IMG/VR virus record: IMGVR_UViG_3300042197_001060
Location: 1-64,000 of that record
Reading direction: 5' to 3' (one strand)
Length of the DNA stretch: 64,000 bases
DNA from: a virus
Every line of letters begins with the position of its first letter. Position 1 is the stretch's first letter. Both the position numbers and the translations under genes were made by a program. This document shows positions 1 to 64,000 of the stretch, one piece after another. The notes under the pieces are model-generated. The model made no database searches. It had not been told where the DNA came from and saw only the letters and a program-made list of their open reading frames with translations.

Positions 1-117
1 TCTCCACTCAACCCCATTTATTCGGAGTATCTCACCCAATTCTCTACTGAACTTTGATTCAAAATACTGAACCCCAGTCACTCTCTCACCACTCATTCTT
101 ACTAATCCTAGTTTCAT
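1..117 (-). CDS. Hypothetical protein, 5' part only (runs off the left edge)
   Basis: An open minus-strand frame starts at ATG 115-117 and stays open for 39 codons to the window edge. It begins MKLGLVRMSGERVTG. A purine-rich stretch (AGAGATAGAGAT) lies directly before the ATG, and a strong promoter (142-172) lies about 25 bases upstream, which is why I believe this short piece. No domain can be recognised from 39 residues. Confidence 0.55.
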   Translation of the reverse strand, partial: MKLGLVRMSGERVTGVQYFESKFSRELGEILRINGVEWR

Positions 118-141
118 ATCTCTATCTCTTTTATTACATAG

Positions 142-172
142 TAAAGGTATACAATCTCGTGCAAAAATCCAA
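142..172 (-). promoter_or_regulatory. Class I promoter P1 (TTG-N20-TACCTTTA)
   Basis: Read on the minus strand, CCCTTGGATTT holds the TTG at 170-172; exactly 20 bases later comes TACCTTTA (142-149). This fits the Bacteroidota promoter pattern (TTG about 20 bp before TAnnTTTG) and matches eight other sites in this window. It should drive the gene starting at 117. Confidence 0.7.
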
Positions 173-184
173 GGGATTTCTCAA

Positions 185-448
185 TTATTTTTGAGAAGTT
201 CCGATAAATTGGATTGTGTTTGCAATTCGTTGGAGGATGTGGGTAGGTAATCCCATTTGTTTTGCTGATTCCAACATTTCAGTGTAAAGGTATCCATCCC
301 ATACACCACACAATTGATTATACAAATCGTTAAACCAAGATTCATCTCTATCGATGTAGAAATCTTCTACCATTCGTAGGGTTTGGGAGTGATAATCCAT
401 CCAATCAGAGTTGAATAATTCGTGTCGGTTAAATCTTACAATGTTCAT
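185..448 (-). CDS. Small hypothetical protein (87 aa)
   Basis: Acidic, aromatic-rich small protein with no family I recognise. An in-frame ATG also exists at 478, but promoter P2 (-10 at 486-493) would start transcription at about 481, leaving almost no leader. I prefer the ATG at 446-448: it has a C-rich leader (ACCCCTAAACCCCC) like the one before the gene at 813-989, and both then have leaders of about 30 bases. It sits alone behind its own strong promoter, as early host-takeover genes of phages often do; that role is inferred. Confidence 0.6.
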   Translation of the reverse strand: MNIVRFNRHELFNSDWMDYHSQTLRMVEDFYIDRDESWFNDLYNQLCGVWDGYLYTEMLESAKQMGLPTHILQRIANTIQFIGTSQK

Positions 449-485
449 ATTAAGGGGGTTTAGGGGTTGAACTCTCATTACTCTA

Positions 486-516
486 TAAAGGTAGTAAAAA
501 GCGAGGAGAAATCCAA
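486..516 (-). promoter_or_regulatory. Class I promoter P2 (TTG-N20-TACCTTTA)
   Basis: The minus strand reads CCCTTGGATTT (TTG at 514-516), 20 bases, then TACCTTTA (486-493). The upstream element is identical to P1 over 11 bases although the spacer differs. It drives the gene at 185-448. Confidence 0.75.
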
Positions 517-546
517 GGGTTTTAGTAAAAATTTTTTATTTATTTT

Positions 547-792
547 TCAATTATGTTTCATTCCCTTACACACCCCATACCCACCGCGAGCAGCAAGTCG
601 GTTGATGTTTATAGCAACCTCCATAGGAACGATTTGGATGGTGTTACCCGTTTTATGATTTGTGATGGGTACACCACCTACCTTTTCTACGGAACTACAA
701 CGTACACAATGCTTGTATCCATATTGAGTTAAACGAAGAGAGGGCATCCCGCCCCCACATTTCGTACATTGTATCATTTCTAATACTTTCAT
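547..792 (-). CDS. Small zinc-ribbon protein (81 aa)
   Basis: Two CxxC pairs (C9/C12 and C29/C32) separated by 16 residues form a classical zinc ribbon at the N-terminus; the C-terminal half is basic with no recognised domain. Small zinc-ribbon proteins in phages often bind host transcription machinery or nucleic acid, but nothing here proves that. It follows the 58-aa gene at 813-989 by 20 bases and should share promoter P3. Confidence 0.75.
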   Translation of the reverse strand: MKVLEMIQCTKCGGGMPSLRLTQYGYKHCVRCSSVEKVGGVPITNHKTGNTIQIVPMEVAININRLAARGGYGVCKGMKHN

Positions 793-812
793 AACTTATT
801 TTCAGATGGGGA

Positions 813-989
813 TTAAGATAAATGCCAGTTATATTTTGATGTGAGGTACTCCAAATCGGATTCTTCTTCATCGGATAGGGATTCATTGGTATCGATTCTT
901 CGTTGATACTCTTCAAAGGTATCGTAATCGGTGTTGTATTCCAGAATCTGGGCTTCTCTTATGGATTCTCTTTCTTGGGGGGTTAACAT
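813..989 (-). CDS. Short acidic hypothetical protein (58 aa)
   Basis: The frame runs from ATG 987-989 to TAA 813-815. The product starts MLTPQERESIREAQILEY and is very acidic and mostly helical in character. It sits about 30 bases downstream of promoter P3 and has a striking leader built of CCCTAA-like repeats directly before the ATG. No family is recognised. A different-frame alternative at 695-916 overlaps the zinc-ribbon gene and fits the promoter less well. Confidence 0.65.
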   Translation of the reverse strand: MLTPQERESIREAQILEYNTDYDTFEEYQRRIDTNESLSDEEESDLEYLTSKYNWHLS

Positions 990-1025
990 AGGGTTAGGGG
1001 TTAGGGTTTACGACTTATTACAGAG

Positions 1026-1056
1026 TAAATATAGTAAAAAGATGGCAAAAATCCAA
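1026..1056 (-). promoter_or_regulatory. Class I promoter P3 (TTG-N20-TATATTTA)
   Basis: The minus strand reads CACTTGGATTTTTG (TTG at 1054-1056), 20 bases, TATATTTA (1026-1033). It drives the 58-aa gene and probably the zinc-ribbon gene behind it. Confidence 0.75.
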
Positions 1057-1094
1057 GTGTTTTTGAAAATAATTTTTAATACTATCAAAAAAAT

Positions 1095-1652
1095 TTAGGT
1101 ACGACTCTGATTCCCCCAGCCCCCGCTAAATACCCATTCGTTACCATCCCAATACTCAAATCCTGGTAGTTTTGATTTATATTCAAAATCTTTGAAATAG
1201 TCTGCAATATAAAGATATTCGTATTCATCTTTAAATAAATCAATTAAATAATACACCGATAAAGTACCGTATGAATTTTTATGGGTTATACCATTAGAAA
1301 CTGAATATAGAATTTGATTATCATAAAAATTTACTCTACCCCAAAATAAATCATCCATAAAAAAATCAAAGTGTTTAGATAAAGAATACGCTTCTAAATC
1401 ATTTAGAATCTTAATTTCTAAATTATTTGTTTGAGTTGTAATCTTTAGTTTACTTAATTGTTTTTTTCTCTTAATTGAAATTGGTTTGAGTTTTAATCTT
1501 GCAGATTTTGTTTGATACCATCTATCACCATAGGGAACCCACCCATTCTCAAACATAAATTGAGATGTTTCATTTTCACGCAATGATTCTAAATATATCA
1601 ATGGGTTTTCTCCATCGAATACAGAATTATTGTGATTAAATATTAGTTTCAT
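1095..1652 (-). CDS. Arginyltransferase-like (ATE/Bpt family) protein
   Basis: This 185-aa protein resembles the aminoacyl-tRNA-protein transferases (ATE1 and bacterial Bpt, GNAT fold), which add an amino acid to protein N-termini. At residues 36-49 it has GW-PYGDRWYQ, like the GWRRFG-Y segment of the family. Residues 128-173 (SYGTLSVYYLI, then YEYLYIADY, then YKSKLPGFEYWDG-EW) follow the family's GTY...YLGY-I...YK--F-P-E...G-W pattern. The N-terminal cysteines of ATE1 are absent, so substrate or cofactor use may differ. It overlaps the upstream gene by 17 bases. The family call is my reading and moderately sure. Confidence 0.5.
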   Translation of the reverse strand: MKLIFNHNNSVFDGENPLIYLESLRENETSQFMFENGWVPYGDRWYQTKSARLKLKPISIKRKKQLSKLKITTQTNNLEIKILNDLEAYSLSKHFDFFMDDLFWGRVNFYDNQILYSVSNGITHKNSYGTLSVYYLIDLFKDEYEYLYIADYFKDFEYKSKLPGFEYWDGNEWVFSGGWGNQSRT

Positions 1653-2349
1653 CGATTATGTCTTTATCGAATTTATTATATTCTTCCGACCGTTTTTTGT
1701 TTGATTCTCCTGATTGTAAATCCGTATGGTCATAGTTCATTATATCAGTATCAGGCGTGACCCATCGTTTATTTCTCTCCGCGGTCCATAATGTTGTGTT
1801 ATATTTTCTGTTAATTACAATCTCTTCTTTGACTGTAAAAGATGGGTCATGCATTATAAGTCTATTGTTTGGTTGAATTGCAAAATTACCATTTTCCATT
1901 GCAATAAAATGACCACATTTGTGTTGTGATGGGAACTCACTCAATCCAAAATCAGTATCACTCATATCATCTGAAGACCCCCAATCTAGAGTGAATAAAT
2001 ATCTTCCGTAGTATTGAACTCTTCTTCTTGAAGTAAATTTACAGGTTTTATTCTTTAACATCGGAAAACAAGTAGCACCCACATGATATGAAAATGAATC
2101 CCATAATACGAGTTCATCTAATTCCTGTTGCGGTGCATCTTCTTTCCAACAAAACGCGTGTATTGGCATTCTCCACCACAATGCTCCATCTTCCATAATA
2201 AAATGAAACAATGGTGCTTGTGCAGGTATTGATGACATCCCAAATATATAACATGGGAATTTTTTATCAAAAGAATCTTCTTGATTTCTTAAAAAGTTTC
2301 CCCTTATAAATGCCTCAACTACTGGTATTGGGGTATTTAAATATGACAT
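1636..2349 (-). CDS. Hypothetical protein (237 aa)
   Basis: A soluble, aromatic-rich protein with no signal peptide and no family I recognise. Its 3' end overlaps the start of the arginyltransferase-like gene by 17 bases, and it starts one base from the secreted nuclease gene, so the three are probably co-translated. Confidence 0.75.
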   Translation of the reverse strand: MSYLNTPIPVVEAFIRGNFLRNQEDSFDKKFPCYIFGMSSIPAQAPLFHFIMEDGALWWRMPIHAFCWKEDAPQQELDELVLWDSFSYHVGATCFPMLKNKTCKFTSRRRVQYYGRYLFTLDWGSSDDMSDTDFGLSEFPSQHKCGHFIAMENGNFAIQPNNRLIMHDPSFTVKEEIVINRKYNTTLWTAERNKRWVTPDTDIMNYDHTDLQSGESNKKRSEEYNKFDKDIIDETNI

Positions 2350-2350
2350 A

Positions 2351-2953
2351 TTATTTTATGTGTTCTTCTGGTTTACAAACTTTTTCTAATTGTCCCAAAT
2401 TATATTTTGGTTTTTCATTTAAAAATATAAAACATCTCCACTCTTTTTGTTCTTCAAAATAAATATGTTTTTCCATATAGGCAGGTATTGCAGCATTAGT
2501 TGGAATTCTTCTTACTGGATTATCGAAATGAACGGTGATTAAAACTGTCAGATTTTCTTTATCATCCCATTTTCTTTCCAATTCTTCCAACAATCTCCAC
2601 TCACCACGATTTAGGTATTGGTCTTGAAGGATTGAATTTAGGTAAGAAAAAGTTTGTTTTAGATTCTCCATATTATCGGAAAATGTTGCTGCAGGTGCAC
2701 CATGCCCTTTATCGTAGATGTTTTTATAATAATCATCCGCATCCGATGTTTTGATGTTGGGTTCTTTGTAAAAATCCATTGAACCTCTGTTTACATTCGT
2801 TGGTCTATTAGTTGAACGATACTTAATCCATAGTGGTTGTTCTAAATCTTGTGAGTAAAGTACTTCAAATACATTGTTTTTTACTTTAACATCCTGTGCA
2901 AATGAAAGGAATGAAACAATTAAGAAACTAATAAGGGTAATGGTTTTTTTCAT
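2351..2953 (-). CDS. Secreted DNA/RNA non-specific endonuclease (DRGH/NUC1 family)
   Basis: A sugar-nonspecific nuclease with a signal peptide (residues 1-20, ending LSFAQ). The active-site motif reads DKGHGAPAA at 81-89, with H84 as the likely general base in place of the usual DRGH. The metal-binding region LNRGEWRLLEELER (114-127) carries the expected Asn and Glu. At 200 aa it is a compact family member. The signal peptide sends it out of the cytoplasm, so it may degrade extracellular or periplasmic nucleic acid, from competing phages, the host or a biofilm. It sits at the downstream edge of the exported-protein block. Confidence 0.85.
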   Translation of the reverse strand: MKKTITLISFLIVSFLSFAQDVKVKNNVFEVLYSQDLEQPLWIKYRSTNRPTNVNRGSMDFYKEPNIKTSDADDYYKNIYDKGHGAPAATFSDNMENLKQTFSYLNSILQDQYLNRGEWRLLEELERKWDDKENLTVLITVHFDNPVRRIPTNAAIPAYMEKHIYFEEQKEWRCFIFLNEKPKYNLGQLEKVCKPEEHIK

Positions 2954-2954
2954 A

Positions 2955-3194
2955 TTATTTATTTAATTTATTTAAATATCTGGTGAAGTAGATGTATACC
3001 CCAAAAAATGAACCCGCTATACAATACAAAACGAAGTTCGCTTTCCATAAACTTCCCGTCAGTAGCAGCAGGGAATATTGTACGGCATCGAACCCAAACG
3101 GATTGAAGAATAGTGCCAGCATCAATGCCATATCTTTGTACATCAGTACTCTCGTACTTTTGTTCTTTAATTTGTTTATTGTCTTTACTATCAC
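2955..3194 (-). CDS. Small membrane protein (GTG start; frame partly uncertain)
   Basis: The frame encodes up to 79 aa, with two or three hydrophobic segments and a NPFGFDA turn that look like a real membrane protein. Its only upstream start in frame is GTG 3192-3194; an internal ATG would give about 62 aa. An overlapping ATG frame (2968-3204) has a convincing hydrophilic start but a poor C-terminus. The true product may start in that frame and shift, or the sequence may carry a one-base error. Confidence 0.55.
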   Translation of the reverse strand: MIVKTINKLKNKSTRVLMYKDMALMLALFFNPFGFDAVQYSLLLLTGSLWKANFVLYCIAGSFFGVYIYFTRYLNKLNK

Positions 3195-3241
3195 CTTCGT
3201 CCATGTATGTGTTTATTTAGTTAAAAATAGGTAACCTTTGG

Positions 3242-3251
3242 TATAAATATA
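3242..3251 (-). promoter_or_regulatory. TATATTTATA element (class II, possible late promoter)
   Basis: The minus strand reads GTATATTTATACC about 40 bases before the membrane gene, in one of the few gaps of this block. It matches the -7 element TAnnTTTG but has no TTG at the class I distance. Similar elements precede several structural, lysis or surface genes here. Confidence 0.4.
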
Positions 3252-3265
3252 CAACCATATTATTT

Positions 3266-4669
3266 TTAGAGAATCATTCTCGAACCAATCAATATATTAC
3301 TTAAAAAAGGTGAACCTGCGGCAGTATTACCACTCAATTTGTAGTTAATACTGAAACCAAATCTTTTACTTATTTTATAATCAAAGGAACTTCCTAATAA
3401 AAATCCTATATTTCTATTTACCGTCGTAGTTTTACTTACGGTATTGTACGCTATTGGTGATAACATAGTAAATACTTGAGGTGATATTGTTAATTTTTTA
3501 CTATATTGATACGGTTTAGTCCAAAACCCAACTGCTGATGTTGATAAACTATATCCATATTTACCAGTTGCATCTTTAATTAAAAGGTTAATCACCCCCA
3601 AATTATAACCAAGCACTCCATATTTTTGAGTTGGTTTAATATGAGTATATCCTAATAAATTCATATAAGTCCCATTTAAGTACGCAAATGCAGATGAATA
3701 TGAATGTATAGTATTTAACTTGCCTTCTGAAAAATCTAATTTAGTATATCCGCCACCTACAATAAATGTTTTCAAATCACTCATAACAACTGTGGTTGCG
3801 GAGTAACTTTCATCACCAGCCATAGATGCTTTAGATATACCTATCGTAGCAGATTGTAACCATCTACCATCCGGAGATTCTATTGTAGATAAATCGGATG
3901 CTAATAACATTGGATTGGAAGAAGCTGCTTTTTCTTTTTTCTTTTCTTCTTTTTTCTCTTCTTTAGATTCTTCTTTCTTTTCCTCTGATTTTGTTTCTTC
4001 TTTCTTTTCTTCAGATTTACTTTCCGATTTACTTTCTTCTTTTGTTTCGGATTTGCTTTCAGAAGATTCTGATTTGCTTTCTGATTTTGTTTCACTTTTT
4101 TGTTCCGATGAAGATGATGAACTACTACTCTTATTTTCGGAAGATGAAGATGAACTGCTCGATGAAGATGAACTGCTTCCACCACTATTCGATGACGTGG
4201 ATGAACCACTTGCTAGTGGTGGTGTTGAACTGCCACTCGCAGGTGGTGGTGTTGTAGGTGGTGGTGTTGTAGGTGGTGGGGGTGGGACAACTACGGTAGA
4301 TGCCGCAGATGAAGCAGCTGAACTTGCAGCTTGTGATGCCGCATTACTTGCCGTTTGTGCCACTGCATTTGTAACCGTTTGTTGCACTACTGGAGTATTG
4401 ATAATAGGACAAGTAAATGCTTCGTATGTAGCTTTAGTTGTAAATAACCAAGTTTGAACTACTCCCATTTGTACTTCCAATGGTGTAAAAGTTCTTACTT
4501 GATTATAAAATGAAACGGTAGCATTGCCATTTATTATAGTAGTTGTAGCTAGTTTTGTTTCACCCGTACATCTATCTATAAATGTTTGGGTATAGGTCTG
4601 CCCTTCGGCTTTAAATGCCGTTATAAATGTAACAATTAATAGTAAAATGGATACTACCCATTTTTTCAT
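3266..4669 (-). CDS. Predicted outer-membrane beta-barrel protein with Ser/Lys/Glu linker
   Basis: 467 aa with a signal peptide (about residues 1-24, ending AEGQ), an N-terminal region of about 80 residues, a Pro/Ser then Ser-only then Lys/Glu-rich low-complexity stretch (about 140-250), and a C-terminal part of alternating short beta-strands ending in an aromatic/hydrophobic strand. The C-terminal half resembles the 299-aa protein at 9907-10806: both have SPQ(V/I)F-M, then S-D(Y/W)KI(S/T)KRF, then a closing strand, so they are probably paralogous outer-membrane barrels. It overlaps the stop of the lipoprotein gene by one base. Phages rarely encode such proteins; a receptor-masking or adhesion role is inference. 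Confidence 0.8.
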   Translation of the reverse strand: MKKWVVSILLLIVTFITAFKAEGQTYTQTFIDRCTGETKLATTTIINGNATVSFYNQVRTFTPLEVQMGVVQTWLFTTKATYEAFTCPIINTPVVQQTVTNAVAQTASNAASQAASSAASSAASTVVVPPPPPTTPPPTTPPPASGSSTPPLASGSSTSSNSGGSSSSSSSSSSSSSENKSSSSSSSSEQKSETKSESKSESSESKSETKEESKSESKSEEKKEETKSEEKKEESKEEKKEEKKKEKAASSNPMLLASDLSTIESPDGRWLQSATIGISKASMAGDESYSATTVVMSDLKTFIVGGGYTKLDFSEGKLNTIHSYSSAFAYLNGTYMNLLGYTHIKPTQKYGVLGYNLGVINLLIKDATGKYGYSLSTSAVGFWTKPYQYSKKLTISPQVFTMLSPIAYNTVSKTTTVNRNIGFLLGSSFDYKISKRFGFSINYKLSGNTAAGSPFLSNILIGSRMIL

Positions 4670-5100
4670 TAGTTGTTTTGAATTCTACTTCGAGTGGGTT
4701 GATTATTTGTTGGAGTAGTTATTCTTTGCTGAATTCTACTCGGTTGTGAATTCCGTTGATTAGGTCTCGCTTCTAATCGTTGTCTATTTGGGTATACATT
4801 ATCAGTTGATGTTCTACTAGGTCTTTCTCCAATCGTAGTTTTTCTCTCATATCTTGTAGGTTGCTGTGGTTGAACTCTGTTTGGGTAAACATAGTATGGG
4901 GGGATTGCTCTATATAAGTATAAATTGCGATAGTTCCATCCCCAATCATTCCAACTCCAATACGGATTATTACCCCAACCTAAACCAAATGTGGTAGTAT
5001 TACAATCACAATCTCTATATACTACTCTCTGTTGAGTAGAACATGAGGTAAATAAAATTGTTGCAATTAAAATTACGAGAAATATGATTATCTTTTTCAT
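4669..5100 (-). CDS. Lipoprotein (143 aa)
   Basis: The N-terminus is a signal sequence ending in a lipobox (LFTSC, Cys about 20), so the product should be lipid-anchored and, in Bacteroidota, may reach the outer membrane. The mature part has a Trp/Gly/Tyr-rich segment (WGNNPYWSWNDWGWNY) followed by a basic Arg/Gln/Pro/Thr-rich tail. No family is recognised. Its stop overlaps the start of the beta-barrel gene, pointing to linked expression. Confidence 0.8.
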   Translation of the reverse strand: MKKIIIFLVILIATILFTSCSTQQRVVYRDCDCNTTTFGLGWGNNPYWSWNDWGWNYRNLYLYRAIPPYYVYPNRVQPQQPTRYERKTTIGERPSRTSTDNVYPNRQRLEARPNQRNSQPSRIQQRITTPTNNQPTRSRIQNN

Positions 5101-5120
5101 AGGTATATTATCTAGTTACC

Positions 5121-5130
5121 TATAAATATA
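5121..5130 (-). promoter_or_regulatory. TATATTTATA element (class II, possible late promoter)
   Basis: The minus strand has TTTTTATATTTATAGG about 20 bases before the lipoprotein start, in a 40-base gap. There is no class I TTG element upstream. Confidence 0.45.
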
Positions 5131-5140
5131 AAAAAATAAA

Positions 5141-5854
5141 TTACATACTGATATTATTAATATCTTCTAAATGCAATTTAAACTTTTTATCGTAAACTAT
5201 ATACGAATTATTTTCAATCCAATCCCCACAGTTTAAATAGTGTATATTTGTATTTTTAATTTTTATTTTCTTATTCTCTGGTTTATGTATATGACCACAT
5301 ATTACACCTTTCAATCCACGAGAATGAGCTTGATATGCTAATTGTTTTTCAAAATCAGTAATAAACTTTACTGCTGATTTTACTTTATCCTTAACCATTT
5401 TGGAAAAGGATTTCTTATATCCAAATCGTTTAAGGGTTCTATCTATTATTAGAGCAAGTTCGTATCCATATGAACCAATTATACCTAACCATTTGAGTTG
5501 AACTATGCCATCGTATAAATCACCATGAGTTATTAGGTATCCATTCCATTCCCATTCATCTACAATTTTTATATTACCAAAATCGTAAGGAGAATACGAG
5601 CGAAGAAAATCATCGTGATTTCCTGTCACATAAACTACTTGGGTTCCTTTGTTTGAATATGCAAGGATTTTACGAATAACATCAGTACATTCTTTGTTCC
5701 AGTAAAATCTTTTCTTCAATAACCACCCATCTATAAAATCACCAACGATGAAAATTTGTTCGGGTTGTTCTTTGTTTAAGAGTTTGTAAAGTTCTTTTGG
5801 GTTTGACCCTCTTGAACCTAGATGTACATCTGAAATGAAAAGTGTTTTATTCAT
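5141..5854 (-). CDS. Metallophosphoesterase, LpxH/UDP-2,3-diacylglucosamine hydrolase-like
   Basis: 237 aa, full length for the calcineurin-like phosphoesterase fold, with all metal motifs: DVHLG (9-13), GDFIDGW, GNHDD, and GHIHKP near the C-terminus followed by NCGDWIEN. The order and the GDFIDGW/NCGDW pairing are those of the LpxH-like branch that removes UMP from UDP-diacylglucosamine in lipid A synthesis. A phage copy next to a glycosyltransferase and a membrane protein suggests it alters host lipopolysaccharide, though another phosphodiester substrate is possible. It overlaps the next upstream gene by 4 bases. Confidence 0.85.
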   Translation of the reverse strand: MNKTLFISDVHLGSRGSNPKELYKLLNKEQPEQIFIVGDFIDGWLLKKRFYWNKECTDVIRKILAYSNKGTQVVYVTGNHDDFLRSYSPYDFGNIKIVDEWEWNGYLITHGDLYDGIVQLKWLGIIGSYGYELALIIDRTLKRFGYKKSFSKMVKDKVKSAVKFITDFEKQLAYQAHSRGLKGVICGHIHKPENKKIKIKNTNIHYLNCGDWIENNSYIVYDKKFKLHLEDINNISM

Positions 5855-6141
5855 GATTCTCTCTTCAAAAAGTTAAAAACAATAAATCTAATGTTTTCAA
5901 ACTTTGTCATTGCTATCCATTTACCCAATACACTACCACCAATATAGAAAGGAATAACTAACCAATCACCTTCAAATAATCTATCTAACGAAAAGTAAAC
6001 CGATGCAAGTGAGATTAGGTTAATCCAAACGGAGTTTATTAAGAGTGCTTTTAATTTATTTTCATAAGTAAACTTAATTTCCATTACTTTGAAAATGTTA
6101 AATAGTATTTGAAATGCTAAAACTATTAAATAATATTTCAT
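5851..6141 (-). CDS. Small inner-membrane protein (96 aa)
   Basis: Three hydrophobic segments separated by short charged loops, with YIGGSVLGKWIAM in the third. The general look is that of small DUF2179/UPF0316-type membrane domains, but I cannot claim homology. It is wedged between the glycosyltransferase (overlap at 6138-6141) and the phosphoesterase (overlap 5851-5854), so a role in the same envelope modification is plausible. Confidence 0.75.
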   Translation of the reverse strand: MKYYLIVLAFQILFNIFKVMEIKFTYENKLKALLINSVWINLISLASVYFSLDRLFEGDWLVIPFYIGGSVLGKWIAMTKFENIRFIVFNFLKRES

Positions 6142-6845
6142 ATCCAGTATCCTATATCTTTGGTAAAATAATTTTTGTTATTCTTATTAAGGTAATTCTT
6201 AATTGTTATATAGATGAAGTTGAGGTATCCCATTTTTTTAAATCTCCTATCATCTTGTCCAACATACCTATTAATAATTTTAAAGTACTTTTTTGGTATC
6301 TGTTTACTTAACCAAAAATCTTCGGAGTTAGTTAGGGTTTCATCAAATCCTCCTAACTTATTAAATACATTTGTGTGTATAAAAAAATAACAACCTGTTG
6401 AAAAGGACTCAGGCATTATATCTCTAATAAAATTAAATGATTTCCATATCAACTCGGACTTTAGATTTGTTGATAATGAAGTTTGTTTACACGTCACTAT
6501 ACTATGTGTATCTTTGTATTTTAGTGTTTCTAAAAAAATGTCATTTTCTATCAAAATACTATCAGCATCAATAAAAAGTATATAAGGTGTTTTAACTAAT
6601 TTAGCTCCATTGTTTCTCCCAACTGAAACACTACCGCCTTTTACTAATTTAATGTTTAGGTTTTTAAAGTCATTTTTTGCTCTATAAACTTTACCCAACG
6701 TACCATCGGTTGAATTACCATCTGCGATTATTACTTTTATCTTTCCTTCAAATTGTTGATTAGATATAAACTTTAATGTGTTGTATATATACTTTTCCTC
6801 ATTATAAGAAGGTATTACAATTGTTATTAGTTTACCTATATCCAT
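6138..6845 (-). CDS. Glycosyltransferase family 2
   Basis: 235 aa with the GT-A hallmarks: IVIPSYNEEKYI at the N-terminus, ADGNSTDGT for nucleotide-sugar binding, and the metal-binding DxD as IDADS near residue 100. No membrane anchor is visible. It starts a three-gene cluster with the membrane protein and LpxH-like phosphoesterase, which suggests transfer of a sugar to a lipid or envelope acceptor. The acceptor is unknown. Confidence 0.85.
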   Translation of the reverse strand: MDIGKLITIVIPSYNEEKYIYNTLKFISNQQFEGKIKVIIADGNSTDGTLGKVYRAKNDFKNLNIKLVKGGSVSVGRNNGAKLVKTPYILFIDADSILIENDIFLETLKYKDTHSIVTCKQTSLSTNLKSELIWKSFNFIRDIMPESFSTGCYFFIHTNVFNKLGGFDETLTNSEDFWLSKQIPKKYFKIINRYVGQDDRRFKKMGYLNFIYITIKNYLNKNNKNYFTKDIGYWI

Positions 6846-6866
6846 ATTAATAAGTATAAAAAAAAA

Positions 6867-6888
6867 AAGGAGAAAACTTCTCCCTTTT
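6867..6888 (-). terminator. Rho-independent terminator after the gene at 6892-7101
   Basis: GGAGAA (6869-6874) pairs with TTCTCC (6878-6883) around a 3-base loop. On the minus strand the stem is followed by about ten T residues; on the plus strand it is followed by five. It lies just past the 3' end of the gene at 6892-7101 and should separate it from the glycosyltransferase. Confidence 0.8.
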
Positions 6889-6891
6889 TAG

Positions 6892-7101
6892 TTAAATTAC
6901 TATTCGTTTATCTATATTGTGTTTTTCGTAAAAGTTATTAAGTGTTTTAATTAAATCAATAATCATATCTTTTGCTTCCTTTTGTGATTTCACATCGGCT
7001 CTTACAAAAGTTGTTTTGGGTAAAATGATAGATATTACTTCCCTAGCAGCCCCACCTGTTACTGATACTACTTTTTCATCAATAGGTTTCTTTACTGGCA
7101 T
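6892..7101 (-). CDS. Small hypothetical protein (69 aa)
   Basis: A soluble mixed alpha/beta protein with no signal peptide and no recognised family. It starts 7 bases after the CsgG-like gene and ends right before a strong terminator, so it closes that short transcript. Confidence 0.7.
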   Translation of the reverse strand: MPVKKPIDEKVVSVTGGAAREVISIILPKTTFVRADVKSQKEAKDMIIDLIKTLNNFYEKHNIDKRIVI

Positions 7102-7108
7102 ATAAACA

Positions 7109-7828
7109 TTAATTTGGAAATATACCTTTCTTAATCATTCTATCCAAAATTCTAGCACAAGCAATATCCAATGCTTTTTTAGTTGCAATTGAAATCGTTG
7201 ATTGATTGAATTTCACTTCATCAACAGTCGCATCGGATAAGAATGTCAATTCTCTTGTTGTAGTTGCTTCACCCAATCCAGATGCTCCGAATACTACACC
7301 AGTCTCTGCATTAGTAAAACGAACTTGCAAACCGATACGAGTTACCATCATATTCTTAACTCCATCCTTTAGATTTACGGTCTCATCCTCTGATACTGAA
7401 TAATCGTAACATTCAATTGTCACAAAGTATTCCGCTAAATTTATTTTACCAAACCCATCCAATGCGTTTTCAGCTATTCCTGCTTGCGATGCTTGGAATT
7501 GTTTAACCATTCGGTTCTTAATTTCGGTTTTATCTTCGGTAAATTTGAAACGATTGAGGTTTTCTAAATATTCCATTGAGATATTAGCCACACCCAAACC
7601 TACTCTTTTCTCTTTGAGTTCTGGATATAGTTCATACATCTCATCACTAATACCTGCTTTTAGAATTTGAATTGGAATTTGACGACCTTCATAATCTAAA
7701 AATTGAGAGATGTCAATAGCAGTTTCAAATGATGCTTTGTATTGTTCAGTCTTTGTAGTTCCTATGGTTTGAGCTACCGCAACACTGCTTAACAAACAAA
7801 AACTTAATAATGCGAATAATTTTTTCAT
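7109..7828 (-). CDS. CsgG-like exported protein
   Basis: 239 aa with a signal peptide (residues 1-19, ending AVAQ) but no lipobox. The C-terminal half (GLQVRFTNAETGVVFGASG, then a Thr-rich strand, then KFNQSTISIATKKAL and a helix to the end) follows the plan of the CsgG/HfaB family, which form or assist outer-membrane export pores for surface fibres. The final segment is echoed in the protein at 14741-15394 (KFNQTSLSNALKKAS), suggesting duplication. The role is uncertain; CsgG proper is a lipoprotein and longer. Confidence 0.6.
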   Translation of the reverse strand: MKKLFALLSFCLLSSVAVAQTIGTTKTEQYKASFETAIDISQFLDYEGRQIPIQILKAGISDEMYELYPELKEKRVGLGVANISMEYLENLNRFKFTEDKTEIKNRMVKQFQASQAGIAENALDGFGKINLAEYFVTIECYDYSVSEDETVNLKDGVKNMMVTRIGLQVRFTNAETGVVFGASGLGEATTTRELTFLSDATVDEVKFNQSTISIATKKALDIACARILDRMIKKGIFPN

Positions 7829-7843
7829 ACATATGTCTTTTCT

Positions 7844-7853
7844 TATAAATATA
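7844..7853 (-). promoter_or_regulatory. TATATTTATA element (class II, possible late promoter)
   Basis: TTTTATATTTATAAG on the minus strand directly follows the T-run of the terminator at 7854-7881 and precedes the CsgG-like gene by about 16 bases: one transcript ends and the next begins within 30 bases. Confidence 0.5.
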
Positions 7854-7881
7854 AAAAAAGGGAGAAATTATAGTTTCTCCC
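7854..7881 (-). terminator. Rho-independent terminator before the CsgG-like gene
   Basis: GGGAGAAA (7860-7867) pairs with TTTCTCCC (7874-7881), a perfect 8-bp stem with a 6-base loop, followed on the minus strand by seven T residues. It ends the transcript carrying the holin-like genes. Confidence 0.85.
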
Positions 7882-7884
7882 TTA

Positions 7885-7922
7885 AAATATATCTGCCCTT
7901 CCTACAGTTAAAAGATATATTT
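7885..7922. repeat. 10-bp inverted repeat downstream of the holin-like gene
   Basis: AAATATATCT (7885-7894) and AGATATATTT (7913-7922) are perfect inverted copies 18 bases apart, starting directly after the stop codon of the gene at 7924. It could protect the 3' end of the mRNA or bind a dimeric protein. There is no T-run, so the terminator proper is the adjacent hairpin. Confidence 0.5.
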
Positions 7923-7923
7923 A

Positions 7924-8169
7924 TTATCCTTCTTCTTCAGATTTTCCTTTTTTTCCGAAAATCTTACCAGCTTCGGCAATACCGAATGAACCTAATGTAA
8001 TGATTACAAATGAATTGAAAATAGTATCACTAATTTCTAGTGTATTTCCCATAATACCAGTTACAATATCTGCACCAGCAAATATCGCCATAACTGCGAA
8101 TGAACCAAATCCAACGATTGATTTTTCGTTGTAATCATTGTTGTCTTTGAAAATGTCTTTAAATGCCAT
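7924..8169 (-). CDS. Small two-helix membrane protein, holin candidate
   Basis: 81 aa with an amphipathic N-terminus, two hydrophobic segments (about 19-40 and 50-68) and a charged C-terminal tail (KKGKSEEEG). Size and layout fit a class II holin, which would time lysis by opening the inner membrane. It is followed by two more small membrane proteins, and the endolysin lies 7 kb away, so the assignment is by shape only. Confidence 0.55.
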   Translation of the reverse strand: MAFKDIFKDNNDYNEKSIVGFGSFAVMAIFAGADIVTGIMGNTLEISDTIFNSFVIITLGSFGIAEAGKIFGKKGKSEEEG

Positions 8170-8206
8170 AGTTTTTAATTTAAATTGTTAATACTATGTA
8201 ACCCAT

Positions 8207-8830
8207 TTATCCCACCATTTCGGCGTCTTCGTCTTTTATCTTTCCACACTTCAAACACTCTTCATCACCATCACCATCTATATCACCCCAAATATGTTCA
8301 CATTGTCTGTGTGCAAAGTAAACATCAATCTTACCATCACCATCGAAATCAATACCATCCATTGTACCATCACCATCTTCATCCACTTCTACACCAACTT
8401 TAGTTTGTTGTTCGAAAGGACTTTCAATAGTTTTAGGATTATTTGGTTCTGATTTTACATTTTGAATTGCTGCGGTAAATGCTTCTGGAATAATTGGAGA
8501 ATATTGTTTAGGTTCAGAATCTTTCATATCTGCAGTATTACTTAAACTAACACCATCTTCCTCATCCATTTTCTGAACTAACATTTTATCCTTATCAGTA
8601 TCACTAAACCAATAGTCAATGATTTTACCATAAGAACCAATGAATGCTCCTAATAATAATAAGAGAAGTTCTTTCCATTCCTGCCCAACAACAGTTTCTG
8701 TGTGAGTGGAGATTAAAATTCCAAATGTAGTAAACATAAATGTAATTAAGACGATTAAGGTCATTAACCATCTTCTATTCATCATTGAGTTTAATAAATC
8801 TTTAAATCCGCTTGGTTGTTGATTATTCAT
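8207..8830 (-). CDS. Membrane protein with Asp-rich calcium-loop-like tail, holin-like N-terminus
   Basis: 207 aa. Two membrane segments (about 19-41 and 51-74) end in YGKIIDYWFSDTDK, a form seen in holin-like phage membrane proteins. After an acidic linker the tail has three DxDGDG-type loops (DEDGDGTMDG, DFDGDGKID, DIDGDGDEE), like calcium-binding EF-hand or dockerin loops, and a possible zinc site (C-x-H then CLKC). Holins do not normally carry such a domain, so this may be a calcium-sensing or envelope-anchoring protein. Confidence 0.65.
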   Translation of the reverse strand: MNNQQPSGFKDLLNSMMNRRWLMTLIVLITFMFTTFGILISTHTETVVGQEWKELLLLLLGAFIGSYGKIIDYWFSDTDKDKMLVQKMDEEDGVSLSNTADMKDSEPKQYSPIIPEAFTAAIQNVKSEPNNPKTIESPFEQQTKVGVEVDEDGDGTMDGIDFDGDGKIDVYFAHRQCEHIWGDIDGDGDEECLKCGKIKDEDAEMVG

Positions 8831-8836
8831 AGTTAA

Positions 8837-9151
8837 TTACCATTTAGGGGCTTCTTCTTTAAACTCATCACCTTCTTTTTTCTTCGCCTTTTCCACTGGC
8901 TTTTCTACAACTTTTTCTCTTTCAATGATTTTAGTTGTTCCACCACCTGCTGATTGTTGCTGCTCATTTGAGTTTGTGATGTTAATTACTGGAGCTGCTT
9001 GTTGAGCTGGAACAGGTTCATCACCTCCACCTGTTATTTGGGTTATACCCCATGTACCTAAACCCATAACTGCGGTTGTTAGTACACCTATAATTGTCTT
9101 TTTTAATCCAGACAATGTCCCATCGTTGTTGTCTTCTGCTTCTTCTGACAT
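8837..9151 (-). CDS. Single-pass membrane protein (104 aa)
   Basis: A short acidic N-terminus, one hydrophobic segment (about 18-38) and a long hydrophilic tail with a Lys/Glu-rich helix (EREKVVEKPVEKAKKKEGDE). The topology fits a holin partner or inner-membrane spanin, but no motif decides. It lies 6 bases upstream of the preceding membrane gene in the same transcript. Confidence 0.6.
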   Translation of the reverse strand: MSEEAEDNNDGTLSGLKKTIIGVLTTAVMGLGTWGITQITGGGDEPVPAQQAAPVINITNSNEQQQSAGGGTTKIIEREKVVEKPVEKAKKKEGDEFKEEAPKW

Positions 9152-9176
9152 TTTATTACAGTTTTTGTTTATTAAA

Positions 9177-9548
9177 TTATAATTTGTTAAAATCTACTAT
9201 TCCTAATTGATTGTTTTTTAAATCAAATAAGCCAATTCTATATGCAGATGACGGTAATGCGGTGGTGTATACCTTTAAGATATTATCACCTACCTTTACA
9301 TTCATCGTTTCTTTGGATACTACCCTATTGGATATATCAAAAATCTTAATCGTAACTGGTTGTGCAATATCTACTTTAACATTCATTGCAACTTCGGTAG
9401 TTACGAATGATGTCTCTAATTTGATGCCAACTGAATTTTGTATTTTCAGTTCTTCATTAACTTCTGTAATTGGTTGTTCGATTATAGTATCATCGATGCA
9501 TCCACCCAATCCAAATATTAGTAATACTACTATAAGTATTCTTTTCAT
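9177..9548 (-). CDS. Lipoprotein with secretion-tail-like beta domain (123 aa)
   Basis: Signal sequence with lipobox (GLGGC, Cys about 17). The C-terminal 60 residues (VTIKIFDISNRVVSKE, then GDNILKVYT, then AYRIGLFD) closely follow the pattern of the type IX secretion C-terminal sorting domain of Bacteroidota (I-IYDISG-LV ... G-N ... L-SG-Y-V). Here it sits behind a lipid anchor rather than at the end of a large secreted enzyme. The gene at 9550-9903 looks like a sister copy. Confidence 0.65.
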   Translation of the reverse strand: MKRILIVVLLIFGLGGCIDDTIIEQPITEVNEELKIQNSVGIKLETSFVTTEVAMNVKVDIAQPVTIKIFDISNRVVSKETMNVKVGDNILKVYTTALPSSAYRIGLFDLKNNQLGIVDFNKL

Positions 9549-9549
9549 T

Positions 9550-9903
9550 TTATTTAGTTATTATTAATGTTTTTCCAATTTCGGTTTTCGTAACATCTTC
9601 CAATAACAAATATAAATATCGTTTTTCTAATGAATTCGTATAAATCTTCTTTACATTTTCACCAGAAGTTCCCTTAAATCTTTCTCTACTAATAACTTGT
9701 CCACTTTCTTTATCAATTAAAGTTAATGTATAAGTTCCATCGGATGGTAAATCAAAATGCATATCTTGACCATTAACCACTCTATTTTCTTTCAAACTAA
9801 ATATTTTTTGAGTAGTAGGTAGTGGGGGTGTAGGTAATTCAGGTTCGGTACAAGATACCACAACTCCTACACAAACCAACAATATAATTTTTATCCACTT
9901 CAT
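9550..9903 (-). CDS. Lipoprotein, sister of the preceding (117 aa)
   Basis: Lipobox (VVVSC, Cys about 18), a Pro-rich spacer, and one small beta-sandwich-like domain (YTLTLIDKESGQVISRERF, then GENVKKIYTNSL, then YLYLLLED). The order of strands matches the lipoprotein at 9177-9548. It is packed one base before that gene and three bases after the beta-barrel gene. Confidence 0.65.
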   Translation of the reverse strand: MKWIKIILLVCVGVVVSCTEPELPTPPLPTTQKIFSLKENRVVNGQDMHFDLPSDGTYTLTLIDKESGQVISRERFKGTSGENVKKIYTNSLEKRYLYLLLEDVTKTEIGKTLIITK

Positions 9904-9906
9904 ATC

Positions 9907-10806
9907 TTAAAATTGAAAGTTTGTCCCTATCATAAACATTAACGGGTTACTCTTTTTATATCCAACTGATTCACCTAATTTATCCCAAGTTGTATTATAT
10001 CTGATATTAGTGTTTAATATAAATCTTTTAGTTATTTTCCAATCAATTGATGTACCATAATATAAGTCCAAATTGAAATCATTTTTATAACCAAAATCAG
10101 ATTCCCCATCTTTGAAATCTATATACACATCACTCATAGCAAATATTTGTGGTGAGATATTAACTCTCTTTGTTTTAAGGGTATAGATGTACATTAACAT
10201 TCCTTTGTAAGTAGTTTGTGATGATGCCGGCACAATTGGATATATGTTTTTTACCCAATTACCATTTTCATCAACAATATATTTTCCTTCCCAAGCACCT
10301 TCAGATTCTCCCCAAAATGTTTTACCTGCAGTTAAACTATATCCAAATGTTCCAAACTTTTTAGTTCTAAACACATCTACGAATGATAGGTTAATATCCT
10401 TTTGAAAATCAAAATCAGTTGAATAAAATGTTTGTAAAGTAGTTGTTCTCTTTTCGGAATTTCTACTAAATCCATATCCCACACCATAATAATTCCATAT
10501 AGGATTTATTGATGCTGTAAATGAGTGTCCCCATTGTCCATTCATTGATGATTTACTATATCCTAAATTAAGAGTAGTAGATACCTGCTTTCCAATTATA
10601 CCAACTGAAAGGTTTGATGAGGATAATACATCTTTTGAAAAATCTACATAAGATTGCAATATGCCTACATCGTTCCAATCATCACTTTCTCCAAATAATT
10701 CTTTTGGTGATAATTGTAGAGTATCAGGTATTGATGGAGTTTGAGAATACCCCCAAATTTGTACTGTGAGTATAAAAATAAGAGTAATTATAAACTGTTT
10801 CATCAT
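9907..10806 (-). CDS. Predicted outer-membrane beta-barrel protein (299 aa)
   Basis: A signal peptide (about 1-22, ending WGYSQ) is followed by a protein made largely of alternating beta-strands with aromatic belts, closing with NPLMFMIGTNFQF, whose terminal Phe is typical of outer-membrane barrels. It is paralogous to the C-terminal half of 3266-4669. The start is ATGATG; the stop of the lectin-like gene overlaps it. It lies between the lectin-like protein and two lipoproteins, as surface-complex genes of Bacteroidota often do. Confidence 0.75.
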   Translation of the reverse strand: MMKQFIITLIFILTVQIWGYSQTPSIPDTLQLSPKELFGESDDWNDVGILQSYVDFSKDVLSSSNLSVGIIGKQVSTTLNLGYSKSSMNGQWGHSFTASINPIWNYYGVGYGFSRNSEKRTTTLQTFYSTDFDFQKDINLSFVDVFRTKKFGTFGYSLTAGKTFWGESEGAWEGKYIVDENGNWVKNIYPIVPASSQTTYKGMLMYIYTLKTKRVNISPQIFAMSDVYIDFKDGESDFGYKNDFNLDLYYGTSIDWKITKRFILNTNIRYNTTWDKLGESVGYKKSNPLMFMIGTNFQF

Positions 10807-13088
10807 TTTAATATTACTTTTAATTGTTTTCCATCTTTATTAACTGCATCGGTTGTTGATATTGATGTTAAACCTAATATATCCGTTGTGTTATCCGTTG
10901 GTGTAAATATTATTTTATATTCAGTTGTTTTGTCTAATATAGTAGAACCATCAGAAACCAATGAACCAACATTAATAAAACTACCTCTGTTAATTCCATA
11001 GTTAGTAGGGTTTCCTTTTGTAGTAAATTCTACCTTTTCAAATTTTAATTTACTATTATCATAATTTAATTGAAATTGAGTTCCAACTAATTCTTGTTGT
11101 AGTGGGTCTACTGATAGTGTTACAATAATACTATTACCTACAATCTCACTCATTATTATCACATTTACTTCATTTGTAATCGAATTACTCATTACACTCA
11201 TACTTCTAACCGAATTACTACTAACACTACTTACACTTTGTTGTGCTGAATGTGAAAGGTTTACATCGCCCAACCAAGTTACATTTATATTGTATGTGTT
11301 ATTTAAACTACCTAATGTAAACGGAATTAGATTACGAGTTGAATTGAATTTAGTTCCCCAATTTGTTGTTGTTATCGCATCGTAATCTGATTTATTATAT
11401 AACTTCATCAAATAAGTTAATGCGGTAGATTGTGAAAGTGATTGAACGCCTGTAAGATGTTGTAATAATTTGTATGTATCTGATTCGTTAAATATACCAT
11501 TACCATCCACATCTGCATTTAAATACTGAATACCATTTGTTAATCCCATCCCACTTTGATTTCCAAATATACCACCATCAGCCAATTCCTTAAATGCTAA
11601 ATACACATCCGATACACCAACGATACTATTATATAATGTGTTTAGTTCCGTTTGATTAGAATGTGTTAATTCCATTCCATGTGGTTTGTATGCTAATATT
11701 GGTGAAAAAGTAAATTCAGCCTGCAATCCATAAAATCCATTACCTGCTCTTATATTTTGTGCGAAAGATGAACCACTAAAATTAAATTGTGTTGCGGTAT
11801 AAATGTAAACTTCAGTCCAACCATTTGAATCATACGAATTAAATGTAACAGGCCCGTTCCATAAATCAAATAGTTGTAAGCTTGAAATCATAGATGGTTG
11901 TGATACAATACTATTTACTTCTCTACTATCGATACCAACTCTATATCTTTGGTTTGTAGCATCGTATTCATAAATCACACACCACTCTACTTGCCCAGAA
12001 GTTGTTGTTGCTCTAACACCATTTAAAACTTTTGCAGTATCCAATAAACTTGTCAAATCAACTTTACCCAATCCACTTAATTGTCTAGCAGTTCCGTTTA
12101 CTGCATTCCAATTGTTATTTGTATATGTGTATCCTTTTGCTGTGAATTTAGTTTCATCTACATTACTACCAAAATCAACATTGAATGTTGCTCTCAATAA
12201 TTCTCCGTTTGAGTGAGTTACACTATTGGTATAAAATTCAGTAAATGTTGCATCATCGGGATTAGTCCAAGTTCCAAATTCAACTACATAAGCACAAATA
12301 AAATGATTAGGTAAATCGTTCCATTGAGAACCACCTCCCCATTTAGTTACTGCGTAATCTTCGTTACCGGCATTGTTTGGTTCACCACCTGCCCAGTTAT
12401 TATATTGTCCAACTATGTTTCCAGCAGTTTGCCCGTTTGATGTTTTGATTAGAGTTCCAGCTTCAGGCCCTGCATCAATTCTCCATTGTCCTTCAACAAC
12501 TTCATCGGTAAGAGCAAACCAAATACTAGATTGAGGAACATTGGCGAATATAAAAGCATCTTCCGAAGCAGATGTTATTGTTACCAAATATCCCGTCTGT
12601 CCTTTGAATGTTTGTTGAGATGATAATGTTCTTGCATTTATATAAGTTGCTCCTGTTGATATAGGTCTATAAAAGTGTCCATTAACTCCATTGTAAAAAT
12701 ATCCAACAGGATTTACAGTTGCAGCTACTGATAATTGAACATTACCTACTACTGAACCCGTATTTATTTTTAGGGATGCCAATGCCGTATTAATATCAGC
12801 CATTGTTCCAGTTACTACTAAACGAGTTTTATTACCTGCTAAAGTAAATCCACTTGCAGCAGTTAGACCGATTGTTGTAGTTAGATAAAATGTAGTATTA
12901 GTCGATGGATTGATTAAACTGATTGATGTTAGAAGTGTTGCCGTTGAATTAAATCCACTTAATACAAATCCACTTCCATCTTGCGCAGTTGTGGATGGTA
13001 TAAAAGATTTAGAGTCCGGAGCAGATACACTCTGTCCGAACCCTAAAAATGATATAAATAAAAATAATGTAACTAATAAGTGTTTCAT
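10803..13088 (-). CDS. Exported C-type lectin-like / dockerin-like / cohesin-like protein
   Basis: 761 aa from ATG 13086-13088 (a TTG three codons upstream is less likely). In order: signal peptide (1-19, ending LGFGQ); a cadherin-like repeat (about 30-125); a C-type lectin domain (about 130-272) with both calcium and sugar motifs, EPN at 236-238 and WND at 256-258; a beta-rich middle; an EF-hand or dockerin-like loop DVDGNGIFNESD (526-537); and a cohesin-like C-terminal domain (about 640-761). EPN specifies mannose or GlcNAc-type sugars in animal lectins. Exported by the host, it could bind glycans on neighbouring cells or on the infected cell. The combination is unusual for a phage. Confidence 0.8.
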   Translation of the reverse strand: MKHLLVTLFLFISFLGFGQSVSAPDSKSFIPSTTAQDGSGFVLSGFNSTATLLTSISLINPSTNTTFYLTTTIGLTAASGFTLAGNKTRLVVTGTMADINTALASLKINTGSVVGNVQLSVAATVNPVGYFYNGVNGHFYRPISTGATYINARTLSSQQTFKGQTGYLVTITSASEDAFIFANVPQSSIWFALTDEVVEGQWRIDAGPEAGTLIKTSNGQTAGNIVGQYNNWAGGEPNNAGNEDYAVTKWGGGSQWNDLPNHFICAYVVEFGTWTNPDDATFTEFYTNSVTHSNGELLRATFNVDFGSNVDETKFTAKGYTYTNNNWNAVNGTARQLSGLGKVDLTSLLDTAKVLNGVRATTTSGQVEWCVIYEYDATNQRYRVGIDSREVNSIVSQPSMISSLQLFDLWNGPVTFNSYDSNGWTEVYIYTATQFNFSGSSFAQNIRAGNGFYGLQAEFTFSPILAYKPHGMELTHSNQTELNTLYNSIVGVSDVYLAFKELADGGIFGNQSGMGLTNGIQYLNADVDGNGIFNESDTYKLLQHLTGVQSLSQSTALTYLMKLYNKSDYDAITTTNWGTKFNSTRNLIPFTLGSLNNTYNINVTWLGDVNLSHSAQQSVSSVSSNSVRSMSVMSNSITNEVNVIIMSEIVGNSIIVTLSVDPLQQELVGTQFQLNYDNSKLKFEKVEFTTKGNPTNYGINRGSFINVGSLVSDGSTILDKTTEYKIIFTPTDNTTDILGLTSISTTDAVNKDGKQLKVILK

Positions 13089-13089
13089 A

Positions 13090-14739
13090 TTATTCAATGA
13101 TTAAATCTATTTTGTTACCCCTTGCATCAACTGCATCTGAAAGAACAAAGAAGAATAATCCTGCTGTATTTGATAATTGAACCTTTGGTGTGAATATTAA
13201 TTTGTAAGGAGTACCGGTTTTGATTCTAGCAGTTTTTAGCTGGTCAATAGAACCAAATGTCAATCTACCACCATCGTTGGTTGAGAAATTGGTTACGGTA
13301 TTTCCTGCATCAAATATAATGTTATCCAAATTTAATTTATTATTATCATAATCCATAATAACTTGTAATCCTGCTAATTCTTCTTTTGTTAAATTTGTAG
13401 TTAATACAACCTTATTATTTTCCAAAGTAATTGATACATTTAATTTAGCAGTTTCTAAATCTTCAGTTCTATATGCCATTATAGATGGTACACTCATAGA
13501 TTTTTTTAAATTCACCTCACCATTAATTGAATTTGTGAATTGACCAGCAGTTATTCTACTTGCAATTTCAGTTGGGTCTGATGAATGTGACCAGTTTAAA
13601 TCACCACCCCATGCAAATACTGCGTAAACCTCTTTAATTGGTGTATCAATAGTTACCTTATACTTTGGAATACCATCTAACCAACTTTGATTTAGTAAAC
13701 CACTAAACCATCTCCAAGATGTTGCAGTGTTTGTTGGTATAAATGCGTTTGTAGATACATCTTGCCCCATTACATACGCAAAAGAATAATATGAATCTGA
13801 TTCATTAAATGTATCATCGTTTTTGGTAATGTTACCCACTTTCTTTTCCAAATTAGAGTATGTAAAGAAGTTTGGAGTTCCACTAATATCGGTTTGTGAA
13901 TGCCCTAAAAAAGCCTTATATGAATCAGATACTGTAATTACATTGTTCATCCAAGCTTTTGATGATGCAGGTGATACAAATACACCAACCTCATCCCCAA
14001 CTTTTACTTGCGTTGTGAAAAGTGCTTCACCACTCGAATCTAATGGTAATTGTGCAATTGATTGTTGTGAAAAATCAATAGTACCATCCGTTTTCAACTT
14101 CATTAACTGAACATAATGGTCTGTAATAGCGTATCCTTGTGGGAATAGTACTCTAACTTTAAATTGAGATGTGTTACCCGTTACATTTGTTAATGATAAA
14201 CTTGTAGCATTACGGGTGATAGGTGCGATATTTGCAGATGCATCACTAATAGCATACGCCAAATCCAACTTATGAATATCATTATAAGTGTTCTGGTCTT
14301 TCAATACAAATTTTTGAGTTGCTATATCACCATTGATTGCAGCATCGGTTCTTTGAACAGTCAATTGTCCAACATTCCAATCGGCATTTACTGCATACCC
14401 CCAAGGTGTAGTTTGATATTGTTCATATAAGCTAGTAGCTGCTTTATTTGGAGCTGGGGTGAATTTGTAGTTATCCCATCCAGTATAGAATGTTTGAACT
14501 GAATTACCTTGTGAGAATACCGTACTGTTTGGCACCATTGCAAGTGCTTTGTTATTGAACGAATATCTCAACCAAAAATAACGAGGAGTTGTAGTTCCTC
14601 TATCTATGGTATATTTTACAGTCAGAGTATCACCAACTTGATAAGGAGGTGCAGGTGTTACAGATTGTGACACGGTTATTTGACCGAAAGATATTAGAGA
14701 TATTAAAAATATCCCTAAAAACAATAAGAATTTTTTCAT
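13090..14739 (-). CDS. Exported beta-rich protein sharing the dockerin-like and cohesin-like C-terminus
   Basis: 549 aa from ATG 14737-14739, two bases after the upstream stop; signal peptide ends ISFGQ. The C-terminal half parallels the lectin protein next door: NDDTFNESDSYY versus DGNGIFNESDTYK, then AWGGDLNWSHS versus TWLGDVNLSHS, then a cohesin-like domain (about 430-549). The N-terminal half differs and lacks the lectin fold. The two look like one scaffold carrying different heads, and their adjacency suggests a complex. Confidence 0.75.
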   Translation of the reverse strand: MKKFLLFLGIFLISLISFGQITVSQSVTPAPPYQVGDTLTVKYTIDRGTTTPRYFWLRYSFNNKALAMVPNSTVFSQGNSVQTFYTGWDNYKFTPAPNKAATSLYEQYQTTPWGYAVNADWNVGQLTVQRTDAAINGDIATQKFVLKDQNTYNDIHKLDLAYAISDASANIAPITRNATSLSLTNVTGNTSQFKVRVLFPQGYAITDHYVQLMKLKTDGTIDFSQQSIAQLPLDSSGEALFTTQVKVGDEVGVFVSPASSKAWMNNVITVSDSYKAFLGHSQTDISGTPNFFTYSNLEKKVGNITKNDDTFNESDSYYSFAYVMGQDVSTNAFIPTNTATSWRWFSGLLNQSWLDGIPKYKVTIDTPIKEVYAVFAWGGDLNWSHSSDPTEIASRITAGQFTNSINGEVNLKKSMSVPSIMAYRTEDLETAKLNVSITLENNKVVLTTNLTKEELAGLQVIMDYDNNKLNLDNIIFDAGNTVTNFSTNDGGRLTFGSIDQLKTARIKTGTPYKLIFTPKVQLSNTAGLFFFVLSDAVDARGNKIDLIIE

Positions 14740-14740
14740 T

Positions 14741-15394
14741 TTATTTTTCCTCAAATAGATTAGTTATAAGTTTTTCCGAAGCTTTCTTTAAGGCGTTACT
14801 TAAAGATGTTTGGTTGAACTTACCACCTTCATCTACTATGAGAGTTGACATAGAGATTTCGGATGATGATTCTTCAACCATAACCTCTTTTGCCTTTTTG
14901 CCATCCTTATAAAGTGTTCCCTTTAATCTGATGACAACTTCTTCTTCATTTTTGTGAAATACGGAGATGTTTTTCTTTGTTGTTAAAACATCTAAATATA
15001 CAATTTGAACTGCCAATTTGTTTGGGGCATTTGGAGTTAAATTTAATCCTTTTTCTTGCAAATATTCTTCTAATATGTTTTTAACACCAAATTCTAATTG
15101 TCTGTTTCCGGCTAATTTTCCAATTTTTACATTATTTGTTACTGATTCAATCCAAATATGGTCATCTGCGTTATACCAAATATTTTGAGGTGAATCTTTG
15201 TGTCCACCGGAAATTGTATAATCGAACCAAGTTACAATAGATTGGGTTAATTCTCGTTGACCAGTCACCTCCAACGCTACCATAAAAATTTGGAAACAGA
15301 GTGCGGTTGATATGAATAAAAGTCCAAACCAACCAAGTATGGTCAGTATGTAATCACCTACGGATGGTAATAAAACTGTTTTTATATAATTCAT
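14741..15394 (-). CDS. Membrane-anchored CsgG-like protein (217 aa)
   Basis: One N-terminal membrane segment (about 13-41), then a soluble domain from about 70 onward. The end (IVDEGGKFNQTSLSNALKKA) matches the end of the CsgG-like protein at 7109-7828 (KFNQSTISIATKKAL), and an LAVQIVYLDVL strand followed by TLYKDGKKAKE is typical of CsgG or YajG-type domains. It heads the transcript that runs into the exported proteins, so an export or assembly role is likely but unproven. Confidence 0.6.
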   Translation of the reverse strand: MNYIKTVLLPSVGDYILTILGWFGLLFISTALCFQIFMVALEVTGQRELTQSIVTWFDYTISGGHKDSPQNIWYNADDHIWIESVTNNVKIGKLAGNRQLEFGVKNILEEYLQEKGLNLTPNAPNKLAVQIVYLDVLTTKKNISVFHKNEEEVVIRLKGTLYKDGKKAKEVMVEESSSEISMSTLIVDEGGKFNQTSLSNALKKASEKLITNLFEEK

Positions 15395-15447
15395 AAAGAT
15401 TATAGTTTTTAATTAAAACAAAATTAAATAACCTTTATTGTACTACA

Positions 15448-15457
15448 TATAAATATA
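15448..15457 (-). promoter_or_regulatory. TATATTTATA element (class II, possible late promoter)
   Basis: TTATATTTATATG on the minus strand lies between the endolysin stop and the membrane-anchored CsgG-like gene, about 55 bases before its start. It could start the whole exported-protein transcript. Confidence 0.45.
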
Positions 15458-15461
15458 ACTA

Positions 15462-16295
15462 TTATCCTAATAAATGATAATATTCTTTAAAATGTTTTAT
15501 TCTATCTGCTAATCCAATAGTTCCACCATTTACTCTTTTAGTAATAGATGTTACTACTGCATCAGTTGACCCACCATCGGCCAATTTGTTCAGTCCATTT
15601 TTAGACCAAAACCATGCTGCTGATAGTAATGCATATTTCCCACTTACCACATCAGGATTAGAAGTAATATTTTCTCCGATTGCAGTACCGAATTGGGTAT
15701 AATTATCCTTTCCTGTCAATTGGATATATCCTCTGCCGCGAAACTTATATCCATCACCACTTGCTTCATCGCCATTTGCCATACGATTTGCATATACTTT
15801 GTTAGCAATCTTCTCCGGCTTTCTTTCGTAAGGTAAAGCTGATTCTAAAGTTGGAAAATATTTCTTAAAAATACCATTCAAACCTTTTGCAGAATAGTTT
15901 AGATTTTCTTGTGTTGCTCTGAATCCACCACTTTCGTGTCCACATTGTGCAAGAAAGTGTGCCAATCTCAATGGAGTATTGATTTGGAATTTAGCCGCAG
16001 TATTAGGAATCATTGAGATTACTGCATCAGGAATATGTCCTTTTAGTTTTTCCAACTTCAATGATCCTGAAGATACAATTGGTGCAGATGGTGTATGTGT
16101 TGGTGCGTTTCCTCCCATTATTTTTGCCCAAGTTGCCGGCCCTACAATACCATCGGGTGTTAAACCATTTTTTGCCTGCCATTCTTTTACGGCTGCTTCG
16201 GTTTTAGGTCCAAAGTTAGTTACCGCAGGTGAAATACCTAATTTCTCCTGCATTAATTTTACGTTTTCGTTGTTATCTCCTTTTTTAAGTAGCAT
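15462..16295 (-). CDS. Endolysin: peptidoglycan-binding domain plus GH19 muramidase/chitinase
   Basis: 277 aa without a signal peptide. Residues 1-60 form a PG_binding_1 domain (MLLKKGDNNENVKLMQ ... DGIVGPATW). Residues 85-277 form a glycoside hydrolase family 19 domain: GHESGGF with catalytic Glu121, the second acid in QENLNYSA (Glu130), and GYKFRGRGYIQLTG, the family's substrate-cleft signature. It would cleave the peptidoglycan sugar backbone at the end of infection, after a holin opens the membrane. Confidence 0.92.
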   Translation of the reverse strand: MLLKKGDNNENVKLMQEKLGISPAVTNFGPKTEAAVKEWQAKNGLTPDGIVGPATWAKIMGGNAPTHTPSAPIVSSGSLKLEKLKGHIPDAVISMIPNTAAKFQINTPLRLAHFLAQCGHESGGFRATQENLNYSAKGLNGIFKKYFPTLESALPYERKPEKIANKVYANRMANGDEASGDGYKFRGRGYIQLTGKDNYTQFGTAIGENITSNPDVVSGKYALLSAAWFWSKNGLNKLADGGSTDAVVTSITKRVNGGTIGLADRIKHFKEYYHLLG

Positions 16296-16307
16296 AATTA
16301 TTTGAGT

Positions 16308-17078
16308 TTAATATTTGGTTACAACTTTATAATCAAGTATAGATATTGGTTTGATGATGATTTCGTTCCATAAAGAAGTTTTATTTTGTTTACATTCTTC
16401 CCAATTTCTACAAAGATTGTTCTCATTATCAGGATAAGAGAAACGGAATAAATTAGCTGCTCTGTTTCCTTTATCAGTTGCGAACGATTTCACATCCGAT
16501 TGAAATGCTGCTACCAACTTACCTTTTAGTTTAACCAAAACATTACTTTCAGGTCTAAAAAACTCTTTCTGTTGTACGGTAAAAGTTGATAACGCGTAAG
16601 TGTAACCTGATTCTAAACTATCTACGAGATTTTTCATACCTTCAGGTGATGTCCAATGCATCGTTATAACTTCAGTATCGGAGTTTCCGTATGTATCTTC
16701 AGTAAATTGTTTATCTAATAAGATATATGGTTCAATTGCCCCTCTACTTTGAAAAAATGCTATCTTATCGTTTTCTATATTAATAATGTATTTTGAAAAT
16801 TCATCCTTCAATCCCCAAACTCTATGGTTTATGAAATCTTCTATGAAATCCAATACATTCTTTTTTGTAAGGTCTGAATACAATTCAGTTTCAACATATA
16901 ATTGATACCCAAAATATTTGTTTATTAGTCCAACTAATTGAGAGTTATTATCAACAATACCACCCCTCACATCATATCCATCATGTTGGAGTTGTAAAAA
17001 TTCATTAGCAATAGCTTCCCACTCACTTATAGTATGGAAAGTTGCTTCTGGTTTCTGATATCCTCTAACTGGGTACAT
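16308..17078 (-). CDS. ADP-ribosyltransferase-like virion-associated protein (tentative)
   Basis: 256 aa with no signal peptide. ALSTFTVQQKEFF (about 165-177) resembles the STS strand of the R-S-E class of mono-ADP-ribosyltransferases, and WNEIIIKPISILDY near the C-terminus resembles the catalytic Glu loop, with one Glu rather than ExE. A candidate Arg would lie in the N-terminal third. T4-like phages inject such enzymes (Alt) with their DNA. It lies next to a ParB-like gene, a common pairing in phages. Alternative: a structural protein with chance resemblance. Confidence 0.4.
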   Translation of the reverse strand: MYPVRGYQKPEATFHTISEWEAIANEFLQLQHDGYDVRGGIVDNNSQLVGLINKYFGYQLYVETELYSDLTKKNVLDFIEDFINHRVWGLKDEFSKYIINIENDKIAFFQSRGAIEPYILLDKQFTEDTYGNSDTEVITMHWTSPEGMKNLVDSLESGYTYALSTFTVQQKEFFRPESNVLVKLKGKLVAAFQSDVKSFATDKGNRAANLFRFSYPDNENNLCRNWEECKQNKTSLWNEIIIKPISILDYKVVTKY

Positions 17079-17090
17079 ATTTAATATGTA

Positions 17091-18812
17091 TTAAACTTTG
17101 TATTTCTTTTTTAATAAGTCTATATGACTATACCCAGCCGTAGAAACTACTTTATATCCTTTATCTTCCCACTTTTTCATCTTACGAACTAAATTTTCAT
17201 CTCTTGCATCATTAAATGCAACCTGAATATCATTTACTTTTGTTGGTTTATCTCCATTATCTTCTGGAAATGCCAATCTATATAAGGTATTTCTATCTCT
17301 TTTAGTTGGTTTATCGAAATTTTTAATTGGTGGAAGTCCAGCTTCTTTAGCTGCATCTTGTAAAAATTGTTTACCTTCATCATCCAAATAATCTTCAGCA
17401 GCCATATCATCCCCTTGCCCAACCATACTGGTCCAGTTACCTGCTAATACTATATTATGAGGTAATCCTGTTTTATTTTCCTGATATTTGTATAATTCAG
17501 ATTGGTCATTATATACATCCATCTCATCACCATCCCAACTTTCATTTGTAAAATTTGGATAATGTTTTTTCAATTCGTTATGTATAAATTCTTGTTCCGA
17601 ACCTTCTACATAGTTTCCTTCACTATCTCCACCTTCTCCCATAAAGACAATTTTAGTATCTTTTGGATAAAGGTTTTTAACATCATCAATTACTTGTTTA
17701 GCACCCTCAATATTATCATGCTCTACACCAAAAATTGTTGAACCATTTTTAGTTTGTATAGTGCCTAATTCTTCACCTTCCGAAGAAACTCTTTTACTTG
17801 GTTGGGACTTTTTTTTTTGAGCGGGTGCCATTGGAGCAGGACCACCTTCTGCACCTGTATCTGCTTTCTTTGCTCTGATACCAATCTTTTCTGCGAATTC
17901 ATTAGAACGCTTTACTAATGGTTCAATTGGTTCATCAATTACCCTAACTTTCATTGGTATTGGATTATCAGGATTTGCAGCATTATGTGCCACAATTGCT
18001 GCCCATCTATGGTGTCCATCCAATACATATCCATCATTGGAAACGTAAATTGGTGCGGTTATTTTTTCATATGCTGGATGATTAGGGTCAGCCAATACTT
18101 TACTCATTCCTGCTACTTTAACTCCTACGAGTTCACTTTGAGTTGCTTTTAATCGGTCTGCAGGAACTTCTACTGGCTCTGATACTTTAATACCATCTTT
18201 TTCCAACATTTTTTTGAAAAATTCTTCAGTATCTGCTTCTCCGTTTTCATCCTTTGGAAGTTTATCTGCTGGAGAACCTGGTTCAGGTGTTCCTTTAAAT
18301 TGTGGCATATCCTCACGAGGTATACCCTTATTACCATCACAATATAAGTTGGTTCCTGGAATGGTTACTTTACATAAATTGAAGTTTGGTGCCTGTTCTC
18401 TTTTAGCTTTTGCTTCAGCCCCCAATTGTGCCAACTTATCTACAACAGTAGATATTTGCTGTCTTTCAATCGGAGTTACCTGTGATAGAGGTTTTGCTGA
18501 AAAATCTGCACCTGGCATTAAATCTTTCAACTTTGGTATCCCACTATCTTTAGGAGTTTCAGCTGATGATTTAAAATCACTACCACCTAATTTTTGACCA
18601 GGTTTAGTTGGTGCAGTATTTTTTGGAGTTTGTTTGGGTTGAGGTTCCCCTTTTGGTAATTGACCATTATTGGCCGTTTTAGCTTTTTCAATTTCGGCAG
18701 GAGTAGGTTTGTCATGCTTATTCGGGTCCATTTTTTGAACCACATAAACATTACCAGTTTTTTTGTTTTTTACAACATCCTCTTCCTTTAGTAGTGATTT
18801 AAGCTTTATCAT
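17091..18812 (-). CDS. ParB-like domain protein, possibly packaged in the virion
   Basis: 573 aa. The N-terminus MIKLKSLLKEED is short, hydrophobic-basic and then acidic, like the capsid-targeting peptides of T4 internal proteins and Alt. Next comes a disordered Pro/Lys-rich stretch (about 30-100), a ParB/sulfiredoxin-like domain (about 205-315) with DGYVLDGHHRWAA, and a C-terminal domain (about 355-573) starting IFGVEHDN and containing IVFMGEGGD and STAGYSHIDLL, loosely like TraB/ChaN folds. It ends 12 bases before the ADP-ribosyltransferase-like gene. Nuclease, CTP-binding or toxin roles are all possible. Confidence 0.65.
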   Translation of the reverse strand: MIKLKSLLKEEDVVKNKKTGNVYVVQKMDPNKHDKPTPAEIEKAKTANNGQLPKGEPQPKQTPKNTAPTKPGQKLGGSDFKSSAETPKDSGIPKLKDLMPGADFSAKPLSQVTPIERQQISTVVDKLAQLGAEAKAKREQAPNFNLCKVTIPGTNLYCDGNKGIPREDMPQFKGTPEPGSPADKLPKDENGEADTEEFFKKMLEKDGIKVSEPVEVPADRLKATQSELVGVKVAGMSKVLADPNHPAYEKITAPIYVSNDGYVLDGHHRWAAIVAHNAANPDNPIPMKVRVIDEPIEPLVKRSNEFAEKIGIRAKKADTGAEGGPAPMAPAQKKKSQPSKRVSSEGEELGTIQTKNGSTIFGVEHDNIEGAKQVIDDVKNLYPKDTKIVFMGEGGDSEGNYVEGSEQEFIHNELKKHYPNFTNESWDGDEMDVYNDQSELYKYQENKTGLPHNIVLAGNWTSMVGQGDDMAAEDYLDDEGKQFLQDAAKEAGLPPIKNFDKPTKRDRNTLYRLAFPEDNGDKPTKVNDIQVAFNDARDENLVRKMKKWEDKGYKVVSTAGYSHIDLLKKKYKV

Positions 18813-18813
18813 T

Positions 18814-18942
18814 CTATCTACCCTGTCCTCTGTATTTTTTAGGTTTCTCTTCGTACTTTGAGTAGGATTTTTTGGCTACTCCAGTTCTCTTTTTACCAAA
18901 CGAAATTTTTCTAGATGATTCTGAACTACCTTTCTTCGCCAT
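18814..18942 (-). CDS. Very small basic protein (42 aa)
   Basis: Runs from ATG 18940-18942 to TAG 18814-18816, immediately followed by the ATG of the ParB-like gene. The product starts MAKKGSSESSRKISFGKK and is strongly basic, Ser/Lys-rich and probably unfolded, so it may bind DNA or RNA or be an internal virion protein. The tight fit between neighbours is the main support. Confidence 0.6.
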   Translation of the reverse strand: MAKKGSSESSRKISFGKKRTGVAKKSYSKYEEKPKKYRGQGR

Positions 18943-18948
18943 CGAATA

Positions 18949-19248
18949 TTACTTTTTAGTATTTGAGTTTTTGTTTTGAGAAGGCTTTCTCCCTCTGCGG
19001 GCACCATCTCCTTTAGCAGCACTTACTACATCTTTAGATTGTTTTACAACCTCTTTAGCAGCGGTTGCAACATCTTTAACTTCTTCTGCAATTCGTTTTG
19101 CTCGTACTTTTACTTCTTCTACTTTTTCTTCAATAGCATCTGGAATTAAGTTTCCATCTTTATCTTCATATATCTTTGTTTTTTTAAGATAAATTGTAGT
19201 TGCTGTAATTACGGCTGCTAATACTAGAATAACGATAAATGTTGTCAT
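18949..19248 (-). CDS. Single-pass membrane protein with coiled coil (99 aa)
   Basis: One N-terminal membrane helix (about 3-21) is followed by a long charged helix with heptad spacing (VEEVKVRAKRIAEEVKDVA) and a basic RRGRKPSQNKN tail. Such proteins in lysis regions can be spanin-like, but it lacks an obvious partner. Confidence 0.7.
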   Translation of the reverse strand: MTTFIVILVLAAVITATTIYLKKTKIYEDKDGNLIPDAIEEKVEEVKVRAKRIAEEVKDVATAAKEVVKQSKDVVSAAKGDGARRGRKPSQNKNSNTKK

Positions 19249-19278
19249 GATTTTTGTTTTATAGTAAACGATTTATTT

Positions 19279-19286
19279 TAAATATA
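19279..19286 (-). promoter_or_regulatory. TATATTTA element (weak promoter candidate)
   Basis: CTTATATTTAAAA on the minus strand in the 42-base gap between ferredoxin and the coiled-coil membrane gene. It fits the class II -7 pattern only. Confidence 0.3.
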
Positions 19287-19290
19287 AGTA

Positions 19291-19614
19291 TTAAATTTTT
19301 TTGAAAAATACTTGTCCATAAAATTCATAATTTTTATGAACTGATATTTCATCCCCCACTTCAATAGCTTCATCTTCATCTCTGTAGATAGCATCAACTG
19401 GGCATTCTGGTACACATGCACCACAATTTATACATTCAACTGGATTAATATAAAGTTGTCCTCCTGGAAATAATTCTTTATTCTTACCATTACTTCCAAC
19501 CTCATACCCCATACCCATAATATCAATTGGCCCATTAATACAATCTACTGGACATACATCAACACACGAGGTATCCATACAATCGACACAAGCCTTACCA
19601 ATGATAAAACTCAT
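19291..19614 (-). CDS. Bacterial-type dicluster ferredoxin
   Basis: 107 aa with two iron-sulfur motifs: C9-x2-C12-x4-C17-x3-C21-P and C25 at the N-terminus, and C61-x2-C64-x2-C67-x3-C71-P later. The roughly 35-residue insertion between them matches the Allochromatium/FdxA-like 2[4Fe-4S] or 7Fe ferredoxins. It would carry low-potential electrons. Phage ferredoxins are mostly the plant 2Fe-2S type of cyanophages, so this kind is uncommon. No obvious redox partner lies nearby except the ribonucleotide reductase and 2OG oxygenase far away. It overlaps the cupin gene by 4 bases. Confidence 0.92.
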   Translation of the reverse strand: MSFIIGKACVDCMDTSCVDVCPVDCINGPIDIMGMGYEVGSNGKNKELFPGGQLYINPVECINCGACVPECPVDAIYRDEDEAIEVGDEISVHKNYEFYGQVFFKKI

Positions 19615-19982
19615 TCTAAATCTTTTGGTGTATTTTTATAAATTCTATAAGAATCATCATCAAAGTGTTGAGTGCTAATTTCAAAAACAATAGAGTTATT
19701 ATCTAATGCCGTTAGTTGATGTGGTAATCCTTTTGGAATATAAACCGAATCGCCAGTTTTCAAAACTTTGGTGCATTTTTTTCCAATTTCCGTATCTATA
19801 TAATCAAATATAAATGAACCTGATTGTATGTACCAAGTTTCATTTTTTATCATATGATAATGCATTGAAAATTTATTACCGGAATTTATGAATACCAAAA
19901 GTTTACCACAGTATTGTGAATCATTATGTATCCATAATTCATGCCCCCAGGGTTTTTCGACTTTTAATGGTTTAAATATCAT
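19611..19982 (-). CDS. Cupin, mannose-6-phosphate isomerase type II-like
   Basis: 123 aa from ATG 19980-19982, five bases after the upstream stop; a longer reading from further upstream would overlap that gene. The single cupin barrel has the metal ligands in FSMHYHMIKNETWYI (His, His, Glu) and the later His in PKGLPHQL. The opening KVEKPWGHELWI is typical of the C-terminal isomerase domain of GDP-mannose enzymes. It fits with the neighbouring nucleotidyltransferase in sugar-nucleotide work. Confidence 0.8.
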   Translation of the reverse strand: MIFKPLKVEKPWGHELWIHNDSQYCGKLLVFINSGNKFSMHYHMIKNETWYIQSGSFIFDYIDTEIGKKCTKVLKTGDSVYIPKGLPHQLTALDNNSIVFEISTQHFDDDSYRIYKNTPKDLE

Positions 19983-19986
19983 TTTT

Positions 19987-20208
19987 TTATTTTTTTTTCT
20001 CAACAAGAGTTCTTTCTGAAAGTGGTGAACCCAAAGGTCTTTGATAAATAGTCTCACCCTTATCAGGTGATTCGTAGATATACTTGCCTTCTACTAATTT
20101 CATATATTCTTCTATTTTTTGTTGATGTTCGTAATACAATTTTCTAACTTGTTTACCCAATTCCATATCGTTTGAATACTCTTTAACTAATTCGATTACC
20201 TCTTTCAT
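19987..20208 (-). CDS. Small helical hypothetical protein (73 aa)
   Basis: Start chosen at ATG 20206-20208, which overlaps the TGA of the nucleotidyltransferase (ATGA), rather than the longer frame to 20241. The product MKEVIELVKEYSNDMELGK is helical and charged, with a YIYESPDKGETIYQRP segment. No family is recognised. Confidence 0.65.
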   Translation of the reverse strand: MKEVIELVKEYSNDMELGKQVRKLYYEHQQKIEEYMKLVEGKYIYESPDKGETIYQRPLGSPLSERTLVEKKK

Positions 20209-20684
20209 AATGCTAAATTTAAATATTTTTCCAATAACCAAGATGATGATTGAACTTTATCACCAAGCCCCCATACCGAATCAATTCCTAATAAATCACA
20301 TACTGAATTTTCAGGAGTAGTAGTTTCGGTTCTATCACCGCCATTACCAAATGCAACGGCACCTTTTGATAGTTCACCATGTTCTCTTATATACTTTCTT
20401 CTGGAAGCATCGATAAAATCAACTGCAGTATTATCCAAATGGTCTTTTGGGTTCATAACATAAACCCAATCTACATTTTTAAGATTACTCATTATGAATG
20501 CTCTTTCTTTTTCATCCATAAATGCTTTACCTTTTTTTCGTTTTAACCATGCATCGTTATTCAAACCAATCCAAACTTCATCTGCAAGTTCTTTTGCGTT
20601 GTTGATACATTCAATGTGACCTTTATGAACTGGGTCAAACCCACCACTAATTAAGATAACTTTATATTTTTTAGTCTTCGCCAT
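20205..20684 (-). CDS. Cytidylyl/adenylyltransferase-family enzyme (HxGH)
   Basis: 159 aa, one domain. The nucleotide-binding motif GGFDPVHKGH (14-23) and a later variant of the family's second motif (MSNLKNVDWVYV) place it with RfaE2/HldE- and TagD-like nucleotidyltransferases, which load a phosphosugar or polyol phosphate onto CMP or AMP. The heptose-phosphate-kinase-like gene 5 kb away makes heptose-1-phosphate a plausible substrate, but glycerol-phosphate is equally possible. The next gene upstream overlaps it by 14 bases. Confidence 0.85.
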   Translation of the reverse strand: MAKTKKYKVILISGGFDPVHKGHIECINNAKELADEVWIGLNNDAWLKRKKGKAFMDEKERAFIMSNLKNVDWVYVMNPKDHLDNTAVDFIDASRRKYIREHGELSKGAVAFGNGGDRTETTTPENSVCDLLGIDSVWGLGDKVQSSSWLLEKYLNLAL

Positions 20685-20919
20685 ATAATGAGAATCGTTT
20701 AATTTCTTTCTCTACTTCCGCTTGCTTAACTATTTCTACGGTTCCTTTTCTTGCTTCAATATAGAAATTAGTATCTCCATCTTGTTGATACCATCCTTCC
20801 AACGCGTCAGTTAGAGATGGGTAAATAGTTTTTTTAGAACCATCGGCAAATACCCATCTATCTCCAGGTGGTACTCTTTTAAGAACGAGTATTCTTTCTT
20901 CTTTAATTTCCTTTTCCAT
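20671..20919 (-). CDS. Small hypothetical protein (82 aa)
   Basis: A compact charged protein (VLKRVPPGDRWVFADGS then FYIEARKGTVEIVKQ). It overlaps both neighbours by about 15 bases, so it is clearly part of the operon. No family is recognised. Confidence 0.7.
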   Translation of the reverse strand: MEKEIKEERILVLKRVPPGDRWVFADGSKKTIYPSLTDALEGWYQQDGDTNFYIEARKGTVEIVKQAEVEKEIKRFSLYGED

Positions 20920-22030
20920 TTTTTATTAAATTTAAAACATCTTCTTTTTTATGATAACTATTCAATAACTCTTTAAATAATTTAGTATTATTTTTTAACT
21001 TTTCACCGTATTTTCCCATAAGATAACTATGAACCAGATTATTATCATTTAATTTATATTTTAATTCTTTTAAGAAAATTGATGTATCAATCACCGACTG
21101 TTCCATAGCTGAATACGATAGAATACCATCCGCGTAGCCAACCGTTTGTGGTACTTCTTTTTCTTGATTATAAAATTCACAATTTAAAAACCAAAACCCC
21201 ATGTCAACCAAATGTTTAAATAATTTAGTTGGTCCATACCAAATAAAGAAAATTTCTTCTTCTGAAAAACATATAGCTTTTAGTGTTTTTTCGGTAATAT
21301 ATTGTCTACCATGCATTTTATTATCCGGATTTTCTTCATTTCCGTTTGAATGTAATGTTTCAAAAATTACATTACAAACACTAGTTGTAAAATCTAGATA
21401 TGATGTTATGTGGGTATTTCCCCAATGACCAAACAAAGTGTATGGTTGTAATAATAATTTTAAATTGTAATCATTTGAGTTATATGATGTGAAATCAAAT
21501 TGTACTATGTTTTTAATTTGTAAATATAAATAATTTCGATGATTTTTGTGTGAATTAACACCATCAATTGGCTTATGATATATTCCTAATAAATTATTTT
21601 TTTTATCAAATTTGTAATAATTTAGAAAATTAAATCCATACTGATAATAGAAATATATCAAATTAAATATGGGTTCATAATAAAAATTAGGATGCTCAAA
21701 TGAAATAGATGCCGAAGATAAACATATATTTCCGGCATCTAAATATTCCTTTAAAGCTTGATTACTTACATGATAATTTTCTACAGTTTGTGTTTGTATC
21801 AGTCTATCAAATCCTGTAAAATTCTTCCATTCTTGAAAAGTATGAAATAATCGTATCTTATAATCACATTCCTCTATATCTTTATATTTATGTGAAAATA
21901 TGTACTCATCATTTTTATAAAAAAATGAAAAAGTATTTGAATCATTTTCCAAATTAAATTTGCCATCAGAAAATGCGTATAGTAATGCTATACAATCTTC
22001 ATACGAACAATATAGAAGACCTATTTTCAT
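20903..22030 (-). CDS. Glycosyltransferase-like phage protein (375 aa)
   Basis: The C-terminal third has ITEKTLKAICFSEE followed by FFIWYGPTKLFKHL and VDMGFWFLN, echoing the (S/T)EK--(R/D)P---PF----G----L---GF pattern of fucosyltransferase-like and phage-specific sugar transferases. The N-terminal two thirds, rich in Phe/Tyr/Asn, are not recognised. It lies in a run of sugar genes. The family call is tentative. Confidence 0.5.
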   Translation of the reverse strand: MKIGLLYCSYEDCIALLYAFSDGKFNLENDSNTFSFFYKNDEYIFSHKYKDIEECDYKIRLFHTFQEWKNFTGFDRLIQTQTVENYHVSNQALKEYLDAGNICLSSASISFEHPNFYYEPIFNLIYFYYQYGFNFLNYYKFDKKNNLLGIYHKPIDGVNSHKNHRNYLYLQIKNIVQFDFTSYNSNDYNLKLLLQPYTLFGHWGNTHITSYLDFTTSVCNVIFETLHSNGNEENPDNKMHGRQYITEKTLKAICFSEEEIFFIWYGPTKLFKHLVDMGFWFLNCEFYNQEKEVPQTVGYADGILSYSAMEQSVIDTSIFLKELKYKLNDNNLVHSYLMGKYGEKLKNNTKLFKELLNSYHKKEDVLNLIKNGKGN

Positions 22031-22236
22031 TAAAATACTTCAATAATTCTAGTTTCACTAACTTTTACTACTTCATATTCTAAATTAACACCTTCTGATA
22101 CAAATTTATTAACCAATTTTGCTTCTGCTTCTGTTACCGAAAGTGCATCTACTAAATAGTTTTCTTTGTTCTTTTTGATTTTACCTTTCGCATCTTCTAC
22201 TTCCACTGCTACTAGTACTGAATAAAACTTTGCCAT
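22030..22236 (-). CDS. DUF4494 protein (68 aa)
   Basis: MAKFYSVLVAVEVEDAKGK, then ENYLVDALSVTEAEAKLVN, then a closing strand IIEVF: the plan of DUF4494, a small family of unknown function found in Bacteroidota and their phages. This supports the host assignment. One base overlap with the downstream gene. Confidence 0.75.
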   Translation of the reverse strand: MAKFYSVLVAVEVEDAKGKIKKNKENYLVDALSVTEAEAKLVNKFVSEGVNLEYEVVKVSETRIIEVF

Positions 22237-22272
22237 AATTTTTGTTTTTTATTTGTTGTTTGATTTAAATTT

Positions 22273-23916
<1,644 letters not shown>

Positions 23917-23920
23917 TCAA

Positions 23921-23951
23921 CGAATATAATAGAAATATTTTAATTTTCCAA
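23921..23951 (-). promoter_or_regulatory. Class I promoter P4 for groEL
   Basis: GCTTGGAAAAT (TTG at 23949-23951), 20 bases, TATATTCG (23921-23928) on the minus strand. It gives a leader of about 25 bases. The upstream element abuts the stop codon of the 56-aa gene. Confidence 0.75.
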
Positions 23952-23952
23952 G

Positions 23953-24123
23953 CTATCTCCCTCTTCTTATTCGAATTTCTAATTCTTTTAAATAGGATGC
24001 TTTCCATTTATGTTCAACCGATATAGGTCCATGTGGAAATTTACTTAAATCATATTTCCAAATAGAAACACAATCCCTATCTTCAAAAATATGCTCAAAT
24101 TTTTTAGATTTTTCTAAACTCAT
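23953..24123 (-). CDS. Short hypothetical protein (56 aa)
   Basis: Starts at ATG 24121-24123, overlapping the TGA of the SGNH gene (ATGA), and ends at TAG 23953-23955. The product starts MSLEKSKKFEHIFEDRDCVS, is Lys/Arg-rich and ends RIRRGR. The overlap with its neighbour and the fit up to the groEL promoter support it. Function unknown. Confidence 0.65.
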   Translation of the reverse strand: MSLEKSKKFEHIFEDRDCVSIWKYDLSKFPHGPISVEHKWKASYLKELEIRIRRGR

Positions 24124-24881
24124 TGATTAAAATATTCTGAATTAGTTTGTATAATGTAATCTGCAAAAGATTTATGCATTCTGGTTGACCAATGATGGTC
24201 ACCCTGTACACCAATTTCACCATTCGTTTCTTTCCATACATCATTCAATGATTCCCAGAACCCTAAATTATAAGTTATTTCATTCTTACCGATTACACAT
24301 CCTGCACCATACTCATCTGTCCAACTATAATATAATAATTTAAATGGTACATACGATTGTACTGATTTTAAAATACAATTCCAATTATCTACAAATGCTT
24401 TAGACGTATTTATCATTTGAGATATGTTTGCAAAATTAGGTTCTTTATCAGGTGCGTTGGGTTGAAATATTTTTGGATTGATATAATCTAATGGAGATTC
24501 CAAACGCCACTCTTCATCAGCCATGAGTGACCTGTCTTTTGTAATAGATGTATACGCGGCTCCTCCAATCATTGAATTCATGTTTAAATTCGATATTTTA
24601 TTAGCGGACAAATCATCGGACCATTCTACATCTACATATGGGGTTTCTAATGGTAATCTAAATCTACTCAATGTTGGTAACATTAAAATAACAATATCAT
24701 TTGATTGTATTTTATGTAATTTCTGTAAAAATATGTCAAATATAGTTTGAATATCTCTACTACCACGTGATGATACATAATAATGCTCACCAATAAATTG
24801 CTTACAAATTTTAGAAATCCAAGCATTTGGGCCTCCGCCTGTGAAACTATCTCCTATAATCCAAAGTTTTCTATTATCCAT
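24120..24881 (-). CDS. SGNH/GDSL-type hydrolase (253 aa)
   Basis: Residues 5-16 hold the family's block I (LWIIGDSFTGGG, nucleophile Ser), and the C-terminus holds the DxxH-type block V (GDHHWSTRMHKSF). Such enzymes remove or add acyl groups, often on sugars. It is the first of four SGNH proteins in the window. The ATG lies only 4 bases after the promoter's TATATTTA, so the mRNA may be leaderless; the first beta-strand needs this start. Confidence 0.75.
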   Translation of the reverse strand: MDNRKLWIIGDSFTGGGPNAWISKICKQFIGEHYYVSSRGSRDIQTIFDIFLQKLHKIQSNDIVILMLPTLSRFRLPLETPYVDVEWSDDLSANKISNLNMNSMIGGAAYTSITKDRSLMADEEWRLESPLDYINPKIFQPNAPDKEPNFANISQMINTSKAFVDNWNCILKSVQSYVPFKLLYYSWTDEYGAGCVIGKNEITYNLGFWESLNDVWKETNGEIGVQGDHHWSTRMHKSFADYIIQTNSEYFNQ

Positions 24882-24885
24882 TTTG

Positions 24886-24916
24886 TAAATATAGTAATAA
24901 AAATTAAATTTGCCAA
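24886..24916 (-). promoter_or_regulatory. Class I promoter P5 (leaderless candidate)
   Basis: GACTTGGCAAAT (TTG at 24914-24916), 20 bases, TATATTTA (24886-24893). It is embedded in the last codons of the GHMP kinase gene. The next gene's ATG begins 4 bases downstream. Confidence 0.75.
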
Positions 24917-25935
24917 GTCCTTATACCAAATTTATTCCAAGTAAATGGTTGATGATGCCCCATATTTAATTTATTTAACTCATTTATCACTTTATATTTA
25001 GTATTAGTTGGACAATAGAAAAACATAAATCCTCCTCCTCCTGCTCCACTTATTTTTCCACCAGTGGAACCTGCTTTGATTGCTGTTTCGTATAACAATT
25101 CTATTTCAGGTGTACTGATTCCCTTTGCTAACATTTTCTTTTGTTGAAATCCGTAATCTAGTATTTCACCTAACCCATCTATATTACCCTTAATTAAACA
25201 ATCCTTTATCATTTTAGCCTGCTCAACTAATGCATGTAATGAAAGTAAAGATGTTGTATTATTATTGTTTATCTTCTGTAATTGTTCCGTCAATACATCA
25301 GAACTATTTCTAGTAAAGTTTGTAAAATAAAGTAAAATGTTATTTTCCAATTCATCTTGTACTTTATCTTTAATTCTGATTGGATTTACAATTACGTCGT
25401 TTCCTCTAAATTCCATATAGTTGAAACCACCAAATGCTGCCGCGTATTGGTCTTGCTTACCACCATTTTCTTTCAATTCAACTCTTTCAATTTGAATTGC
25501 CATTTCAGCAATATCATATTCTCCCAATGGTAAGTTGAATAATTCCATGTAAACACCAATTAAAGAAACTATAAGAGTAGATGAAGTGCCTAACCCACTA
25601 CCTGTTGGTACATCTTGATTTGAAATTATATCACATCCAAATGGTTCTATATTAAATCGTTTACAGATGTGATTGTGAGTTGCTTTAAAGAGTTTCAATC
25701 CGTAAGAACAATCCAATTCATCACTGAAATCGTGCTCTTCGTATTCATCCTTATTTACCCATTTAAATGTAACTTTGGTATCATCCCTCAATTCTAAAGA
25801 AGTATGGGTAAATAAACGAATAGTTGTATTGATTACTGCACCGACATGACTTTTTGTATATGATGGCATATCGGTTCCTCCACCTCCAAAACTAATTCGG
25901 AATGGAACTTTACTCCTGTATATCTTCTTCTTCAT
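24904..25935 (-). CDS. GHMP kinase, D-glycero-D-manno-heptose 7-phosphate kinase-like
   Basis: 343 aa from ATG 25933-25935; the first residues KKKIYRSKVPFRISFGGGGTD match the family start. It has the ATP loop VPTGSGLGTSSTL (about residue 112), an ELKENGGKQDQYAAAFGG segment and the closing GGKISGAGGGGFM motif. This is the set of HddA, which makes heptose-1,7-bisphosphate for surface glycans. L-fucose or other sugar kinases of the group cannot be excluded. It sits beside an APS-kinase-like gene and 4 kb from the nucleotidyltransferase. Confidence 0.85.
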   Translation of the reverse strand: MKKKIYRSKVPFRISFGGGGTDMPSYTKSHVGAVINTTIRLFTHTSLELRDDTKVTFKWVNKDEYEEHDFSDELDCSYGLKLFKATHNHICKRFNIEPFGCDIISNQDVPTGSGLGTSSTLIVSLIGVYMELFNLPLGEYDIAEMAIQIERVELKENGGKQDQYAAAFGGFNYMEFRGNDVIVNPIRIKDKVQDELENNILLYFTNFTRNSSDVLTEQLQKINNNNTTSLLSLHALVEQAKMIKDCLIKGNIDGLGEILDYGFQQKKMLAKGISTPEIELLYETAIKAGSTGGKISGAGGGGFMFFYCPTNTKYKVINELNKLNMGHHQPFTWNKFGIRTWQI

Positions 25936-26476
25936 CGGGTATTCCATTTTCTGCATACCAATTTTTTACGTTACGTTCTCCTACTAATAGGAAAAAACAA
26001 TTATAACAAAGTGGTCTAATATTATCCAATACCCTATTGTTTAAATTTCCATCCAAAAAATCAATTAAAAGAGGCATTTTACCATCTGTAATTCTTTCTT
26101 CACTAAATCCGCAACTGGAACATACCTTTGGAACATACCCACTATCAAATAATTTATTTTTAAATTTATGTAATGGATATTTTAAATGTTTCCCAGCAAT
26201 CAAATCATCTATGTGATATTTTTTATTTCGAATAGTTTTAGTTCGTTCTATTCCAACTCCAAATGGATTTTTTAAATCTTCAAATATACCATATAATTTA
26301 GCATATTTTTTATATGTGTTGTAAGATACACCCAATACTCTAGCTGCTTCAAATGCCGATTTGGATTGAGCCTGTGCTGCTTTTATTTGAGATTCTAAAA
26401 TTGGTTTTGCACCTAATCCTCTTTTTGTGATTCTAATTTCAAGATTCGGAAAAAATCCTTCTATTTCATTTTCCAT
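25910..26476 (-). CDS. HTH plus degenerate HNH-type zinc protein
   Basis: 188 aa. Residues 36-62 look like a helix-turn-helix (SAFEAARVLGVSYNTYKKYA). The second half has the HNH zinc frame C119-x2-C122 and C157-x2-C160 with LDGNLNNRVLDNIRPLC between, but the catalytic His positions of HNH (before DGN and after the last Cys) are Asp/Phe and Phe. It therefore probably binds DNA without cutting. Homing-endonuclease remnant or regulator are both possible. Confidence 0.65.
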   Translation of the reverse strand: MENEIEGFFPNLEIRITKRGLGAKPILESQIKAAQAQSKSAFEAARVLGVSYNTYKKYAKLYGIFEDLKNPFGVGIERTKTIRNKKYHIDDLIAGKHLKYPLHKFKNKLFDSGYVPKVCSSCGFSEERITDGKMPLLIDFLDGNLNNRVLDNIRPLCYNCFFLLVGERNVKNWYAENGIPDEEEDIQE

Positions 26477-26530
26477 ACTAATAACAATTAAATATATACA
26501 TATAAGTATATCAAAAGTTATTTTTTAGAA

Positions 26531-26977
26531 TCATACAATATGTTTTATTAAATTTTTAAAAGTATCATCAACTGAATATGATGTATCTAAATTTATAAAA
26601 AATTCAATTGGTTTTTCGTAATCTAATGCGAAAAAATCCTCCCTACCTCTAATTTTTTTTGTGTGACAATAAATTTCTTGTACTTTACATTCAGATTTAA
26701 GTTGCTCTCTCATTTCTCTATATGGAGAAACTAAACTAATCACAACATCATTACCAGATTTATCCAAATATTTAGCAATATCAAATGCCTTTTGGATATT
26801 CTTTTCTCTGCCTTCTTTCGAATAATCTTTATTTGGGAATATTTCTCTTAACTGGTCACCATCTATGTGAAATACGGATTTACGCCAATTCTTTTTATCG
26901 GTTTGTAACCACATTTGTAACTTTTTAGCCAAAGTGGTTTTTCCACTTCCTGGTTGGCCTGTAAATAGATAAATCAT
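26531..26977 (-). CDS. P-loop kinase, adenylylsulfate (APS) kinase-like
   Basis: 148 aa. Walker A is GQPGSGKTT (7-15). The APS-kinase set follows: FHIDGDQLREIFPN, then SKEGREKNIQKAFDIAK, then VVISLVSPYREMR. The real CysC substrate site is only partly kept. It could phosphorylate a sugar, nucleoside or APS; a run with GHMP kinase and HAD phosphatase suggests small-molecule phosphate work. Overlaps the HAD gene by 4 bases. Confidence 0.8.
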   Translation of the reverse strand: MIYLFTGQPGSGKTTLAKKLQMWLQTDKKNWRKSVFHIDGDQLREIFPNKDYSKEGREKNIQKAFDIAKYLDKSGNDVVISLVSPYREMREQLKSECKVQEIYCHTKKIRGREDFFALDYEKPIEFFINLDTSYSVDDTFKNLIKHIV

Positions 26978-27642
26978 AACTTATTATATAACAACGATTT
27001 TAGTTTGTTTACGTTTTCTTCTTTTGGAGCTGGAGGTGTTTCATGTTTAACGTGTCTAACCTTTAGTGCTATGTTTGGATATTTTTTAGATAATGATTGA
27101 ACTGCTGATATGTTTTTATGTGAATCATCAATAAAAAATACATCAGTTACTCCATCTTTTATTTTACTCTCAATCCAATCTGCTTTTTTCTGTGGATTTG
27201 CATCTGCTAATGCAACTACATATATACCAGTTAATCCAATATCAGCCAAATATCGTTTGATTGGCATATATGCCCCTCTTGCAGTTAGTATTACAATTTC
27301 CGAACCACCAACTCTTACGATGTTTTTAAGTAATCGTGTAACTCCTTTAATTTCCTGTGGTTGATTTACTTTATCAAAATCAGAAAAATCAAATTTATCA
27401 CCTTTTTTTGGTTCATATACTGCGTATTCTCCAGGTGTTAATTTTGATTTTTTTCCGTTCTTATCTGTGATGTATATGTGTGAATTTGTTTGAACTAACG
27501 TATCATCAAAATCAAATACTCTTAACTTATCGGATTTAGCTTCACTTAAAGAATTGAATGTGAATGCGTTTAATCCGGAATATACTTTTCCGAACTCTAC
27601 CTTCATTCCATTCCACATTGTGGATGTAAAATTATTAACCAT
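26974..27642 (-). CDS. HAD-superfamily phosphatase
   Basis: 222 aa. Motif I DFDDTL (44-49), motif II ILTARG and motif III/IV with FFIDDSHKN are intact. It resembles the polynucleotide-phosphatase and LNS2 types rather than sugar phosphatases. A 37-residue N-terminal extension ending FNSLSEAKSD is unusual and may be a targeting peptide. Its 3' end overlaps the APS-kinase-like start. Confidence 0.8.
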   Translation of the reverse strand: MVNNFTSTMWNGMKVEFGKVYSGLNAFTFNSLSEAKSDKLRVFDFDDTLVQTNSHIYITDKNGKKSKLTPGEYAVYEPKKGDKFDFSDFDKVNQPQEIKGVTRLLKNIVRVGGSEIVILTARGAYMPIKRYLADIGLTGIYVVALADANPQKKADWIESKIKDGVTDVFFIDDSHKNISAVQSLSKKYPNIALKVRHVKHETPPAPKEENVNKLKSLLYNKL

Positions 27643-27952
27643 TTAAAACTTGTTTCTTTGGCTTTGGCACTGCCTTTTCTAACTTATCGTTTTCTTTAGT
27701 TAGGTATTCCACTTTAACACTCAATGCTGCCACCTCTTTTGTAAGTTCCAATACCATATTACGAAGTTCATCTTTTTCTTTGGATGATTCTTGTAATAGT
27801 GTTTCTAATTTAGTGATGCGGTCTTTGCAATCGTGTTTAATAAATTCATCATCCCTCTCTTTACGCATTGCTCTTTTTTCATAGTATCTAAATGCGCTAG
27901 TTCCACCTAAAACGGTGATTGCTGTTATTATTACAGAGTATATATTTTCCAT
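27635..27952 (-). CDS. Single-pass membrane protein with coiled coil (105 aa)
   Basis: A short N-terminus, one hydrophobic segment (about 4-22), then a long coiled coil (ITKLETLLQESSKEKDELRN and following) and a Lys/Pro tail. The layout matches inner-membrane spanins or holin partners. It overlaps both neighbours, by 8 bases and 1 base. Confidence 0.7.
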   Translation of the reverse strand: MENIYSVIITAITVLGGTSAFRYYEKRAMRKERDDEFIKHDCKDRITKLETLLQESSKEKDELRNMVLELTKEVAALSVKVEYLTKENDKLEKAVPKPKKQVLNG

Positions 27953-28326
27953 TATTCTCCGTCTAATTTATGGAAGCCAGTATTGGCTTGGTTAATGAAT
28001 TGCATTGCCTGTGAAATGTGGTCTTGTATCCAACCTGGAAGATTCATTTCTTTAGTTCCTATCTTGCCTTTGAGTTCATTGGCGTTTTTTATTATATCTT
28101 CCAATTGACCCATAGCCATGCCTACTTCGTGGTCACCGCCTGAATCGGCTTCGTTAAGTTTATGTTTAAGTAATTCTGTCATTTTATTAAACACCTGCTC
28201 CCCACCATCTTCTCCTAAACGATACGCTCCTCCCATCTTCTCATACACTTTGATTTTATGAGACATTGGAATATTTTTTTCATTTACAGCTTTCCAAGCT
28301 TTTGGATTGGTTACTTCAAATTTCAT
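27952..28326 (-). CDS. Hypothetical protein (124 aa)
   Basis: A soluble helical protein (MKFEVTNPKAWKAVNEKN). No family is recognised. First gene of its transcript, just after the class II element at 28351-28360, which suggests late expression and perhaps a virion protein. Confidence 0.7.
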   Translation of the reverse strand: MKFEVTNPKAWKAVNEKNIPMSHKIKVYEKMGGAYRLGEDGGEQVFNKMTELLKHKLNEADSGGDHEVGMAMGQLEDIIKNANELKGKIGTKEMNLPGWIQDHISQAMQFINQANTGFHKLDGE

Positions 28327-28350
28327 ATTATATTTAATTGTATATACTGA

Positions 28351-28360
28351 TATAAATATA
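28351..28360 (-). promoter_or_regulatory. TATATTTATA element (class II, possible late promoter)
   Basis: TTTATATTTATATC on the minus strand, about 25 bases before the gene at 27952-28326. No TTG at the class I position. Confidence 0.45.
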
Positions 28361-28373
28361 AATTTTTATTTAA

Positions 28374-29066
28374 TTAACCTTTTTTAACAGATACAAAACT
28401 TAAAAAAGCGTACCTGCCGTACCCACCAACTACTTCTTTAACCTCATGATATGGATTATGTTTTGTAAAATCTAAAACTGCTACATTTCCAAATAGTGGT
28501 GTAATCGTATCATTACCATTAAGTAGTAAATTACCACCCCATTCTGGGTTATAATCGGAATCGTTTAAATAAATTAATACAACGCATATTCTACCATCAA
28601 CATACCCATCTTTATGTTTTTTTAAAAAACAACCAGAATCATAATATGTTACAGAAGAATTATTATCCAATTCACCATCAATATCATATAATTTTTTTAC
28701 TATCTTATCTGCTAATCTTTTAAAATCATCATTTATATCTGCTTTATCGAAATAATACCATTTTTGAAAAGAAGTGGCGGACGGGGATAAATCCATTTTG
28801 GATGAAATTTCATCCATAGTGAGTTTGGCGTTTTCCCAATTTGTGTAATTTTTCTGTATTTGAATTCTTCCACTATTAAATTCCGATTTAAATTCATCTT
28901 TAGAAACTCCATCTACACGAATTCCTGTAATTTTATTTTTTAAATTTTTTGTTTCATTGCAAATATATCTTGAATAATGTTCTAAATCTTCCGAAAAAAT
29001 ATCGTAATCTTTCATATTAAAATATGTGTATCCTTTTTCTTGTAGTTGTTGTTTAAGTAATTCCAT
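28374..29066 (-). CDS. 2-oxoglutarate/Fe(II) oxygenase
   Basis: 230 aa with the P4H-like double-stranded helix. Iron ligands H151-x-D153 (HKD) and H207 (YHEV), with R218 for 2-oxoglutarate. The core WGGNLLLNG and FGNVAVLDF strands are typical. It could hydroxylate a protein side chain, a base or a sugar; its place at the head of the glycosyltransferase row favours a glycan or modified-DNA role. Confidence 0.85.
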   Translation of the reverse strand: MELLKQQLQEKGYTYFNMKDYDIFSEDLEHYSRYICNETKNLKNKITGIRVDGVSKDEFKSEFNSGRIQIQKNYTNWENAKLTMDEISSKMDLSPSATSFQKWYYFDKADINDDFKRLADKIVKKLYDIDGELDNNSSVTYYDSGCFLKKHKDGYVDGRICVVLIYLNDSDYNPEWGGNLLLNGNDTITPLFGNVAVLDFTKHNPYHEVKEVVGGYGRYAFLSFVSVKKG

Positions 29067-29067
29067 T

Positions 29068-29970
29068 TTAATTTATTTTATTTAATTCTTTCTGAAATAC
29101 ATTATATGATTTTTGTTTAAATTCTTCTTTTCTATCAATTCGTTTTATTATAGAATCATAATGAGTTCTATTTCTATAAATATAGTTTTCACAAACAATA
29201 AAATTTTTTAATTTGAATTGATGTATGTTTGCACCTGTTTGATTTAATTTTTCAATACCCCACATTAAAAATGTATCATCTGGCCCGTATGCTCCCATCG
29301 ATTCCGGCAATGGTATTCTATCTAATAGGGATTTTGATAAAAGGGTAAACCACCCAGCTCCAAATTTTGTTCTAGGTTGACCTGGTACATTATTAAAAAC
29401 GGTTTCCAATCCAACATCACCCACTTCACCACAATCTACAAACGGATTGTTTGTTTTACAATAATCCAATGGTTTATTTAAATAATTAGAATTAACTAAA
29501 CAATCCCAAGTCGTATCCCAATACTTAACAATTTCTGGTGTAATAAAATATTTATCAATATGTTTATCGGTTTCATTTAATCTATCAATACTTGCTTCCA
29601 TATAATACAATATTTTATCATCAAAACAAATATCTGTATCTAACCAAATAAAATGAGTTGCATCGGTAATTTCTTTATGTGCATATCTTTTACATTGAAA
29701 TGCTCCCATAACTTCTTCTCTAATTTGCATTACAGAACTACCCGCCCAATCGGTTAATGGTTTTAGTGAATTAAATCTATCTATAAAAAATTGCTTATCT
29801 ACTTTAGAATTTTCCCAATCAAATAGATAATCCGAAACTGAAAATGAAATATAAAATTCATAATTATCACCATCTATATGTTTAGATGCTTTATTCAAGT
29901 CGATTAATACTCTTTCTAAATCATCCAACTCATGTGGCATTACGAATGATGTAATAACTATTTTTTTCAT
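29068..29970 (-). CDS. Glycosyltransferase, GT-A fold (300 aa)
   Basis: A DxD-type metal site in IWLDTDICF (about 109-117), and the acceptor-side FGAGWF ... GPDDTFLMWG motif (about 235-244) of GT-A enzymes. No membrane segment. It overlaps the next gene by 4 bases. The donor sugar is unknown. Confidence 0.8.
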   Translation of the reverse strand: MKKIVITSFVMPHELDDLERVLIDLNKASKHIDGDNYEFYISFSVSDYLFDWENSKVDKQFFIDRFNSLKPLTDWAGSSVMQIREEVMGAFQCKRYAHKEITDATHFIWLDTDICFDDKILYYMEASIDRLNETDKHIDKYFITPEIVKYWDTTWDCLVNSNYLNKPLDYCKTNNPFVDCGEVGDVGLETVFNNVPGQPRTKFGAGWFTLLSKSLLDRIPLPESMGAYGPDDTFLMWGIEKLNQTGANIHQFKLKNFIVCENYIYRNRTHYDSIIKRIDRKEEFKQKSYNVFQKELNKIN

Positions 29971-30758
29971 TTATATTTGTTTTCTATTAACTTTTTAAGT
30001 TCTTCATTTCTATCGTATTGATGAACTAAAGTAAATAATTCACCTTTTGAATTCTTTACCTCATCACCATCTATTGTTACGAATTCTTCGGTATATGGTA
30101 GATTACTACCTTTCTTTAATTTCAAATGCAATTGAGCAGCAAACCCTTCTTGTTGTTTTACAAATTGAACTATATCTTTAAATTGATGTAGATGTATAAG
30201 AATATTATATGCTGCCTGGTCTGCTAGTTGTTGTGGATTTGATGTTGTTAAACTCCATCTGTAAATATCTATGAACAAATCTCTAATAGCTTCTTTCTTA
30301 CCAACGATAGTTCCTGCACAATGAATTTCTTTAGTTTGTAACCATTCCCATTCCATAGGAAATGATGTACCTGCATTTAATCTTGCCCATTCCTCATCTC
30401 CAAATCTCAAAGATTCACTAAATGCGAGAATATCTTTATTCATATTCGCATTTAACCATTCCGTTGGGTCCTTCTGAAATACTATATCCTTAACATCTAC
30501 CCAAATAACTACATCTGTTTCATATTGATGTAAGACTTGGTACATATCTCTGAATCTTTGTAATATAATGTGTTGTTGTGGTTCTGATTGTATTAGTGCC
30601 CAACCTTTACTATTAAGATATTCAATTGTATCTTGAGTAATTTCATAAACCAACATTAATTTATCCCCACTAAATCCACTACGTTCAATTGATTCAACAA
30701 ATGGTCTAATTTGTTCTACTCCGTATTTTGTTATGCAACCTATTATTGTATATTTCAT
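29967..30758 (-). CDS. Glycosyltransferase-like protein (263 aa)
   Basis: WVDVKDIVFQKDP (about 90-102) is a DxxD-type site like those of GT8/GT77-type nucleotide-diphosphosugar transferases, and CAGTIVGKKEAI is their common follow-up motif. Family assignment is moderate. Confidence 0.7.
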   Translation of the reverse strand: MKYTIIGCITKYGVEQIRPFVESIERSGFSGDKLMLVYEITQDTIEYLNSKGWALIQSEPQQHIILQRFRDMYQVLHQYETDVVIWVDVKDIVFQKDPTEWLNANMNKDILAFSESLRFGDEEWARLNAGTSFPMEWEWLQTKEIHCAGTIVGKKEAIRDLFIDIYRWSLTTSNPQQLADQAAYNILIHLHQFKDIVQFVKQQEGFAAQLHLKLKKGSNLPYTEEFVTIDGDEVKNSKGELFTLVHQYDRNEELKKLIENKYK

Positions 30759-30785
30759 CCTATTTTATATTTAATTATATATGAT

Positions 30786-31526
30786 TTATCTTCCATATTT
30801 TTGCCAATCATTGTGCATGAATAATCCTTCATTATGACCAACTTTAAATGTAGATTCAGCCCACCATTTTGCTATATTACCTTCCAATGCGATACCATCT
30901 CCTGCAAATTTATTTACTACATCTAAATAAAATTGTTTTTTATATAAGCAAGGATTATTTGTCCAATTACCATATCGAGAAGTTGTCCAAAACATATCCT
31001 CTGATTTTTTAATTTGTTCTGGAAACTCAATATGTGGTTCACACCAATGTAAAGAATCCAATAAATGTGGAGACGTACATTGCGAGTTATCATCATAATA
31101 TGTTAATTCCTGTCCTTGATACCTAAATGAAAAATGTGGATAACCTGGATTCTTTCTATGTCTTAAACGAACAACATCCATCCCCATTTCAATTGCCTGA
31201 TAACTTTTCTTTAATGTGTTATATGTGGTTTCCCTATTTTCAATTAAATTCCAATCATGCTCCAACACCAATACATAATCTGATTGTGCGTTTTGAGTTA
31301 GTTTAATAAACCCCTGTCCTATACCTATGTTTTGATTTAATCCTATACAATCTAATCCAAAATGTTTAGTTATTTGATAATCTTGCTCATTGAATTCCTG
31401 AAATAAAATAGTCGTATCAGTTACCATATCAAACAATCCGTTATTATGGTATGTGGTTAAGGTATCTACTAATACTTGCCCACTATTCCAAGAAAGTATT
31501 CCTATACTGATTGGGAGTTTTTCCAT
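30786..31526 (-). CDS. Glycosyltransferase family 2-like
   Basis: 246 aa. ISIGILSWNSGQVLVDTL at the start and LVLEHDW (an ExD variant of the metal site) near residue 90 fit GT2. The usual nucleotide-binding segment is short. Confidence 0.75.
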   Translation of the reverse strand: MEKLPISIGILSWNSGQVLVDTLTTYHNNGLFDMVTDTTILFQEFNEQDYQITKHFGLDCIGLNQNIGIGQGFIKLTQNAQSDYVLVLEHDWNLIENRETTYNTLKKSYQAIEMGMDVVRLRHRKNPGYPHFSFRYQGQELTYYDDNSQCTSPHLLDSLHWCEPHIEFPEQIKKSEDMFWTTSRYGNWTNNPCLYKKQFYLDVVNKFAGDGIALEGNIAKWWAESTFKVGHNEGLFMHNDWQKYGR

Positions 31527-31529
31527 AAT

Positions 31530-31646
31530 TTATTTTTTAATATAACTGGTCCACTTTGTTACATCTGTAAAATTTATATTTTCAGACATTGTTTGTTGCA
31601 ATAATATGTTGAGCATCATTGCATTAAAATTTGATTCTTTAAGCAT
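31530..31646 (-). CDS. Tiny hypothetical protein (38 aa)
   Basis: ATG 31644-31646 to TAA 31530-31532, overlapping the 3' end of the next glycosyltransferase by 8 bases and ending 3 bases before the next start. The product starts MLKESNFNAMMLNILLQQ. It fills an otherwise empty 112-base gap, which is the main support. Confidence 0.5.
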   Translation of the reverse strand: MLKESNFNAMMLNILLQQTMSENINFTDVTKWTSYIKK

Positions 31647-32271
31647 TGTTTAAGTGTTTTATAAAATTATTGTAATCTTCTTTTTTTCTTTCATCCCAAA
31701 TCGGTTCATCGGATGTTGTACTCATTTCGGTTTCTATATTAAAATTTTTCATCGTAGATTTAGTAGAAGTATTACATTTAAAAATATAATCATCACCATA
31801 CCAAATTTTTATATCATCAGGTATGTCCATCCAATTTTGCTTATCAAACATTATAAGACATCCCCATCCCCAATCTCTAATTTTACCATTCCACTTTTCT
31901 AAAATGGGTTCGTCTGTATTATTTCCTTTATAATTGTATTCGGATTGACCAATGATGCCATATTCTAATAAAATATCATTTGTTATGACACCAAATATAT
32001 TTGGATTAAAGTTTATATCATCATTTACTAACGCAATAGAATTATTTTTAGCAAGTTTAACTCCTAAATTCCATGCGGGGTTTACATAAATGTTTTCACC
32101 AGTCTGAACTAATTTTACTTTATCCAATGCTTCAAAGTATTCAAAGAATTTACCACCGTTATCTATTAAAATAATTTCATCTACAAATTCGCATTTTATT
32201 AAGTCAAATAGCAATGTGTGAATTCTATTTGATTTCCAAAGTGTTGGTATTATTACGCTATATTTAATCAT
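31639..32271 (-). CDS. Glycosyltransferase family 2 (210 aa)
   Basis: YSVIIPTLWKSNRIHTLL at the start, IILIDNGG, and LVNDDINF as the DxD-type site. A compact GT2 catalytic domain. Overlaps the next gene by 8 bases. Confidence 0.8.
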   Translation of the reverse strand: MIKYSVIIPTLWKSNRIHTLLFDLIKCEFVDEIILIDNGGKFFEYFEALDKVKLVQTGENIYVNPAWNLGVKLAKNNSIALVNDDINFNPNIFGVITNDILLEYGIIGQSEYNYKGNNTDEPILEKWNGKIRDWGWGCLIMFDKQNWMDIPDDIKIWYGDDYIFKCNTSTKSTMKNFNIETEMSTTSDEPIWDERKKEDYNNFIKHLNNA

Positions 32272-33022
32272 GATTAATAATAGATGGGTTGATATGGTCT
32301 GTATATATTTTCATAAAATTGTCAAACATTTCTTGACCCAAACTTTGACTTGTTAATATTTGTTTCCACATTACAGGAGAATATGTATTAAAATTAAAAT
32401 TAGCAGAACAGATTGTTACGTGTGATTTATCTTGTTTTACTTTATTTCCAGGATAACTTTCTACTGCAAATCTATTTTTTTCCATCACATCCCAATTTTC
32501 AATGGATAGTAATTTTTCGGTATTAAACCAAAAAAATGTTCCACTATAATGCCAATCACTTGGAACCCATGGTGGACATGGTGTTGTAATTTGCATTATA
32601 CCACTAAAAATTTTATCATTAGATAGTTGGTCTTGTATTGTTAAAAGATAAGTTGGCTCTAAATTAAAAAAATACATAGAAAACAACCACAATTTAATTA
32701 CATCGGATTCTGGCCTATTTGAGCCACCTTTATTGTGCGCAAAAAATGTAATAGAATTGGTATCTTTTATTTCTTTTATAGATTCTATAAAATATTCCGA
32801 TTCTCTATTTTCTTTATTATTTTGTAAAACTTCTACATCAAATCCCTGAAACATATCCACTAAATTTGAGTAATCTTTTGTTAAATCATCTAATGCTATT
32901 TTTATTATTTTTTGACCATTAAATAAATTACAGTATCTATTTAATAATTTCAAATTTAATTGAGTAAATTCATTTATTTCACCATTTTCAAAGTAACAAT
33001 AGTATATTAAATTTCTTTTCAT
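32264..33022 (-). CDS. Glycosyltransferase-like protein (252 aa)
   Basis: FFAHNKGGSN (about 93-102), later YSGTFFWFNTEKL and NRFAVESYPGN. The same order (F-H-KG-S, Y-G-FWW, NRF--E---) recurs in the gene at 35418-36047, so they form one family of surface-sugar proteins seen in phages and Bacteroidota. Exact activity unknown. Confidence 0.65.
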   Translation of the reverse strand: MKRNLIYYCYFENGEINEFTQLNLKLLNRYCNLFNGQKIIKIALDDLTKDYSNLVDMFQGFDVEVLQNNKENRESEYFIESIKEIKDTNSITFFAHNKGGSNRPESDVIKLWLFSMYFFNLEPTYLLTIQDQLSNDKIFSGIMQITTPCPPWVPSDWHYSGTFFWFNTEKLLSIENWDVMEKNRFAVESYPGNKVKQDKSHVTICSANFNFNTYSPVMWKQILTSQSLGQEMFDNFMKIYTDHINPSIINHD

Positions 33023-33023
33023 T

Positions 33024-33584
33024 TTATATTTTTATTATTTCAATTATTATATCGTCGTATCTATTTTTAAATTCTCTTAAATCAAATACCTTATAATCGT
33101 AATTTAAATCATTAATTGCAATAATAAGTAAATTTAAATTTGTTAAAGATTGTATATCTTCTATTATTAATTTTCCACCTTTTTTTAATTTTTTATACCA
33201 ATTATTTACTGAATATAATTGACTTTCTAATGTGTGAGGTCCGTCATCAATTATGTAGTCCAATGTATTATCTTCGAATTTATTTAAAACATTATGTGAA
33301 AACGCATTGTCATAAATAGCTTCCACATTTGGAATATTACTTACAAAAGTTTTATCAATATCTAACATTTCTTGTCCATTATCTATTCCAATTATTTTAG
33401 AATTTACAAACCAATTACTTAATAGATTTAATGAATCACCTCTTCTGATACCAATTTCTATTATATTCAATACATCATTTCTTTTAGATGTAAATTCCTT
33501 TGAATAATATCCATCTATGTAATCATGTAGTGTACCTTTATCACTCTTTGGTTCTATTGTTCTATAAAATTCTGCAAATTTCAT
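33024..33584 (-). CDS. SAM-dependent methyltransferase, class I (186 aa)
   Basis: ATG 33582-33584 is chosen because it sits 4 bases after the epimerase stop and begins MKFAEFYRTIEPKSD; a longer frame would run into the epimerase. SAM loop IEIGIRRGDS, acidic IGIDNG, and DYIIDDGPHTLESQ are those of CmcI/macrocin-type O-methyltransferases. It may methylate a sugar made by neighbouring enzymes. Confidence 0.85.
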   Translation of the reverse strand: MKFAEFYRTIEPKSDKGTLHDYIDGYYSKEFTSKRNDVLNIIEIGIRRGDSLNLLSNWFVNSKIIGIDNGQEMLDIDKTFVSNIPNVEAIYDNAFSHNVLNKFEDNTLDYIIDDGPHTLESQLYSVNNWYKKLKKGGKLIIEDIQSLTNLNLLIIAINDLNYDYKVFDLREFKNRYDDIIIEIIKI

Positions 33585-33588
33585 ATTT

Positions 33589-34581
33589 TTAATTTTTCCA
33601 AAATGAATAAATACCTTTGTCAAGTTCATACGATGGCCAAACAAATCTATCTCTTTTAGGTTGATGTGATGCCCAAACCCACATATCCCACAATCCTTCA
33701 TCTAAAGAAGTTTTATGTTCAAATCCTAATATATCAATTGATTTTTGGAATGTTGGTATTGAGTTTTTAACTTCATGTCTACCCTCTTTATAAACAACTT
33801 CACCACTACCTATAATTACTCTTAATAACGAATTGGCTTTATTTATACTCCATTCCTCAATGCCACCCAAATTAATAATTTGTTTAGATGCTTCGGGTCT
33901 AATTGCCGAGTTCCATAACGGTTCTACAATATCATCTACACAACTGAATGCTCTAGTTTGTTCACCATCTCCAAATATCGTCATTGGTTCTCCGTTCAAA
34001 TGCTGATACATCCAAATACCCAATACGTTACGATACTTATCCCAAATGTTTTGATTGATACCATACACATTATGTGGTCTAATAATACACCAATCTAAAC
34101 CATGTTGTTCTCCTGCGATTTGTATATCCATCTCACACCCATATTTTGCAACTCCATACGGGTCGATTGGTTTAGGTGTGTGTATTTCATCAAATAATCC
34201 ACCTTCTCCATAACCATATACTGCGAGGGTTGAAGTGAATACCAATCGTTTAACATTGTGTTTAATACATTGATTAACTACTCTTGCAGTTGCAACTAAA
34301 TTGTTTTCGTAATTATATTGTCTGATAAATGGTGATAATCCTTCTGCTGCGTATGCTGCAAAATGAAATACATAATCAAATTTGTGAATTTCAAAACAAT
34401 TTTCAATTGGGTGTGTTACCAAATTCATTTGCCAAAATTCTACGGTTGGGTTTACATTTTCTCTGTATCCACCACTTAAATCATCAATTCCAACTATATG
34501 AACTTCTGGATGTTTTTCGGTTAACCAATCTGCTAATCTACTACCTAATAGCCCCGCTACTCCCGTTATTAAAACTTTCAT
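33589..34581 (-). CDS. NAD-dependent sugar epimerase/dehydratase
   Basis: 330 aa. N-terminal NAD loop TGVAGLLGSRL (about 6-16), the catalytic TST and Y-x3-K as STLAVYGYGE ... YGVAKYG. The family includes UDP-glucose 4-epimerase and GDP-mannose dehydratase. It shares 41 bases with the next gene. Confidence 0.9.
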   Translation of the reverse strand: MKVLITGVAGLLGSRLADWLTEKHPEVHIVGIDDLSGGYRENVNPTVEFWQMNLVTHPIENCFEIHKFDYVFHFAAYAAEGLSPFIRQYNYENNLVATARVVNQCIKHNVKRLVFTSTLAVYGYGEGGLFDEIHTPKPIDPYGVAKYGCEMDIQIAGEQHGLDWCIIRPHNVYGINQNIWDKYRNVLGIWMYQHLNGEPMTIFGDGEQTRAFSCVDDIVEPLWNSAIRPEASKQIINLGGIEEWSINKANSLLRVIIGSGEVVYKEGRHEVKNSIPTFQKSIDILGFEHKTSLDEGLWDMWVWASHQPKRDRFVWPSYELDKGIYSFWKN

Positions 34582-35428
34582 AATTTTCTATTAATTTATT
34601 TACTACTTGAATTTGTGTATAATTATGCAACACTTTCATCATTCCGTTATGTGCAATTCTTTCTCTTTCCTCTTCGTTTTCATTGTAATAGTTCATCTTC
34701 TCTATACAATCGAACATCTCATCGTAATATACAATATCTTCTCCTTCTACAAACATTTCGGATAAACCAGTTTCATCTGGCAATCTATCGGTTAATACCA
34801 TTTTACCACAAGCCATTCCTTCGAAGATTCTACGGGTAATTTCTTTCCATCTACTATTCTGAATAACCATTAAACCAGTATTCAAAAATTCCGTATGTTC
34901 TTTAGGTCCTAATCCATTTCTATTACCAACTGCTCCCTCTGCCCAATTTGTAAGATAATCTAAAAATTGGGAATTTCCAAGTCCTCGTGTAGTAACCGCA
35001 ACATATTGTGGTTCTAAATTCATTGGAAACTGAACTTTAGTATCTGCGAAATGATTTATCCATTCGGCATTTATACCTCTGTTTCTATATTCTTGTGCAG
35101 ATTGTTTATCGGGTGTGATTGTGTAATGGAAACGATTTGCTTTAGGATAATTTCTTTCAAAGTTTTGTGGGTCATCACCACTTTCTTGTATCCAAAATGC
35201 AGGAACTAAATCCTTATTAAGATATTGTGAATCAAATCTACCCCAATCCATAAACAATACGATATCTGTTTGTGGTTTGGAATCTACCCAATTCTTTAAG
35301 TCATTATCATTTGTTTTGATTATTTGGGGTTCCCATCCTCTTTCTTTAAATTCATTTACTAATGCCAATGGAGTAGACCATACTTCCCCATCTCTATAAT
35401 CGTATATGAATGTTATTTTATTTCGCAT
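34541..35428 (-). CDS. Glycosyltransferase, CgeB/GT1-like
   Basis: 295 aa. The C-terminal domain contains RIFEGMACGKMVLTDRLP and a glycine/acid-rich donor site with EGEDIVYYD, as in CgeB-like GT-B enzymes. The N-terminal domain is a short Rossmann-like fold (LFMDWGRFDS). Confidence 0.8.
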   Translation of the reverse strand: MRNKITFIYDYRDGEVWSTPLALVNEFKERGWEPQIIKTNDNDLKNWVDSKPQTDIVLFMDWGRFDSQYLNKDLVPAFWIQESGDDPQNFERNYPKANRFHYTITPDKQSAQEYRNRGINAEWINHFADTKVQFPMNLEPQYVAVTTRGLGNSQFLDYLTNWAEGAVGNRNGLGPKEHTEFLNTGLMVIQNSRWKEITRRIFEGMACGKMVLTDRLPDETGLSEMFVEGEDIVYYDEMFDCIEKMNYYNENEEERERIAHNGMMKVLHNYTQIQVVNKLIENYESFNNGSSGAIR

Positions 35429-36047
35429 ATTCTTCTCTTTTAAATAAAACCTGATAATGATTAGTTACTTCTAAATTATATGGTGAATATGGTTTCCAAT
35501 TTACACCATTTTGAATATAATCGGTTTCTGCTGAAAATCTATTCCTTTTTATATTTTTTAAGTCTATTGTTTTTGCGTAGTCCGCTTTCATCCACCAAAA
35601 GTTACCAGAATATATTGTCCATTTTCCAGCATTACCAAGTAAGACACCGTATGTATTAAAATCAGTTTTTTCAAATAATTTAAAAACATTTCTGGTTTTT
35701 TCTATATTAAAATAATTCATAAGATGTCTCCAAGATGCAACATTTGTGTTTCCTTGTTTGGATGCACCTTTAGTATGAAAATACAAAATATAATCCGAAT
35801 CTGCAAATTTTTCTACATCTTTTTGTATTAATTCCAATGTAACAAATTCATTACCTCTCGCTCTGACATCCCTTACATTTTTAAATTTAGTCAACAGATG
35901 GTATATTGATTTATTTTCTTCTGCAAGAGAAATCCCTATATTTAAAATATAGGGAAAATCAAAATGTTTTTTTAATAAAGAAATCTGTTCTTCCACTATT
36001 GATTCTACCCCGTCTATTGCATATATGTGATAATAGACGTGTACCAT
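35418..36047 (-). CDS. Glycosyltransferase-like protein (209 aa)
   Basis: YFHTKGASKQGN, YSGNFWWMKADY and NRFSAETDY mark it as a relative of the gene at 32264-33022. It overlaps the next gene by one base. Confidence 0.7.
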   Translation of the reverse strand: MVHVYYHIYAIDGVESIVEEQISLLKKHFDFPYILNIGISLAEENKSIYHLLTKFKNVRDVRARGNEFVTLELIQKDVEKFADSDYILYFHTKGASKQGNTNVASWRHLMNYFNIEKTRNVFKLFEKTDFNTYGVLLGNAGKWTIYSGNFWWMKADYAKTIDLKNIKRNRFSAETDYIQNGVNWKPYSPYNLEVTNHYQVLFKREEYAK

Positions 36048-36673
36048 TATAGAGTATCGTAATAATTGTTTTGTCTTTCTTGCCTATCAATTGTTTTTGG
36101 ATGTATAATGCAATACACTTCATCCGATGGAAAATTAGTGTATGATTGAAACCCAACAATTCTCTCATGTACCTTACCACTCCAACCAATTGTTTCTGGA
36201 TTGTTTTTGTAAATACGAGTCTGAACATCAGGAAAATTAACCCAACCTTTCTCATTAACATTCCACCCCCACTTTTGAATATGTGCTTCAGTTAATCCTT
36301 CGACCGTATTAATTCTCGGAACTACTATTAGGTCTTTATCAGTATTCACTTCTAATAATTCTTCCAAATTATAGATTAAATCATTTGATAGGTACTCATC
36401 TGCATCTAATTGGAATATCCACTCACCTTTACAATGTGAATTTAAAAAGTTCTTCCATTGTGCAAAATCGTTATCAAATTCAGATTCAATTAAAGTGATG
36501 TAATTTGCATTAGCTTGTAATTCTAAATACTCAATCATTTCCGTAGAAGATTTTGGAGTATCTAAAAGGACTACTATTTCAGAATTTTCACCTTTATAGT
36601 TTATCAATTGAGTAACTAATCGTATAATTTCCTCATGCTCATTACAAGCCGTTATTGCGTAACTTAATTTCAT
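36047..36673 (-). CDS. Glycosyltransferase family 2 (208 aa)
   Basis: ATG 36671-36673 gives MKLSYAITACNEHEEII, a typical GT2 opening; the longer frame adds only three residues that overlap the upstream gene. LDADEYLS is the DxD site. The KVHER segment matches the acceptor loop of WaaE-like LPS sugar transferases. Confidence 0.85.
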   Translation of the reverse strand: MKLSYAITACNEHEEIIRLVTQLINYKGENSEIVVLLDTPKSSTEMIEYLELQANANYITLIESEFDNDFAQWKNFLNSHCKGEWIFQLDADEYLSNDLIYNLEELLEVNTDKDLIVVPRINTVEGLTEAHIQKWGWNVNEKGWVNFPDVQTRIYKNNPETIGWSGKVHERIVGFQSYTNFPSDEVYCIIHPKTIDRQERQNNYYDTL

Positions 36674-36674
36674 T

Positions 36675-36986
36675 TTAATCTGCATTGTGTTGAATTTTTA
36701 TATCATCTAAACCTTCACCAGTTGTATATGGTGGATTGTATCCTGTGTTGGTATAACTCCAAGCACTGCCACTTGGATATCCATAAGCAGTTGATGTACT
36801 TCCAAATCCAAATGGTGGATTAGTTATTGTTATACCAGGTGTTGGTGGAGTTACAAAATTGGGTTGTCCATCGTTAACCTCTGCCAATTTTGCTTTTAGT
36901 ATATCCCACTGCATTGGGGTAATGTTGTACTGATGTACTCCTTGACTAAACCCTTGTAACCAAATTACAAATTCTTTTGATGTCAT
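36675..36986 (-). CDS. Phage hypothetical protein (103 aa)
   Basis: The start MTSKEFVIWLQGF followed by YNITPMQWDILK is a small helical domain I recall in several tailed-phage hypotheticals. The rest is a Gly/Pro/Tyr-rich linker. Function unknown. Confidence 0.7.
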   Translation of the reverse strand: MTSKEFVIWLQGFSQGVHQYNITPMQWDILKAKLAEVNDGQPNFVTPPTPGITITNPPFGFGSTSTAYGYPSGSAWSYTNTGYNPPYTTGEGLDDIKIQHNAD

Positions 36987-36991
36987 AATTA

Positions 36992-37465
36992 TTATTTATT
37001 TTTTAATTGCGATGCTTCATCAATTCCTGTAGCAGGATTATATCGTGGAGTTAATGAAGTAATATCCATATCTAATTGAATTACTTTACCAAGCCCACTT
37101 AACTTATAAGTTCTATACGCTTCGTTTGTAATTATTGGAACTTTCATAACTACCTTTTGATAGAAGGCCTTTGCTCCACCTTTCATTTCTAACAGTTCGG
37201 TATCTTCATTTACAAACTTGCCAAAAAACTTTTTTATTAATTGAGGATTGATATTGGTTACTTTTACAGCATGTACAATATCTTTTACCTTTGAAACAAA
37301 TAGTGTATATATAATTGGAGCAGTAGATTCACCGTATCTACCTTTAGTTCCATCTATATATTCATATTCTTTTATAAGATAGAAATTTGCTCTTGTCATT
37401 TGATTTGGAACAATATAATTTCTATCATCTATAAATCGTCTATATAGTGGACTATAGTTTTGCAT
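36992..37465 (-). CDS. Hypothetical protein (157 aa)
   Basis: A basic mixed alpha/beta protein. It begins MQNYSPLYRRFIDDRNYIV and has a KVKDIVHAVKVTNI strand-helix segment. It overlaps the glycosyltransferase at 37465 by one base. Not recognised. Confidence 0.7.
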   Translation of the reverse strand: MQNYSPLYRRFIDDRNYIVPNQMTRANFYLIKEYEYIDGTKGRYGESTAPIIYTLFVSKVKDIVHAVKVTNINPQLIKKFFGKFVNEDTELLEMKGGAKAFYQKVVMKVPIITNEAYRTYKLSGLGKVIQLDMDITSLTPRYNPATGIDEASQLKNK

Positions 37466-38733
37466 TATTTATTTAACATTTTTAGTTTAGGTAATTGGAG
37501 TTGTTGGAACTTTGGTTGTATCTTACTATAAATACCATATTGATTCAAAATTCCATCAAACAATTTAGTCATTTTTTCCAATCCAAAGTTTTGTTTATTT
37601 TGTTTGCCCAATTGTAAAGATGCCGTTTTGTGTTTGTCATAGTTCTTATAAACATCTTTTATGGATGATAATGCCTTTGAAATGTTTACATTAAACCATT
37701 GTGATTCTTTTAATAAGAATTGGTCTGCTGCTGATTCATGCACTGGTTTCAATTCACCTTCCAATAAAACAGCTCCTTGCTTTAAGAAATCCAAATGTCC
37801 ACTCCAATTAGATACAATTACAGGCTTACCCGTCAAACTAAACTCTAATAGGGGTCTACCAAACCCTTCACCCTTTGTAAAATTTAACATTGCTTTTACT
37901 TTCGGATGTTCGTATAATCCATTCATTTGAGATGGAGTTAAATCACCATGCAATAAGTAAACGGGAACTTGTCCATAATCTTTACCTAATACTTCTCTAA
38001 TTTTTTTAATAGTGGTTTCTCTATCCATTACAGAGAATCCTGCTGAAGATGTTTTAAGAACTAATGCGGGTTTAACCTTTTCATTCTTAAATGCCATTGC
38101 GAATGTTTTAATCATCATTCCCACATTCTTTCTATCTTCTCCCAAATCACCTCTCAACCAATGTCCTACGAATAGGAATGCAAACTCTTCTTTGATTGCA
38201 TCTAATTCAGTAATATTCTCAAAGGTTTTGGTTCCAAAATCAGCTTCATCAAATCCTTCGAAAAGAATTTCAACAGGTTTTTGAATTCTATGTTGAGCAA
38301 CTAATTGTCCGCTTTGTTTATCTTGCTCATTATATACCGTATCTACTAAACTTTTCTTTGAATGTTCGGACGGAACTATAATTAAATCCATTCGATTACA
38401 TCCATGAATCCAATCTAATGCACAATGTGTAGTTTCGATTGCTGCAGTAATACCAATGTTATAGAATCCCAAAGGTTGAAATTCATTTGGAACTGTAACT
38501 TGAATATAAATGTCAGGTTTTTCTGTAATCTGTGGGGTGATATTATCTACCGCCCACTTATGAAATTGATTATCATAATTAAGAGCATCCATTGGGGTAT
38601 TCCCCCAACGAGTGCTAATAATTTTAATATCAAACTTATCTAATTTATATAAAGAGTGTAACAAATCTCTCGCGTGGTCACCATATCCACTTCTTGTCGC
38701 AATTGGTGCCTGAAATACTAATGTTGGTTTCAT
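37465..38733 (-). CDS. Glycosyltransferase group 1 (GT4-like, 422 aa)
   Basis: Full-length GT-B protein. N-terminal domain ending DLIIVPSEHSK; C-terminal domain with FLFVGHWLRGDLGEDRKN, then a donor site FTKGEGFGRPLLEFSLTGKPVIVS of the E-x7-E type. It is next to another GT-B gene. Confidence 0.88.
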   Translation of the reverse strand: MKPTLVFQAPIATRSGYGDHARDLLHSLYKLDKFDIKIISTRWGNTPMDALNYDNQFHKWAVDNITPQITEKPDIYIQVTVPNEFQPLGFYNIGITAAIETTHCALDWIHGCNRMDLIIVPSEHSKKSLVDTVYNEQDKQSGQLVAQHRIQKPVEILFEGFDEADFGTKTFENITELDAIKEEFAFLFVGHWLRGDLGEDRKNVGMMIKTFAMAFKNEKVKPALVLKTSSAGFSVMDRETTIKKIREVLGKDYGQVPVYLLHGDLTPSQMNGLYEHPKVKAMLNFTKGEGFGRPLLEFSLTGKPVIVSNWSGHLDFLKQGAVLLEGELKPVHESAADQFLLKESQWFNVNISKALSSIKDVYKNYDKHKTASLQLGKQNKQNFGLEKMTKLFDGILNQYGIYSKIQPKFQQLQLPKLKMLNK

Positions 38734-38734
38734 A

Positions 38735-40117
38735 TTATAACTCTATTAACTTAAATTTTTTCTTTGGTTTCCAATTTTCAAATGCTCCTTCCATACCATC
38801 TGATAGTGTTTTACACATTGCTTCTCTGCTCAACAAACCATCACCTAACATCCACTTTCTACCTTTTAATGTTGCTGCTTTTCTATCTTCTTTTGGAGTT
38901 AAATACCATTCCATAATCAATGGTGATATATCTTCGAAATCAACCCTATCATCAAAGATATAGGGAGTAGGAACTGAACCTGTAGTTGAACGAACTGGCC
39001 AAATTGGTTTAACCCAATCTCCCCAAACTACACCTGCTTTTTTATGTCTATCGTGTAATGAACCAATCTCTACATAATCTTCTGCGGTTAGTAATTTGCC
39101 AGTTGTAATATCTCTAAACCCACACTGGTCTTGCAATCCACCAGTCACTGTTACAATAATTGGAGTTCCTGCCATTACTGATTCTGCAGTTGCTAATCCA
39201 AATCCTTCGTTAGATGCTACGTTAATTGTTACATCTCCCAAATTATAAAGATAGTTCAATTGTTCTTCTGTATATCGGTTTGGAGCAAATACTACATTTG
39301 TTTCAGGTGAACAACATTCTGCTATAGTTCTCGATAAATCCGTACCATGCTCTTCTACTGGGTTAGTATGCATCAATAAACATACTTTACTTCTATGCTC
39401 TGGTGCTAATGCCTCCACAAATTTATCAAATGCAAGAATTACATCAATTGGTTGTTTTCTACGAATGTTTCTATTGTTCCAATATAAAACAAAATCGTAT
39501 TCTTTATCACCAAATATTTCTTTTTTGAAACCAGCTGGTACTTCAACTGGCTTATATAATTCCGAATTGATACCATGTGGTACATAACTCACTTGCCAAT
39601 CAGCAGGTGGTGTCCAATGCTTTTCTTTATCCCATCCCCAAACTCTACGAGTAATCCCATAAGTTTGTTTTGAAATACATCCAATCCAATCACAACTTTC
39701 GTAATAATCTCTGTTGTATTTTGGGTCTGGTAAATCATCCCAAATGTGATAAAAGAAAAGGGGAACTGATTGACGAATTTCATGCTCAATTTCATACAAC
39801 CAAATCCAATATCTCGGGTCTGTAAAGTGTAAGATTGCATCAGGTTTTTCTACCATCAATAATTGACGAATAATGCCTGGATTTCCATAACCATCCGATG
39901 GGTAAATTTTTACATTCGCATCTTTTACACCCGTTTGTTCTCTAACACTTTCGTTTAAATCTAAAATCTTACCTGCTTCGGGATGTTTGATTGCTGCACC
40001 TAATTGAACCCAATCATATTTATCAACCGTTCCCATAACTAATTGTTTGGAAACATTAGCGATGCCACTGGCCATTCGCAAGTCGTCCGATAATAATAAA
40101 ATCTTCTTTTTTGCCAT
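38735..40117 (-). CDS. Glycosyltransferase group 1 (GT4-like, 460 aa)
   Basis: Starts MAKKKILLLSDDLRMASGIA. The donor site NVASNEGFGLATAESVMAGTP is a classical GT4 EX7E segment. It is preceded by VLYWNNRNIRRKQPIDVI, where the nucleotide phosphates bind. One base from the preceding GT gene. Confidence 0.88.
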   Translation of the reverse strand: MAKKKILLLSDDLRMASGIANVSKQLVMGTVDKYDWVQLGAAIKHPEAGKILDLNESVREQTGVKDANVKIYPSDGYGNPGIIRQLLMVEKPDAILHFTDPRYWIWLYEIEHEIRQSVPLFFYHIWDDLPDPKYNRDYYESCDWIGCISKQTYGITRRVWGWDKEKHWTPPADWQVSYVPHGINSELYKPVEVPAGFKKEIFGDKEYDFVLYWNNRNIRRKQPIDVILAFDKFVEALAPEHRSKVCLLMHTNPVEEHGTDLSRTIAECCSPETNVVFAPNRYTEEQLNYLYNLGDVTINVASNEGFGLATAESVMAGTPIIVTVTGGLQDQCGFRDITTGKLLTAEDYVEIGSLHDRHKKAGVVWGDWVKPIWPVRSTTGSVPTPYIFDDRVDFEDISPLIMEWYLTPKEDRKAATLKGRKWMLGDGLLSREAMCKTLSDGMEGAFENWKPKKKFKLIEL

Positions 40118-40145
40118 AACTCTTTTTATAAATAATTATTGTTTT

Positions 40146-41012
40146 TTATATTTTTCCATCACAAATTCCCCTTTGTTTAAACTCACACCAATCACAAAGT
40201 TTTGATGGGTATTTAGGGTATTTTGAATCTACATTATATTCACCACTCTGGTCAAACACACTATTAACGAATTCGGTAAATCCTTTCCATGCTTTATTCA
40301 TAGATGGTTTACCACTTGCAGGTATGTGTCTACTGATACGAGGAATGTTATAATCTGTATTTTCGGATACCTTACGCTTTAAAATAATAAATTCTACATC
40401 TATTATATCTTCTGATATGTTTAGTAACTCTGCGTAAAACTTTTTGTATAAAAGTAATTGAGTACTTTTAACCGAGTCTGCTTTTTGGGTTTTGGTCCAG
40501 CCTCTAGTTGAGGTTTTGAAATCCGTAATACGGTATCTACCCGTTGATTTACTTCTAACAATAAAGTCAATGAATCCTAAAAAGTTTACATTTTCTGCAA
40601 TTTTGGTATTGATTGGTTGCTCTATTGCAATCAACTCATCATCCTTTAATGAAAAAAAGTTGTTGAAATTTTTAGACTTCTGAAAGTAATCTAAAATGAG
40701 ACTACCATCTTCTAAAAACTCAACTAACTCTTCTTTGGAACATATTGGATTCTGTCCTTCATTTGATTCTTTTAAAAAGGATTCTCGCATTTTTTCTTTA
40801 AGAAACTCCTTTGTATTCATATTCTTATCTGCTTGCGATTTAGAAATACGCAAACATCTACTTAAATATTCTTGCAAAGTTTCATGCATTGCAGAACCAA
40901 ATACGGTGTGGATGCTAGATGATGATTCTCTCAAACCATCTATGTAAGCCAGTTTGTATTGATGGGGGCATGAAGACCACATACTGTATTGGGAAAACGA
41001 AACTCTTGCCAT
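40146..41012 (-). CDS. PD-(D/E)XK nuclease, RecB/Cas4-like with iron-sulfur Cys
   Basis: 288 aa. FSQYSMWSSCPHQYKLAYIDG opens with the Cys (15) of the AddB/Cas4-type cluster; GFIDFIVRSK ... YRITDFKTS gives the GxxD and DxK active-site residues, and a C-terminal CDWCEFKQRGIC holds three more Cys. This set forms a [4Fe-4S]-stapled nuclease working on DNA ends. It opens the replication half behind promoter P6. Confidence 0.9.
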   Translation of the reverse strand: MARVSFSQYSMWSSCPHQYKLAYIDGLRESSSSIHTVFGSAMHETLQEYLSRCLRISKSQADKNMNTKEFLKEKMRESFLKESNEGQNPICSKEELVEFLEDGSLILDYFQKSKNFNNFFSLKDDELIAIEQPINTKIAENVNFLGFIDFIVRSKSTGRYRITDFKTSTRGWTKTQKADSVKSTQLLLYKKFYAELLNISEDIIDVEFIILKRKVSENTDYNIPRISRHIPASGKPSMNKAWKGFTEFVNSVFDQSGEYNVDSKYPKYPSKLCDWCEFKQRGICDGKI

Positions 41013-41028
41013 AGTGTGTTATTTGAAT

Positions 41029-41059
41029 ACAATATACACAATTTATTTCGTTTTTCCAA
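41029..41059 (-). promoter_or_regulatory. Class I promoter P6
   Basis: CATTTGGAAAAAC (TTG at 41057-41059), 20 bases, TATATTGT (41029-41036). It drives the RecB/Cas4-like gene with a leader of about 10 bases, and overlaps the 3' end of the SGNH gene. Confidence 0.65.
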
Positions 41060-41894
41060 ATGTTTCTTCAATATAATTTTTTAATATATCAGCCCAAATT
41101 TCACACGCTTCTAAATTTGGATGACCCGAATTTCCTTTAAAATAATATTCATCATCATTGAATTCTTCCATACCTTTATCAAAAAAAAATTTAAGCATTG
41201 TGGATACTTGTTTAAATACATAGGGGTTATTGAATATATTATCTATTAAATTTTCATTAATAAGATAACCATCTTCTCTTTTAATAATATGTTTTTCAAA
41301 ATCTTCAATATATGTTTTTATTTTAAATTCTTCATTTACATTATTAGAATTAGATTCTTTTAGATAAAAATTTCTATTATGCTCAAATGGTTTATGGTCG
41401 TTTATACCATCAAATAATATGTAAGGATAACCTTTTGATTCAAAATAAGAAGTTAGTGATAATATGTTTTGAAACGTTTTGTATAATGCAAATGTTATAT
41501 TGTTATATACATAAATTAATTCATCTTTATTTTTATAAATCCATTTAGATGCACCGTTTCCATTTTTATAGGAATCCATATGTCTGTGAAAACACAATGG
41601 GGTTACATGCCATTCTTGTGGTGATTTTACCATATCATCATAATAGACATGATATCTCAAACATTCTGTTAATTGGATAACAAATAGTGCATCTTTTGCA
41701 ATATCTCTTTTGATTTCACAAAATTCAAGAGTTCTCCAAGTAATAGTATCATTCCCACTACCACCTTTTCCTAAATTTACAACTTTTAAATTTAATTTTT
41801 CTCCTAAAAATTTAGGCCATGCTCCTTCATTCCCCAATAAATGTCCTTCTGTAAATGAACATCCGTTTGTAACTAAATATTTTTTATTTAGCAT
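41043..41894 (-). CDS. SGNH-type hydrolase (283 aa)
   Basis: Block I is VTNGCSFTEGHLL (Ser nucleophile), Gly block NLGKGGSGNDT, and C-terminal GHPNLEACEIWADIL supplies the His. Second of four such proteins. The 3' end contains promoter P6; it overlaps the clamp-loader gene by one base. Confidence 0.75.
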   Translation of the reverse strand: MLNKKYLVTNGCSFTEGHLLGNEGAWPKFLGEKLNLKVVNLGKGGSGNDTITWRTLEFCEIKRDIAKDALFVIQLTECLRYHVYYDDMVKSPQEWHVTPLCFHRHMDSYKNGNGASKWIYKNKDELIYVYNNITFALYKTFQNILSLTSYFESKGYPYILFDGINDHKPFEHNRNFYLKESNSNNVNEEFKIKTYIEDFEKHIIKREDGYLINENLIDNIFNNPYVFKQVSTMLKFFFDKGMEEFNDDEYYFKGNSGHPNLEACEIWADILKNYIEETFGKTK

Positions 41895-42346
41895 TATATT
41901 TTTAATTTCAATTTTGTTATCAACTTTTTATCAGTACCGTATTTTTCACATACATATTTTATATACTCTCTACCTTCTCTCGTTGCATACAAAACTTCAA
42001 CATAATCTATTGCGTGTCTTTCTGAACAATCGTATTCTTTTTTAATCAAATCAACTAAAAATGATTCGTATTTTTCTTCACCCTTTCCTTTGATGTATTT
42101 AAGATAATACTTACCTTTGGGTATGATACTGATATACAACTTATACATTTCCTTCGGTTCTAATGTTTGAGTCAAAGGTAATATAGTTGCAATCAGTTCT
42201 ACCCATTCTGGTTTCATGGAAAGAAATCTGTTAATCATAAAGTTGCTCCACGACTTAACATCTTCCTCTGTAAGTTTATCAAAATACTTTGGGTCTTGCT
42301 CCGATGTGATTGCAGCAATGTGGTCAAATAGTTTTTTTCCTGCCAT
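41894..42346 (-). CDS. 62: Clamp loader small subunit (T4 gp62-like)
   Basis: 150 aa from ATG 42344-42346. The sequence (KKLFDHIAAIT, then PKYFDKLTEEDVKSWSNFMI, then MYKLYISIIPKGKYYLKYIKG) matches the T4/cyanophage clamp loader subunit A. It acts with the AAA+ subunit at 42585-43532 to load the sliding clamp at 50087-50806. A small zinc-ribbon gene lies between the two loader genes. Confidence 0.85.
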   Translation of the reverse strand: MAGKKLFDHIAAITSEQDPKYFDKLTEEDVKSWSNFMINRFLSMKPEWVELIATILPLTQTLEPKEMYKLYISIIPKGKYYLKYIKGKGEEKYESFLVDLIKKEYDCSERHAIDYVEVLYATREGREYIKYVCEKYGTDKKLITKLKLKI

Positions 42347-42348
42347 TA

Positions 42349-42585
42349 TTATACTATTGATGATGGTGTATCTCTCAATTCCAAAGGTAATAACTCCTGC
42401 AATGCTTTTCCACATTGGGTGCAAAGATACATTTCAATTGGAATGATTGAATCCTGTGCGTTACCAGTCATTATTTTACTTAATTTTTTAAACCTATATC
42501 CTGGCATAAATGTTTTATTTCCACATTCACACGTCATATCTCTCGCATCATTTAGGCTGATTCCACTTGGTAATCCCTGTTCCAT
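42349..42585 (-). CDS. Zinc-ribbon protein (78 aa)
   Basis: Two pairs of Cys (TCECGNKTF and YLCTQCGKAL) form a zinc ribbon. It overlaps the loader large subunit gene by one base and ends two bases before the small subunit start. Its place between the two loader genes suggests a link with replication or late transcription, where T4 uses a zinc-free partner. Confidence 0.75.
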   Translation of the reverse strand: MEQGLPSGISLNDARDMTCECGNKTFMPGYRFKKLSKIMTGNAQDSIIPIEMYLCTQCGKALQELLPLELRDTPSSIV

Positions 42586-43532
42586 TATTTTATAATATTT
42601 AAAATTTGAATAATTGTACTCATAAACACTATTTCTTTATCTACTACTAATGCATCTTTGGATAATCCCTCTGCAATAGTTAAGATTACATTTGCCGTAT
42701 TTCCTGCTGCGTATTCATCTACTCTACTATATAACATAGAATACATTTCCGAATAATCATTCAATCGGTTATCTGCAACTGCTTGTCTGATATTCATAAA
42801 CATATTTCTCTTATCATCATTTGCTTTCAATAAATCTACCAACTTTGTTTGGAAATTAGATTCAACCATAATTTGATGGTCTACTTTTAACTCTCCTTTT
42901 GCAGATTGTAATTGGCAAGTGTTTAGAATTCTACGGATGTCTGGATAATATGAACTGATAATATCTGCTACATTCTTAACATCGTATTTGATTTTTTCAG
43001 CATCTAAAATTCTAGTGACCTGAATTGCAACATCTTTCTTTGTGGGTGGTGTGATTGCAAATGTTTGACATCTACTTTTAATTGGGTCAATAATCTTTTC
43101 GTGATAATTACAGGTTAGAATGAATCTACAATGTTTAGAAAATGTCTCCATTAAGTTACGAAGGATTGCCTGTGCGTTTGGAGTCATATAATCAAACTCA
43201 TCTAATATAATCACTTTAAATCCTGCGAAACCTACTGATGATGCGAAGTTCTTAACCTTTGTTCTTACGGTGTCCACATTGTTTTCATCCGATGCGTTGA
43301 TAATCATACTATCACACTTAATTGTATTAACGATAAGTTTTGCAAGTGTAGTTTTACCCGTACCCGCTTTACCATAAAACAATAGGTGTGGAATATCGTG
43401 AGTATCTAAATATTGTTGGATTGTTTCTTTTACTTGCTCATTTCCTACATAATCTGCAAGTGTTTGTGGGCGGTATTTCTCCACCCACAAAGTATGTTCT
43501 CTTTTGCTTATATCGTTTGCGAAAAAACTCAT
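42585..43532 (-). CDS. 44: Clamp loader large subunit (T4 gp44-like AAA+ ATPase)
   Basis: 315 aa. Walker A GKAGTGKTT (54-62), Walker B VIILDEFDYM (about 106-115), sensor 1 LTCNYHEKI and the arginine finger SRC are all present, opening with LWVEKYRPQTLADYVG as in clamp loaders from phage T4 to RFC. It opens the clamp and loads it with gp62. Confidence 0.96.
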   Translation of the reverse strand: MSFFANDISKREHTLWVEKYRPQTLADYVGNEQVKETIQQYLDTHDIPHLLFYGKAGTGKTTLAKLIVNTIKCDSMIINASDENNVDTVRTKVKNFASSVGFAGFKVIILDEFDYMTPNAQAILRNLMETFSKHCRFILTCNYHEKIIDPIKSRCQTFAITPPTKKDVAIQVTRILDAEKIKYDVKNVADIISSYYPDIRRILNTCQLQSAKGELKVDHQIMVESNFQTKLVDLLKANDDKRNMFMNIRQAVADNRLNDYSEMYSMLYSRVDEYAAGNTANVILTIAEGLSKDALVVDKEIVFMSTIIQILNIIK

Positions 43533-44230
43533 AGTTGTTTAATTATTGATTCTGCTAATATTTTGTGTCCTTCCATACATAAGTGAGTATCATTTGAAGT
43601 AGCTATATGGTATTTAAATTCTTCTTGCTGATTTATAAATAGATTATGTTTTTCAGCCCATCTTCTAATCATATATTCACCATCAACCGATAATCCGTAT
43701 TTTTCAATTTGTTCTTTTAATAGTATGCTTTCCCATTCATCACTATGAAATATAATTTTCAATTTATTAGGATAATTTACAAAAATTTTTTCTAATTGTA
43801 AAAAGTATTCTAATTGGATTTTTTCAATATTCTCAATCGTATAATTAACATCTTCCTGTGTTATACGTTTTTCTCTTATTAATGATTTGATAGTTACCGG
43901 CAATCCTTGCCATTCCCAACCATTTGTAAAATATCTATTAAAATGTGTAAGCTGAATTATAAAATATTCATATTCATCTATTTTTACAGATTTCAAATCA
44001 TTCAATATTCTTCCATTTGATTTGCTGCTTAAAGATTTATTCGTTTCAACAAAATCAAAATGATTGGAAACAATCGCACTATATCTATTTTTTGTAATGA
44101 AATCTATATCACTTTTTTTGAAACCATATTTACTCATACGGTGTTCATTAAAAATATCTAAAGAGTTACAATACAATTCTAATCCTTGCCCCCAAGTATA
44201 TGAACATCCATCAAAATATATTTTTTTCAT
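43529..44230 (-). CDS. SGNH-type hydrolase (233 aa)
   Basis: ATG 44228-44230 follows the dUTPase stop by one base. MKKIYFDGCSYTWGQG is the Ser block; NDTHLCMEGHKILAE supplies Asp-x2-His. Third of four. A further 23 residues upstream in frame would overlap dUTPase and are not used. Confidence 0.75.
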   Translation of the reverse strand: MKKIYFDGCSYTWGQGLELYCNSLDIFNEHRMSKYGFKKSDIDFITKNRYSAIVSNHFDFVETNKSLSSKSNGRILNDLKSVKIDEYEYFIIQLTHFNRYFTNGWEWQGLPVTIKSLIREKRITQEDVNYTIENIEKIQLEYFLQLEKIFVNYPNKLKIIFHSDEWESILLKEQIEKYGLSVDGEYMIRRWAEKHNLFINQQEEFKYHIATSNDTHLCMEGHKILAESIIKQL

Positions 44231-44231
44231 A

Positions 44232-44699
44232 TTATTTTCCAGTTGAACCAAATCCACCTTTACCTCTTTCGGTGCTAGATAATTCTTCTGCTTCTTCAAA
44301 TCTAATTGTTGGATATGGTAGGATTATAATTTGTGCAATTCTATCACCCACTTTATAAAATTCATTTGATGTATGTTCTGTATTTTTTGTTTCATCGTAA
44401 AATCTTTCACTACCAAATATTTTATTAAATGTAGCTTGCAGTTCACCTCTATATCCACTATCAATTACCCCAACCGAATTACTTAATTGTAATCCTGTTT
44501 TTCTAATTGATGAACGAGGAAATACCAATCCAACAAATCCTTCAGGTATTTCTAATGCAATACCAGTACCATATGTAATATGTTCTGGTGTATCTTTAAT
44601 AATTTCAGTTGCTACCAAATCCATCCCAGCATCACCATACTTTGCATATTGTGGAATTACTGCATCTGTATGTAGTTTTTTAATTTTAACCGTTTCCAT
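44232..44699 (-). CDS. dut: dUTPase
   Basis: 155 aa from ATG 44697-44699; the longer frame (to 44771) adds a basic stretch inside the upstream gene. All five motifs are visible: GDAGMDLVA, FPRSSIRKTG, GVIDSGYRGEL, GDRIAQIII and RGKGGFGSTGK. It hydrolyses dUTP to dUMP to keep uracil out of phage DNA. The start overlaps the 3' end of the upstream gene by 14 bases. Confidence 0.95.
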   Translation of the reverse strand: METVKIKKLHTDAVIPQYAKYGDAGMDLVATEIIKDTPEHITYGTGIALEIPEGFVGLVFPRSSIRKTGLQLSNSVGVIDSGYRGELQATFNKIFGSERFYDETKNTEHTSNEFYKVGDRIAQIIILPYPTIRFEEAEELSSTERGKGGFGSTGK

Positions 44700-44994
44700 T
44701 ATCTTGTTCTTTTCTAATTTTTTTGGTTTCTTCTGAAATAGGTCTTGCAAATATTTTAAACTCCATACCATTTTGCTTAAAGGTTAATACATCACCCTCT
44801 GCAGGTTGTAATTGTAGAACTAACGGAGAAGGTTCTGTATTTTCAGTTTGCCAACCAAATACTACCGGTTCATTATTAAAAAACTGAAAACACCATTCTG
44901 CATCTGCGATTGGAGTTGCTTCAGATACACCAATACTACCTGCATCCTGATTTTGTAATTTCTCTTCCGGAAATAATTCTAATTGCTTTTTCAT
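44686..44994 (-). CDS. Hypothetical protein (102 aa)
   Basis: A soluble, Gln/Glu-rich protein starting MKKQLELFPEEKLQNQD. The first residues (QLELFPEE) resemble a clamp-binding QxxLF peptide, as in many replication proteins. No domain recognised. Confidence 0.7.
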   Translation of the reverse strand: MKKQLELFPEEKLQNQDAGSIGVSEATPIADAEWCFQFFNNEPVVFGWQTENTEPSPLVLQLQPAEGDVLTFKQNGMEFKIFARPISEETKKIRKEQDNGNG

Positions 44995-45032
44995 TGTATA
45001 TAATTTATTTTTCGTAATTTAGTTTATTTTTT

Positions 45033-45779
45033 TTATATTTCAAAATTTTCTTTAATATATTTGTATAGATTTTTTGCGTATTCTTCATTTTGAAGTGATG
45101 TTGCGTGTGTGTGACTATCTTTAAAATTTGGATAATCACCATCAAATCTACTTTCATCGGTATATTCCGTCCCAACAAATGTACCATTCCAAATAAACGG
45201 AATTTGTTTTGATTTCAAATAATAAGTTATTAATTGGTGATTTTTATACCAATTTATAAAATCTTCTTTATCATTTGATGATGCAATTTTATTAGCCCAT
45301 ATCATTCTACCTTCTTTTTCTTCATCAAAATATCCCCAAGGATTTGGGTGGTATGGTTCTACATCACCATTATCTCTGTAGAATTCTCTCCTATGAGGAT
45401 ATGTGTACATCACCAATACTATTGATGGTTTTAATTCGTCTACCCAAGTTAAAATACTTCTGGCAATATAATCATTACTTCTACCACTTATACCCAAATT
45501 TAAATCAACACCATTTGGTATCATTCTAGATAAACAATGTGACCAAGTTTGTCTATCATGTACACCTATTCCTTCAGTGTGAGAACATCCAACTGACATT
45601 ATTTTCAATCCTTTCTTTTTAGGTGAATCACCTCTAAATCCTAACTCATTGAATGTATAATAACAAGTTCCAGCATCTGAACCGTTTCCTAATAATTCTT
45701 TATTCTTTCTTTCTTTTAATAGCCACTTATAACTTGCTATATCAAATCCATTTGGATTCCAAAATTTTAAACTTTCCAT
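45033..45779 (-). CDS. SGNH-type hydrolase (248 aa)
   Basis: SVGCSHTEGIGVHD is the Ser block and NLGISGRSNDYIA the Gly/Asn blocks; a DSHTHATSLQNEEYA segment at the C-terminus supplies Asp and His. It has an extra N-terminal 60 residues compared with the others. Fourth of four; two bases before DNA polymerase. Confidence 0.75.
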   Translation of the reverse strand: MESLKFWNPNGFDIASYKWLLKERKNKELLGNGSDAGTCYYTFNELGFRGDSPKKKGLKIMSVGCSHTEGIGVHDRQTWSHCLSRMIPNGVDLNLGISGRSNDYIARSILTWVDELKPSIVLVMYTYPHRREFYRDNGDVEPYHPNPWGYFDEEKEGRMIWANKIASSNDKEDFINWYKNHQLITYYLKSKQIPFIWNGTFVGTEYTDESRFDGDYPNFKDSHTHATSLQNEEYAKNLYKYIKENFEI

Positions 45780-45781
45780 AA

Positions 45782-48346
45782 TTAAAATGTAAAAAACTTT
45801 TTCGCAGTTTGTGTTTCAGTTGATGCTTTTTCCCACTTCAATGCTTTGTAAAAATCATCTAATTTGTTTTCCAATTCTGCTTTGAAAATCATATCTCTAT
45901 CTACATATTGTTCTACGAAGTCCATAATCTCCTTCGGGTCATTGTAATCTTTGAATGCAACCGTATCTAATCCTAATGGGTTTTGTCTTAAATACACCCA
46001 CTTAACCTTATCACCATCTCTAATTGGTTCGTGTTTAAACGGACAATCAAAGAATTTCAACAATCTATTATATGATATACCTGCTTTAACGTGCGCAGGA
46101 GTTCCTTTATCAAAGTTAGCAATCTGTAATCCACTATCTTTTCTCCACTTGCCATTATCGTATTTACTTAACTCCTTAATAGCTCCACCCTTCGCAATTT
46201 TATTAACAGGTAAAGTCATCATACTCTTTTTGAAATCCAATAACTTCTTATCAACATAATCATTATCTTTTCCCATTAGAATATCTTTCAGCATACCACT
46301 CATATAATCCTGAAATGCTTTTGGGAACGATGAACGAACTACATCCAATCCTTTAACATCTAGCTTATCACAAGGAATACCATTTTTTAGAATCATCCAT
46401 TGTGCGTATCTTTTCTTTGCTACCCAAAATCCTGCTTTACTAATGTATTCCTTCTTAATTTCAAATCGATGTTTATCTTTTGGAATACAGAAGAATCTTT
46501 CCGCTAATAAATCATAAAATGAATTCAAAAAAGTTTGGGTTTCATCTGCTATAATGTTGACCTCCTGTGCCATTCGGTTTTGGTCAAATGTTTTATATTC
46601 TGGATAACGATGTTTTACCAATGGTTCTGCCATCATATAGATTGAATCGGTATCGATATACACATTGTAATCTTCTTTAGTACCTAACTCCTTATTATAT
46701 TTGATGTTAGCCATTTCAGCAGTTTTCTTAATTACAGTCTGACCCGTAATCGTAACCGCTTCTGCATTATCAATATCATAAAAACGAAATGCTGGTAATC
46801 CTAATACTCCATACATCGAGTTTAGAAGAATCTTTTGTACCAATTGTCTTTTAGCATAGAATTCATACTTTTCGGTATCACCTGCTTCACCATATTGCTT
46901 CTCCAACTTTCTGAATTCAACACGTTGTTTAAACCATGTATCCAAAATATCTGCAATCAATCCTGGTTTATCCTGATTATACAACACTCCGTTTGCAGCT
47001 ACTCCTAAATTACTATCTTTGATTACATCTTTTAATTCTTCTTTGGTGTAATCATATGTATCACCACCTGCACCTACAATCGTATACCTATTATTTCCAC
47101 CTCTAACCCAATGTTCTGCATCCCAATCTTTAATCTTTCCAATTTTGGTTTCAGGTGAAATGTTTAGGGTCATAATGATTGATGGATATAGAGATGTTAA
47201 GTCCAAGTCATAAATCCAATCATACTTTCCAACGATGGGTTCTTTTACATACGCTCCGATGAACTTCTCTTCGTTATTATCACGAAGTGCCTGCATCTTC
47301 TCTTTCCTATCCTTTGGTTTATTTGGTGCTACTAAACCTTTCTTTTTCAAATACGCTAAACACGCACCCTCTAAATACTTTGATGAGAACATATAATCTT
47401 CATACGGTACAAATCCAGCGTGGCAGATTGCTCTACATAACTCAATGAATTGTAGTTTCTCATCCATTGATACAACCAAGTCTACATCGACAATGTTGTA
47501 CTCAATAAACTTTTCTAAATCATTCTCAAACAAATCATCCAAACTTCCTTCATACTCAATCTTACCTCTACCCAATTCTTTGGTAGCAATGTGATTTAGA
47601 GTATAGGATGATTCTAATCCATAGTTATAGTTCTTATACAGATTGATATAATCTAAAATAGATACACCCGCAAAACTCCACTTCTGTCGGTAAGGTGAAT
47701 AAAAGGTTTGTCCAATTGGAGATAATCTTTTAGCATGTCCCTCCCCACATACATTCTTAATACGATTGTAAAGATATGGAATATCAAAGAAATCAATGTT
47801 CCAACCTGTTAGAATCGTTGGATTAACTTCTTCATAATAATTAAGAAATGCAATTAGAAGATTTTTTTCATTATCAAAAATATGCAGTTTGACATCTCTA
47901 CCATCTTTACTGAATTGTTTTGCATTGTTTTTAACTTTCCTTGCTTTATCTAACACAAATACATCATACAATTTAGTCACACCATCATGCGATGCTATTG
48001 CAGTAATTTCATTTTGTGCAAATTGAGTATTAGGCAACCCACTAACCATTTCAACTTCTATATCAAAGGTCATTGTTCTGTTTCCTTTTGATGGAGTGTC
48101 GGAATCGTATATATCAACTAATACTCTAGTGGTTTCGGGTACATCTGATTCAAACAAATCTTCAGCTTCATCCTTTTCCCACTTTGAAATACGAGTCAAT
48201 CTATCACCATGCATTGATGTATGCTGACCGTACGGGTCTTTCTTATATGCATACTTTCGATATGGGAATGTTTGATAACCATTTGTATCATCCCATAGAT
48301 GGATAAGATTTTGGGTTCTTTCGTAAAATATATTTTGGTATGCCAT
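45782..48346 (-). CDS. 43: DNA polymerase, family B (T4 gp43-like)
   Basis: 854 aa, near the length of T4 gp43. Proofreading exonuclease motif I FDIEVE (94-99), with later exonuclease motifs including GWNIDFFDIPYL. Polymerase motifs A DLDLTSLYPSIIM and C VYIDTDSIYM are intact. It replicates the phage DNA with the clamp and loader nearby. Confidence 0.97.
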   Translation of the reverse strand: MAYQNIFYERTQNLIHLWDDTNGYQTFPYRKYAYKKDPYGQHTSMHGDRLTRISKWEKDEAEDLFESDVPETTRVLVDIYDSDTPSKGNRTMTFDIEVEMVSGLPNTQFAQNEITAIASHDGVTKLYDVFVLDKARKVKNNAKQFSKDGRDVKLHIFDNEKNLLIAFLNYYEEVNPTILTGWNIDFFDIPYLYNRIKNVCGEGHAKRLSPIGQTFYSPYRQKWSFAGVSILDYINLYKNYNYGLESSYTLNHIATKELGRGKIEYEGSLDDLFENDLEKFIEYNIVDVDLVVSMDEKLQFIELCRAICHAGFVPYEDYMFSSKYLEGACLAYLKKKGLVAPNKPKDRKEKMQALRDNNEEKFIGAYVKEPIVGKYDWIYDLDLTSLYPSIIMTLNISPETKIGKIKDWDAEHWVRGGNNRYTIVGAGGDTYDYTKEELKDVIKDSNLGVAANGVLYNQDKPGLIADILDTWFKQRVEFRKLEKQYGEAGDTEKYEFYAKRQLVQKILLNSMYGVLGLPAFRFYDIDNAEAVTITGQTVIKKTAEMANIKYNKELGTKEDYNVYIDTDSIYMMAEPLVKHRYPEYKTFDQNRMAQEVNIIADETQTFLNSFYDLLAERFFCIPKDKHRFEIKKEYISKAGFWVAKKRYAQWMILKNGIPCDKLDVKGLDVVRSSFPKAFQDYMSGMLKDILMGKDNDYVDKKLLDFKKSMMTLPVNKIAKGGAIKELSKYDNGKWRKDSGLQIANFDKGTPAHVKAGISYNRLLKFFDCPFKHEPIRDGDKVKWVYLRQNPLGLDTVAFKDYNDPKEIMDFVEQYVDRDMIFKAELENKLDDFYKALKWEKASTETQTAKKFFTF

Positions 48347-48351
48347 TATGT

Positions 48352-48501
48352 TTAATCTATACCCAATTTTTCACACAACTCATCATAAATTTGTTGTCCA
48401 TTTTTAGACAATCTATGATAATCGAATCCCAAATCATGTATCAATAATTTAATCTCTTTTAACAAGTCTCTAGTTGCACTTTCACTATATGATGCTTTCA
48501 T
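48352..48501 (-). CDS. Short hypothetical protein (49 aa)
   Basis: ATG 48499-48501 to TAA 48352-48354. MKASYSESATRDLLKEIK begins a charged helical protein that ends ELCEKLGID. It fills the gap between the methyltransferase and polymerase genes, with 5 and 12 bases on either side. Confidence 0.65.
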   Translation of the reverse strand: MKASYSESATRDLLKEIKLLIHDLGFDYHRLSKNGQQIYDELCEKLGID

Positions 48502-48513
48502 TTTTTATAATTT

Positions 48514-50085
48514 TTATGGTTTGTAGAAAATAAAGATTGGTTCATATTTGTAAGATGTACCACCTATTTTCATACTATTTTTCACTCCACTCAAATCTAC
48601 CCCAGTCATTGGAGACATTGTCATTCTCAACTTACCTTTATACTCCATTCCTAACTCAACCAATATATCAATTGAATCTTGCTCCAACGTCCACCACTTA
48701 TCAGAACCAACTTTAATATCGGCAATGTTCCAACAGATGTATCTATCGTTTCGTAAATACTCATACGCAGTTGTTAAAGTAGGTAGTAGGAATCCATCTC
48801 TCCAACTATCGTAATTATTGAACTTCTTAAATGATTGAGATTCATCATCTGAATATCTCTCTCTATCAAAGTAAGGTGGTGATGTAAATACAAAATCTAG
48901 TTTACCTTTGTATTTCTCAAATCTGGCATCTAAATGAATTATTTCAGAACCCGTTGTAAATATTTCATACGTTGATTTATGCCCCCAAAATGGATTTGCA
49001 GCTCCAGGTACTTTACTATTAAAGAATTCACCTAAATACTCATACCTAGTCTTTTGAATTTCAGGAATAAAATTTTCAGTATTTGGGTCATTACCAATAT
49101 AATGAATATTTCTATCATCCACACTCAATGCACCTAATATCCTACCACCCCAACCTGCCGATGGGTCATATACATTGATTACATCTTGCGTTTTAATGTG
49201 TTCTGTAAATCTTTGATACAGATACTTCGCAGTTAGTGGTGGAAAATTAACCGCAGCCTGTGTTCCCATACCAATTCTAAATGCTGCAGTTGCTTCTGGA
49301 AAGATAGTTTGACCAAACGGATATGTTTTAATCTGTATAGGTTGTTTTGGAATATCAACTAAATTGTCAATATTATCTCCCCAATCCGCAGTTTTAAGTG
49401 ATGAGATATTTTCATACTTTAATATACCTGCTTTGTATAAATCTTTTACTTCCTGCGCAGTAATTGGTGGTGATGGTACTTTACTATCTGCCTGTGATAA
49501 ACAAAATCCATGTCCTTCTTGAACTTCACCCGCTGCCCATCTTTCAATCCATTCCTTGCCACTCTGAATATGTGAGTTATGAAAATCTTTGTGATTTAAG
49601 TGTAGGGTTTTAGAAAAACGATACATACCATCTTGCCTAGTCAATCTTCGCATTTGCTTAATAAACTCTGGCAAATATGCATCATCTACAAATATATCAT
49701 AAATGGATGGTTTTGGTTTATCGTATGATGAACCACCAATACCAGTCTTATACATTGCAGGGAAGAATTGATTTACAGGTGTAGCGAATTTATTGAAGTT
49801 AAAAATTACTTCATTACCATCATCATCTTTTTCTTCAAACTTATCTACTTTATAGGTTTGTAGTTTAGAAAAGTTCTCAATGATTTCAGCTTCATCTATA
49901 CCAATTTTAGGTGGAGCATCGGTTGCTTGCCATCTTTGAACGGCAGTTTTACGAAAGAATGCCACCCACTCTTCAAATTGAGTGAATGACATTTTTAATA
50001 CATCTTCGTATTTAAGATTTATTTCAGGAGAATAAATCCAATCGTTTCTTTCGTAAAAATACTTCTTTGTATAGTTGAAGCTCAT
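48514..50085 (-). CDS. DNA methyltransferase-like protein (SPPY type), 523 aa
   Basis: The C-terminal half carries VYDPSAGWGGRILGA (SAM loop, motif I) and VFTSPPYFDRERY (motif IV, amino-methyltransferase), then WNIADIKVG. The N-terminal 270 residues are unrecognised. It may methylate adenine or cytosine in DNA, or act on another exocyclic amine. It is a sister of the gene at 50866-52095; the clamp gene lies between. Confidence 0.8.
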   Translation of the reverse strand: MSFNYTKKYFYERNDWIYSPEINLKYEDVLKMSFTQFEEWVAFFRKTAVQRWQATDAPPKIGIDEAEIIENFSKLQTYKVDKFEEKDDDGNEVIFNFNKFATPVNQFFPAMYKTGIGGSSYDKPKPSIYDIFVDDAYLPEFIKQMRRLTRQDGMYRFSKTLHLNHKDFHNSHIQSGKEWIERWAAGEVQEGHGFCLSQADSKVPSPPITAQEVKDLYKAGILKYENISSLKTADWGDNIDNLVDIPKQPIQIKTYPFGQTIFPEATAAFRIGMGTQAAVNFPPLTAKYLYQRFTEHIKTQDVINVYDPSAGWGGRILGALSVDDRNIHYIGNDPNTENFIPEIQKTRYEYLGEFFNSKVPGAANPFWGHKSTYEIFTTGSEIIHLDARFEKYKGKLDFVFTSPPYFDRERYSDDESQSFKKFNNYDSWRDGFLLPTLTTAYEYLRNDRYICWNIADIKVGSDKWWTLEQDSIDILVELGMEYKGKLRMTMSPMTGVDLSGVKNSMKIGGTSYKYEPIFIFYKP

Positions 50086-50086
50086 T

Positions 50087-50806
50087 TTATGCAGTTAATT
50101 GTACTTCTACCAAATAGTAGTTTGCAGTGAAATCATCAATTTTGAATTCAACATGCGCTAATCCTGAAGTAGATATTTTCAACACTACGGAAGTAGCTTC
50201 TTTGTTTGCAGAGAAAATTTCTTTAAGATACTTTGCAGAGAATGAAATAGGTTTAACTTCTTCTGTGTATTCTTTATTAACCGAAAATTCAATTAGAGTT
50301 GAATTTACATTTGAATACCCCAACACAAGTTTCAATTCGTTGTTTTTTGTAAGAACGGTAAATGTATCAACATCAGATAATGCGTTTTTAGCTTTGATAA
50401 ACTTATCAATAAATTTACCATCAAATCCAATTTCAACATCAAATTCAGGCAAAGATTTCAAATCTGGAACTGAAGGAATAACTGCCAAATCTGCTAATTG
50501 AAATTGAGCTTTTGTATCATCACTTTTGATAAACAAACTTACCGCTTTTCCTTCAACTTGCTGAACATCCAATTCGATATCTTCTCCTACAACTGATAAC
50601 AATTTTATTAATTGAGATGTTGTGTAAATACCTAAATTAGGTGTTGTTTGTGTAAAATTATCTAGTTGAATTTCACCTAATACTGTTTTATCATCAGAGA
50701 TAAAACGAGTAACCAATTTACCATCTGCTGCTTTCCATGCAACAGATTCTACCAATCCTGCCAAATTATACTTTTGGATAAATCTTGTAACTCTTGTTTT
50801 GTTCAT
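50087..50806 (-). CDS. 45: Sliding clamp (T4 gp45-like)
   Basis: 239 aa, about the length of T4 gp45 (228), with no sequence-specific motifs beyond the fold: an IYTTSQLIKLLSVV helix and paired domains ending NYYLVEVQLTA. Assigned by its position beside the loader/polymerase set and by its shape. In T4 this clamp also activates late transcription. It has its own class I promoter. Confidence 0.8.
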   Translation of the reverse strand: MNKTRVTRFIQKYNLAGLVESVAWKAADGKLVTRFISDDKTVLGEIQLDNFTQTTPNLGIYTTSQLIKLLSVVGEDIELDVQQVEGKAVSLFIKSDDTKAQFQLADLAVIPSVPDLKSLPEFDVEIGFDGKFIDKFIKAKNALSDVDTFTVLTKNNELKLVLGYSNVNSTLIEFSVNKEYTEEVKPISFSAKYLKEIFSANKEATSVVLKISTSGLAHVEFKIDDFTANYYLVEVQLTA

Positions 50807-50830
50807 GTTTTTTTAAAATTTAATTGTTTA

Positions 50831-50861
50831 CGAATATAATATATTTTTTTGATATTTACAA
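50831..50861 (-). promoter_or_regulatory. Class I promoter P7 for the sliding clamp
   Basis: GGCTTGTAAATATC (TTG at 50859-50861), 20 bases, TATATTCG (50831-50838). Leader about 20 bases. It ends 5 bases before the stop codon of the upstream methyltransferase. Confidence 0.7.
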
Positions 50862-50865
50862 GCCA

Positions 50866-52095
50866 CTATGGTTTTTTCCATACCCATACTGGCTCACAAA
50901 ATGTTTTGTTTTTTGCTTCTTCCGCTTTTAGTAATGCTTCTTCGGTATATCGTTCTTCATCGCCATCTATAATCATTCCAGCACCTGCACTACCAGGTCT
51001 CTTTGCCATTTCCATACCCAAACAACCTTCATATTCTCCGCCTAAAGAAGCAATGAAATCGTTCATAGGGTTTGTAATTTCTTGATACCCCTTACCATCT
51101 CCTTTGGAAGATGCGTATACATCGGCAATGTTAATTGCTAAATACCCACCCTTTCTAATAGTAGGCCAAACCTTTTCGATTGTTTTGTGTAAGAATAATT
51201 TATTCCATGCATCAATGTTGTTGTATCTAACCCAACTCTGCGTATCATCATAAGAATATCGCTCAACATTGAAGTACGGTGGTGAGCTGAATACAATGTC
51301 AAAGTAATCTGTATATTCGGAGTAATCCATATCTTCGGCAGGTGAACAATGAAATGTTGCTCTTTTATCTGTTTCAAAAAATCCATTATGTTTTTTGTAG
51401 AATTGAGCCTGTTGTTCATAAATTGGATGATTTTCTTTTCTCGGGTCAATCCCCACATAGTGTTCACCTTTTTCAGATGCCATAAATCCACACAATCTAT
51501 CTCCCCATCCTGCCGAAATATCTAACACATTCTTTGCATCTACCATATCGTAAAGTGCTTTGGCAACATTGGGTTTGAATTGTGAGCAAATATATTTTCT
51601 TAAACTCAAACAAACTCGTAGTTCATTTCTCCCAACTGAATCGAATTTAAGAGTGTATAACCCACCCATTAAAGATGTCATAAAATCTTTACTATTCCAA
51701 GTACGATATGGTCCAGGTGAAACTGTACCATCTACACTCCATCTGTTAGCCTGTTGAAAGAAATTGGATGCAGAATTACCAGTATTTAATCTTTTTACAA
51801 ATTGTTGTTTACCTCTAAATGTTAATGGATATTTACTATCGGATGCTTTACGAGGAAACCATTCACCTTCTTTAAGTAGTTCGTTGTAACGAGTTCCTTT
51901 GAGTGCAAGGTATTCCTTTCTGGCTTCCGTTTCTGTGATTTCGGCATAGGGCAAATCGTATTCCATACATACTTCTGCCAAAGATTCTTTTACATCATCT
52001 ATTTCATATGTATTTTTTATATGAGTCCACTCCTCACTATTGATGTGAAGATATGGTTTCATATCTCTAAATTTATTAAAATACTCTATGAACAT
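50866..52095 (-). CDS. DNA methyltransferase-like protein (SPPY type), 409 aa
   Basis: VLDISAGWGDRLCGF (motif I) and IVFSSPPYFNVERYS (motif IV), then YLAINIADVYA, in the same order as the gene at 48514-50085. The N-terminal part also differs. Overlaps the GNAT gene by 10 bases. Confidence 0.8.
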   Translation of the reverse strand: MFIEYFNKFRDMKPYLHINSEEWTHIKNTYEIDDVKESLAEVCMEYDLPYAEITETEARKEYLALKGTRYNELLKEGEWFPRKASDSKYPLTFRGKQQFVKRLNTGNSASNFFQQANRWSVDGTVSPGPYRTWNSKDFMTSLMGGLYTLKFDSVGRNELRVCLSLRKYICSQFKPNVAKALYDMVDAKNVLDISAGWGDRLCGFMASEKGEHYVGIDPRKENHPIYEQQAQFYKKHNGFFETDKRATFHCSPAEDMDYSEYTDYFDIVFSSPPYFNVERYSYDDTQSWVRYNNIDAWNKLFLHKTIEKVWPTIRKGGYLAINIADVYASSKGDGKGYQEITNPMNDFIASLGGEYEGCLGMEMAKRPGSAGAGMIIDGDEERYTEEALLKAEEAKNKTFCEPVWVWKKP

Positions 52096-52661
52096 ATTGT
52101 TTCTATATTTTTATCTGCAACTAATCTTAATCTATACACTATACCTTTGATAATACCATCCTTTTTACTTGTCCAAAATATTTCAGAATCTTTTTCAAAT
52201 CCATATCGATTGTAAAACTTAACCGCTTCATCATTATGCTCTCTAACGGTTAGAAATAAGTTTTCAGCATGATGTGATTTACAATATTCTACAAATCTAT
52301 CTAATACAATTTTAGCTGCACCTTTGACAGTGTCATTTGTTGCGATTTGGTGTAAAATAAAATCTCCACGTTTTTTATATGTGGTTGCGTTTCTACTCAT
52401 TTTTCCACTACTTTTATATCTTCCAAACGTTAATACCACACCATCCTGCAATATAACTCCACCTTTTTCAAAATACTTTCGTAATTTAAAACCCTGCTTA
52501 TATAGATGTGGAAATATCATTGGATACATATTGATAATACCCATAGCTTCTTCGGTTGCTAATTCCAATTCTTTTGTTGGATATTCATTTCCGAATTTAT
52601 CACTTATTACTCCCGCTTTTACAATATTTAATGTATTGAAGAAATTTATAAATTTACGCAT
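52086..52661 (-). CDS. GNAT-family acetyltransferase (191 aa)
   Basis: The C-terminal half (DFILHQIATNDTVKGAAKIVL, then LFLTVREHNDEAVKFYNRYGF) is the acetyl-CoA fold with the N-x-A---Y-(R/K)-GF motif. Substrate unknown. Overlaps asparagine synthetase by 8 bases. Confidence 0.8.
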   Translation of the reverse strand: MRKFINFFNTLNIVKAGVISDKFGNEYPTKELELATEEAMGIINMYPMIFPHLYKQGFKLRKYFEKGGVILQDGVVLTFGRYKSSGKMSRNATTYKKRGDFILHQIATNDTVKGAAKIVLDRFVEYCKSHHAENLFLTVREHNDEAVKFYNRYGFEKDSEIFWTSKKDGIIKGIVYRLRLVADKNIETICS

Positions 52662-54111
52662 ATTTAAAAAACTTATTTAGATTTAAAACGTCCTTATATA
52701 AAAATAGTGAATTTAATTGAGATTTCAAAGTCTTTTTCCTAGATTCTATTATCTCACCAGTTCTTGCTCCCTTTGCAAAAAATACTTTAGGTCTGAATAA
52801 TAACTCATCGGATATTTCTCCCTTAAATGCCGCTCTTAATAAAGGTTTCATATGCCCACCTTCTTTTTGATACAATGGCGGAATGTTTAGTGTATATTCT
52901 ACAAAAGGTCTCCAACTATACGGAGTTCGGATTTCAACTGTCCCACCCCACATAATGGACTGATTTGTTGTTAAAAAGTTTGTTTTATGCACATCCTTTA
53001 CCAACTTTCTTCGGGCAACATCATAATCTTCAGGTCTCCAATGAAACGCTTGAATGTGTCCATAACTACCCCATATCTCATCGGAAAGGTCACCAGAAAA
53101 TACTACCTTAAATCCTAACTCATTTATCTTCTTACCTAATGCAATTTGAGCGATAGCCGAACCCAAATTCTGCCACCTACTTTGCTCAATTACATACAGA
53201 GTTTCAGGAATTGCATTTATAACATCATCTTCAGTTAAAATGATTTCATGCAGTTTTACACCAAATTCCTTTGCTGCAATTCTTGCATATTTTATATCAT
53301 CGTTTTTAGTATCACCGTCTCCCATTGATACTACAAATGCTTCGATTTGTGGATACTTCTTTGATAAAAGGTATGTTGATATGACGGAATCAATGCCCCC
53401 ACTTAAAATGGTACAAATAGGTACATCTGAAACCATCTTTACCTCTACCGCTTCTTCTAACATTTTTCTGATATTTTTAACAATGGTATCTCTATCATCA
53501 TTTATAATTTCAGATGGTAATTCATAATAAGTTTTGATTGAATTTTCTAAAGTTTTGTAATTGTATTCTACAAAAGTACCTGGATAAACGGCTTTGACCT
53601 GTTTTTCATACAAATCAGAAATAGGCAATCCTTTCTTTTCAGAACAAAAAACCAATTTACCATCATTATCAATTGCATACCAAAGTGGCAGTTCTCCTAC
53701 ATAATCTCTAACTAAAAAAGCAGTGTTGATTCTACTATCAACTATACAAAATGAAAACATCCCATCCAATTCACCAAATGAGCCTACTCCATAATCTAAA
53801 TATGCATTTAAAATTACTTCGGTATCTGATTTTGTTTTGAATGAAGTTGTTATACTATCGCGTAATGTTTGAGTATATGCACTATCCCACAATTCTCCAT
53901 TGTAAACAATACAAACGGTCTTATCTTCATTCCACATTGGTTGGTTTGCAGATGAAGATAAGTCCTGTATTGAAAGACGATTGTGACCGATATAGAAATC
54001 ATCCACAACATCTACTTGCGAAGCATCTCTACCTCTATGAATTATTTTATTTAATTGAGTAAAGGTTTGTTCATTAGATGTAAACCAATTACCACCTATT
54101 ATTCCACACAT
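52654..54111 (-). CDS. asnB: Asparagine synthetase (glutamine-hydrolysing)
   Basis: 485 aa. Cys2 begins the class II glutaminase domain (MCGIIGG). The ATP loop is ILSGGIDSVIS (SGGxDS), and KVVFSGDLSDEIW is the synthetase loop. It is somewhat shorter than bacterial AsnB (about 550). In phages such enzymes may amidate a nucleotide or other acid rather than aspartate. Confidence 0.85.
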   Translation of the reverse strand: MCGIIGGNWFTSNEQTFTQLNKIIHRGRDASQVDVVDDFYIGHNRLSIQDLSSSANQPMWNEDKTVCIVYNGELWDSAYTQTLRDSITTSFKTKSDTEVILNAYLDYGVGSFGELDGMFSFCIVDSRINTAFLVRDYVGELPLWYAIDNDGKLVFCSEKKGLPISDLYEKQVKAVYPGTFVEYNYKTLENSIKTYYELPSEIINDDRDTIVKNIRKMLEEAVEVKMVSDVPICTILSGGIDSVISTYLLSKKYPQIEAFVVSMGDGDTKNDDIKYARIAAKEFGVKLHEIILTEDDVINAIPETLYVIEQSRWQNLGSAIAQIALGKKINELGFKVVFSGDLSDEIWGSYGHIQAFHWRPEDYDVARRKLVKDVHKTNFLTTNQSIMWGGTVEIRTPYSWRPFVEYTLNIPPLYQKEGGHMKPLLRAAFKGEISDELLFRPKVFFAKGARTGEIIESRKKTLKSQLNSLFLYKDVLNLNKFFKYA

Positions 54112-54129
54112 AACCGATTTAGAAAAGTT

Positions 54130-54393
54130 TTACTTTAAGTGTTCATTTAAAGCATTCATATATGTTAATTTAGAGGATACTCCAGTAAATCTTTCAACCT
54201 CTACACCATTTTTTTCAATTACAATTGTTGGTACTGAACGAATTGAGTATTTAGTAGCTTCAGTATATGCTTCATCCACATCATAATCTTCAAACTTTAC
54301 ATTTGAAAATTGAGTTTTAACTTCGTTAATTACGGGTGCTAATGTTCTGCATGGACCACACCAAGACGCACTAAATTTCTTTACTGTTAACAT
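54130..54393 (-). CDS. Thioredoxin (87 aa)
   Basis: Active site SASWCGPC at 8-15 and the cis-Pro loop SVPTIV. Short for the family (about 105). It would re-reduce ribonucleotide reductase, two genes upstream. Its start overlaps the small basic gene. Confidence 0.92.
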   Translation of the reverse strand: MLTVKKFSASWCGPCRTLAPVINEVKTQFSNVKFEDYDVDEAYTEATKYSIRSVPTIVIEKNGVEVERFTGVSSKLTYMNALNEHLK

Positions 54394-54562
54394 ATTTTTT
54401 ATTTTTTGGTTTTCCCTTTAATTTTTCAATTAACTTAAATTTTCGGACTTGCTTTAATTTCCTATTTAATGGATTTTCGTTTTCTTCAATTCTATTTAGT
54501 TTTTTTTCTAACTGAATTAACTTTTTAGCTACTTTACCTTTATCAATTTTATTTTCACTCAT
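54371..54562 (-). CDS. Small basic coiled-coil protein (63 aa)
   Basis: MSENKIDKGKVAKKLIQL then NRIEENENPLNRKLKQ: strongly Lys-rich and helical. Overlaps the thioredoxin gene by 23 bases. No family. Confidence 0.55.
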   Translation of the reverse strand: MSENKIDKGKVAKKLIQLEKKLNRIEENENPLNRKLKQVRKFKLIEKLKGKPKNKKYVNSKEI

Positions 54563-54578
54563 AATAATGTTTTTTTAT

Positions 54579-56360
54579 TTATCCTTCACAACTTACACAT
54601 TCGGGGTCCATTGCTCTTGCCGCAATATCTCCTCGTAAAACTGATTCAGTTCTCATATAATATAACGTTTTTACTCCTTGTTTCCAAGCTTCCATATGGA
54701 TTTGATTTATCCATTTTGGTTCCGCAGTTGCAGGAAACGCCAAGTTTAAAGAAACGGCCTGGTCGATATATTGTTGTCTTACACCGGCTTGTCTTACTAA
54801 ATCTAATTGGTTGATTTCTTTAAATGTTTTGAATACATCTTTAACTGAATTACATCTATGTGCTCTTTCATCTATCGATACTTCTTTACATTCAAGTAAC
54901 TTACCATCTGAAAAACAATAATCATCTAAAAAGTCCAAATCTTGTACTGAACCACCATCTGCTAAAATCTTATCCCATACCTCTTTGGTATTTTTTCCAA
55001 TCTTACGAAGTGCTCTTTCCAATTCAGGATTCTTTCTAATGAATGTGCCCTTTGCAGTTTGTTCTGTAAAAACATTTGCTGCCCAAGGTTCAATACCACT
55101 ACTTACGTTACCACTCAATTTAGAGTTTGAAACAGTCGGTGCTACTGCTCTTAAATGCGTATTACGGAAACCACTTTCTTTACACCATAGTGGTTCACCA
55201 TATTCAGATGCCAAATCTCTACTTGCTCTTTCAGATTCAATCTTCATTTGGGAAAAAATCTTACGGGTTTCAAATTGAGCTTGCAATCCTTCGAATGGTA
55301 ATCCTTTTTGTTGTAAGTAAGTGTGCCATCCCAATACACCTAACCCCAATGCTCTACCTCTTTCTGCTGAACGAACTGAATTCTCAAATCCTTTCATATT
55401 TTTTGCTCTTTGGATAAACTCTTCCAATACACCATCTAAAAAGATAGTAGCAGTATATATCAAATCTGTATCTTTCCACTCATCGTATTTAGCTAAATTC
55501 AATGATGATAAGCAACAAACAAATGAATGTTGTTCATCGGTGTGTAGAACGATTTCAGAACAAATGTTAGTCATGTGAACTTTCAATCCATTCTTTTTGT
55601 ACATATCAGGATTTGCTTTGTTTACATTTCCTTTGTACATAATGTATGGTTCACCAGTTGCTTTTCTTTTCTGAAGTATCTTACCCCATTTTCTACGAGC
55701 TTCCGAATCACCTTCTTCTACCTTTCTCATAAATCTATCACTAACTACAACACATTGATGTAAGTTAAGTGATTGACGATTCACATCTCCCTTTGGTTCT
55801 CTGATTTCTAAAAAATCTTCAAAATCCTTATGTTCTACTTTAATGTTTACCGATGCTGCTCCTCTACGAACACTACCCTGATTCGTTGCAAGTATCGTAG
55901 AATCGTATATTTTAGCAAATGGTACAATACCATCGGATGTTCCGTTGCCAGTAATTTTACTACCTGCTGGTCGAATCATATTGATACCAATACCAACTCC
56001 ACCACCATGCTTTGCTAACAACATTAACTCCAAGTTCTTTGAACCAATTTCATAGATACTATCACCTACATCAATACCGAAACATGAGATTGGTAAACCT
56101 CTATCAGTACCAGTATTTGATAATACAGGAGTTGCTAAACACAACCATCCTTTCCAAATGTAATCAAAGAACTTTGTTGCCAATTGTGGTTTCTCCAATC
56201 TTTTAGCAACTGCCGTAGCAACTCTCCAATATGCATCCTTTGGTTTTTCACCAGCTTGTAGGTAAGTTTTAGATATAGTTTTTACATATATCTCATTATT
56301 TCCCCAAGATGGGAAATCAACATCTACTTCCCATCCGTATTCTTCTCCGTAATTTCTCAT
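54579..56360 (-). CDS. nrdA: Ribonucleotide reductase class I, large subunit
   Basis: 593 aa, without the N-terminal ATP-cone found in longer NrdA proteins, so allosteric control may be simpler. Catalytic TNICSEI (Cys/Glu), the Cys pair partner in PISCFG and FVCCLSS, and the C-terminal redox pair CVSCEG. It converts NDPs to dNDPs with NrdB next door and thioredoxin downstream. Confidence 0.96.
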   Translation of the reverse strand: MRNYGEEYGWEVDVDFPSWGNNEIYVKTISKTYLQAGEKPKDAYWRVATAVAKRLEKPQLATKFFDYIWKGWLCLATPVLSNTGTDRGLPISCFGIDVGDSIYEIGSKNLELMLLAKHGGGVGIGINMIRPAGSKITGNGTSDGIVPFAKIYDSTILATNQGSVRRGAASVNIKVEHKDFEDFLEIREPKGDVNRQSLNLHQCVVVSDRFMRKVEEGDSEARRKWGKILQKRKATGEPYIMYKGNVNKANPDMYKKNGLKVHMTNICSEIVLHTDEQHSFVCCLSSLNLAKYDEWKDTDLIYTATIFLDGVLEEFIQRAKNMKGFENSVRSAERGRALGLGVLGWHTYLQQKGLPFEGLQAQFETRKIFSQMKIESERASRDLASEYGEPLWCKESGFRNTHLRAVAPTVSNSKLSGNVSSGIEPWAANVFTEQTAKGTFIRKNPELERALRKIGKNTKEVWDKILADGGSVQDLDFLDDYCFSDGKLLECKEVSIDERAHRCNSVKDVFKTFKEINQLDLVRQAGVRQQYIDQAVSLNLAFPATAEPKWINQIHMEAWKQGVKTLYYMRTESVLRGDIAARAMDPECVSCEG

Positions 56361-56368
56361 AATCTTTT

Positions 56369-57382
56369 TTAAAATATATCATCCCAATTTTCACCTTCTC
56401 CTGCCTTTGAATAATCAGTTGGTCTGATTGCAAAGAAGTCGGTATGTGTAACACCTCCCGTAAGATGATAAAACCAATCCAATTCAGATGCTTTCTTCTC
56501 ATCAAATTCAAAGTAGTCATCTCCACCTTTGATTGGAGTATAACCCAATTCTGCTAACTTCTCATTAACTCTTTTTGTAATGAATTCCTTTAGGTCATCT
56601 TTTTTAAGATTCTCCAAATCACCCATTTCAAAAATCTTATCAATGAATTTGTGTTCCAAATCTCTAATGATTTCAGCTGCTTGGTAGATATCAGCTTTTG
56701 CTTCTTCTAACAATTCAGGATACTCTTCACACATATGTCTGAATAACTGGCACCCCATCTTTGAATGTAGGGATTCATCTTTTACACTCCATTTCATTTG
56801 TTGTCCAATTCCTTTTAATAGATTTCTCATTTGAAAACTATAAAGAACTGCAAATGATGAATAAAGGGCTACACCTTCAGCAAATGCCGAAAAGATTGCC
56901 AGTGAACGTGCTACTTCAACTCTGGCTTTATGGTTAGTATCCAAATCCTTTGGAGTCCAATCAGCCGTTGTATTGGTTAATAATTCAAATCTCTCTTTCA
57001 TAACTTCGTCATGCATAAAACCTGCGAAGTCATCTAATCCCAATGTTTCATTTAGATAAGAATATGCAACTGAATGTATTGTTTCTTGAGAACCAAATGC
57101 GATTGCCATCTGACGGATTTCATGCTTTGGAAACCATTTAGTAACCATACCTGTCCAATAATCAGAAACGGCACATTCGGTTTGAGCAAATCCTAAAAGT
57201 ATATTACCTACTAAATGTTTTTCTTCTTTTGTTAAATTCTCATTCCAATCTTTCACATCCATCTGCATTGGTATTTCAGTATGCAACCAAAAAGCCTGCA
57301 TTTGTTTCAACCAACCCTCATTGTAATAATCTGAATATTCAAATGGTTTATATGGGATTCTTTCTGTAAATAATTTACTCAT
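56369..57382 (-). CDS. nrdB: Ribonucleotide reductase class I, small subunit
   Basis: 337 aa. Metal ligands in TECAVSDYW, the ETIH-x2-AY segment (with the radical Tyr), FAEGVALYSSF and KDESLHSKMG. The C-terminus GENWDDIF is the peptide that docks on NrdA. Eight bases from nrdA. Confidence 0.96.
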   Translation of the reverse strand: MSKLFTERIPYKPFEYSDYYNEGWLKQMQAFWLHTEIPMQMDVKDWNENLTKEEKHLVGNILLGFAQTECAVSDYWTGMVTKWFPKHEIRQMAIAFGSQETIHSVAYSYLNETLGLDDFAGFMHDEVMKERFELLTNTTADWTPKDLDTNHKARVEVARSLAIFSAFAEGVALYSSFAVLYSFQMRNLLKGIGQQMKWSVKDESLHSKMGCQLFRHMCEEYPELLEEAKADIYQAAEIIRDLEHKFIDKIFEMGDLENLKKDDLKEFITKRVNEKLAELGYTPIKGGDDYFEFDEKKASELDWFYHLTGGVTHTDFFAIRPTDYSKAGEGENWDDIF

Positions 57383-57391
57383 ATTTTTAAT

Positions 57392-57490
57392 TTATTTATG
57401 TTTTGAATTGTAGGTATAACTATCTAATGAACTTACAAATTTTCTATTTTCTTTAGAAAACTTTATACAATTATCCCATATTCTCAACAT
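57392..57490 (-). CDS. Possible tiny protein (32 aa)
   Basis: ATG 57488-57490 overlaps the last 20 bases of the helicase gene and runs to TAA 57392-57394, leaving 9 bases to nrdB. The product starts MLRIWDNCIKFSKENRKF. It fills a gap, but proof is weak. Confidence 0.4.
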   Translation of the reverse strand: MLRIWDNCIKFSKENRKFVSSLDSYTYNSKHK

Positions 57491-58829
57491 ACTTTTTGTG
57501 TAATAATTTTTTCTCTAATCCCTCACCATTTTTACTATCTTTTGTAGAAGCCATTCCATCAATTGAGGTTGCAGCGTATACATCTATAACTCCATGAAAG
57601 GTATCAATCTTTGCAGGAAATGTCATTCCATCAGGTCCAAATCGATTCTTAACGATGTGAATACGACCTGTGTTTGATAACTTATCTTTTGTTTTTCTAC
57701 TAACACTCATAATGAAGTCAGCAGTTTGAACTTTCTTATATGAGTCACCAACCGAATCAGCCTGAATAACTTCGTGGTCAATTGCTGCTCTATTGGTTTG
57801 GGTTGCAGTCCATACTGGTATTTGTGCTTCACCACTCAATCCTCTCAACTCTTCATAGATTCCACCCAATTCAGCATATAATCCATCTCTTGTACCATTA
57901 CCCGATTTCAATAAGTCCGCGTAATCGATGATAATCAATTTAGGATTAAACCCAACCTGTCTTACTTTTTCAATATGAGCAGCAATTGTTTTTGCTGATG
58001 CAAATTGAGGTGGGTAGTATTTGATACGAACTCTACCTGGAATCTGTTTGATTTTACGAATAATCTCATTCTTTCTTTCCTTATGCTCCGATGTTTGGAT
58101 TCCTGTAAGAATTGTTGTGTATCTCTGCCCTACATAACTTTCGGATAATTCCAAAGTATAATGTAACACATCAATTCCTCTTTCCAATGCGGAACACGCT
58201 ATTTTAGATAAGAACCAACTTTTACCAATACCCGATGGTGCCATAACTACTCCTAATTCTCCAGGTCCTAGTCCACCATCCATTAGTTCATCAATAACAT
58301 CCCATCCAGTTGGACTAGAATCTCGCTTAACATCCTCCATAATGGATTCAAAGTTCTCAATGTAGTCCAATCCTAAATCAGATTCTACACCAACTTTGGA
58401 TGCCGCCATCATCGTATCTATAATCTTATCGTAGTTTCCTGCTTTGAGCAAATCTACCGATTTTAGAAGGGCATCTTTAACTTTTTGATTTTTAGCAAAT
58501 GTAAGGTATTCTTTCTTTACATAAGGTAAATCTTCTGAACCAACCTGTAGATATACATTTTTAAGTTGGTCAACTACCGTTTGTTTTAAACCTTTATCAT
58601 CTATAGTTCCTACTTTAATTTTGAACACTTCCATTGTAGGAACTGCTCTGTACTCATTAAAGTAATCTAATAGAGAATTTATAATCCATTGATTTGCTTG
58701 CGATTCAAAGAATGTAGGTTTAGTAATTTCGTTTACCTGTTCAAGAAACTTGACATCTGTTATAAGAGAAGCAACAACTTTAGATTGATACGATTGTCCA
58801 TACTTTATCAATGTATCTACTGCTTCCAT
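57471..58829 (-). CDS. 41: Replicative DNA helicase (DnaB/T4 gp41-like)
   Basis: 452 aa. Walker A APSGIGKS (197-204), Walker B LIIIDYADLL, and the RecA-fold tail QADSVGDSYKK. The N-terminal 150 residues match the gp41 hexamerisation domain in length. It unwinds DNA ahead of the polymerase. Confidence 0.9.
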   Translation of the reverse strand: MEAVDTLIKYGQSYQSKVVASLITDVKFLEQVNEITKPTFFESQANQWIINSLLDYFNEYRAVPTMEVFKIKVGTIDDKGLKQTVVDQLKNVYLQVGSEDLPYVKKEYLTFAKNQKVKDALLKSVDLLKAGNYDKIIDTMMAASKVGVESDLGLDYIENFESIMEDVKRDSSPTGWDVIDELMDGGLGPGELGVVMAPSGIGKSWFLSKIACSALERGIDVLHYTLELSESYVGQRYTTILTGIQTSEHKERKNEIIRKIKQIPGRVRIKYYPPQFASAKTIAAHIEKVRQVGFNPKLIIIDYADLLKSGNGTRDGLYAELGGIYEELRGLSGEAQIPVWTATQTNRAAIDHEVIQADSVGDSYKKVQTADFIMSVSRKTKDKLSNTGRIHIVKNRFGPDGMTFPAKIDTFHGVIDVYAATSIDGMASTKDSKNGEGLEKKLLHKKYVENMG

Positions 58830-59035
58830 TATTTTTTACGTTTCTTTCTTGCTAATTTTTTCTCTTCAATCGATAATTCGGCTACTTCCGCAACTACTTC
58901 GGTTTTGATTGGCTTTCTTAACGCTTTCCATTCTGATTTGGGTACGAACACCCAACCATATTGAAATACTTTTAAATCTGCTTCTTCTTCTTTTACTCTG
59001 CGGATTTCTCCTTCTTTACTTTTGATACACTTCAT
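58829..59035 (-). CDS. Small hypothetical protein (68 aa)
   Basis: A basic protein starting MKCIKSKEGEIRRVKEEE, with a Trp-rich YGWVFVPKSEWKAL middle and a Lys/Arg tail. Overlaps the helicase start by one base. Confidence 0.7.
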   Translation of the reverse strand: MKCIKSKEGEIRRVKEEEADLKVFQYGWVFVPKSEWKALRKPIKTEVVAEVAELSIEEKKLARKKRKK

Positions 59036-59057
59036 CTGTTCCGTGTTTTAATTTAAA

Positions 59058-59372
59058 TTATTTAACTACCATTAAAATTTCTGATTCTCTTAATAGGATA
59101 TATTTGTTCCCACCAATTTTAATTTCTTGTCCTTGATGGTATGGTGGTAAAATCACTTCATCACCTACTTGAACATTCATTGGAATCAATGTTCCACTTT
59201 GCGTATAAATACCAGGTCCTATTGATTCTACCTTTGCTCTTTTTACATCTTCACTTCTTACTGAATCGGGTATAATAATACCACCTGCAGTTTGTGAAAC
59301 TTCTGGTTCTAATTCTGTTAGTAGAACTCTATCTCCTAACGGCTTTACTAATTTTTCTTTTACTTCTGTCAT
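59058..59372 (-). CDS. groES: Co-chaperonin GroES
   Basis: 104 aa, about the usual length. KPLGDRVLL opening, mobile loop QTAGGIIIPDS for binding GroEL, and GDEVILP. It should cap the phage GroEL (22273-23892), 36 kb away. The pair is not an operon, so each may be timed separately; groEL has its own promoter but groES sits within the replication operon. Confidence 0.95.
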   Translation of the reverse strand: MTEVKEKLVKPLGDRVLLTELEPEVSQTAGGIIIPDSVRSEDVKRAKVESIGPGIYTQSGTLIPMNVQVGDEVILPPYHQGQEIKIGGNKYILLRESEILMVVK

Positions 59373-59376
59373 TTTT

Positions 59377-60435
59377 TTAAAATTTTGCTATGTGAGAAAA
59401 TGTGGATTGTAACCAGTCCGTGACATTTGGAAACGAATCCAATATACGGGCTTTCAATCCTACTTTTAGGAATTCTTGCTTACTGAACTTTGGTGGTGAT
59501 TCTTCAAATCTATCTATAATTTTCATTCGAAGATTACCACTAAATGTTGGGTCGGATAGTTGAAACAACTTACGATTTCTTTTTAATAATTCCAAGTTAT
59601 TTTCAAACAATTCATGTCCTTTTATCTTTTTTGGTTGCGATTTAATGTATTCCAACATAGAATCAGTAGTATGAACTTCCTCATCTGCTAATATTGGAAA
59701 TGCTTTAAGAATAGTTTTCAATCCTAATCCCGAAATACCTTCTACATTATCCGATTTATCGCCATCAATTATTCTGAAATTGATAAAATTATGTGGGTGA
59801 ATACCAAATTCCTCAATTACTTCTGGAATGTTATAGATTTTCTTTTTAGATGGTGAATATACACTCACATCTTTGTTGACTAATTGAATGAAATCCTTAT
59901 CGGAACTCATTATTACAACCTTATCATTTTCTTTCTTTAATTGAGTAGCAATGTATGCCATAACATCATCCGCTTCAATCCCATCGTAAATCATAATTGT
60001 AACTGGTAGAACTGAAAGTAATTCACCTAATGCCGTCATCTGACGTTTCATAGATGCACCTTCTTCTTCAGTTGTCATTTCCATAGATGCAGCACGATTC
60101 AATCTCATTTTGATTTTATTCTTGCCTCTCTCTGATTTGTATCCGGAATATATTTCCTTTCTACTATTAGAACCACCTTTACCGTCAAATACGATTACAA
60201 CTCGTGTGGGGTTGATTGTTCGGATGGCATAGCCGATACTTTTTAAAGTACCGACTATTCCTCCAATATGGTCACCATTTTCGTTAAGATTAGGTGCCGT
60301 TGACCAGGAACGAATAAAGGTATTAAGACCATCAATAACTAATGTTTTGGAGTTACGATGTAAATCTCCAAAATCATTATGTTCCCTATCTATTTGTTTT
60401 AGTATATCTAAATACTTTTTGTTAATCTGACTCAT
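59377..60435 (-). CDS. 5'-3' exonuclease / flap nuclease (T4 RNase H-like)
   Basis: 352 aa from ATG 60433-60435, overlapping the recombinase gene by 14 bases. Metal motifs VIDGLNTFIR, VVIVFDGKGG, DGIEADDVMA, SSDKDF and IDGDKSDNVEGISGLG are those of the PIN/FEN family. It should remove RNA primers. Confidence 0.92.
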   Translation of the reverse strand: MSQINKKYLDILKQIDREHNDFGDLHRNSKTLVIDGLNTFIRSWSTAPNLNENGDHIGGIVGTLKSIGYAIRTINPTRVVIVFDGKGGSNSRKEIYSGYKSERGKNKIKMRLNRAASMEMTTEEEGASMKRQMTALGELLSVLPVTIMIYDGIEADDVMAYIATQLKKENDKVVIMSSDKDFIQLVNKDVSVYSPSKKKIYNIPEVIEEFGIHPHNFINFRIIDGDKSDNVEGISGLGLKTILKAFPILADEEVHTTDSMLEYIKSQPKKIKGHELFENNLELLKRNRKLFQLSDPTFSGNLRMKIIDRFEESPPKFSKQEFLKVGLKARILDSFPNVTDWLQSTFSHIAKF

Positions 60436-61528
60436 TGGCTTCGTCCGTTGTAAGTTCAACTTCATCCGAATTGGAATTGTTTTTGTATAATAAAATTGTT
60501 GCTTCGCAAATTCTACGATAGATTTGGTCTTTTAGTTCTTCATCCTCTAATAATTTTGCAAAATCTTTAGCTTGAAATTTGATTTCTTCACCACTTTCAA
60601 TATCAACGTATGCGTACCAAGCTCCACCTTGCTTTACTAATTTGGCATCTTTCATAACTGCTAACCAACCTCCATAGTTATCAATACCTCTATCAAAGAA
60701 AATATCGAAATCTGCGTGTCTTAATGGTGGTCCCATTCTGTTTTTGATAACCTGGCAACGAACCTTAATACCTACGATTCTATCACCTGCTTTTAATTGT
60801 CCCATATTCTTCAAACGAACTCTAACAGATGCGTGGAATGCCAATGCTTTTCCACCCGATGTTGTCCACGGGTCTCCGAACATTGCGTTCATTTTCTGTC
60901 TTAATTGGTTTGTGAATACTAATGCAATAGATTGTCTACCAATAAGATTGGTGATTTTACGCATTGCTTTGGAAATGATAATTGCCTTATCAGTTGCGTA
61001 ACCATCCTTACCATAATCAGCTTCTAACTCTTTATGTGTCGATGCTGCTGCTACTGAATCCACAACGATAGTTACTAATCTATCTTTATCACCTTTACGA
61101 ACTTGCTCAATAATTGTTTCACATGCTTCAAAAATACCTTCAACGGTATCAACTGAAACATATAGGAGTTTTGAAACATCTACTCCAATTGCTTCTAAAA
61201 ATTCTCTACTAACTGCGGTTTCCGTATCAATCAATACTGCTACTCCACCTTTTTTTTGGGTTTCGGCAAGAAGATGGGCAGAGAGCAGAGATTTTCCACT
61301 CTGCTCTAAACCCGTAATCTCCGTAATACGTCCAACTGGCAATCCACCATAAGGTCGGTTTGAGATTGCCACATCTAACATAGCGTTTCCGGTAGATACC
61401 CAATCCTTTACATTGGTAGGGGCATCTCCACCCTCATCAGTTAGAAAGTAAGCAATCTTACCATCCTTATTTTGTTTGTTTAGAGAATCGGCAAGTAAAC
61501 TTGCTAAATCTTCTTCTCTTTTTGCCAT
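60422..61528 (-). CDS. uvsX: Recombinase UvsX/RecA-like
   Basis: 368 aa. Walker A GLEQSGKS (73-80), Walker B VTIVVDSVAA, and the DNA-binding loop segment FTNQLRQKMNAMFGDPWTTSGG. It forms the recombination filament with gp32 next door. The C-terminus is acidic. Confidence 0.95.
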   Translation of the reverse strand: MAKREEDLASLLADSLNKQNKDGKIAYFLTDEGGDAPTNVKDWVSTGNAMLDVAISNRPYGGLPVGRITEITGLEQSGKSLLSAHLLAETQKKGGVAVLIDTETAVSREFLEAIGVDVSKLLYVSVDTVEGIFEACETIIEQVRKGDKDRLVTIVVDSVAAASTHKELEADYGKDGYATDKAIIISKAMRKITNLIGRQSIALVFTNQLRQKMNAMFGDPWTTSGGKALAFHASVRVRLKNMGQLKAGDRIVGIKVRCQVIKNRMGPPLRHADFDIFFDRGIDNYGGWLAVMKDAKLVKQGGAWYAYVDIESGEEIKFQAKDFAKLLEDEELKDQIYRRICEATILLYKNNSNSDEVELTTDEANESD

Positions 61529-61539
61529 TATAATTTTTT

Positions 61540-62397
61540 TTAATTGTTAAATAAATCATCGAATGCCGATGCTACATCTTCTTTAAGAGGAGATGCTTTT
61601 TGTGCAGTCTTTGGAGTTTCATCTTCCCACGGAAGTCCCCCAGCATCTTGCGAACCACCCATATCGGTAGATACGGTTGATTGTTTAGGTTGAGGTTTTG
61701 CCGCTGCTAATTCCTCATTGATTGGGTTTCCACTACCATTAGCTGCTGCTGATGGGTTTAACCAATTTTCCAATACACCCTTCAATTCATCATAAGATAA
61801 TTCAGAATACAATTCCGTAATTTCTTTCTGTGCGTTCAACAATTCAGTTACTGCATCTGCATCTGGTAAGATTTTAGATGTTGCAGGTTTAACTCTGATT
61901 GTAGTTGTTGGGTATGCTGCATTTGATTCTTCTGCGGATACTACTTCCAATACAATATCACGACCTGTATGTGGGTCGGTAATATCACCATAATCAGGGT
62001 CTGCAATGTATCCTAAAATATCCTGATATACGGTCTTACCAAATCCCCAAAACTTAACACCTTCGCTTTCCTTACCTCTTACGATAACAGGTGCGAATGT
62101 TCTTAATTTTGGTTCCATCTTCTTACCTGCTTTCCAATCATCTGTATCACCTGTACGTTTAAGTTTTTCTGCAAACTCTACGATTGGGTCAGGTCTACCA
62201 AATGAGATAGGACTCAAATAAGTTTTGTTGTTGATGTTGTAGTGAAAATACAATTCGATAAAAGGATTATCCTTATTGAATTTGTAAGGTACTAAACGGA
62301 TTTGAGATTTTCCGTTTGCCGGCTTCCAAATTGAATCCGACTTCTTTGTGTTGTTTTGAAGAGAGCTAAATCTCTTGAGTGCTAATGAAATGTCCAT
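61540..62397 (-). CDS. 32: Single-stranded DNA-binding protein (T4 gp32-like)
   Basis: 285 aa. An N-terminal MDISLALKRFSS cooperativity region, central domain with a GKSQIRLVPYK start and FHYNINNKTYLSPISFG, and a long acidic tail ending SAFDDLFNN. The zinc finger of T4 gp32 is absent, as in cyanophage forms. It is the first gene of the replication operon behind P8 and next to uvsX. Confidence 0.88.
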   Translation of the reverse strand: MDISLALKRFSSLQNNTKKSDSIWKPANGKSQIRLVPYKFNKDNPFIELYFHYNINNKTYLSPISFGRPDPIVEFAEKLKRTGDTDDWKAGKKMEPKLRTFAPVIVRGKESEGVKFWGFGKTVYQDILGYIADPDYGDITDPHTGRDIVLEVVSAEESNAAYPTTTIRVKPATSKILPDADAVTELLNAQKEITELYSELSYDELKGVLENWLNPSAAANGSGNPINEELAAAKPQPKQSTVSTDMGGSQDAGGLPWEDETPKTAQKASPLKEDVASAFDDLFNN

Positions 62398-62467
62398 TGC
62401 TTTTTTAAGTTTTAAGTGTTAATAAATTGTTTTAAGTTTGAAGGTTTTATCGCGATTCCCTTATATC

Positions 62468-62475
62468 TAAATATA
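62468..62475 (-). promoter_or_regulatory. TATATTTA element in the gp32 leader (class II-like)
   Basis: GGTTATATTTAGATATAAGG on the minus strand lies 30 bases downstream of promoter P8 and about 70 bases before the ATG. It could be a second start giving gp32 late expression. Confidence 0.35.
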
Positions 62476-62496
62476 ACCTTTTTACTTTTGTTGTAA

Positions 62497-62527
62497 CAAA
62501 TATACAATATTTTTGTTACATTTCCAA
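62497..62527 (-). promoter_or_regulatory. Class I promoter P8 for the gp32/uvsX operon
   Basis: TACTTGGAAATG (TTG at 62525-62527), 20 bases, TATATTTG (62497-62504), a perfect TAnnTTTG. The leader is about 95 bases, longer than the other class I leaders, leaving room for translational self-control as known for gp32. Confidence 0.8.
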
Positions 62528-62530
62528 GTA

Positions 62531-62887
62531 TTATTTTGCCCATTTTCCTCTACTCACTAATTGAGAAATTACGGAGTAAACTGCTAGGTCTTGGTAGGTA
62601 TCTTCGATAGTTTCACCCACTTCATCGGGATGTCCTAATACTACCAATTGCTTTAATCTGTTGATTTTATCATTCTTTCTGAACCATAGACCACTCAATG
62701 ATAATTTAATATCTTCTTTAGTTTTAAGTTGTGTACCTACTGAAATATTTCCAGGTCCATAGTTTCTTTGCTTTTTACAAAAAGTAGCATACATTTCATC
62801 CAAAATGTTTTTGAATTCAAAAGTCATTTCTGGATAATTTTCTTCACAATACTCAATTGCGGATTGTTCTTTTTTGGTGTTTAACAT
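62531..62887 (-). CDS. DUF1599-like protein (118 aa)
   Basis: FCKKQRNYGPGNIS, RKNDKINRLKQL, then VGETIEDTYQDLAVYSVI: the layout of DUF1599, related to nucleotide pyrophosphohydrolases (MazG-type helical fold). It may clean up nucleotides. Its stop codon region touches P8. Confidence 0.75.
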   Translation of the reverse strand: MLNTKKEQSAIEYCEENYPEMTFEFKNILDEMYATFCKKQRNYGPGNISVGTQLKTKEDIKLSLSGLWFRKNDKINRLKQLVVLGHPDEVGETIEDTYQDLAVYSVISQLVSRGKWAK

Positions 62888-63207
62888 AACTTATTTTTTA
62901 GTAACTTTTTATTTATTTTATTTTTTAATTTAACTCCTAACGCACACATTTCATACTCCTCATATTCTACGAGGGTTTCTATGTTTTCATCCAATAAATT
63001 TAAAAATTCTTTACTCTCAATTGCAAGCATAATAACAATCGAATGTTTGATTATTATATGCGCAAAATCAACGCGTGATTTATCGTTTCGAATTCCGAAA
63101 GAAATCGAGTCAATAATTGCTTTAGATATTTCCATTCTATGAGTTTGGAAAACATCTACGGGGTCTTCAACGTAAATTTGAATAGGTTTAAATCTATTTT
63201 TTTTCAT
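62881..63207 (-). CDS. Hypothetical protein (108 aa)
   Basis: A helical, charged protein starting MKKNRFKPIQIYVEDP and ending LKNKLC. Overlaps the next gene by 7 bases. ATG lies 4 bases after promoter P9, so a leaderless mRNA is possible. No family. Confidence 0.7.
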   Translation of the reverse strand: MKKNRFKPIQIYVEDPVDVFQTHRMEISKAIIDSISFGIRNDKSRVDFAHIIIKHSIVIMLAIESKEFLNLLDENIETLVEYEEYEMCALGVKLKNKINKKLLKNKLC

Positions 63208-63211
63208 ACTA

Positions 63212-63242
63212 TGAATATATGAAAAAAAAATCAGAATTACAA
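63212..63242 (-). promoter_or_regulatory. Class I promoter P9 (leaderless candidate)
   Basis: GAGTTGTAATTC (TTG at 63240-63242), 20 bases, TATATTCA (63212-63219). It lies within the last codons of the gene at 63237-63638 and 4 bases from the next ATG. Confidence 0.6.
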
Positions 63243-63638
63243 CTCCTCTGTGTTAAAACTTTTAAAAACTTTTGTAGGGATTTTTTTGTATCCAATCGAA
63301 GATGTTGTAATGATACAATTTTTAAATTCATCCCAATCAATCATATAAGAATTATCCAGTATTCCACCTGTCTTTGATTTAACTACTTCGTTAAGTGCAT
63401 TGATGGTGTATATTGTATTTGATTGCTTTTTTCTATGAACTAAAATCGTTTTCCATTCGGAATCTATTGCAGAAGAACCTTTCTCTACATTAAAAGTAAT
63501 GTATAGTTCTCCCTCATTTATTTTATTTTCTAGTACAAATACGTTTGGATTTGTAAGTATATACTGATTTAGAACGAATTCTACCGATTTATCTAACTCT
63601 CCCTTTGTGGTAAAAAGGCATAATAACTGTGTATTCAT
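63237..63638 (-). CDS. Hypothetical protein (133 aa)
   Basis: A small mixed alpha/beta protein starting MNTQLLCLFTTKGELDKS. No recognised family. A class II element lies upstream. Confidence 0.7.
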   Translation of the reverse strand: MNTQLLCLFTTKGELDKSVEFVLNQYILTNPNVFVLENKINEGELYITFNVEKGSSAIDSEWKTILVHRKKQSNTIYTINALNEVVKSKTGGILDNSYMIDWDEFKNCIITTSSIGYKKIPTKVFKSFNTEEL

Positions 63639-63665
63639 TTATTTTTGGTTTATTAACTTTACCGA

Positions 63666-63673
63666 TAAATATA
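63666..63673 (-). promoter_or_regulatory. TATATTTA element (class II, possible late promoter)
   Basis: TTTTATATTTATCGG on the minus strand, about 28 bases before the ATG at 63638. No TTG at the class I distance. Confidence 0.4.
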
Positions 63674-63697
63674 AAATTACAAACCAAAAGTGATTTA

Positions 63698-64000
63698 TTA
63701 AGGATAAACCTGTCTATTAGCCTTTATAACTTCTTTAGCAAACTCGTCATTTACCACCATTTCAAACTTAAATTGCCCTCCATAATTTCTACCATCTTCT
63801 CTAATATCTATGTTTGCAATAGGTATAACTCTACCTCCAACTTTAACTTTAAATGCAATAAATGGTGGTGGTCCAGGTTCTGAAATTAATCCTTGTTTAA
63901 ATTCTTCAAAATCACTTGTACCAAATATAACTTCCATTGTACTCTTATCCAACATATACTCCCCCAATGCAATACTTTCTTCACCATCTGCAACAGATTT
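63698..64000 (-). CDS. Hypothetical protein, 3' part only (runs off the right edge)
   Basis: The minus-strand frame is open from the window edge (first visible residues KSVADGEESIALGEYM) to its stop at 63698-63700, so the true start is outside the window and a TTG at 63967 is not the start. The product has GPPPFIAFKVKVGGR and ends KANRQVYP. It may be a structural protein; no family recognised. Confidence 0.6.
   Translation of the reverse strand, partial: KSVADGEESIALGEYMLDKSTMEVIFGTSDFEEFKQGLISEPGPPPFIAFKVKVGGRVIPIANIDIREDGRNYGGQFKFEMVVNDEFAKEVIKANRQVYP

Follow-up and report, generated by a model that had tools for sequence, protein, structure and literature searches.

A candidate late surface display module in T4-like phages of Bacteroidota

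What purpose could be served by a row of some fifteen exported or membrane proteins in a phage genome? The question is raised by the window analysed here, a 64,000-nucleotide stretch of viral DNA (IMG/VR record IMGVR_UViG_3300042197_001060), in which the genes between positions 2351 and 15394 lie on the minus strand throughout, with the coordinates first assigned to them. The evidence supports the block as a phage-encoded export programme, and most likely an adhesion device at the surface. We estimate at about 0.6 the probability that it is a late-expressed module for display on the host surface.

Extent, conservation and expression of the block

The row of exported or membrane proteins, noted in a preliminary description, was confirmed by counting. 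A signal peptide, lipobox or transmembrane (TM) segment was found in 14 of the 17 genes of the block and in 3 of the 67 genes outside it (Fisher p = 1.3e-10). With signal peptide or lipobox alone, the proportions are 11/17 and 3/67 (p = 1.9e-7). The calls in the window were made with a home-made N-terminal classifier, and are backed by the conservation of the same signals across orthologues. The features are listed in Table 1, and genes are designated by their lower coordinate.

Table 1 Features of the block and its immediate surroundings in the window
Feature	Position	Strand	Basis or remark
Exported Endonuclease_NS-type nuclease, optional	2351..2953	-	PF01223, 70.8 bits
Candidate late promoter, nuclease operon	3242..3251	-	exact motif, 37 nt upstream of start 3204
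Predicted outer-membrane beta-barrel, N-terminal domain, S/E/K-rich linker, core gene	3266..4669	-	alignment A5
Lipoprotein, narrow distribution	4669..5100	-	lipobox; 5 of the loci searched
Candidate late promoter, 4669/3266 operon	5121..5130	-	exact motif, 20 nt upstream of 4669-5100
Passenger: LpxH-like metallophosphoesterase, TM protein, GT2 glycosyltransferase	5141..6845	-	replaced in L083
Small ORF 3' of 7109	6892..7101	-	6 loci; terminator-like hairpin 6889-6863 next
Secreted CsgG-fold protein, without lipobox	7109..7828	-	AF2 model; best-conserved module protein
Candidate late promoter, operon 2	7844..7853	-	exact motif, 15 nt upstream of 7109-7828, right after terminator-like hairpin
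Small two-TM protein, holin-like topology	7924..8169	-	17/31 loci; terminator-like hairpin 7883-7858 next
Two-TM protein, holin-like topology	8207..8830	-	26/31 loci; topology from sequence
Small single-TM protein, long polar tail, core gene	8837..9151	-	31/31 loci and immuto gp016
Predicted outer-membrane lipoprotein, paralogue of 9550	9177..9548	-	lipobox in 93/98 orthologues
Predicted outer-membrane lipoprotein, candidate surface lipoprotein	9550..9903	-	lipobox in 89/99 orthologues
Predicted outer-membrane beta-barrel, optional	9907..10806	-	signal peptide, C-terminal aromatic, homology to 3266
Secreted adhesin: C-type lectin head, dockerin-like repeat, C-terminal cohesin	10803..13097	-	cohesin, Lectin_C, motifs
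Secreted partner with C-terminal cohesin-like domain	13090..14754	-	AF2 model, homology to lectin protein
Membrane-anchored periplasmic protein, first gene of adhesin operon	14741..15394	-	A2 alignment; weak Lipoprotein_16 match
Candidate late promoter TATATTTATA, operon 1 (adhesin)	15448..15457	-	exact motif, 53 nt upstream of 14741-15394
GH19 endolysin with PG-binding domain, neighbour outside display core	15462..16295	-	profile match

Core synteny was counted in 31 relatives obtained by unbiased sampling. The search for the same gene order in related phages, proposed as a check in the preliminary description, showed that the 7109 homologue is preceded in all 31 by a periplasmic protein resembling 14741, one or more cohesin adhesins and a small membrane protein, and followed in 26 by a beta-barrel. 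The conserved core runs from 14741 to 8837 and further includes 7109 and 3266. The group is one of T4-like phages, with contigs of 202–336 kb that carry gp23. A homologue of 7109 is encoded in at least 481 viral stretches, and hardly any member of the family occurs in about 85,000 species of bacteria and archaea. A recent insertion of host DNA was rejected, as the core is present in every relative sampled and the 7109 family is almost missing from bacteria and archaea.

The closest relative, L083, is 90–99% identical at the DNA level in the partner, lipoprotein and 7109 genes, and 65–82% across the lectin and barrel genes, the 9907 barrel being replaced jointly with the lectin. Its genes for a TonB-dependent receptor and a lipoprotein stand in place of those for the LpxH-like protein, the TM protein and the glycosyltransferase. 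The two enzymes had been recognised correctly, with scores below the NCBIfam equivalog cut-offs, and the three genes are a replaceable passenger. Envelope rebuilding, one of the two roles initially suggested for the block, is therefore unsupported as its core function, and the other, an adhesion device, is the most likely. TonB-dependent receptors were found in 8 of 37 phages, several of them near the module.

The motif TATATTTATA precedes 4 of the 21 genes of the block and its surroundings, where 0.06 occurrences are expected. In the closest relative, its core precedes the genes of the tail sheath, baseplate and head–tail adaptor. The T4-type promoter TATAAATA was rejected since it showed no enrichment in the coding sense, the enriched motif being TATATTTATA, and a scan for sigma-70 promoters gave fewer matches than in shuffled sequences. 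Judging from these motifs, the module is apparently expressed late.

Proteins of the module and their counterparts in phage immuto

The lectin protein has a signal peptide in 122 of 123 orthologues. Its description as lectin-like holds: in the window copy, the cohesin match (PF00963, 10830-11144) is above the cut-off (24.9 versus 24.1 bits) and the Lectin_C match (PF00059, E 3.7e-4) slightly below it (21.6 versus 22.6 bits). Lectin_C was detected in 23 of 37 phage records, at a single place in each and above the cut-off in 22. The EPN and WND motifs, located at residues 239 and 259 in the window, are both present in 67 of 67 lectin heads. The heads thus keep intact sugar and calcium motifs, from which Ca-dependent sugar binding is predicted. 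Other members carry PA14 or LCCL heads on the same backbone, and in some phages the lectin head is swapped for PA14. The dockerin profile (PF00404) matched in 34 of the 37 records at E<=0.01, most of them at a common position in the lectin gene, with only two above the cut-off. Cohesin matches occur in all 37 records and cluster at the module. No Lectin_C was seen elsewhere in these 37 records, and a lectin head common to the module and a tail fibre of the same phage was rejected.

The AF2 model of the partner (pLDDT 79) has cohesins and pilin or adhesin beta-sandwiches as best PDB matches. Its C-terminus is homologous to that of the lectin protein over about 266 amino acids (profile comparison, probability 99.8). 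Profile comparison likewise related the lipoproteins 9177 and 9550 (99.1) and the barrels 9907 and 3266 (96.3), in line with the early observation that families are duplicated within the block.

The block had been described as encoding two CsgG-like proteins, of which one can be retained. The AF2 model of 7109 (pLDDT 74) has CsgG (4uv2) as best PDB match, with a probability of 1.0 and an E-value of 3e-7, followed by PelC; the TM-score to CsgG is about 0.45–0.5 with a high r.m.s.d., and the modelled resemblance would be one of fold only. The orthologues are of the signal-peptide type in 137 of 142 cases. As the window copy is devoid of a lipobox and the tip of a long hairpin in the model is charged, a pore is not evident. 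No record of 37 matched Pfam CsgG (PF03783) at E<=0.1 or contained curlin repeats (PF07012), and CsgF (PF10614) gave no match above the cut-off; membership of the curli family was consequently rejected at the sequence level. The second protein, 14741, gave only a weak Lipoprotein_16 match. Its homologues in other phages are in signal-peptide form, and homology to 7109 is unsupported, with a profile match at a probability of only 20. PDB profile searches with 7109, 14741, the partner and the lipoprotein families returned nothing useful.

After the lipidated cysteine, a C-x-K-acid pattern is found in 47 of 69 distinct sequences of the 9550 family and in 60 of 74 of the 9177 family. The window copies read CTEPEL and CIDDTI, respectively, and lack the lysine of the export signal, which counts against display. 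Weak matches to PF18962 and DUF3244 raised the possibility that the lipoproteins are free-standing type IX sorting domains, which a direct comparison (5%) did not uphold. Both 3266 and 9907 are predicted to be beta-barrels, the 3266 family ending with Leu or Phe in 120 of 120 sequences. The 8207 protein contains acidic Ca-type repeats and a tail with Cys. The exported nuclease, as it had been termed, has a profile score above the cut-off and a signal peptide in 30 of 30 orthologues. None of nine proteins matched the anti-phage defence models of PADLOC at E<=0.01.

A compact version of the module (gp012–gp019) is present in the cultured phage immuto (Immutovirus), which infects Flavobacterium sp. 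LMO8. It comprises the nuclease (gp012, 45.9% identical to that of the window), C-type lectin, cohesin, proteins resembling 8837, 7109 and 14741, and one with a 3266-like N-terminus. It differs by the distribution of the adhesin functions over three genes, by the 9177/9550 lipoprotein pair, which was not detected, and by a recognised sorting domain: gp015 combines a cohesin with a type IX sorting domain (TIGR04183), both above curated cut-offs. On a 254-kb contig bearing gp23, a protein with cohesin and sorting domain is encoded upstream of the 7109 homologue, only a few genes away. A signal peptide together with a C-terminal sorting domain was found in gp015 and on contig CAIWBA010000291. No type IX sorting domain was found in the window or in 35 IMG/VR relatives. 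This counts against display, and leaves the crossing of the outer membrane unexplained in the window clade.

Function of the module

If the block is a display module, its products would cross the inner membrane late in infection through the host Sec pathway, and the lipoproteins would be flipped onto the cell surface. For the adhesins, the way through the outer membrane would be the type IX secretion machinery of the host in immuto and in one further phage; in the window clade the phage barrels may provide it, assisted in the periplasm by the CsgG-fold protein and 14741 as assembly factors. Cohesin and dockerin-like modules would tie the two large proteins together or anchor them to the lipoproteins, and the result would be a Ca-dependent coat binding mannose-type sugars. 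Most likely, the infected cell would benefit the phage by being held to neighbours or glycan-rich particles, and would burst where new hosts are at hand; a close alternative benefit is that the cell's own receptor is masked. More specifically, and only tentatively, the CsgG-fold protein, its membrane-anchored partner and the barrels may bring cohesin/dockerin adhesins, whose sugar-binding heads are exchangeable, to the outside of the cell and polymerise them there, without a recognised host secretion system, thereby controlling what adheres to the dying cell.

A surface lipoprotein that blocks the phage receptor is known in T5 (Llp). Lectin and lipoproteins could similarly cover a host glycan receptor and keep progeny and competitors off the dying cell and its debris. 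Such exclusion is a possible reading, though a doubtful one. The predicted sugar-binding head, the surface signals and the swappable alleles would suit it. However, exclusion genes are usually early, unlike the late expression to which the motif points here, and since Lectin_C occurs nowhere else in these phages, the head is no obvious mirror of a receptor-binding fibre. In the report on Cryophage, superinfection exclusion was put forward as the role of variable type IX cargo (PMC7468147).

An unlikely alternative is a lysis cassette disrupting the outer membrane, composed of holin-like TM proteins, the CsgG-fold protein, lipoproteins and the adjacent endolysin. The GH19 endolysin adjoins the block in the window and in several relatives, the two-TM proteins 7924 and 8207 are small, the late motif would fit, and a lysis role was proposed for the CsgG pore of Melnitz (PMC9004378). 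Yet a lysin lies close to the 7109 homologue in just 14 of 31 loci, the large secreted lectin and cohesin proteins with swappable heads have no evident role in lysis, and 7109 is no evident pore. Individual TM genes may encode holins; no convincing match to a holin family was found among those of the block, and its lipoproteins are not spanin-like in appearance.

Carbohydrate-binding domains occur on virions of other phages, and the promoter motif is common to the module and virion genes. That the proteins are ordinary virion fibres is unlikely because they carry signals for Sec and lipoprotein export and, in immuto, for type IX secretion. Decoration of virions at cell exit, providing accessory adhesion fibres, is very improbable: virion assembly in the cytoplasm needs no export signals, and as cohesin matches cluster at the module, virion proteins show no docking module to match. 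Slightly less probable still is a machine at the surface by which the infected cell would collect glycans or nutrients. The TonB-dependent receptors, which might suggest it, are optional passengers, no glycan-degrading enzyme was seen in the window's block, and late expression would leave little time to profit.

If display on the host surface is the function, the T4-like phages of this large, abundant group may systematically rewrite the outer surface of aquatic Bacteroidota late in infection, with allele-swapped heads. Consequences would be expected for the aggregation of cells, the re-adsorption of phages and competition. As the cultured pair of immuto and Flavobacterium sp. LMO8 has a compact version, the role of phage curli-like and type IX surface proteins is directly testable.

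Comparison with known systems

The preliminary description could name no described system that matches; the curli genes of pelagiphages and the type IX cargo of Cryophage are described relatives. For the curli (type VIII secretion) genes of pelagiphages and Melnitz, adhesion ('sibling capture'), superinfection defence, uptake and lysis have all been proposed (PMC7029224, PMC9004378, PMC9599517). These are likewise aquatic phages, in which a secreted protein of CsgG type belongs to a surface module of several genes. The present module differs in its Bacteroidota hosts, in being without CsgF, curlin repeats and a Pfam-level CsgG, and in having lipoproteins, barrels and adhesins of cohesin/dockerin type that carry a lectin or PA14 head. 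Melnitz cultures, with the phage CsgG pore, did not clump (PMC9004378), which counts against display.

Cryophage is also a Bacteroidetes phage whose highly variable type IX cargo, one with PA14, is secreted by the host. Its genome is 76 kb, and the available part of the report describes single variable genes (PMC7468147), whereas the module here is conserved and includes a CsgG-fold protein, barrel and lipoproteins. Cellulosomal cohesin–dockerin systems share the cohesin and dockerin-like domains, and the partner model resembles cohesins; here no enzymes are attached, both module types reside in a single phage chain, and their pairing is putative. The export-signal (LES) rule of Bacteroidota surface lipoproteins (PMC5080379) is matched by the C-x-K-(D/E)-type pattern of most homologues, in contrast to the Lys-less window copies. 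Phage curli pores and type IX cargo being already described, the module is a variant of such systems.

Predicted exported proteins and a conserved gene core

The preliminary description had presented the block as rich in exported or membrane proteins, which is borne out by the distribution of export or membrane signals called with our own classifier, not SignalP: they occur in 14 of its 17 genes versus 3 of 67 elsewhere in the window (p = 1.3e-10), and are kept among orthologues. The surface-lipoprotein signal is C-X-K-(D/E)2 (PMC5080379). A close sequence, C-x-K-acid, follows the lipobox cysteine in 60 of 74 members of the 9177 lipoprotein family and 47 of 69 of the 9550 family, whereas the window's copies lack the lysine (CIDDTI and CTEPEL, respectively).

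Features of the window and of related contigs
Feature	Coordinates	Strand	Remark
Block	2351-15394	minus
7109, secreted CsgG-fold protein	7109-7828	minus
8207 product	8207-8830	minus	two TM segments, DGDG-rich acidic repeats, CxxC-containing tail
Lectin protein	10803-13097	minus	764 aa
Partner	13090-14754	minus	554 aa
Phosphoesterase, TM protein, glycosyltransferase	5141-6845	minus
TATATTTATA, in and around block	15448, 7844, 5121, 3242	coding	each ahead of first gene of apparent operon
TATATTTATA, outside block	28351, 29175	coding	exact
GroEL	22273-23892		full-length, phage-encoded; near block in several relatives
Packed glycosyltransferase-like genes	29068-40117		with NAD-dependent epimerase-type and methyltransferase-like proteins
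PolB	45782-48346
L083, slot of 5141-6845	L083:11013-14683		825-aa TonB-dependent receptor (Plug, OMP_b-brl_3), 398-aa lipoprotein
Ignavibacteriales locus	L170:8001-11871		lipoprotein version of 7109

The search for the same gene order in other phages, proposed earlier, was made on 31 loci, the sole criterion being a 7109 homologue with about 10 kb on either side. Upstream of it, on the same strand, all 31 carry homologues of the periplasmic protein 14741 and the small single-TM protein 8837, and a lectin/cohesin family protein. The predicted outer-membrane β-barrel 3266 lies downstream in 26, the lipoproteins 9177 and 9550 are each present in 20, and the order of the window is kept in nearly all. 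The genes at 5141-6845 are outside this core, since LpxH-like phosphoesterase homologues were found in 3 and glycosyltransferase homologues in 4 of the 31 loci. TonB-dependent receptors, as in the closest relative of the window (L083), occur in 8 of 37 related phage records.

The 7109 family is encoded by at least 481 viral stretches and the lectin family by 93. A pattern scan, which may miss distant members, covered some 85,000 species of bacteria and archaea and found 7109 in three places only: a phage contig with gp23 (CAIWBA010000291), a short Flavobacterium contig bearing the module, and the Ignavibacteriales contig, where, by reading, a second CsgG-type gene lies next to it. Hence the family is essentially viral; a cellular origin of the phage protein from the Ignavibacteriales version is possible.

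Adhesins and their probable export

Besides its signal peptide and C-type lectin head, the lectin protein carries a dockerin-like repeat and, at the C-terminus, a cohesin. Its C-terminal half is common to the partner, the AF2 model of which matches cohesins. In C-type lectins, EPN and WND classically denote Ca-dependent mannose-type binding; both are kept in 67 of 67 distinct lectin-headed members, for which such binding is predicted. PA14 replaces the lectin in some family members, and LCCL is found in others. Among 72 homologues, 66 heads are lectins and 6 are not, in a sample biased to lectin heads as the lectin was the query. Identity in the lectin region has a median of 0.72 and a 10th percentile of 0.11, the latter being 0.53 for the dockerin and 0.40 for the cohesin. 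DNA identity between L083 and the window is mostly 90-100%. It falls to 65-85% in the lectin gene and barrel 9907, versus 90-99% in the partner, lipoproteins and 7109; this is a joint allelic replacement of adhesin and barrel.

In the cultured Flavobacterium phage immuto, gp015 carries a cohesin (36.7 bits, cut-off 24.1) and a type IX sorting domain (44.8 bits, cut-off 23). Both are also present in a 642-aa protein of CAIWBA010000291, with 8837 and 8207 homologues between it and the 7109 homologue. No recognised sorting domain was found in the window's IMG/VR clade.

Phage setting and a candidate late promoter

The window covers 64 kb of a 71-kb IMG/VR record, with almost every gene on the minus strand. 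PolB, a UvsX-type recombinase, a gp32-like protein, DnaB, ribonucleotide reductase and GroEL, all read from sequence, indicate a T4-like phage; long relatives (contigs of 202 to 336 kb) have gp23 capsid genes. The run of glycosyltransferase-like genes suggests extensive glycan-related activity. As the only cultured relatives of 7109 and the lectin protein are four Flavobacterium phage immuto records, a Bacteroidota host is inferred, probably Flavobacterium. The sequenced phage with the nearest PolB, Microcystis phage Mel-JY01 (49% over 100%), nevertheless has no 7109 match.

Of 21 genes in the block and its surroundings, 4 have the motif TATATTTATA in the 100 nt ahead of them (expected 0.06). 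The window contains six exact copies, every one on the coding strand, with none on the opposite strand. The core of the motif, TATTTATA, is found in 17 of 75 upstream regions, with 0 antisense; in L083 the genes concerned include tail sheath, baseplate/fibre and head-tail adaptor genes. Among other phages, a part of the loci have the motif ahead of 14741, 7109 and the nuclease, and it hardly ever stands ahead of operon-internal genes, lipoprotein 9177 being an exception (one mismatch). It is read as a candidate late promoter.

Interpretation and known systems

7109 has no Pfam match. Its AF2 model (pLDDT 74) best matches CsgG (4uv2; probability 1.0, E 3e-7, TM-scores only about 0.45-0.5), followed by PelC and further proteins whose folds are related, and also a BFVD phage protein named CsgG. 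7109 has no lipobox, and CsgF and curlin genes are absent. Membership in a curli system was rejected at the sequence level; 7109 may at most act as a CsgG-type periplasmic assembly factor.

The block is best read as a late module displaying adhesins on the host surface, with a probability of roughly 0.6. Its benefit may be adhesion or, instead, receptor masking. A role in lysis is a weaker alternative, although some TM genes of the block may encode holins.

For a conserved multi-gene module that combines lectin/cohesin adhesins with a CsgG-fold protein, a barrel and lipoproteins, no published description was found in the open-access papers searched. That phages encode proteins for the host surface is already known in principle, as the curli genes of pelagiphages and Melnitz and the type IX cargo of Cryophage have been published. 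Pelagiphages and Melnitz encode CsgG/CsgF and in some cases curlin, unlike the module described here, and the proposed roles are sibling capture, superinfection defence, uptake and lysis (PMC7029224, PMC9004378, PMC9599517). The variable type IX cargo of Cryophage includes a PA14 protein (PMC7468147), and this domain also occurs in the adhesin family of the block.
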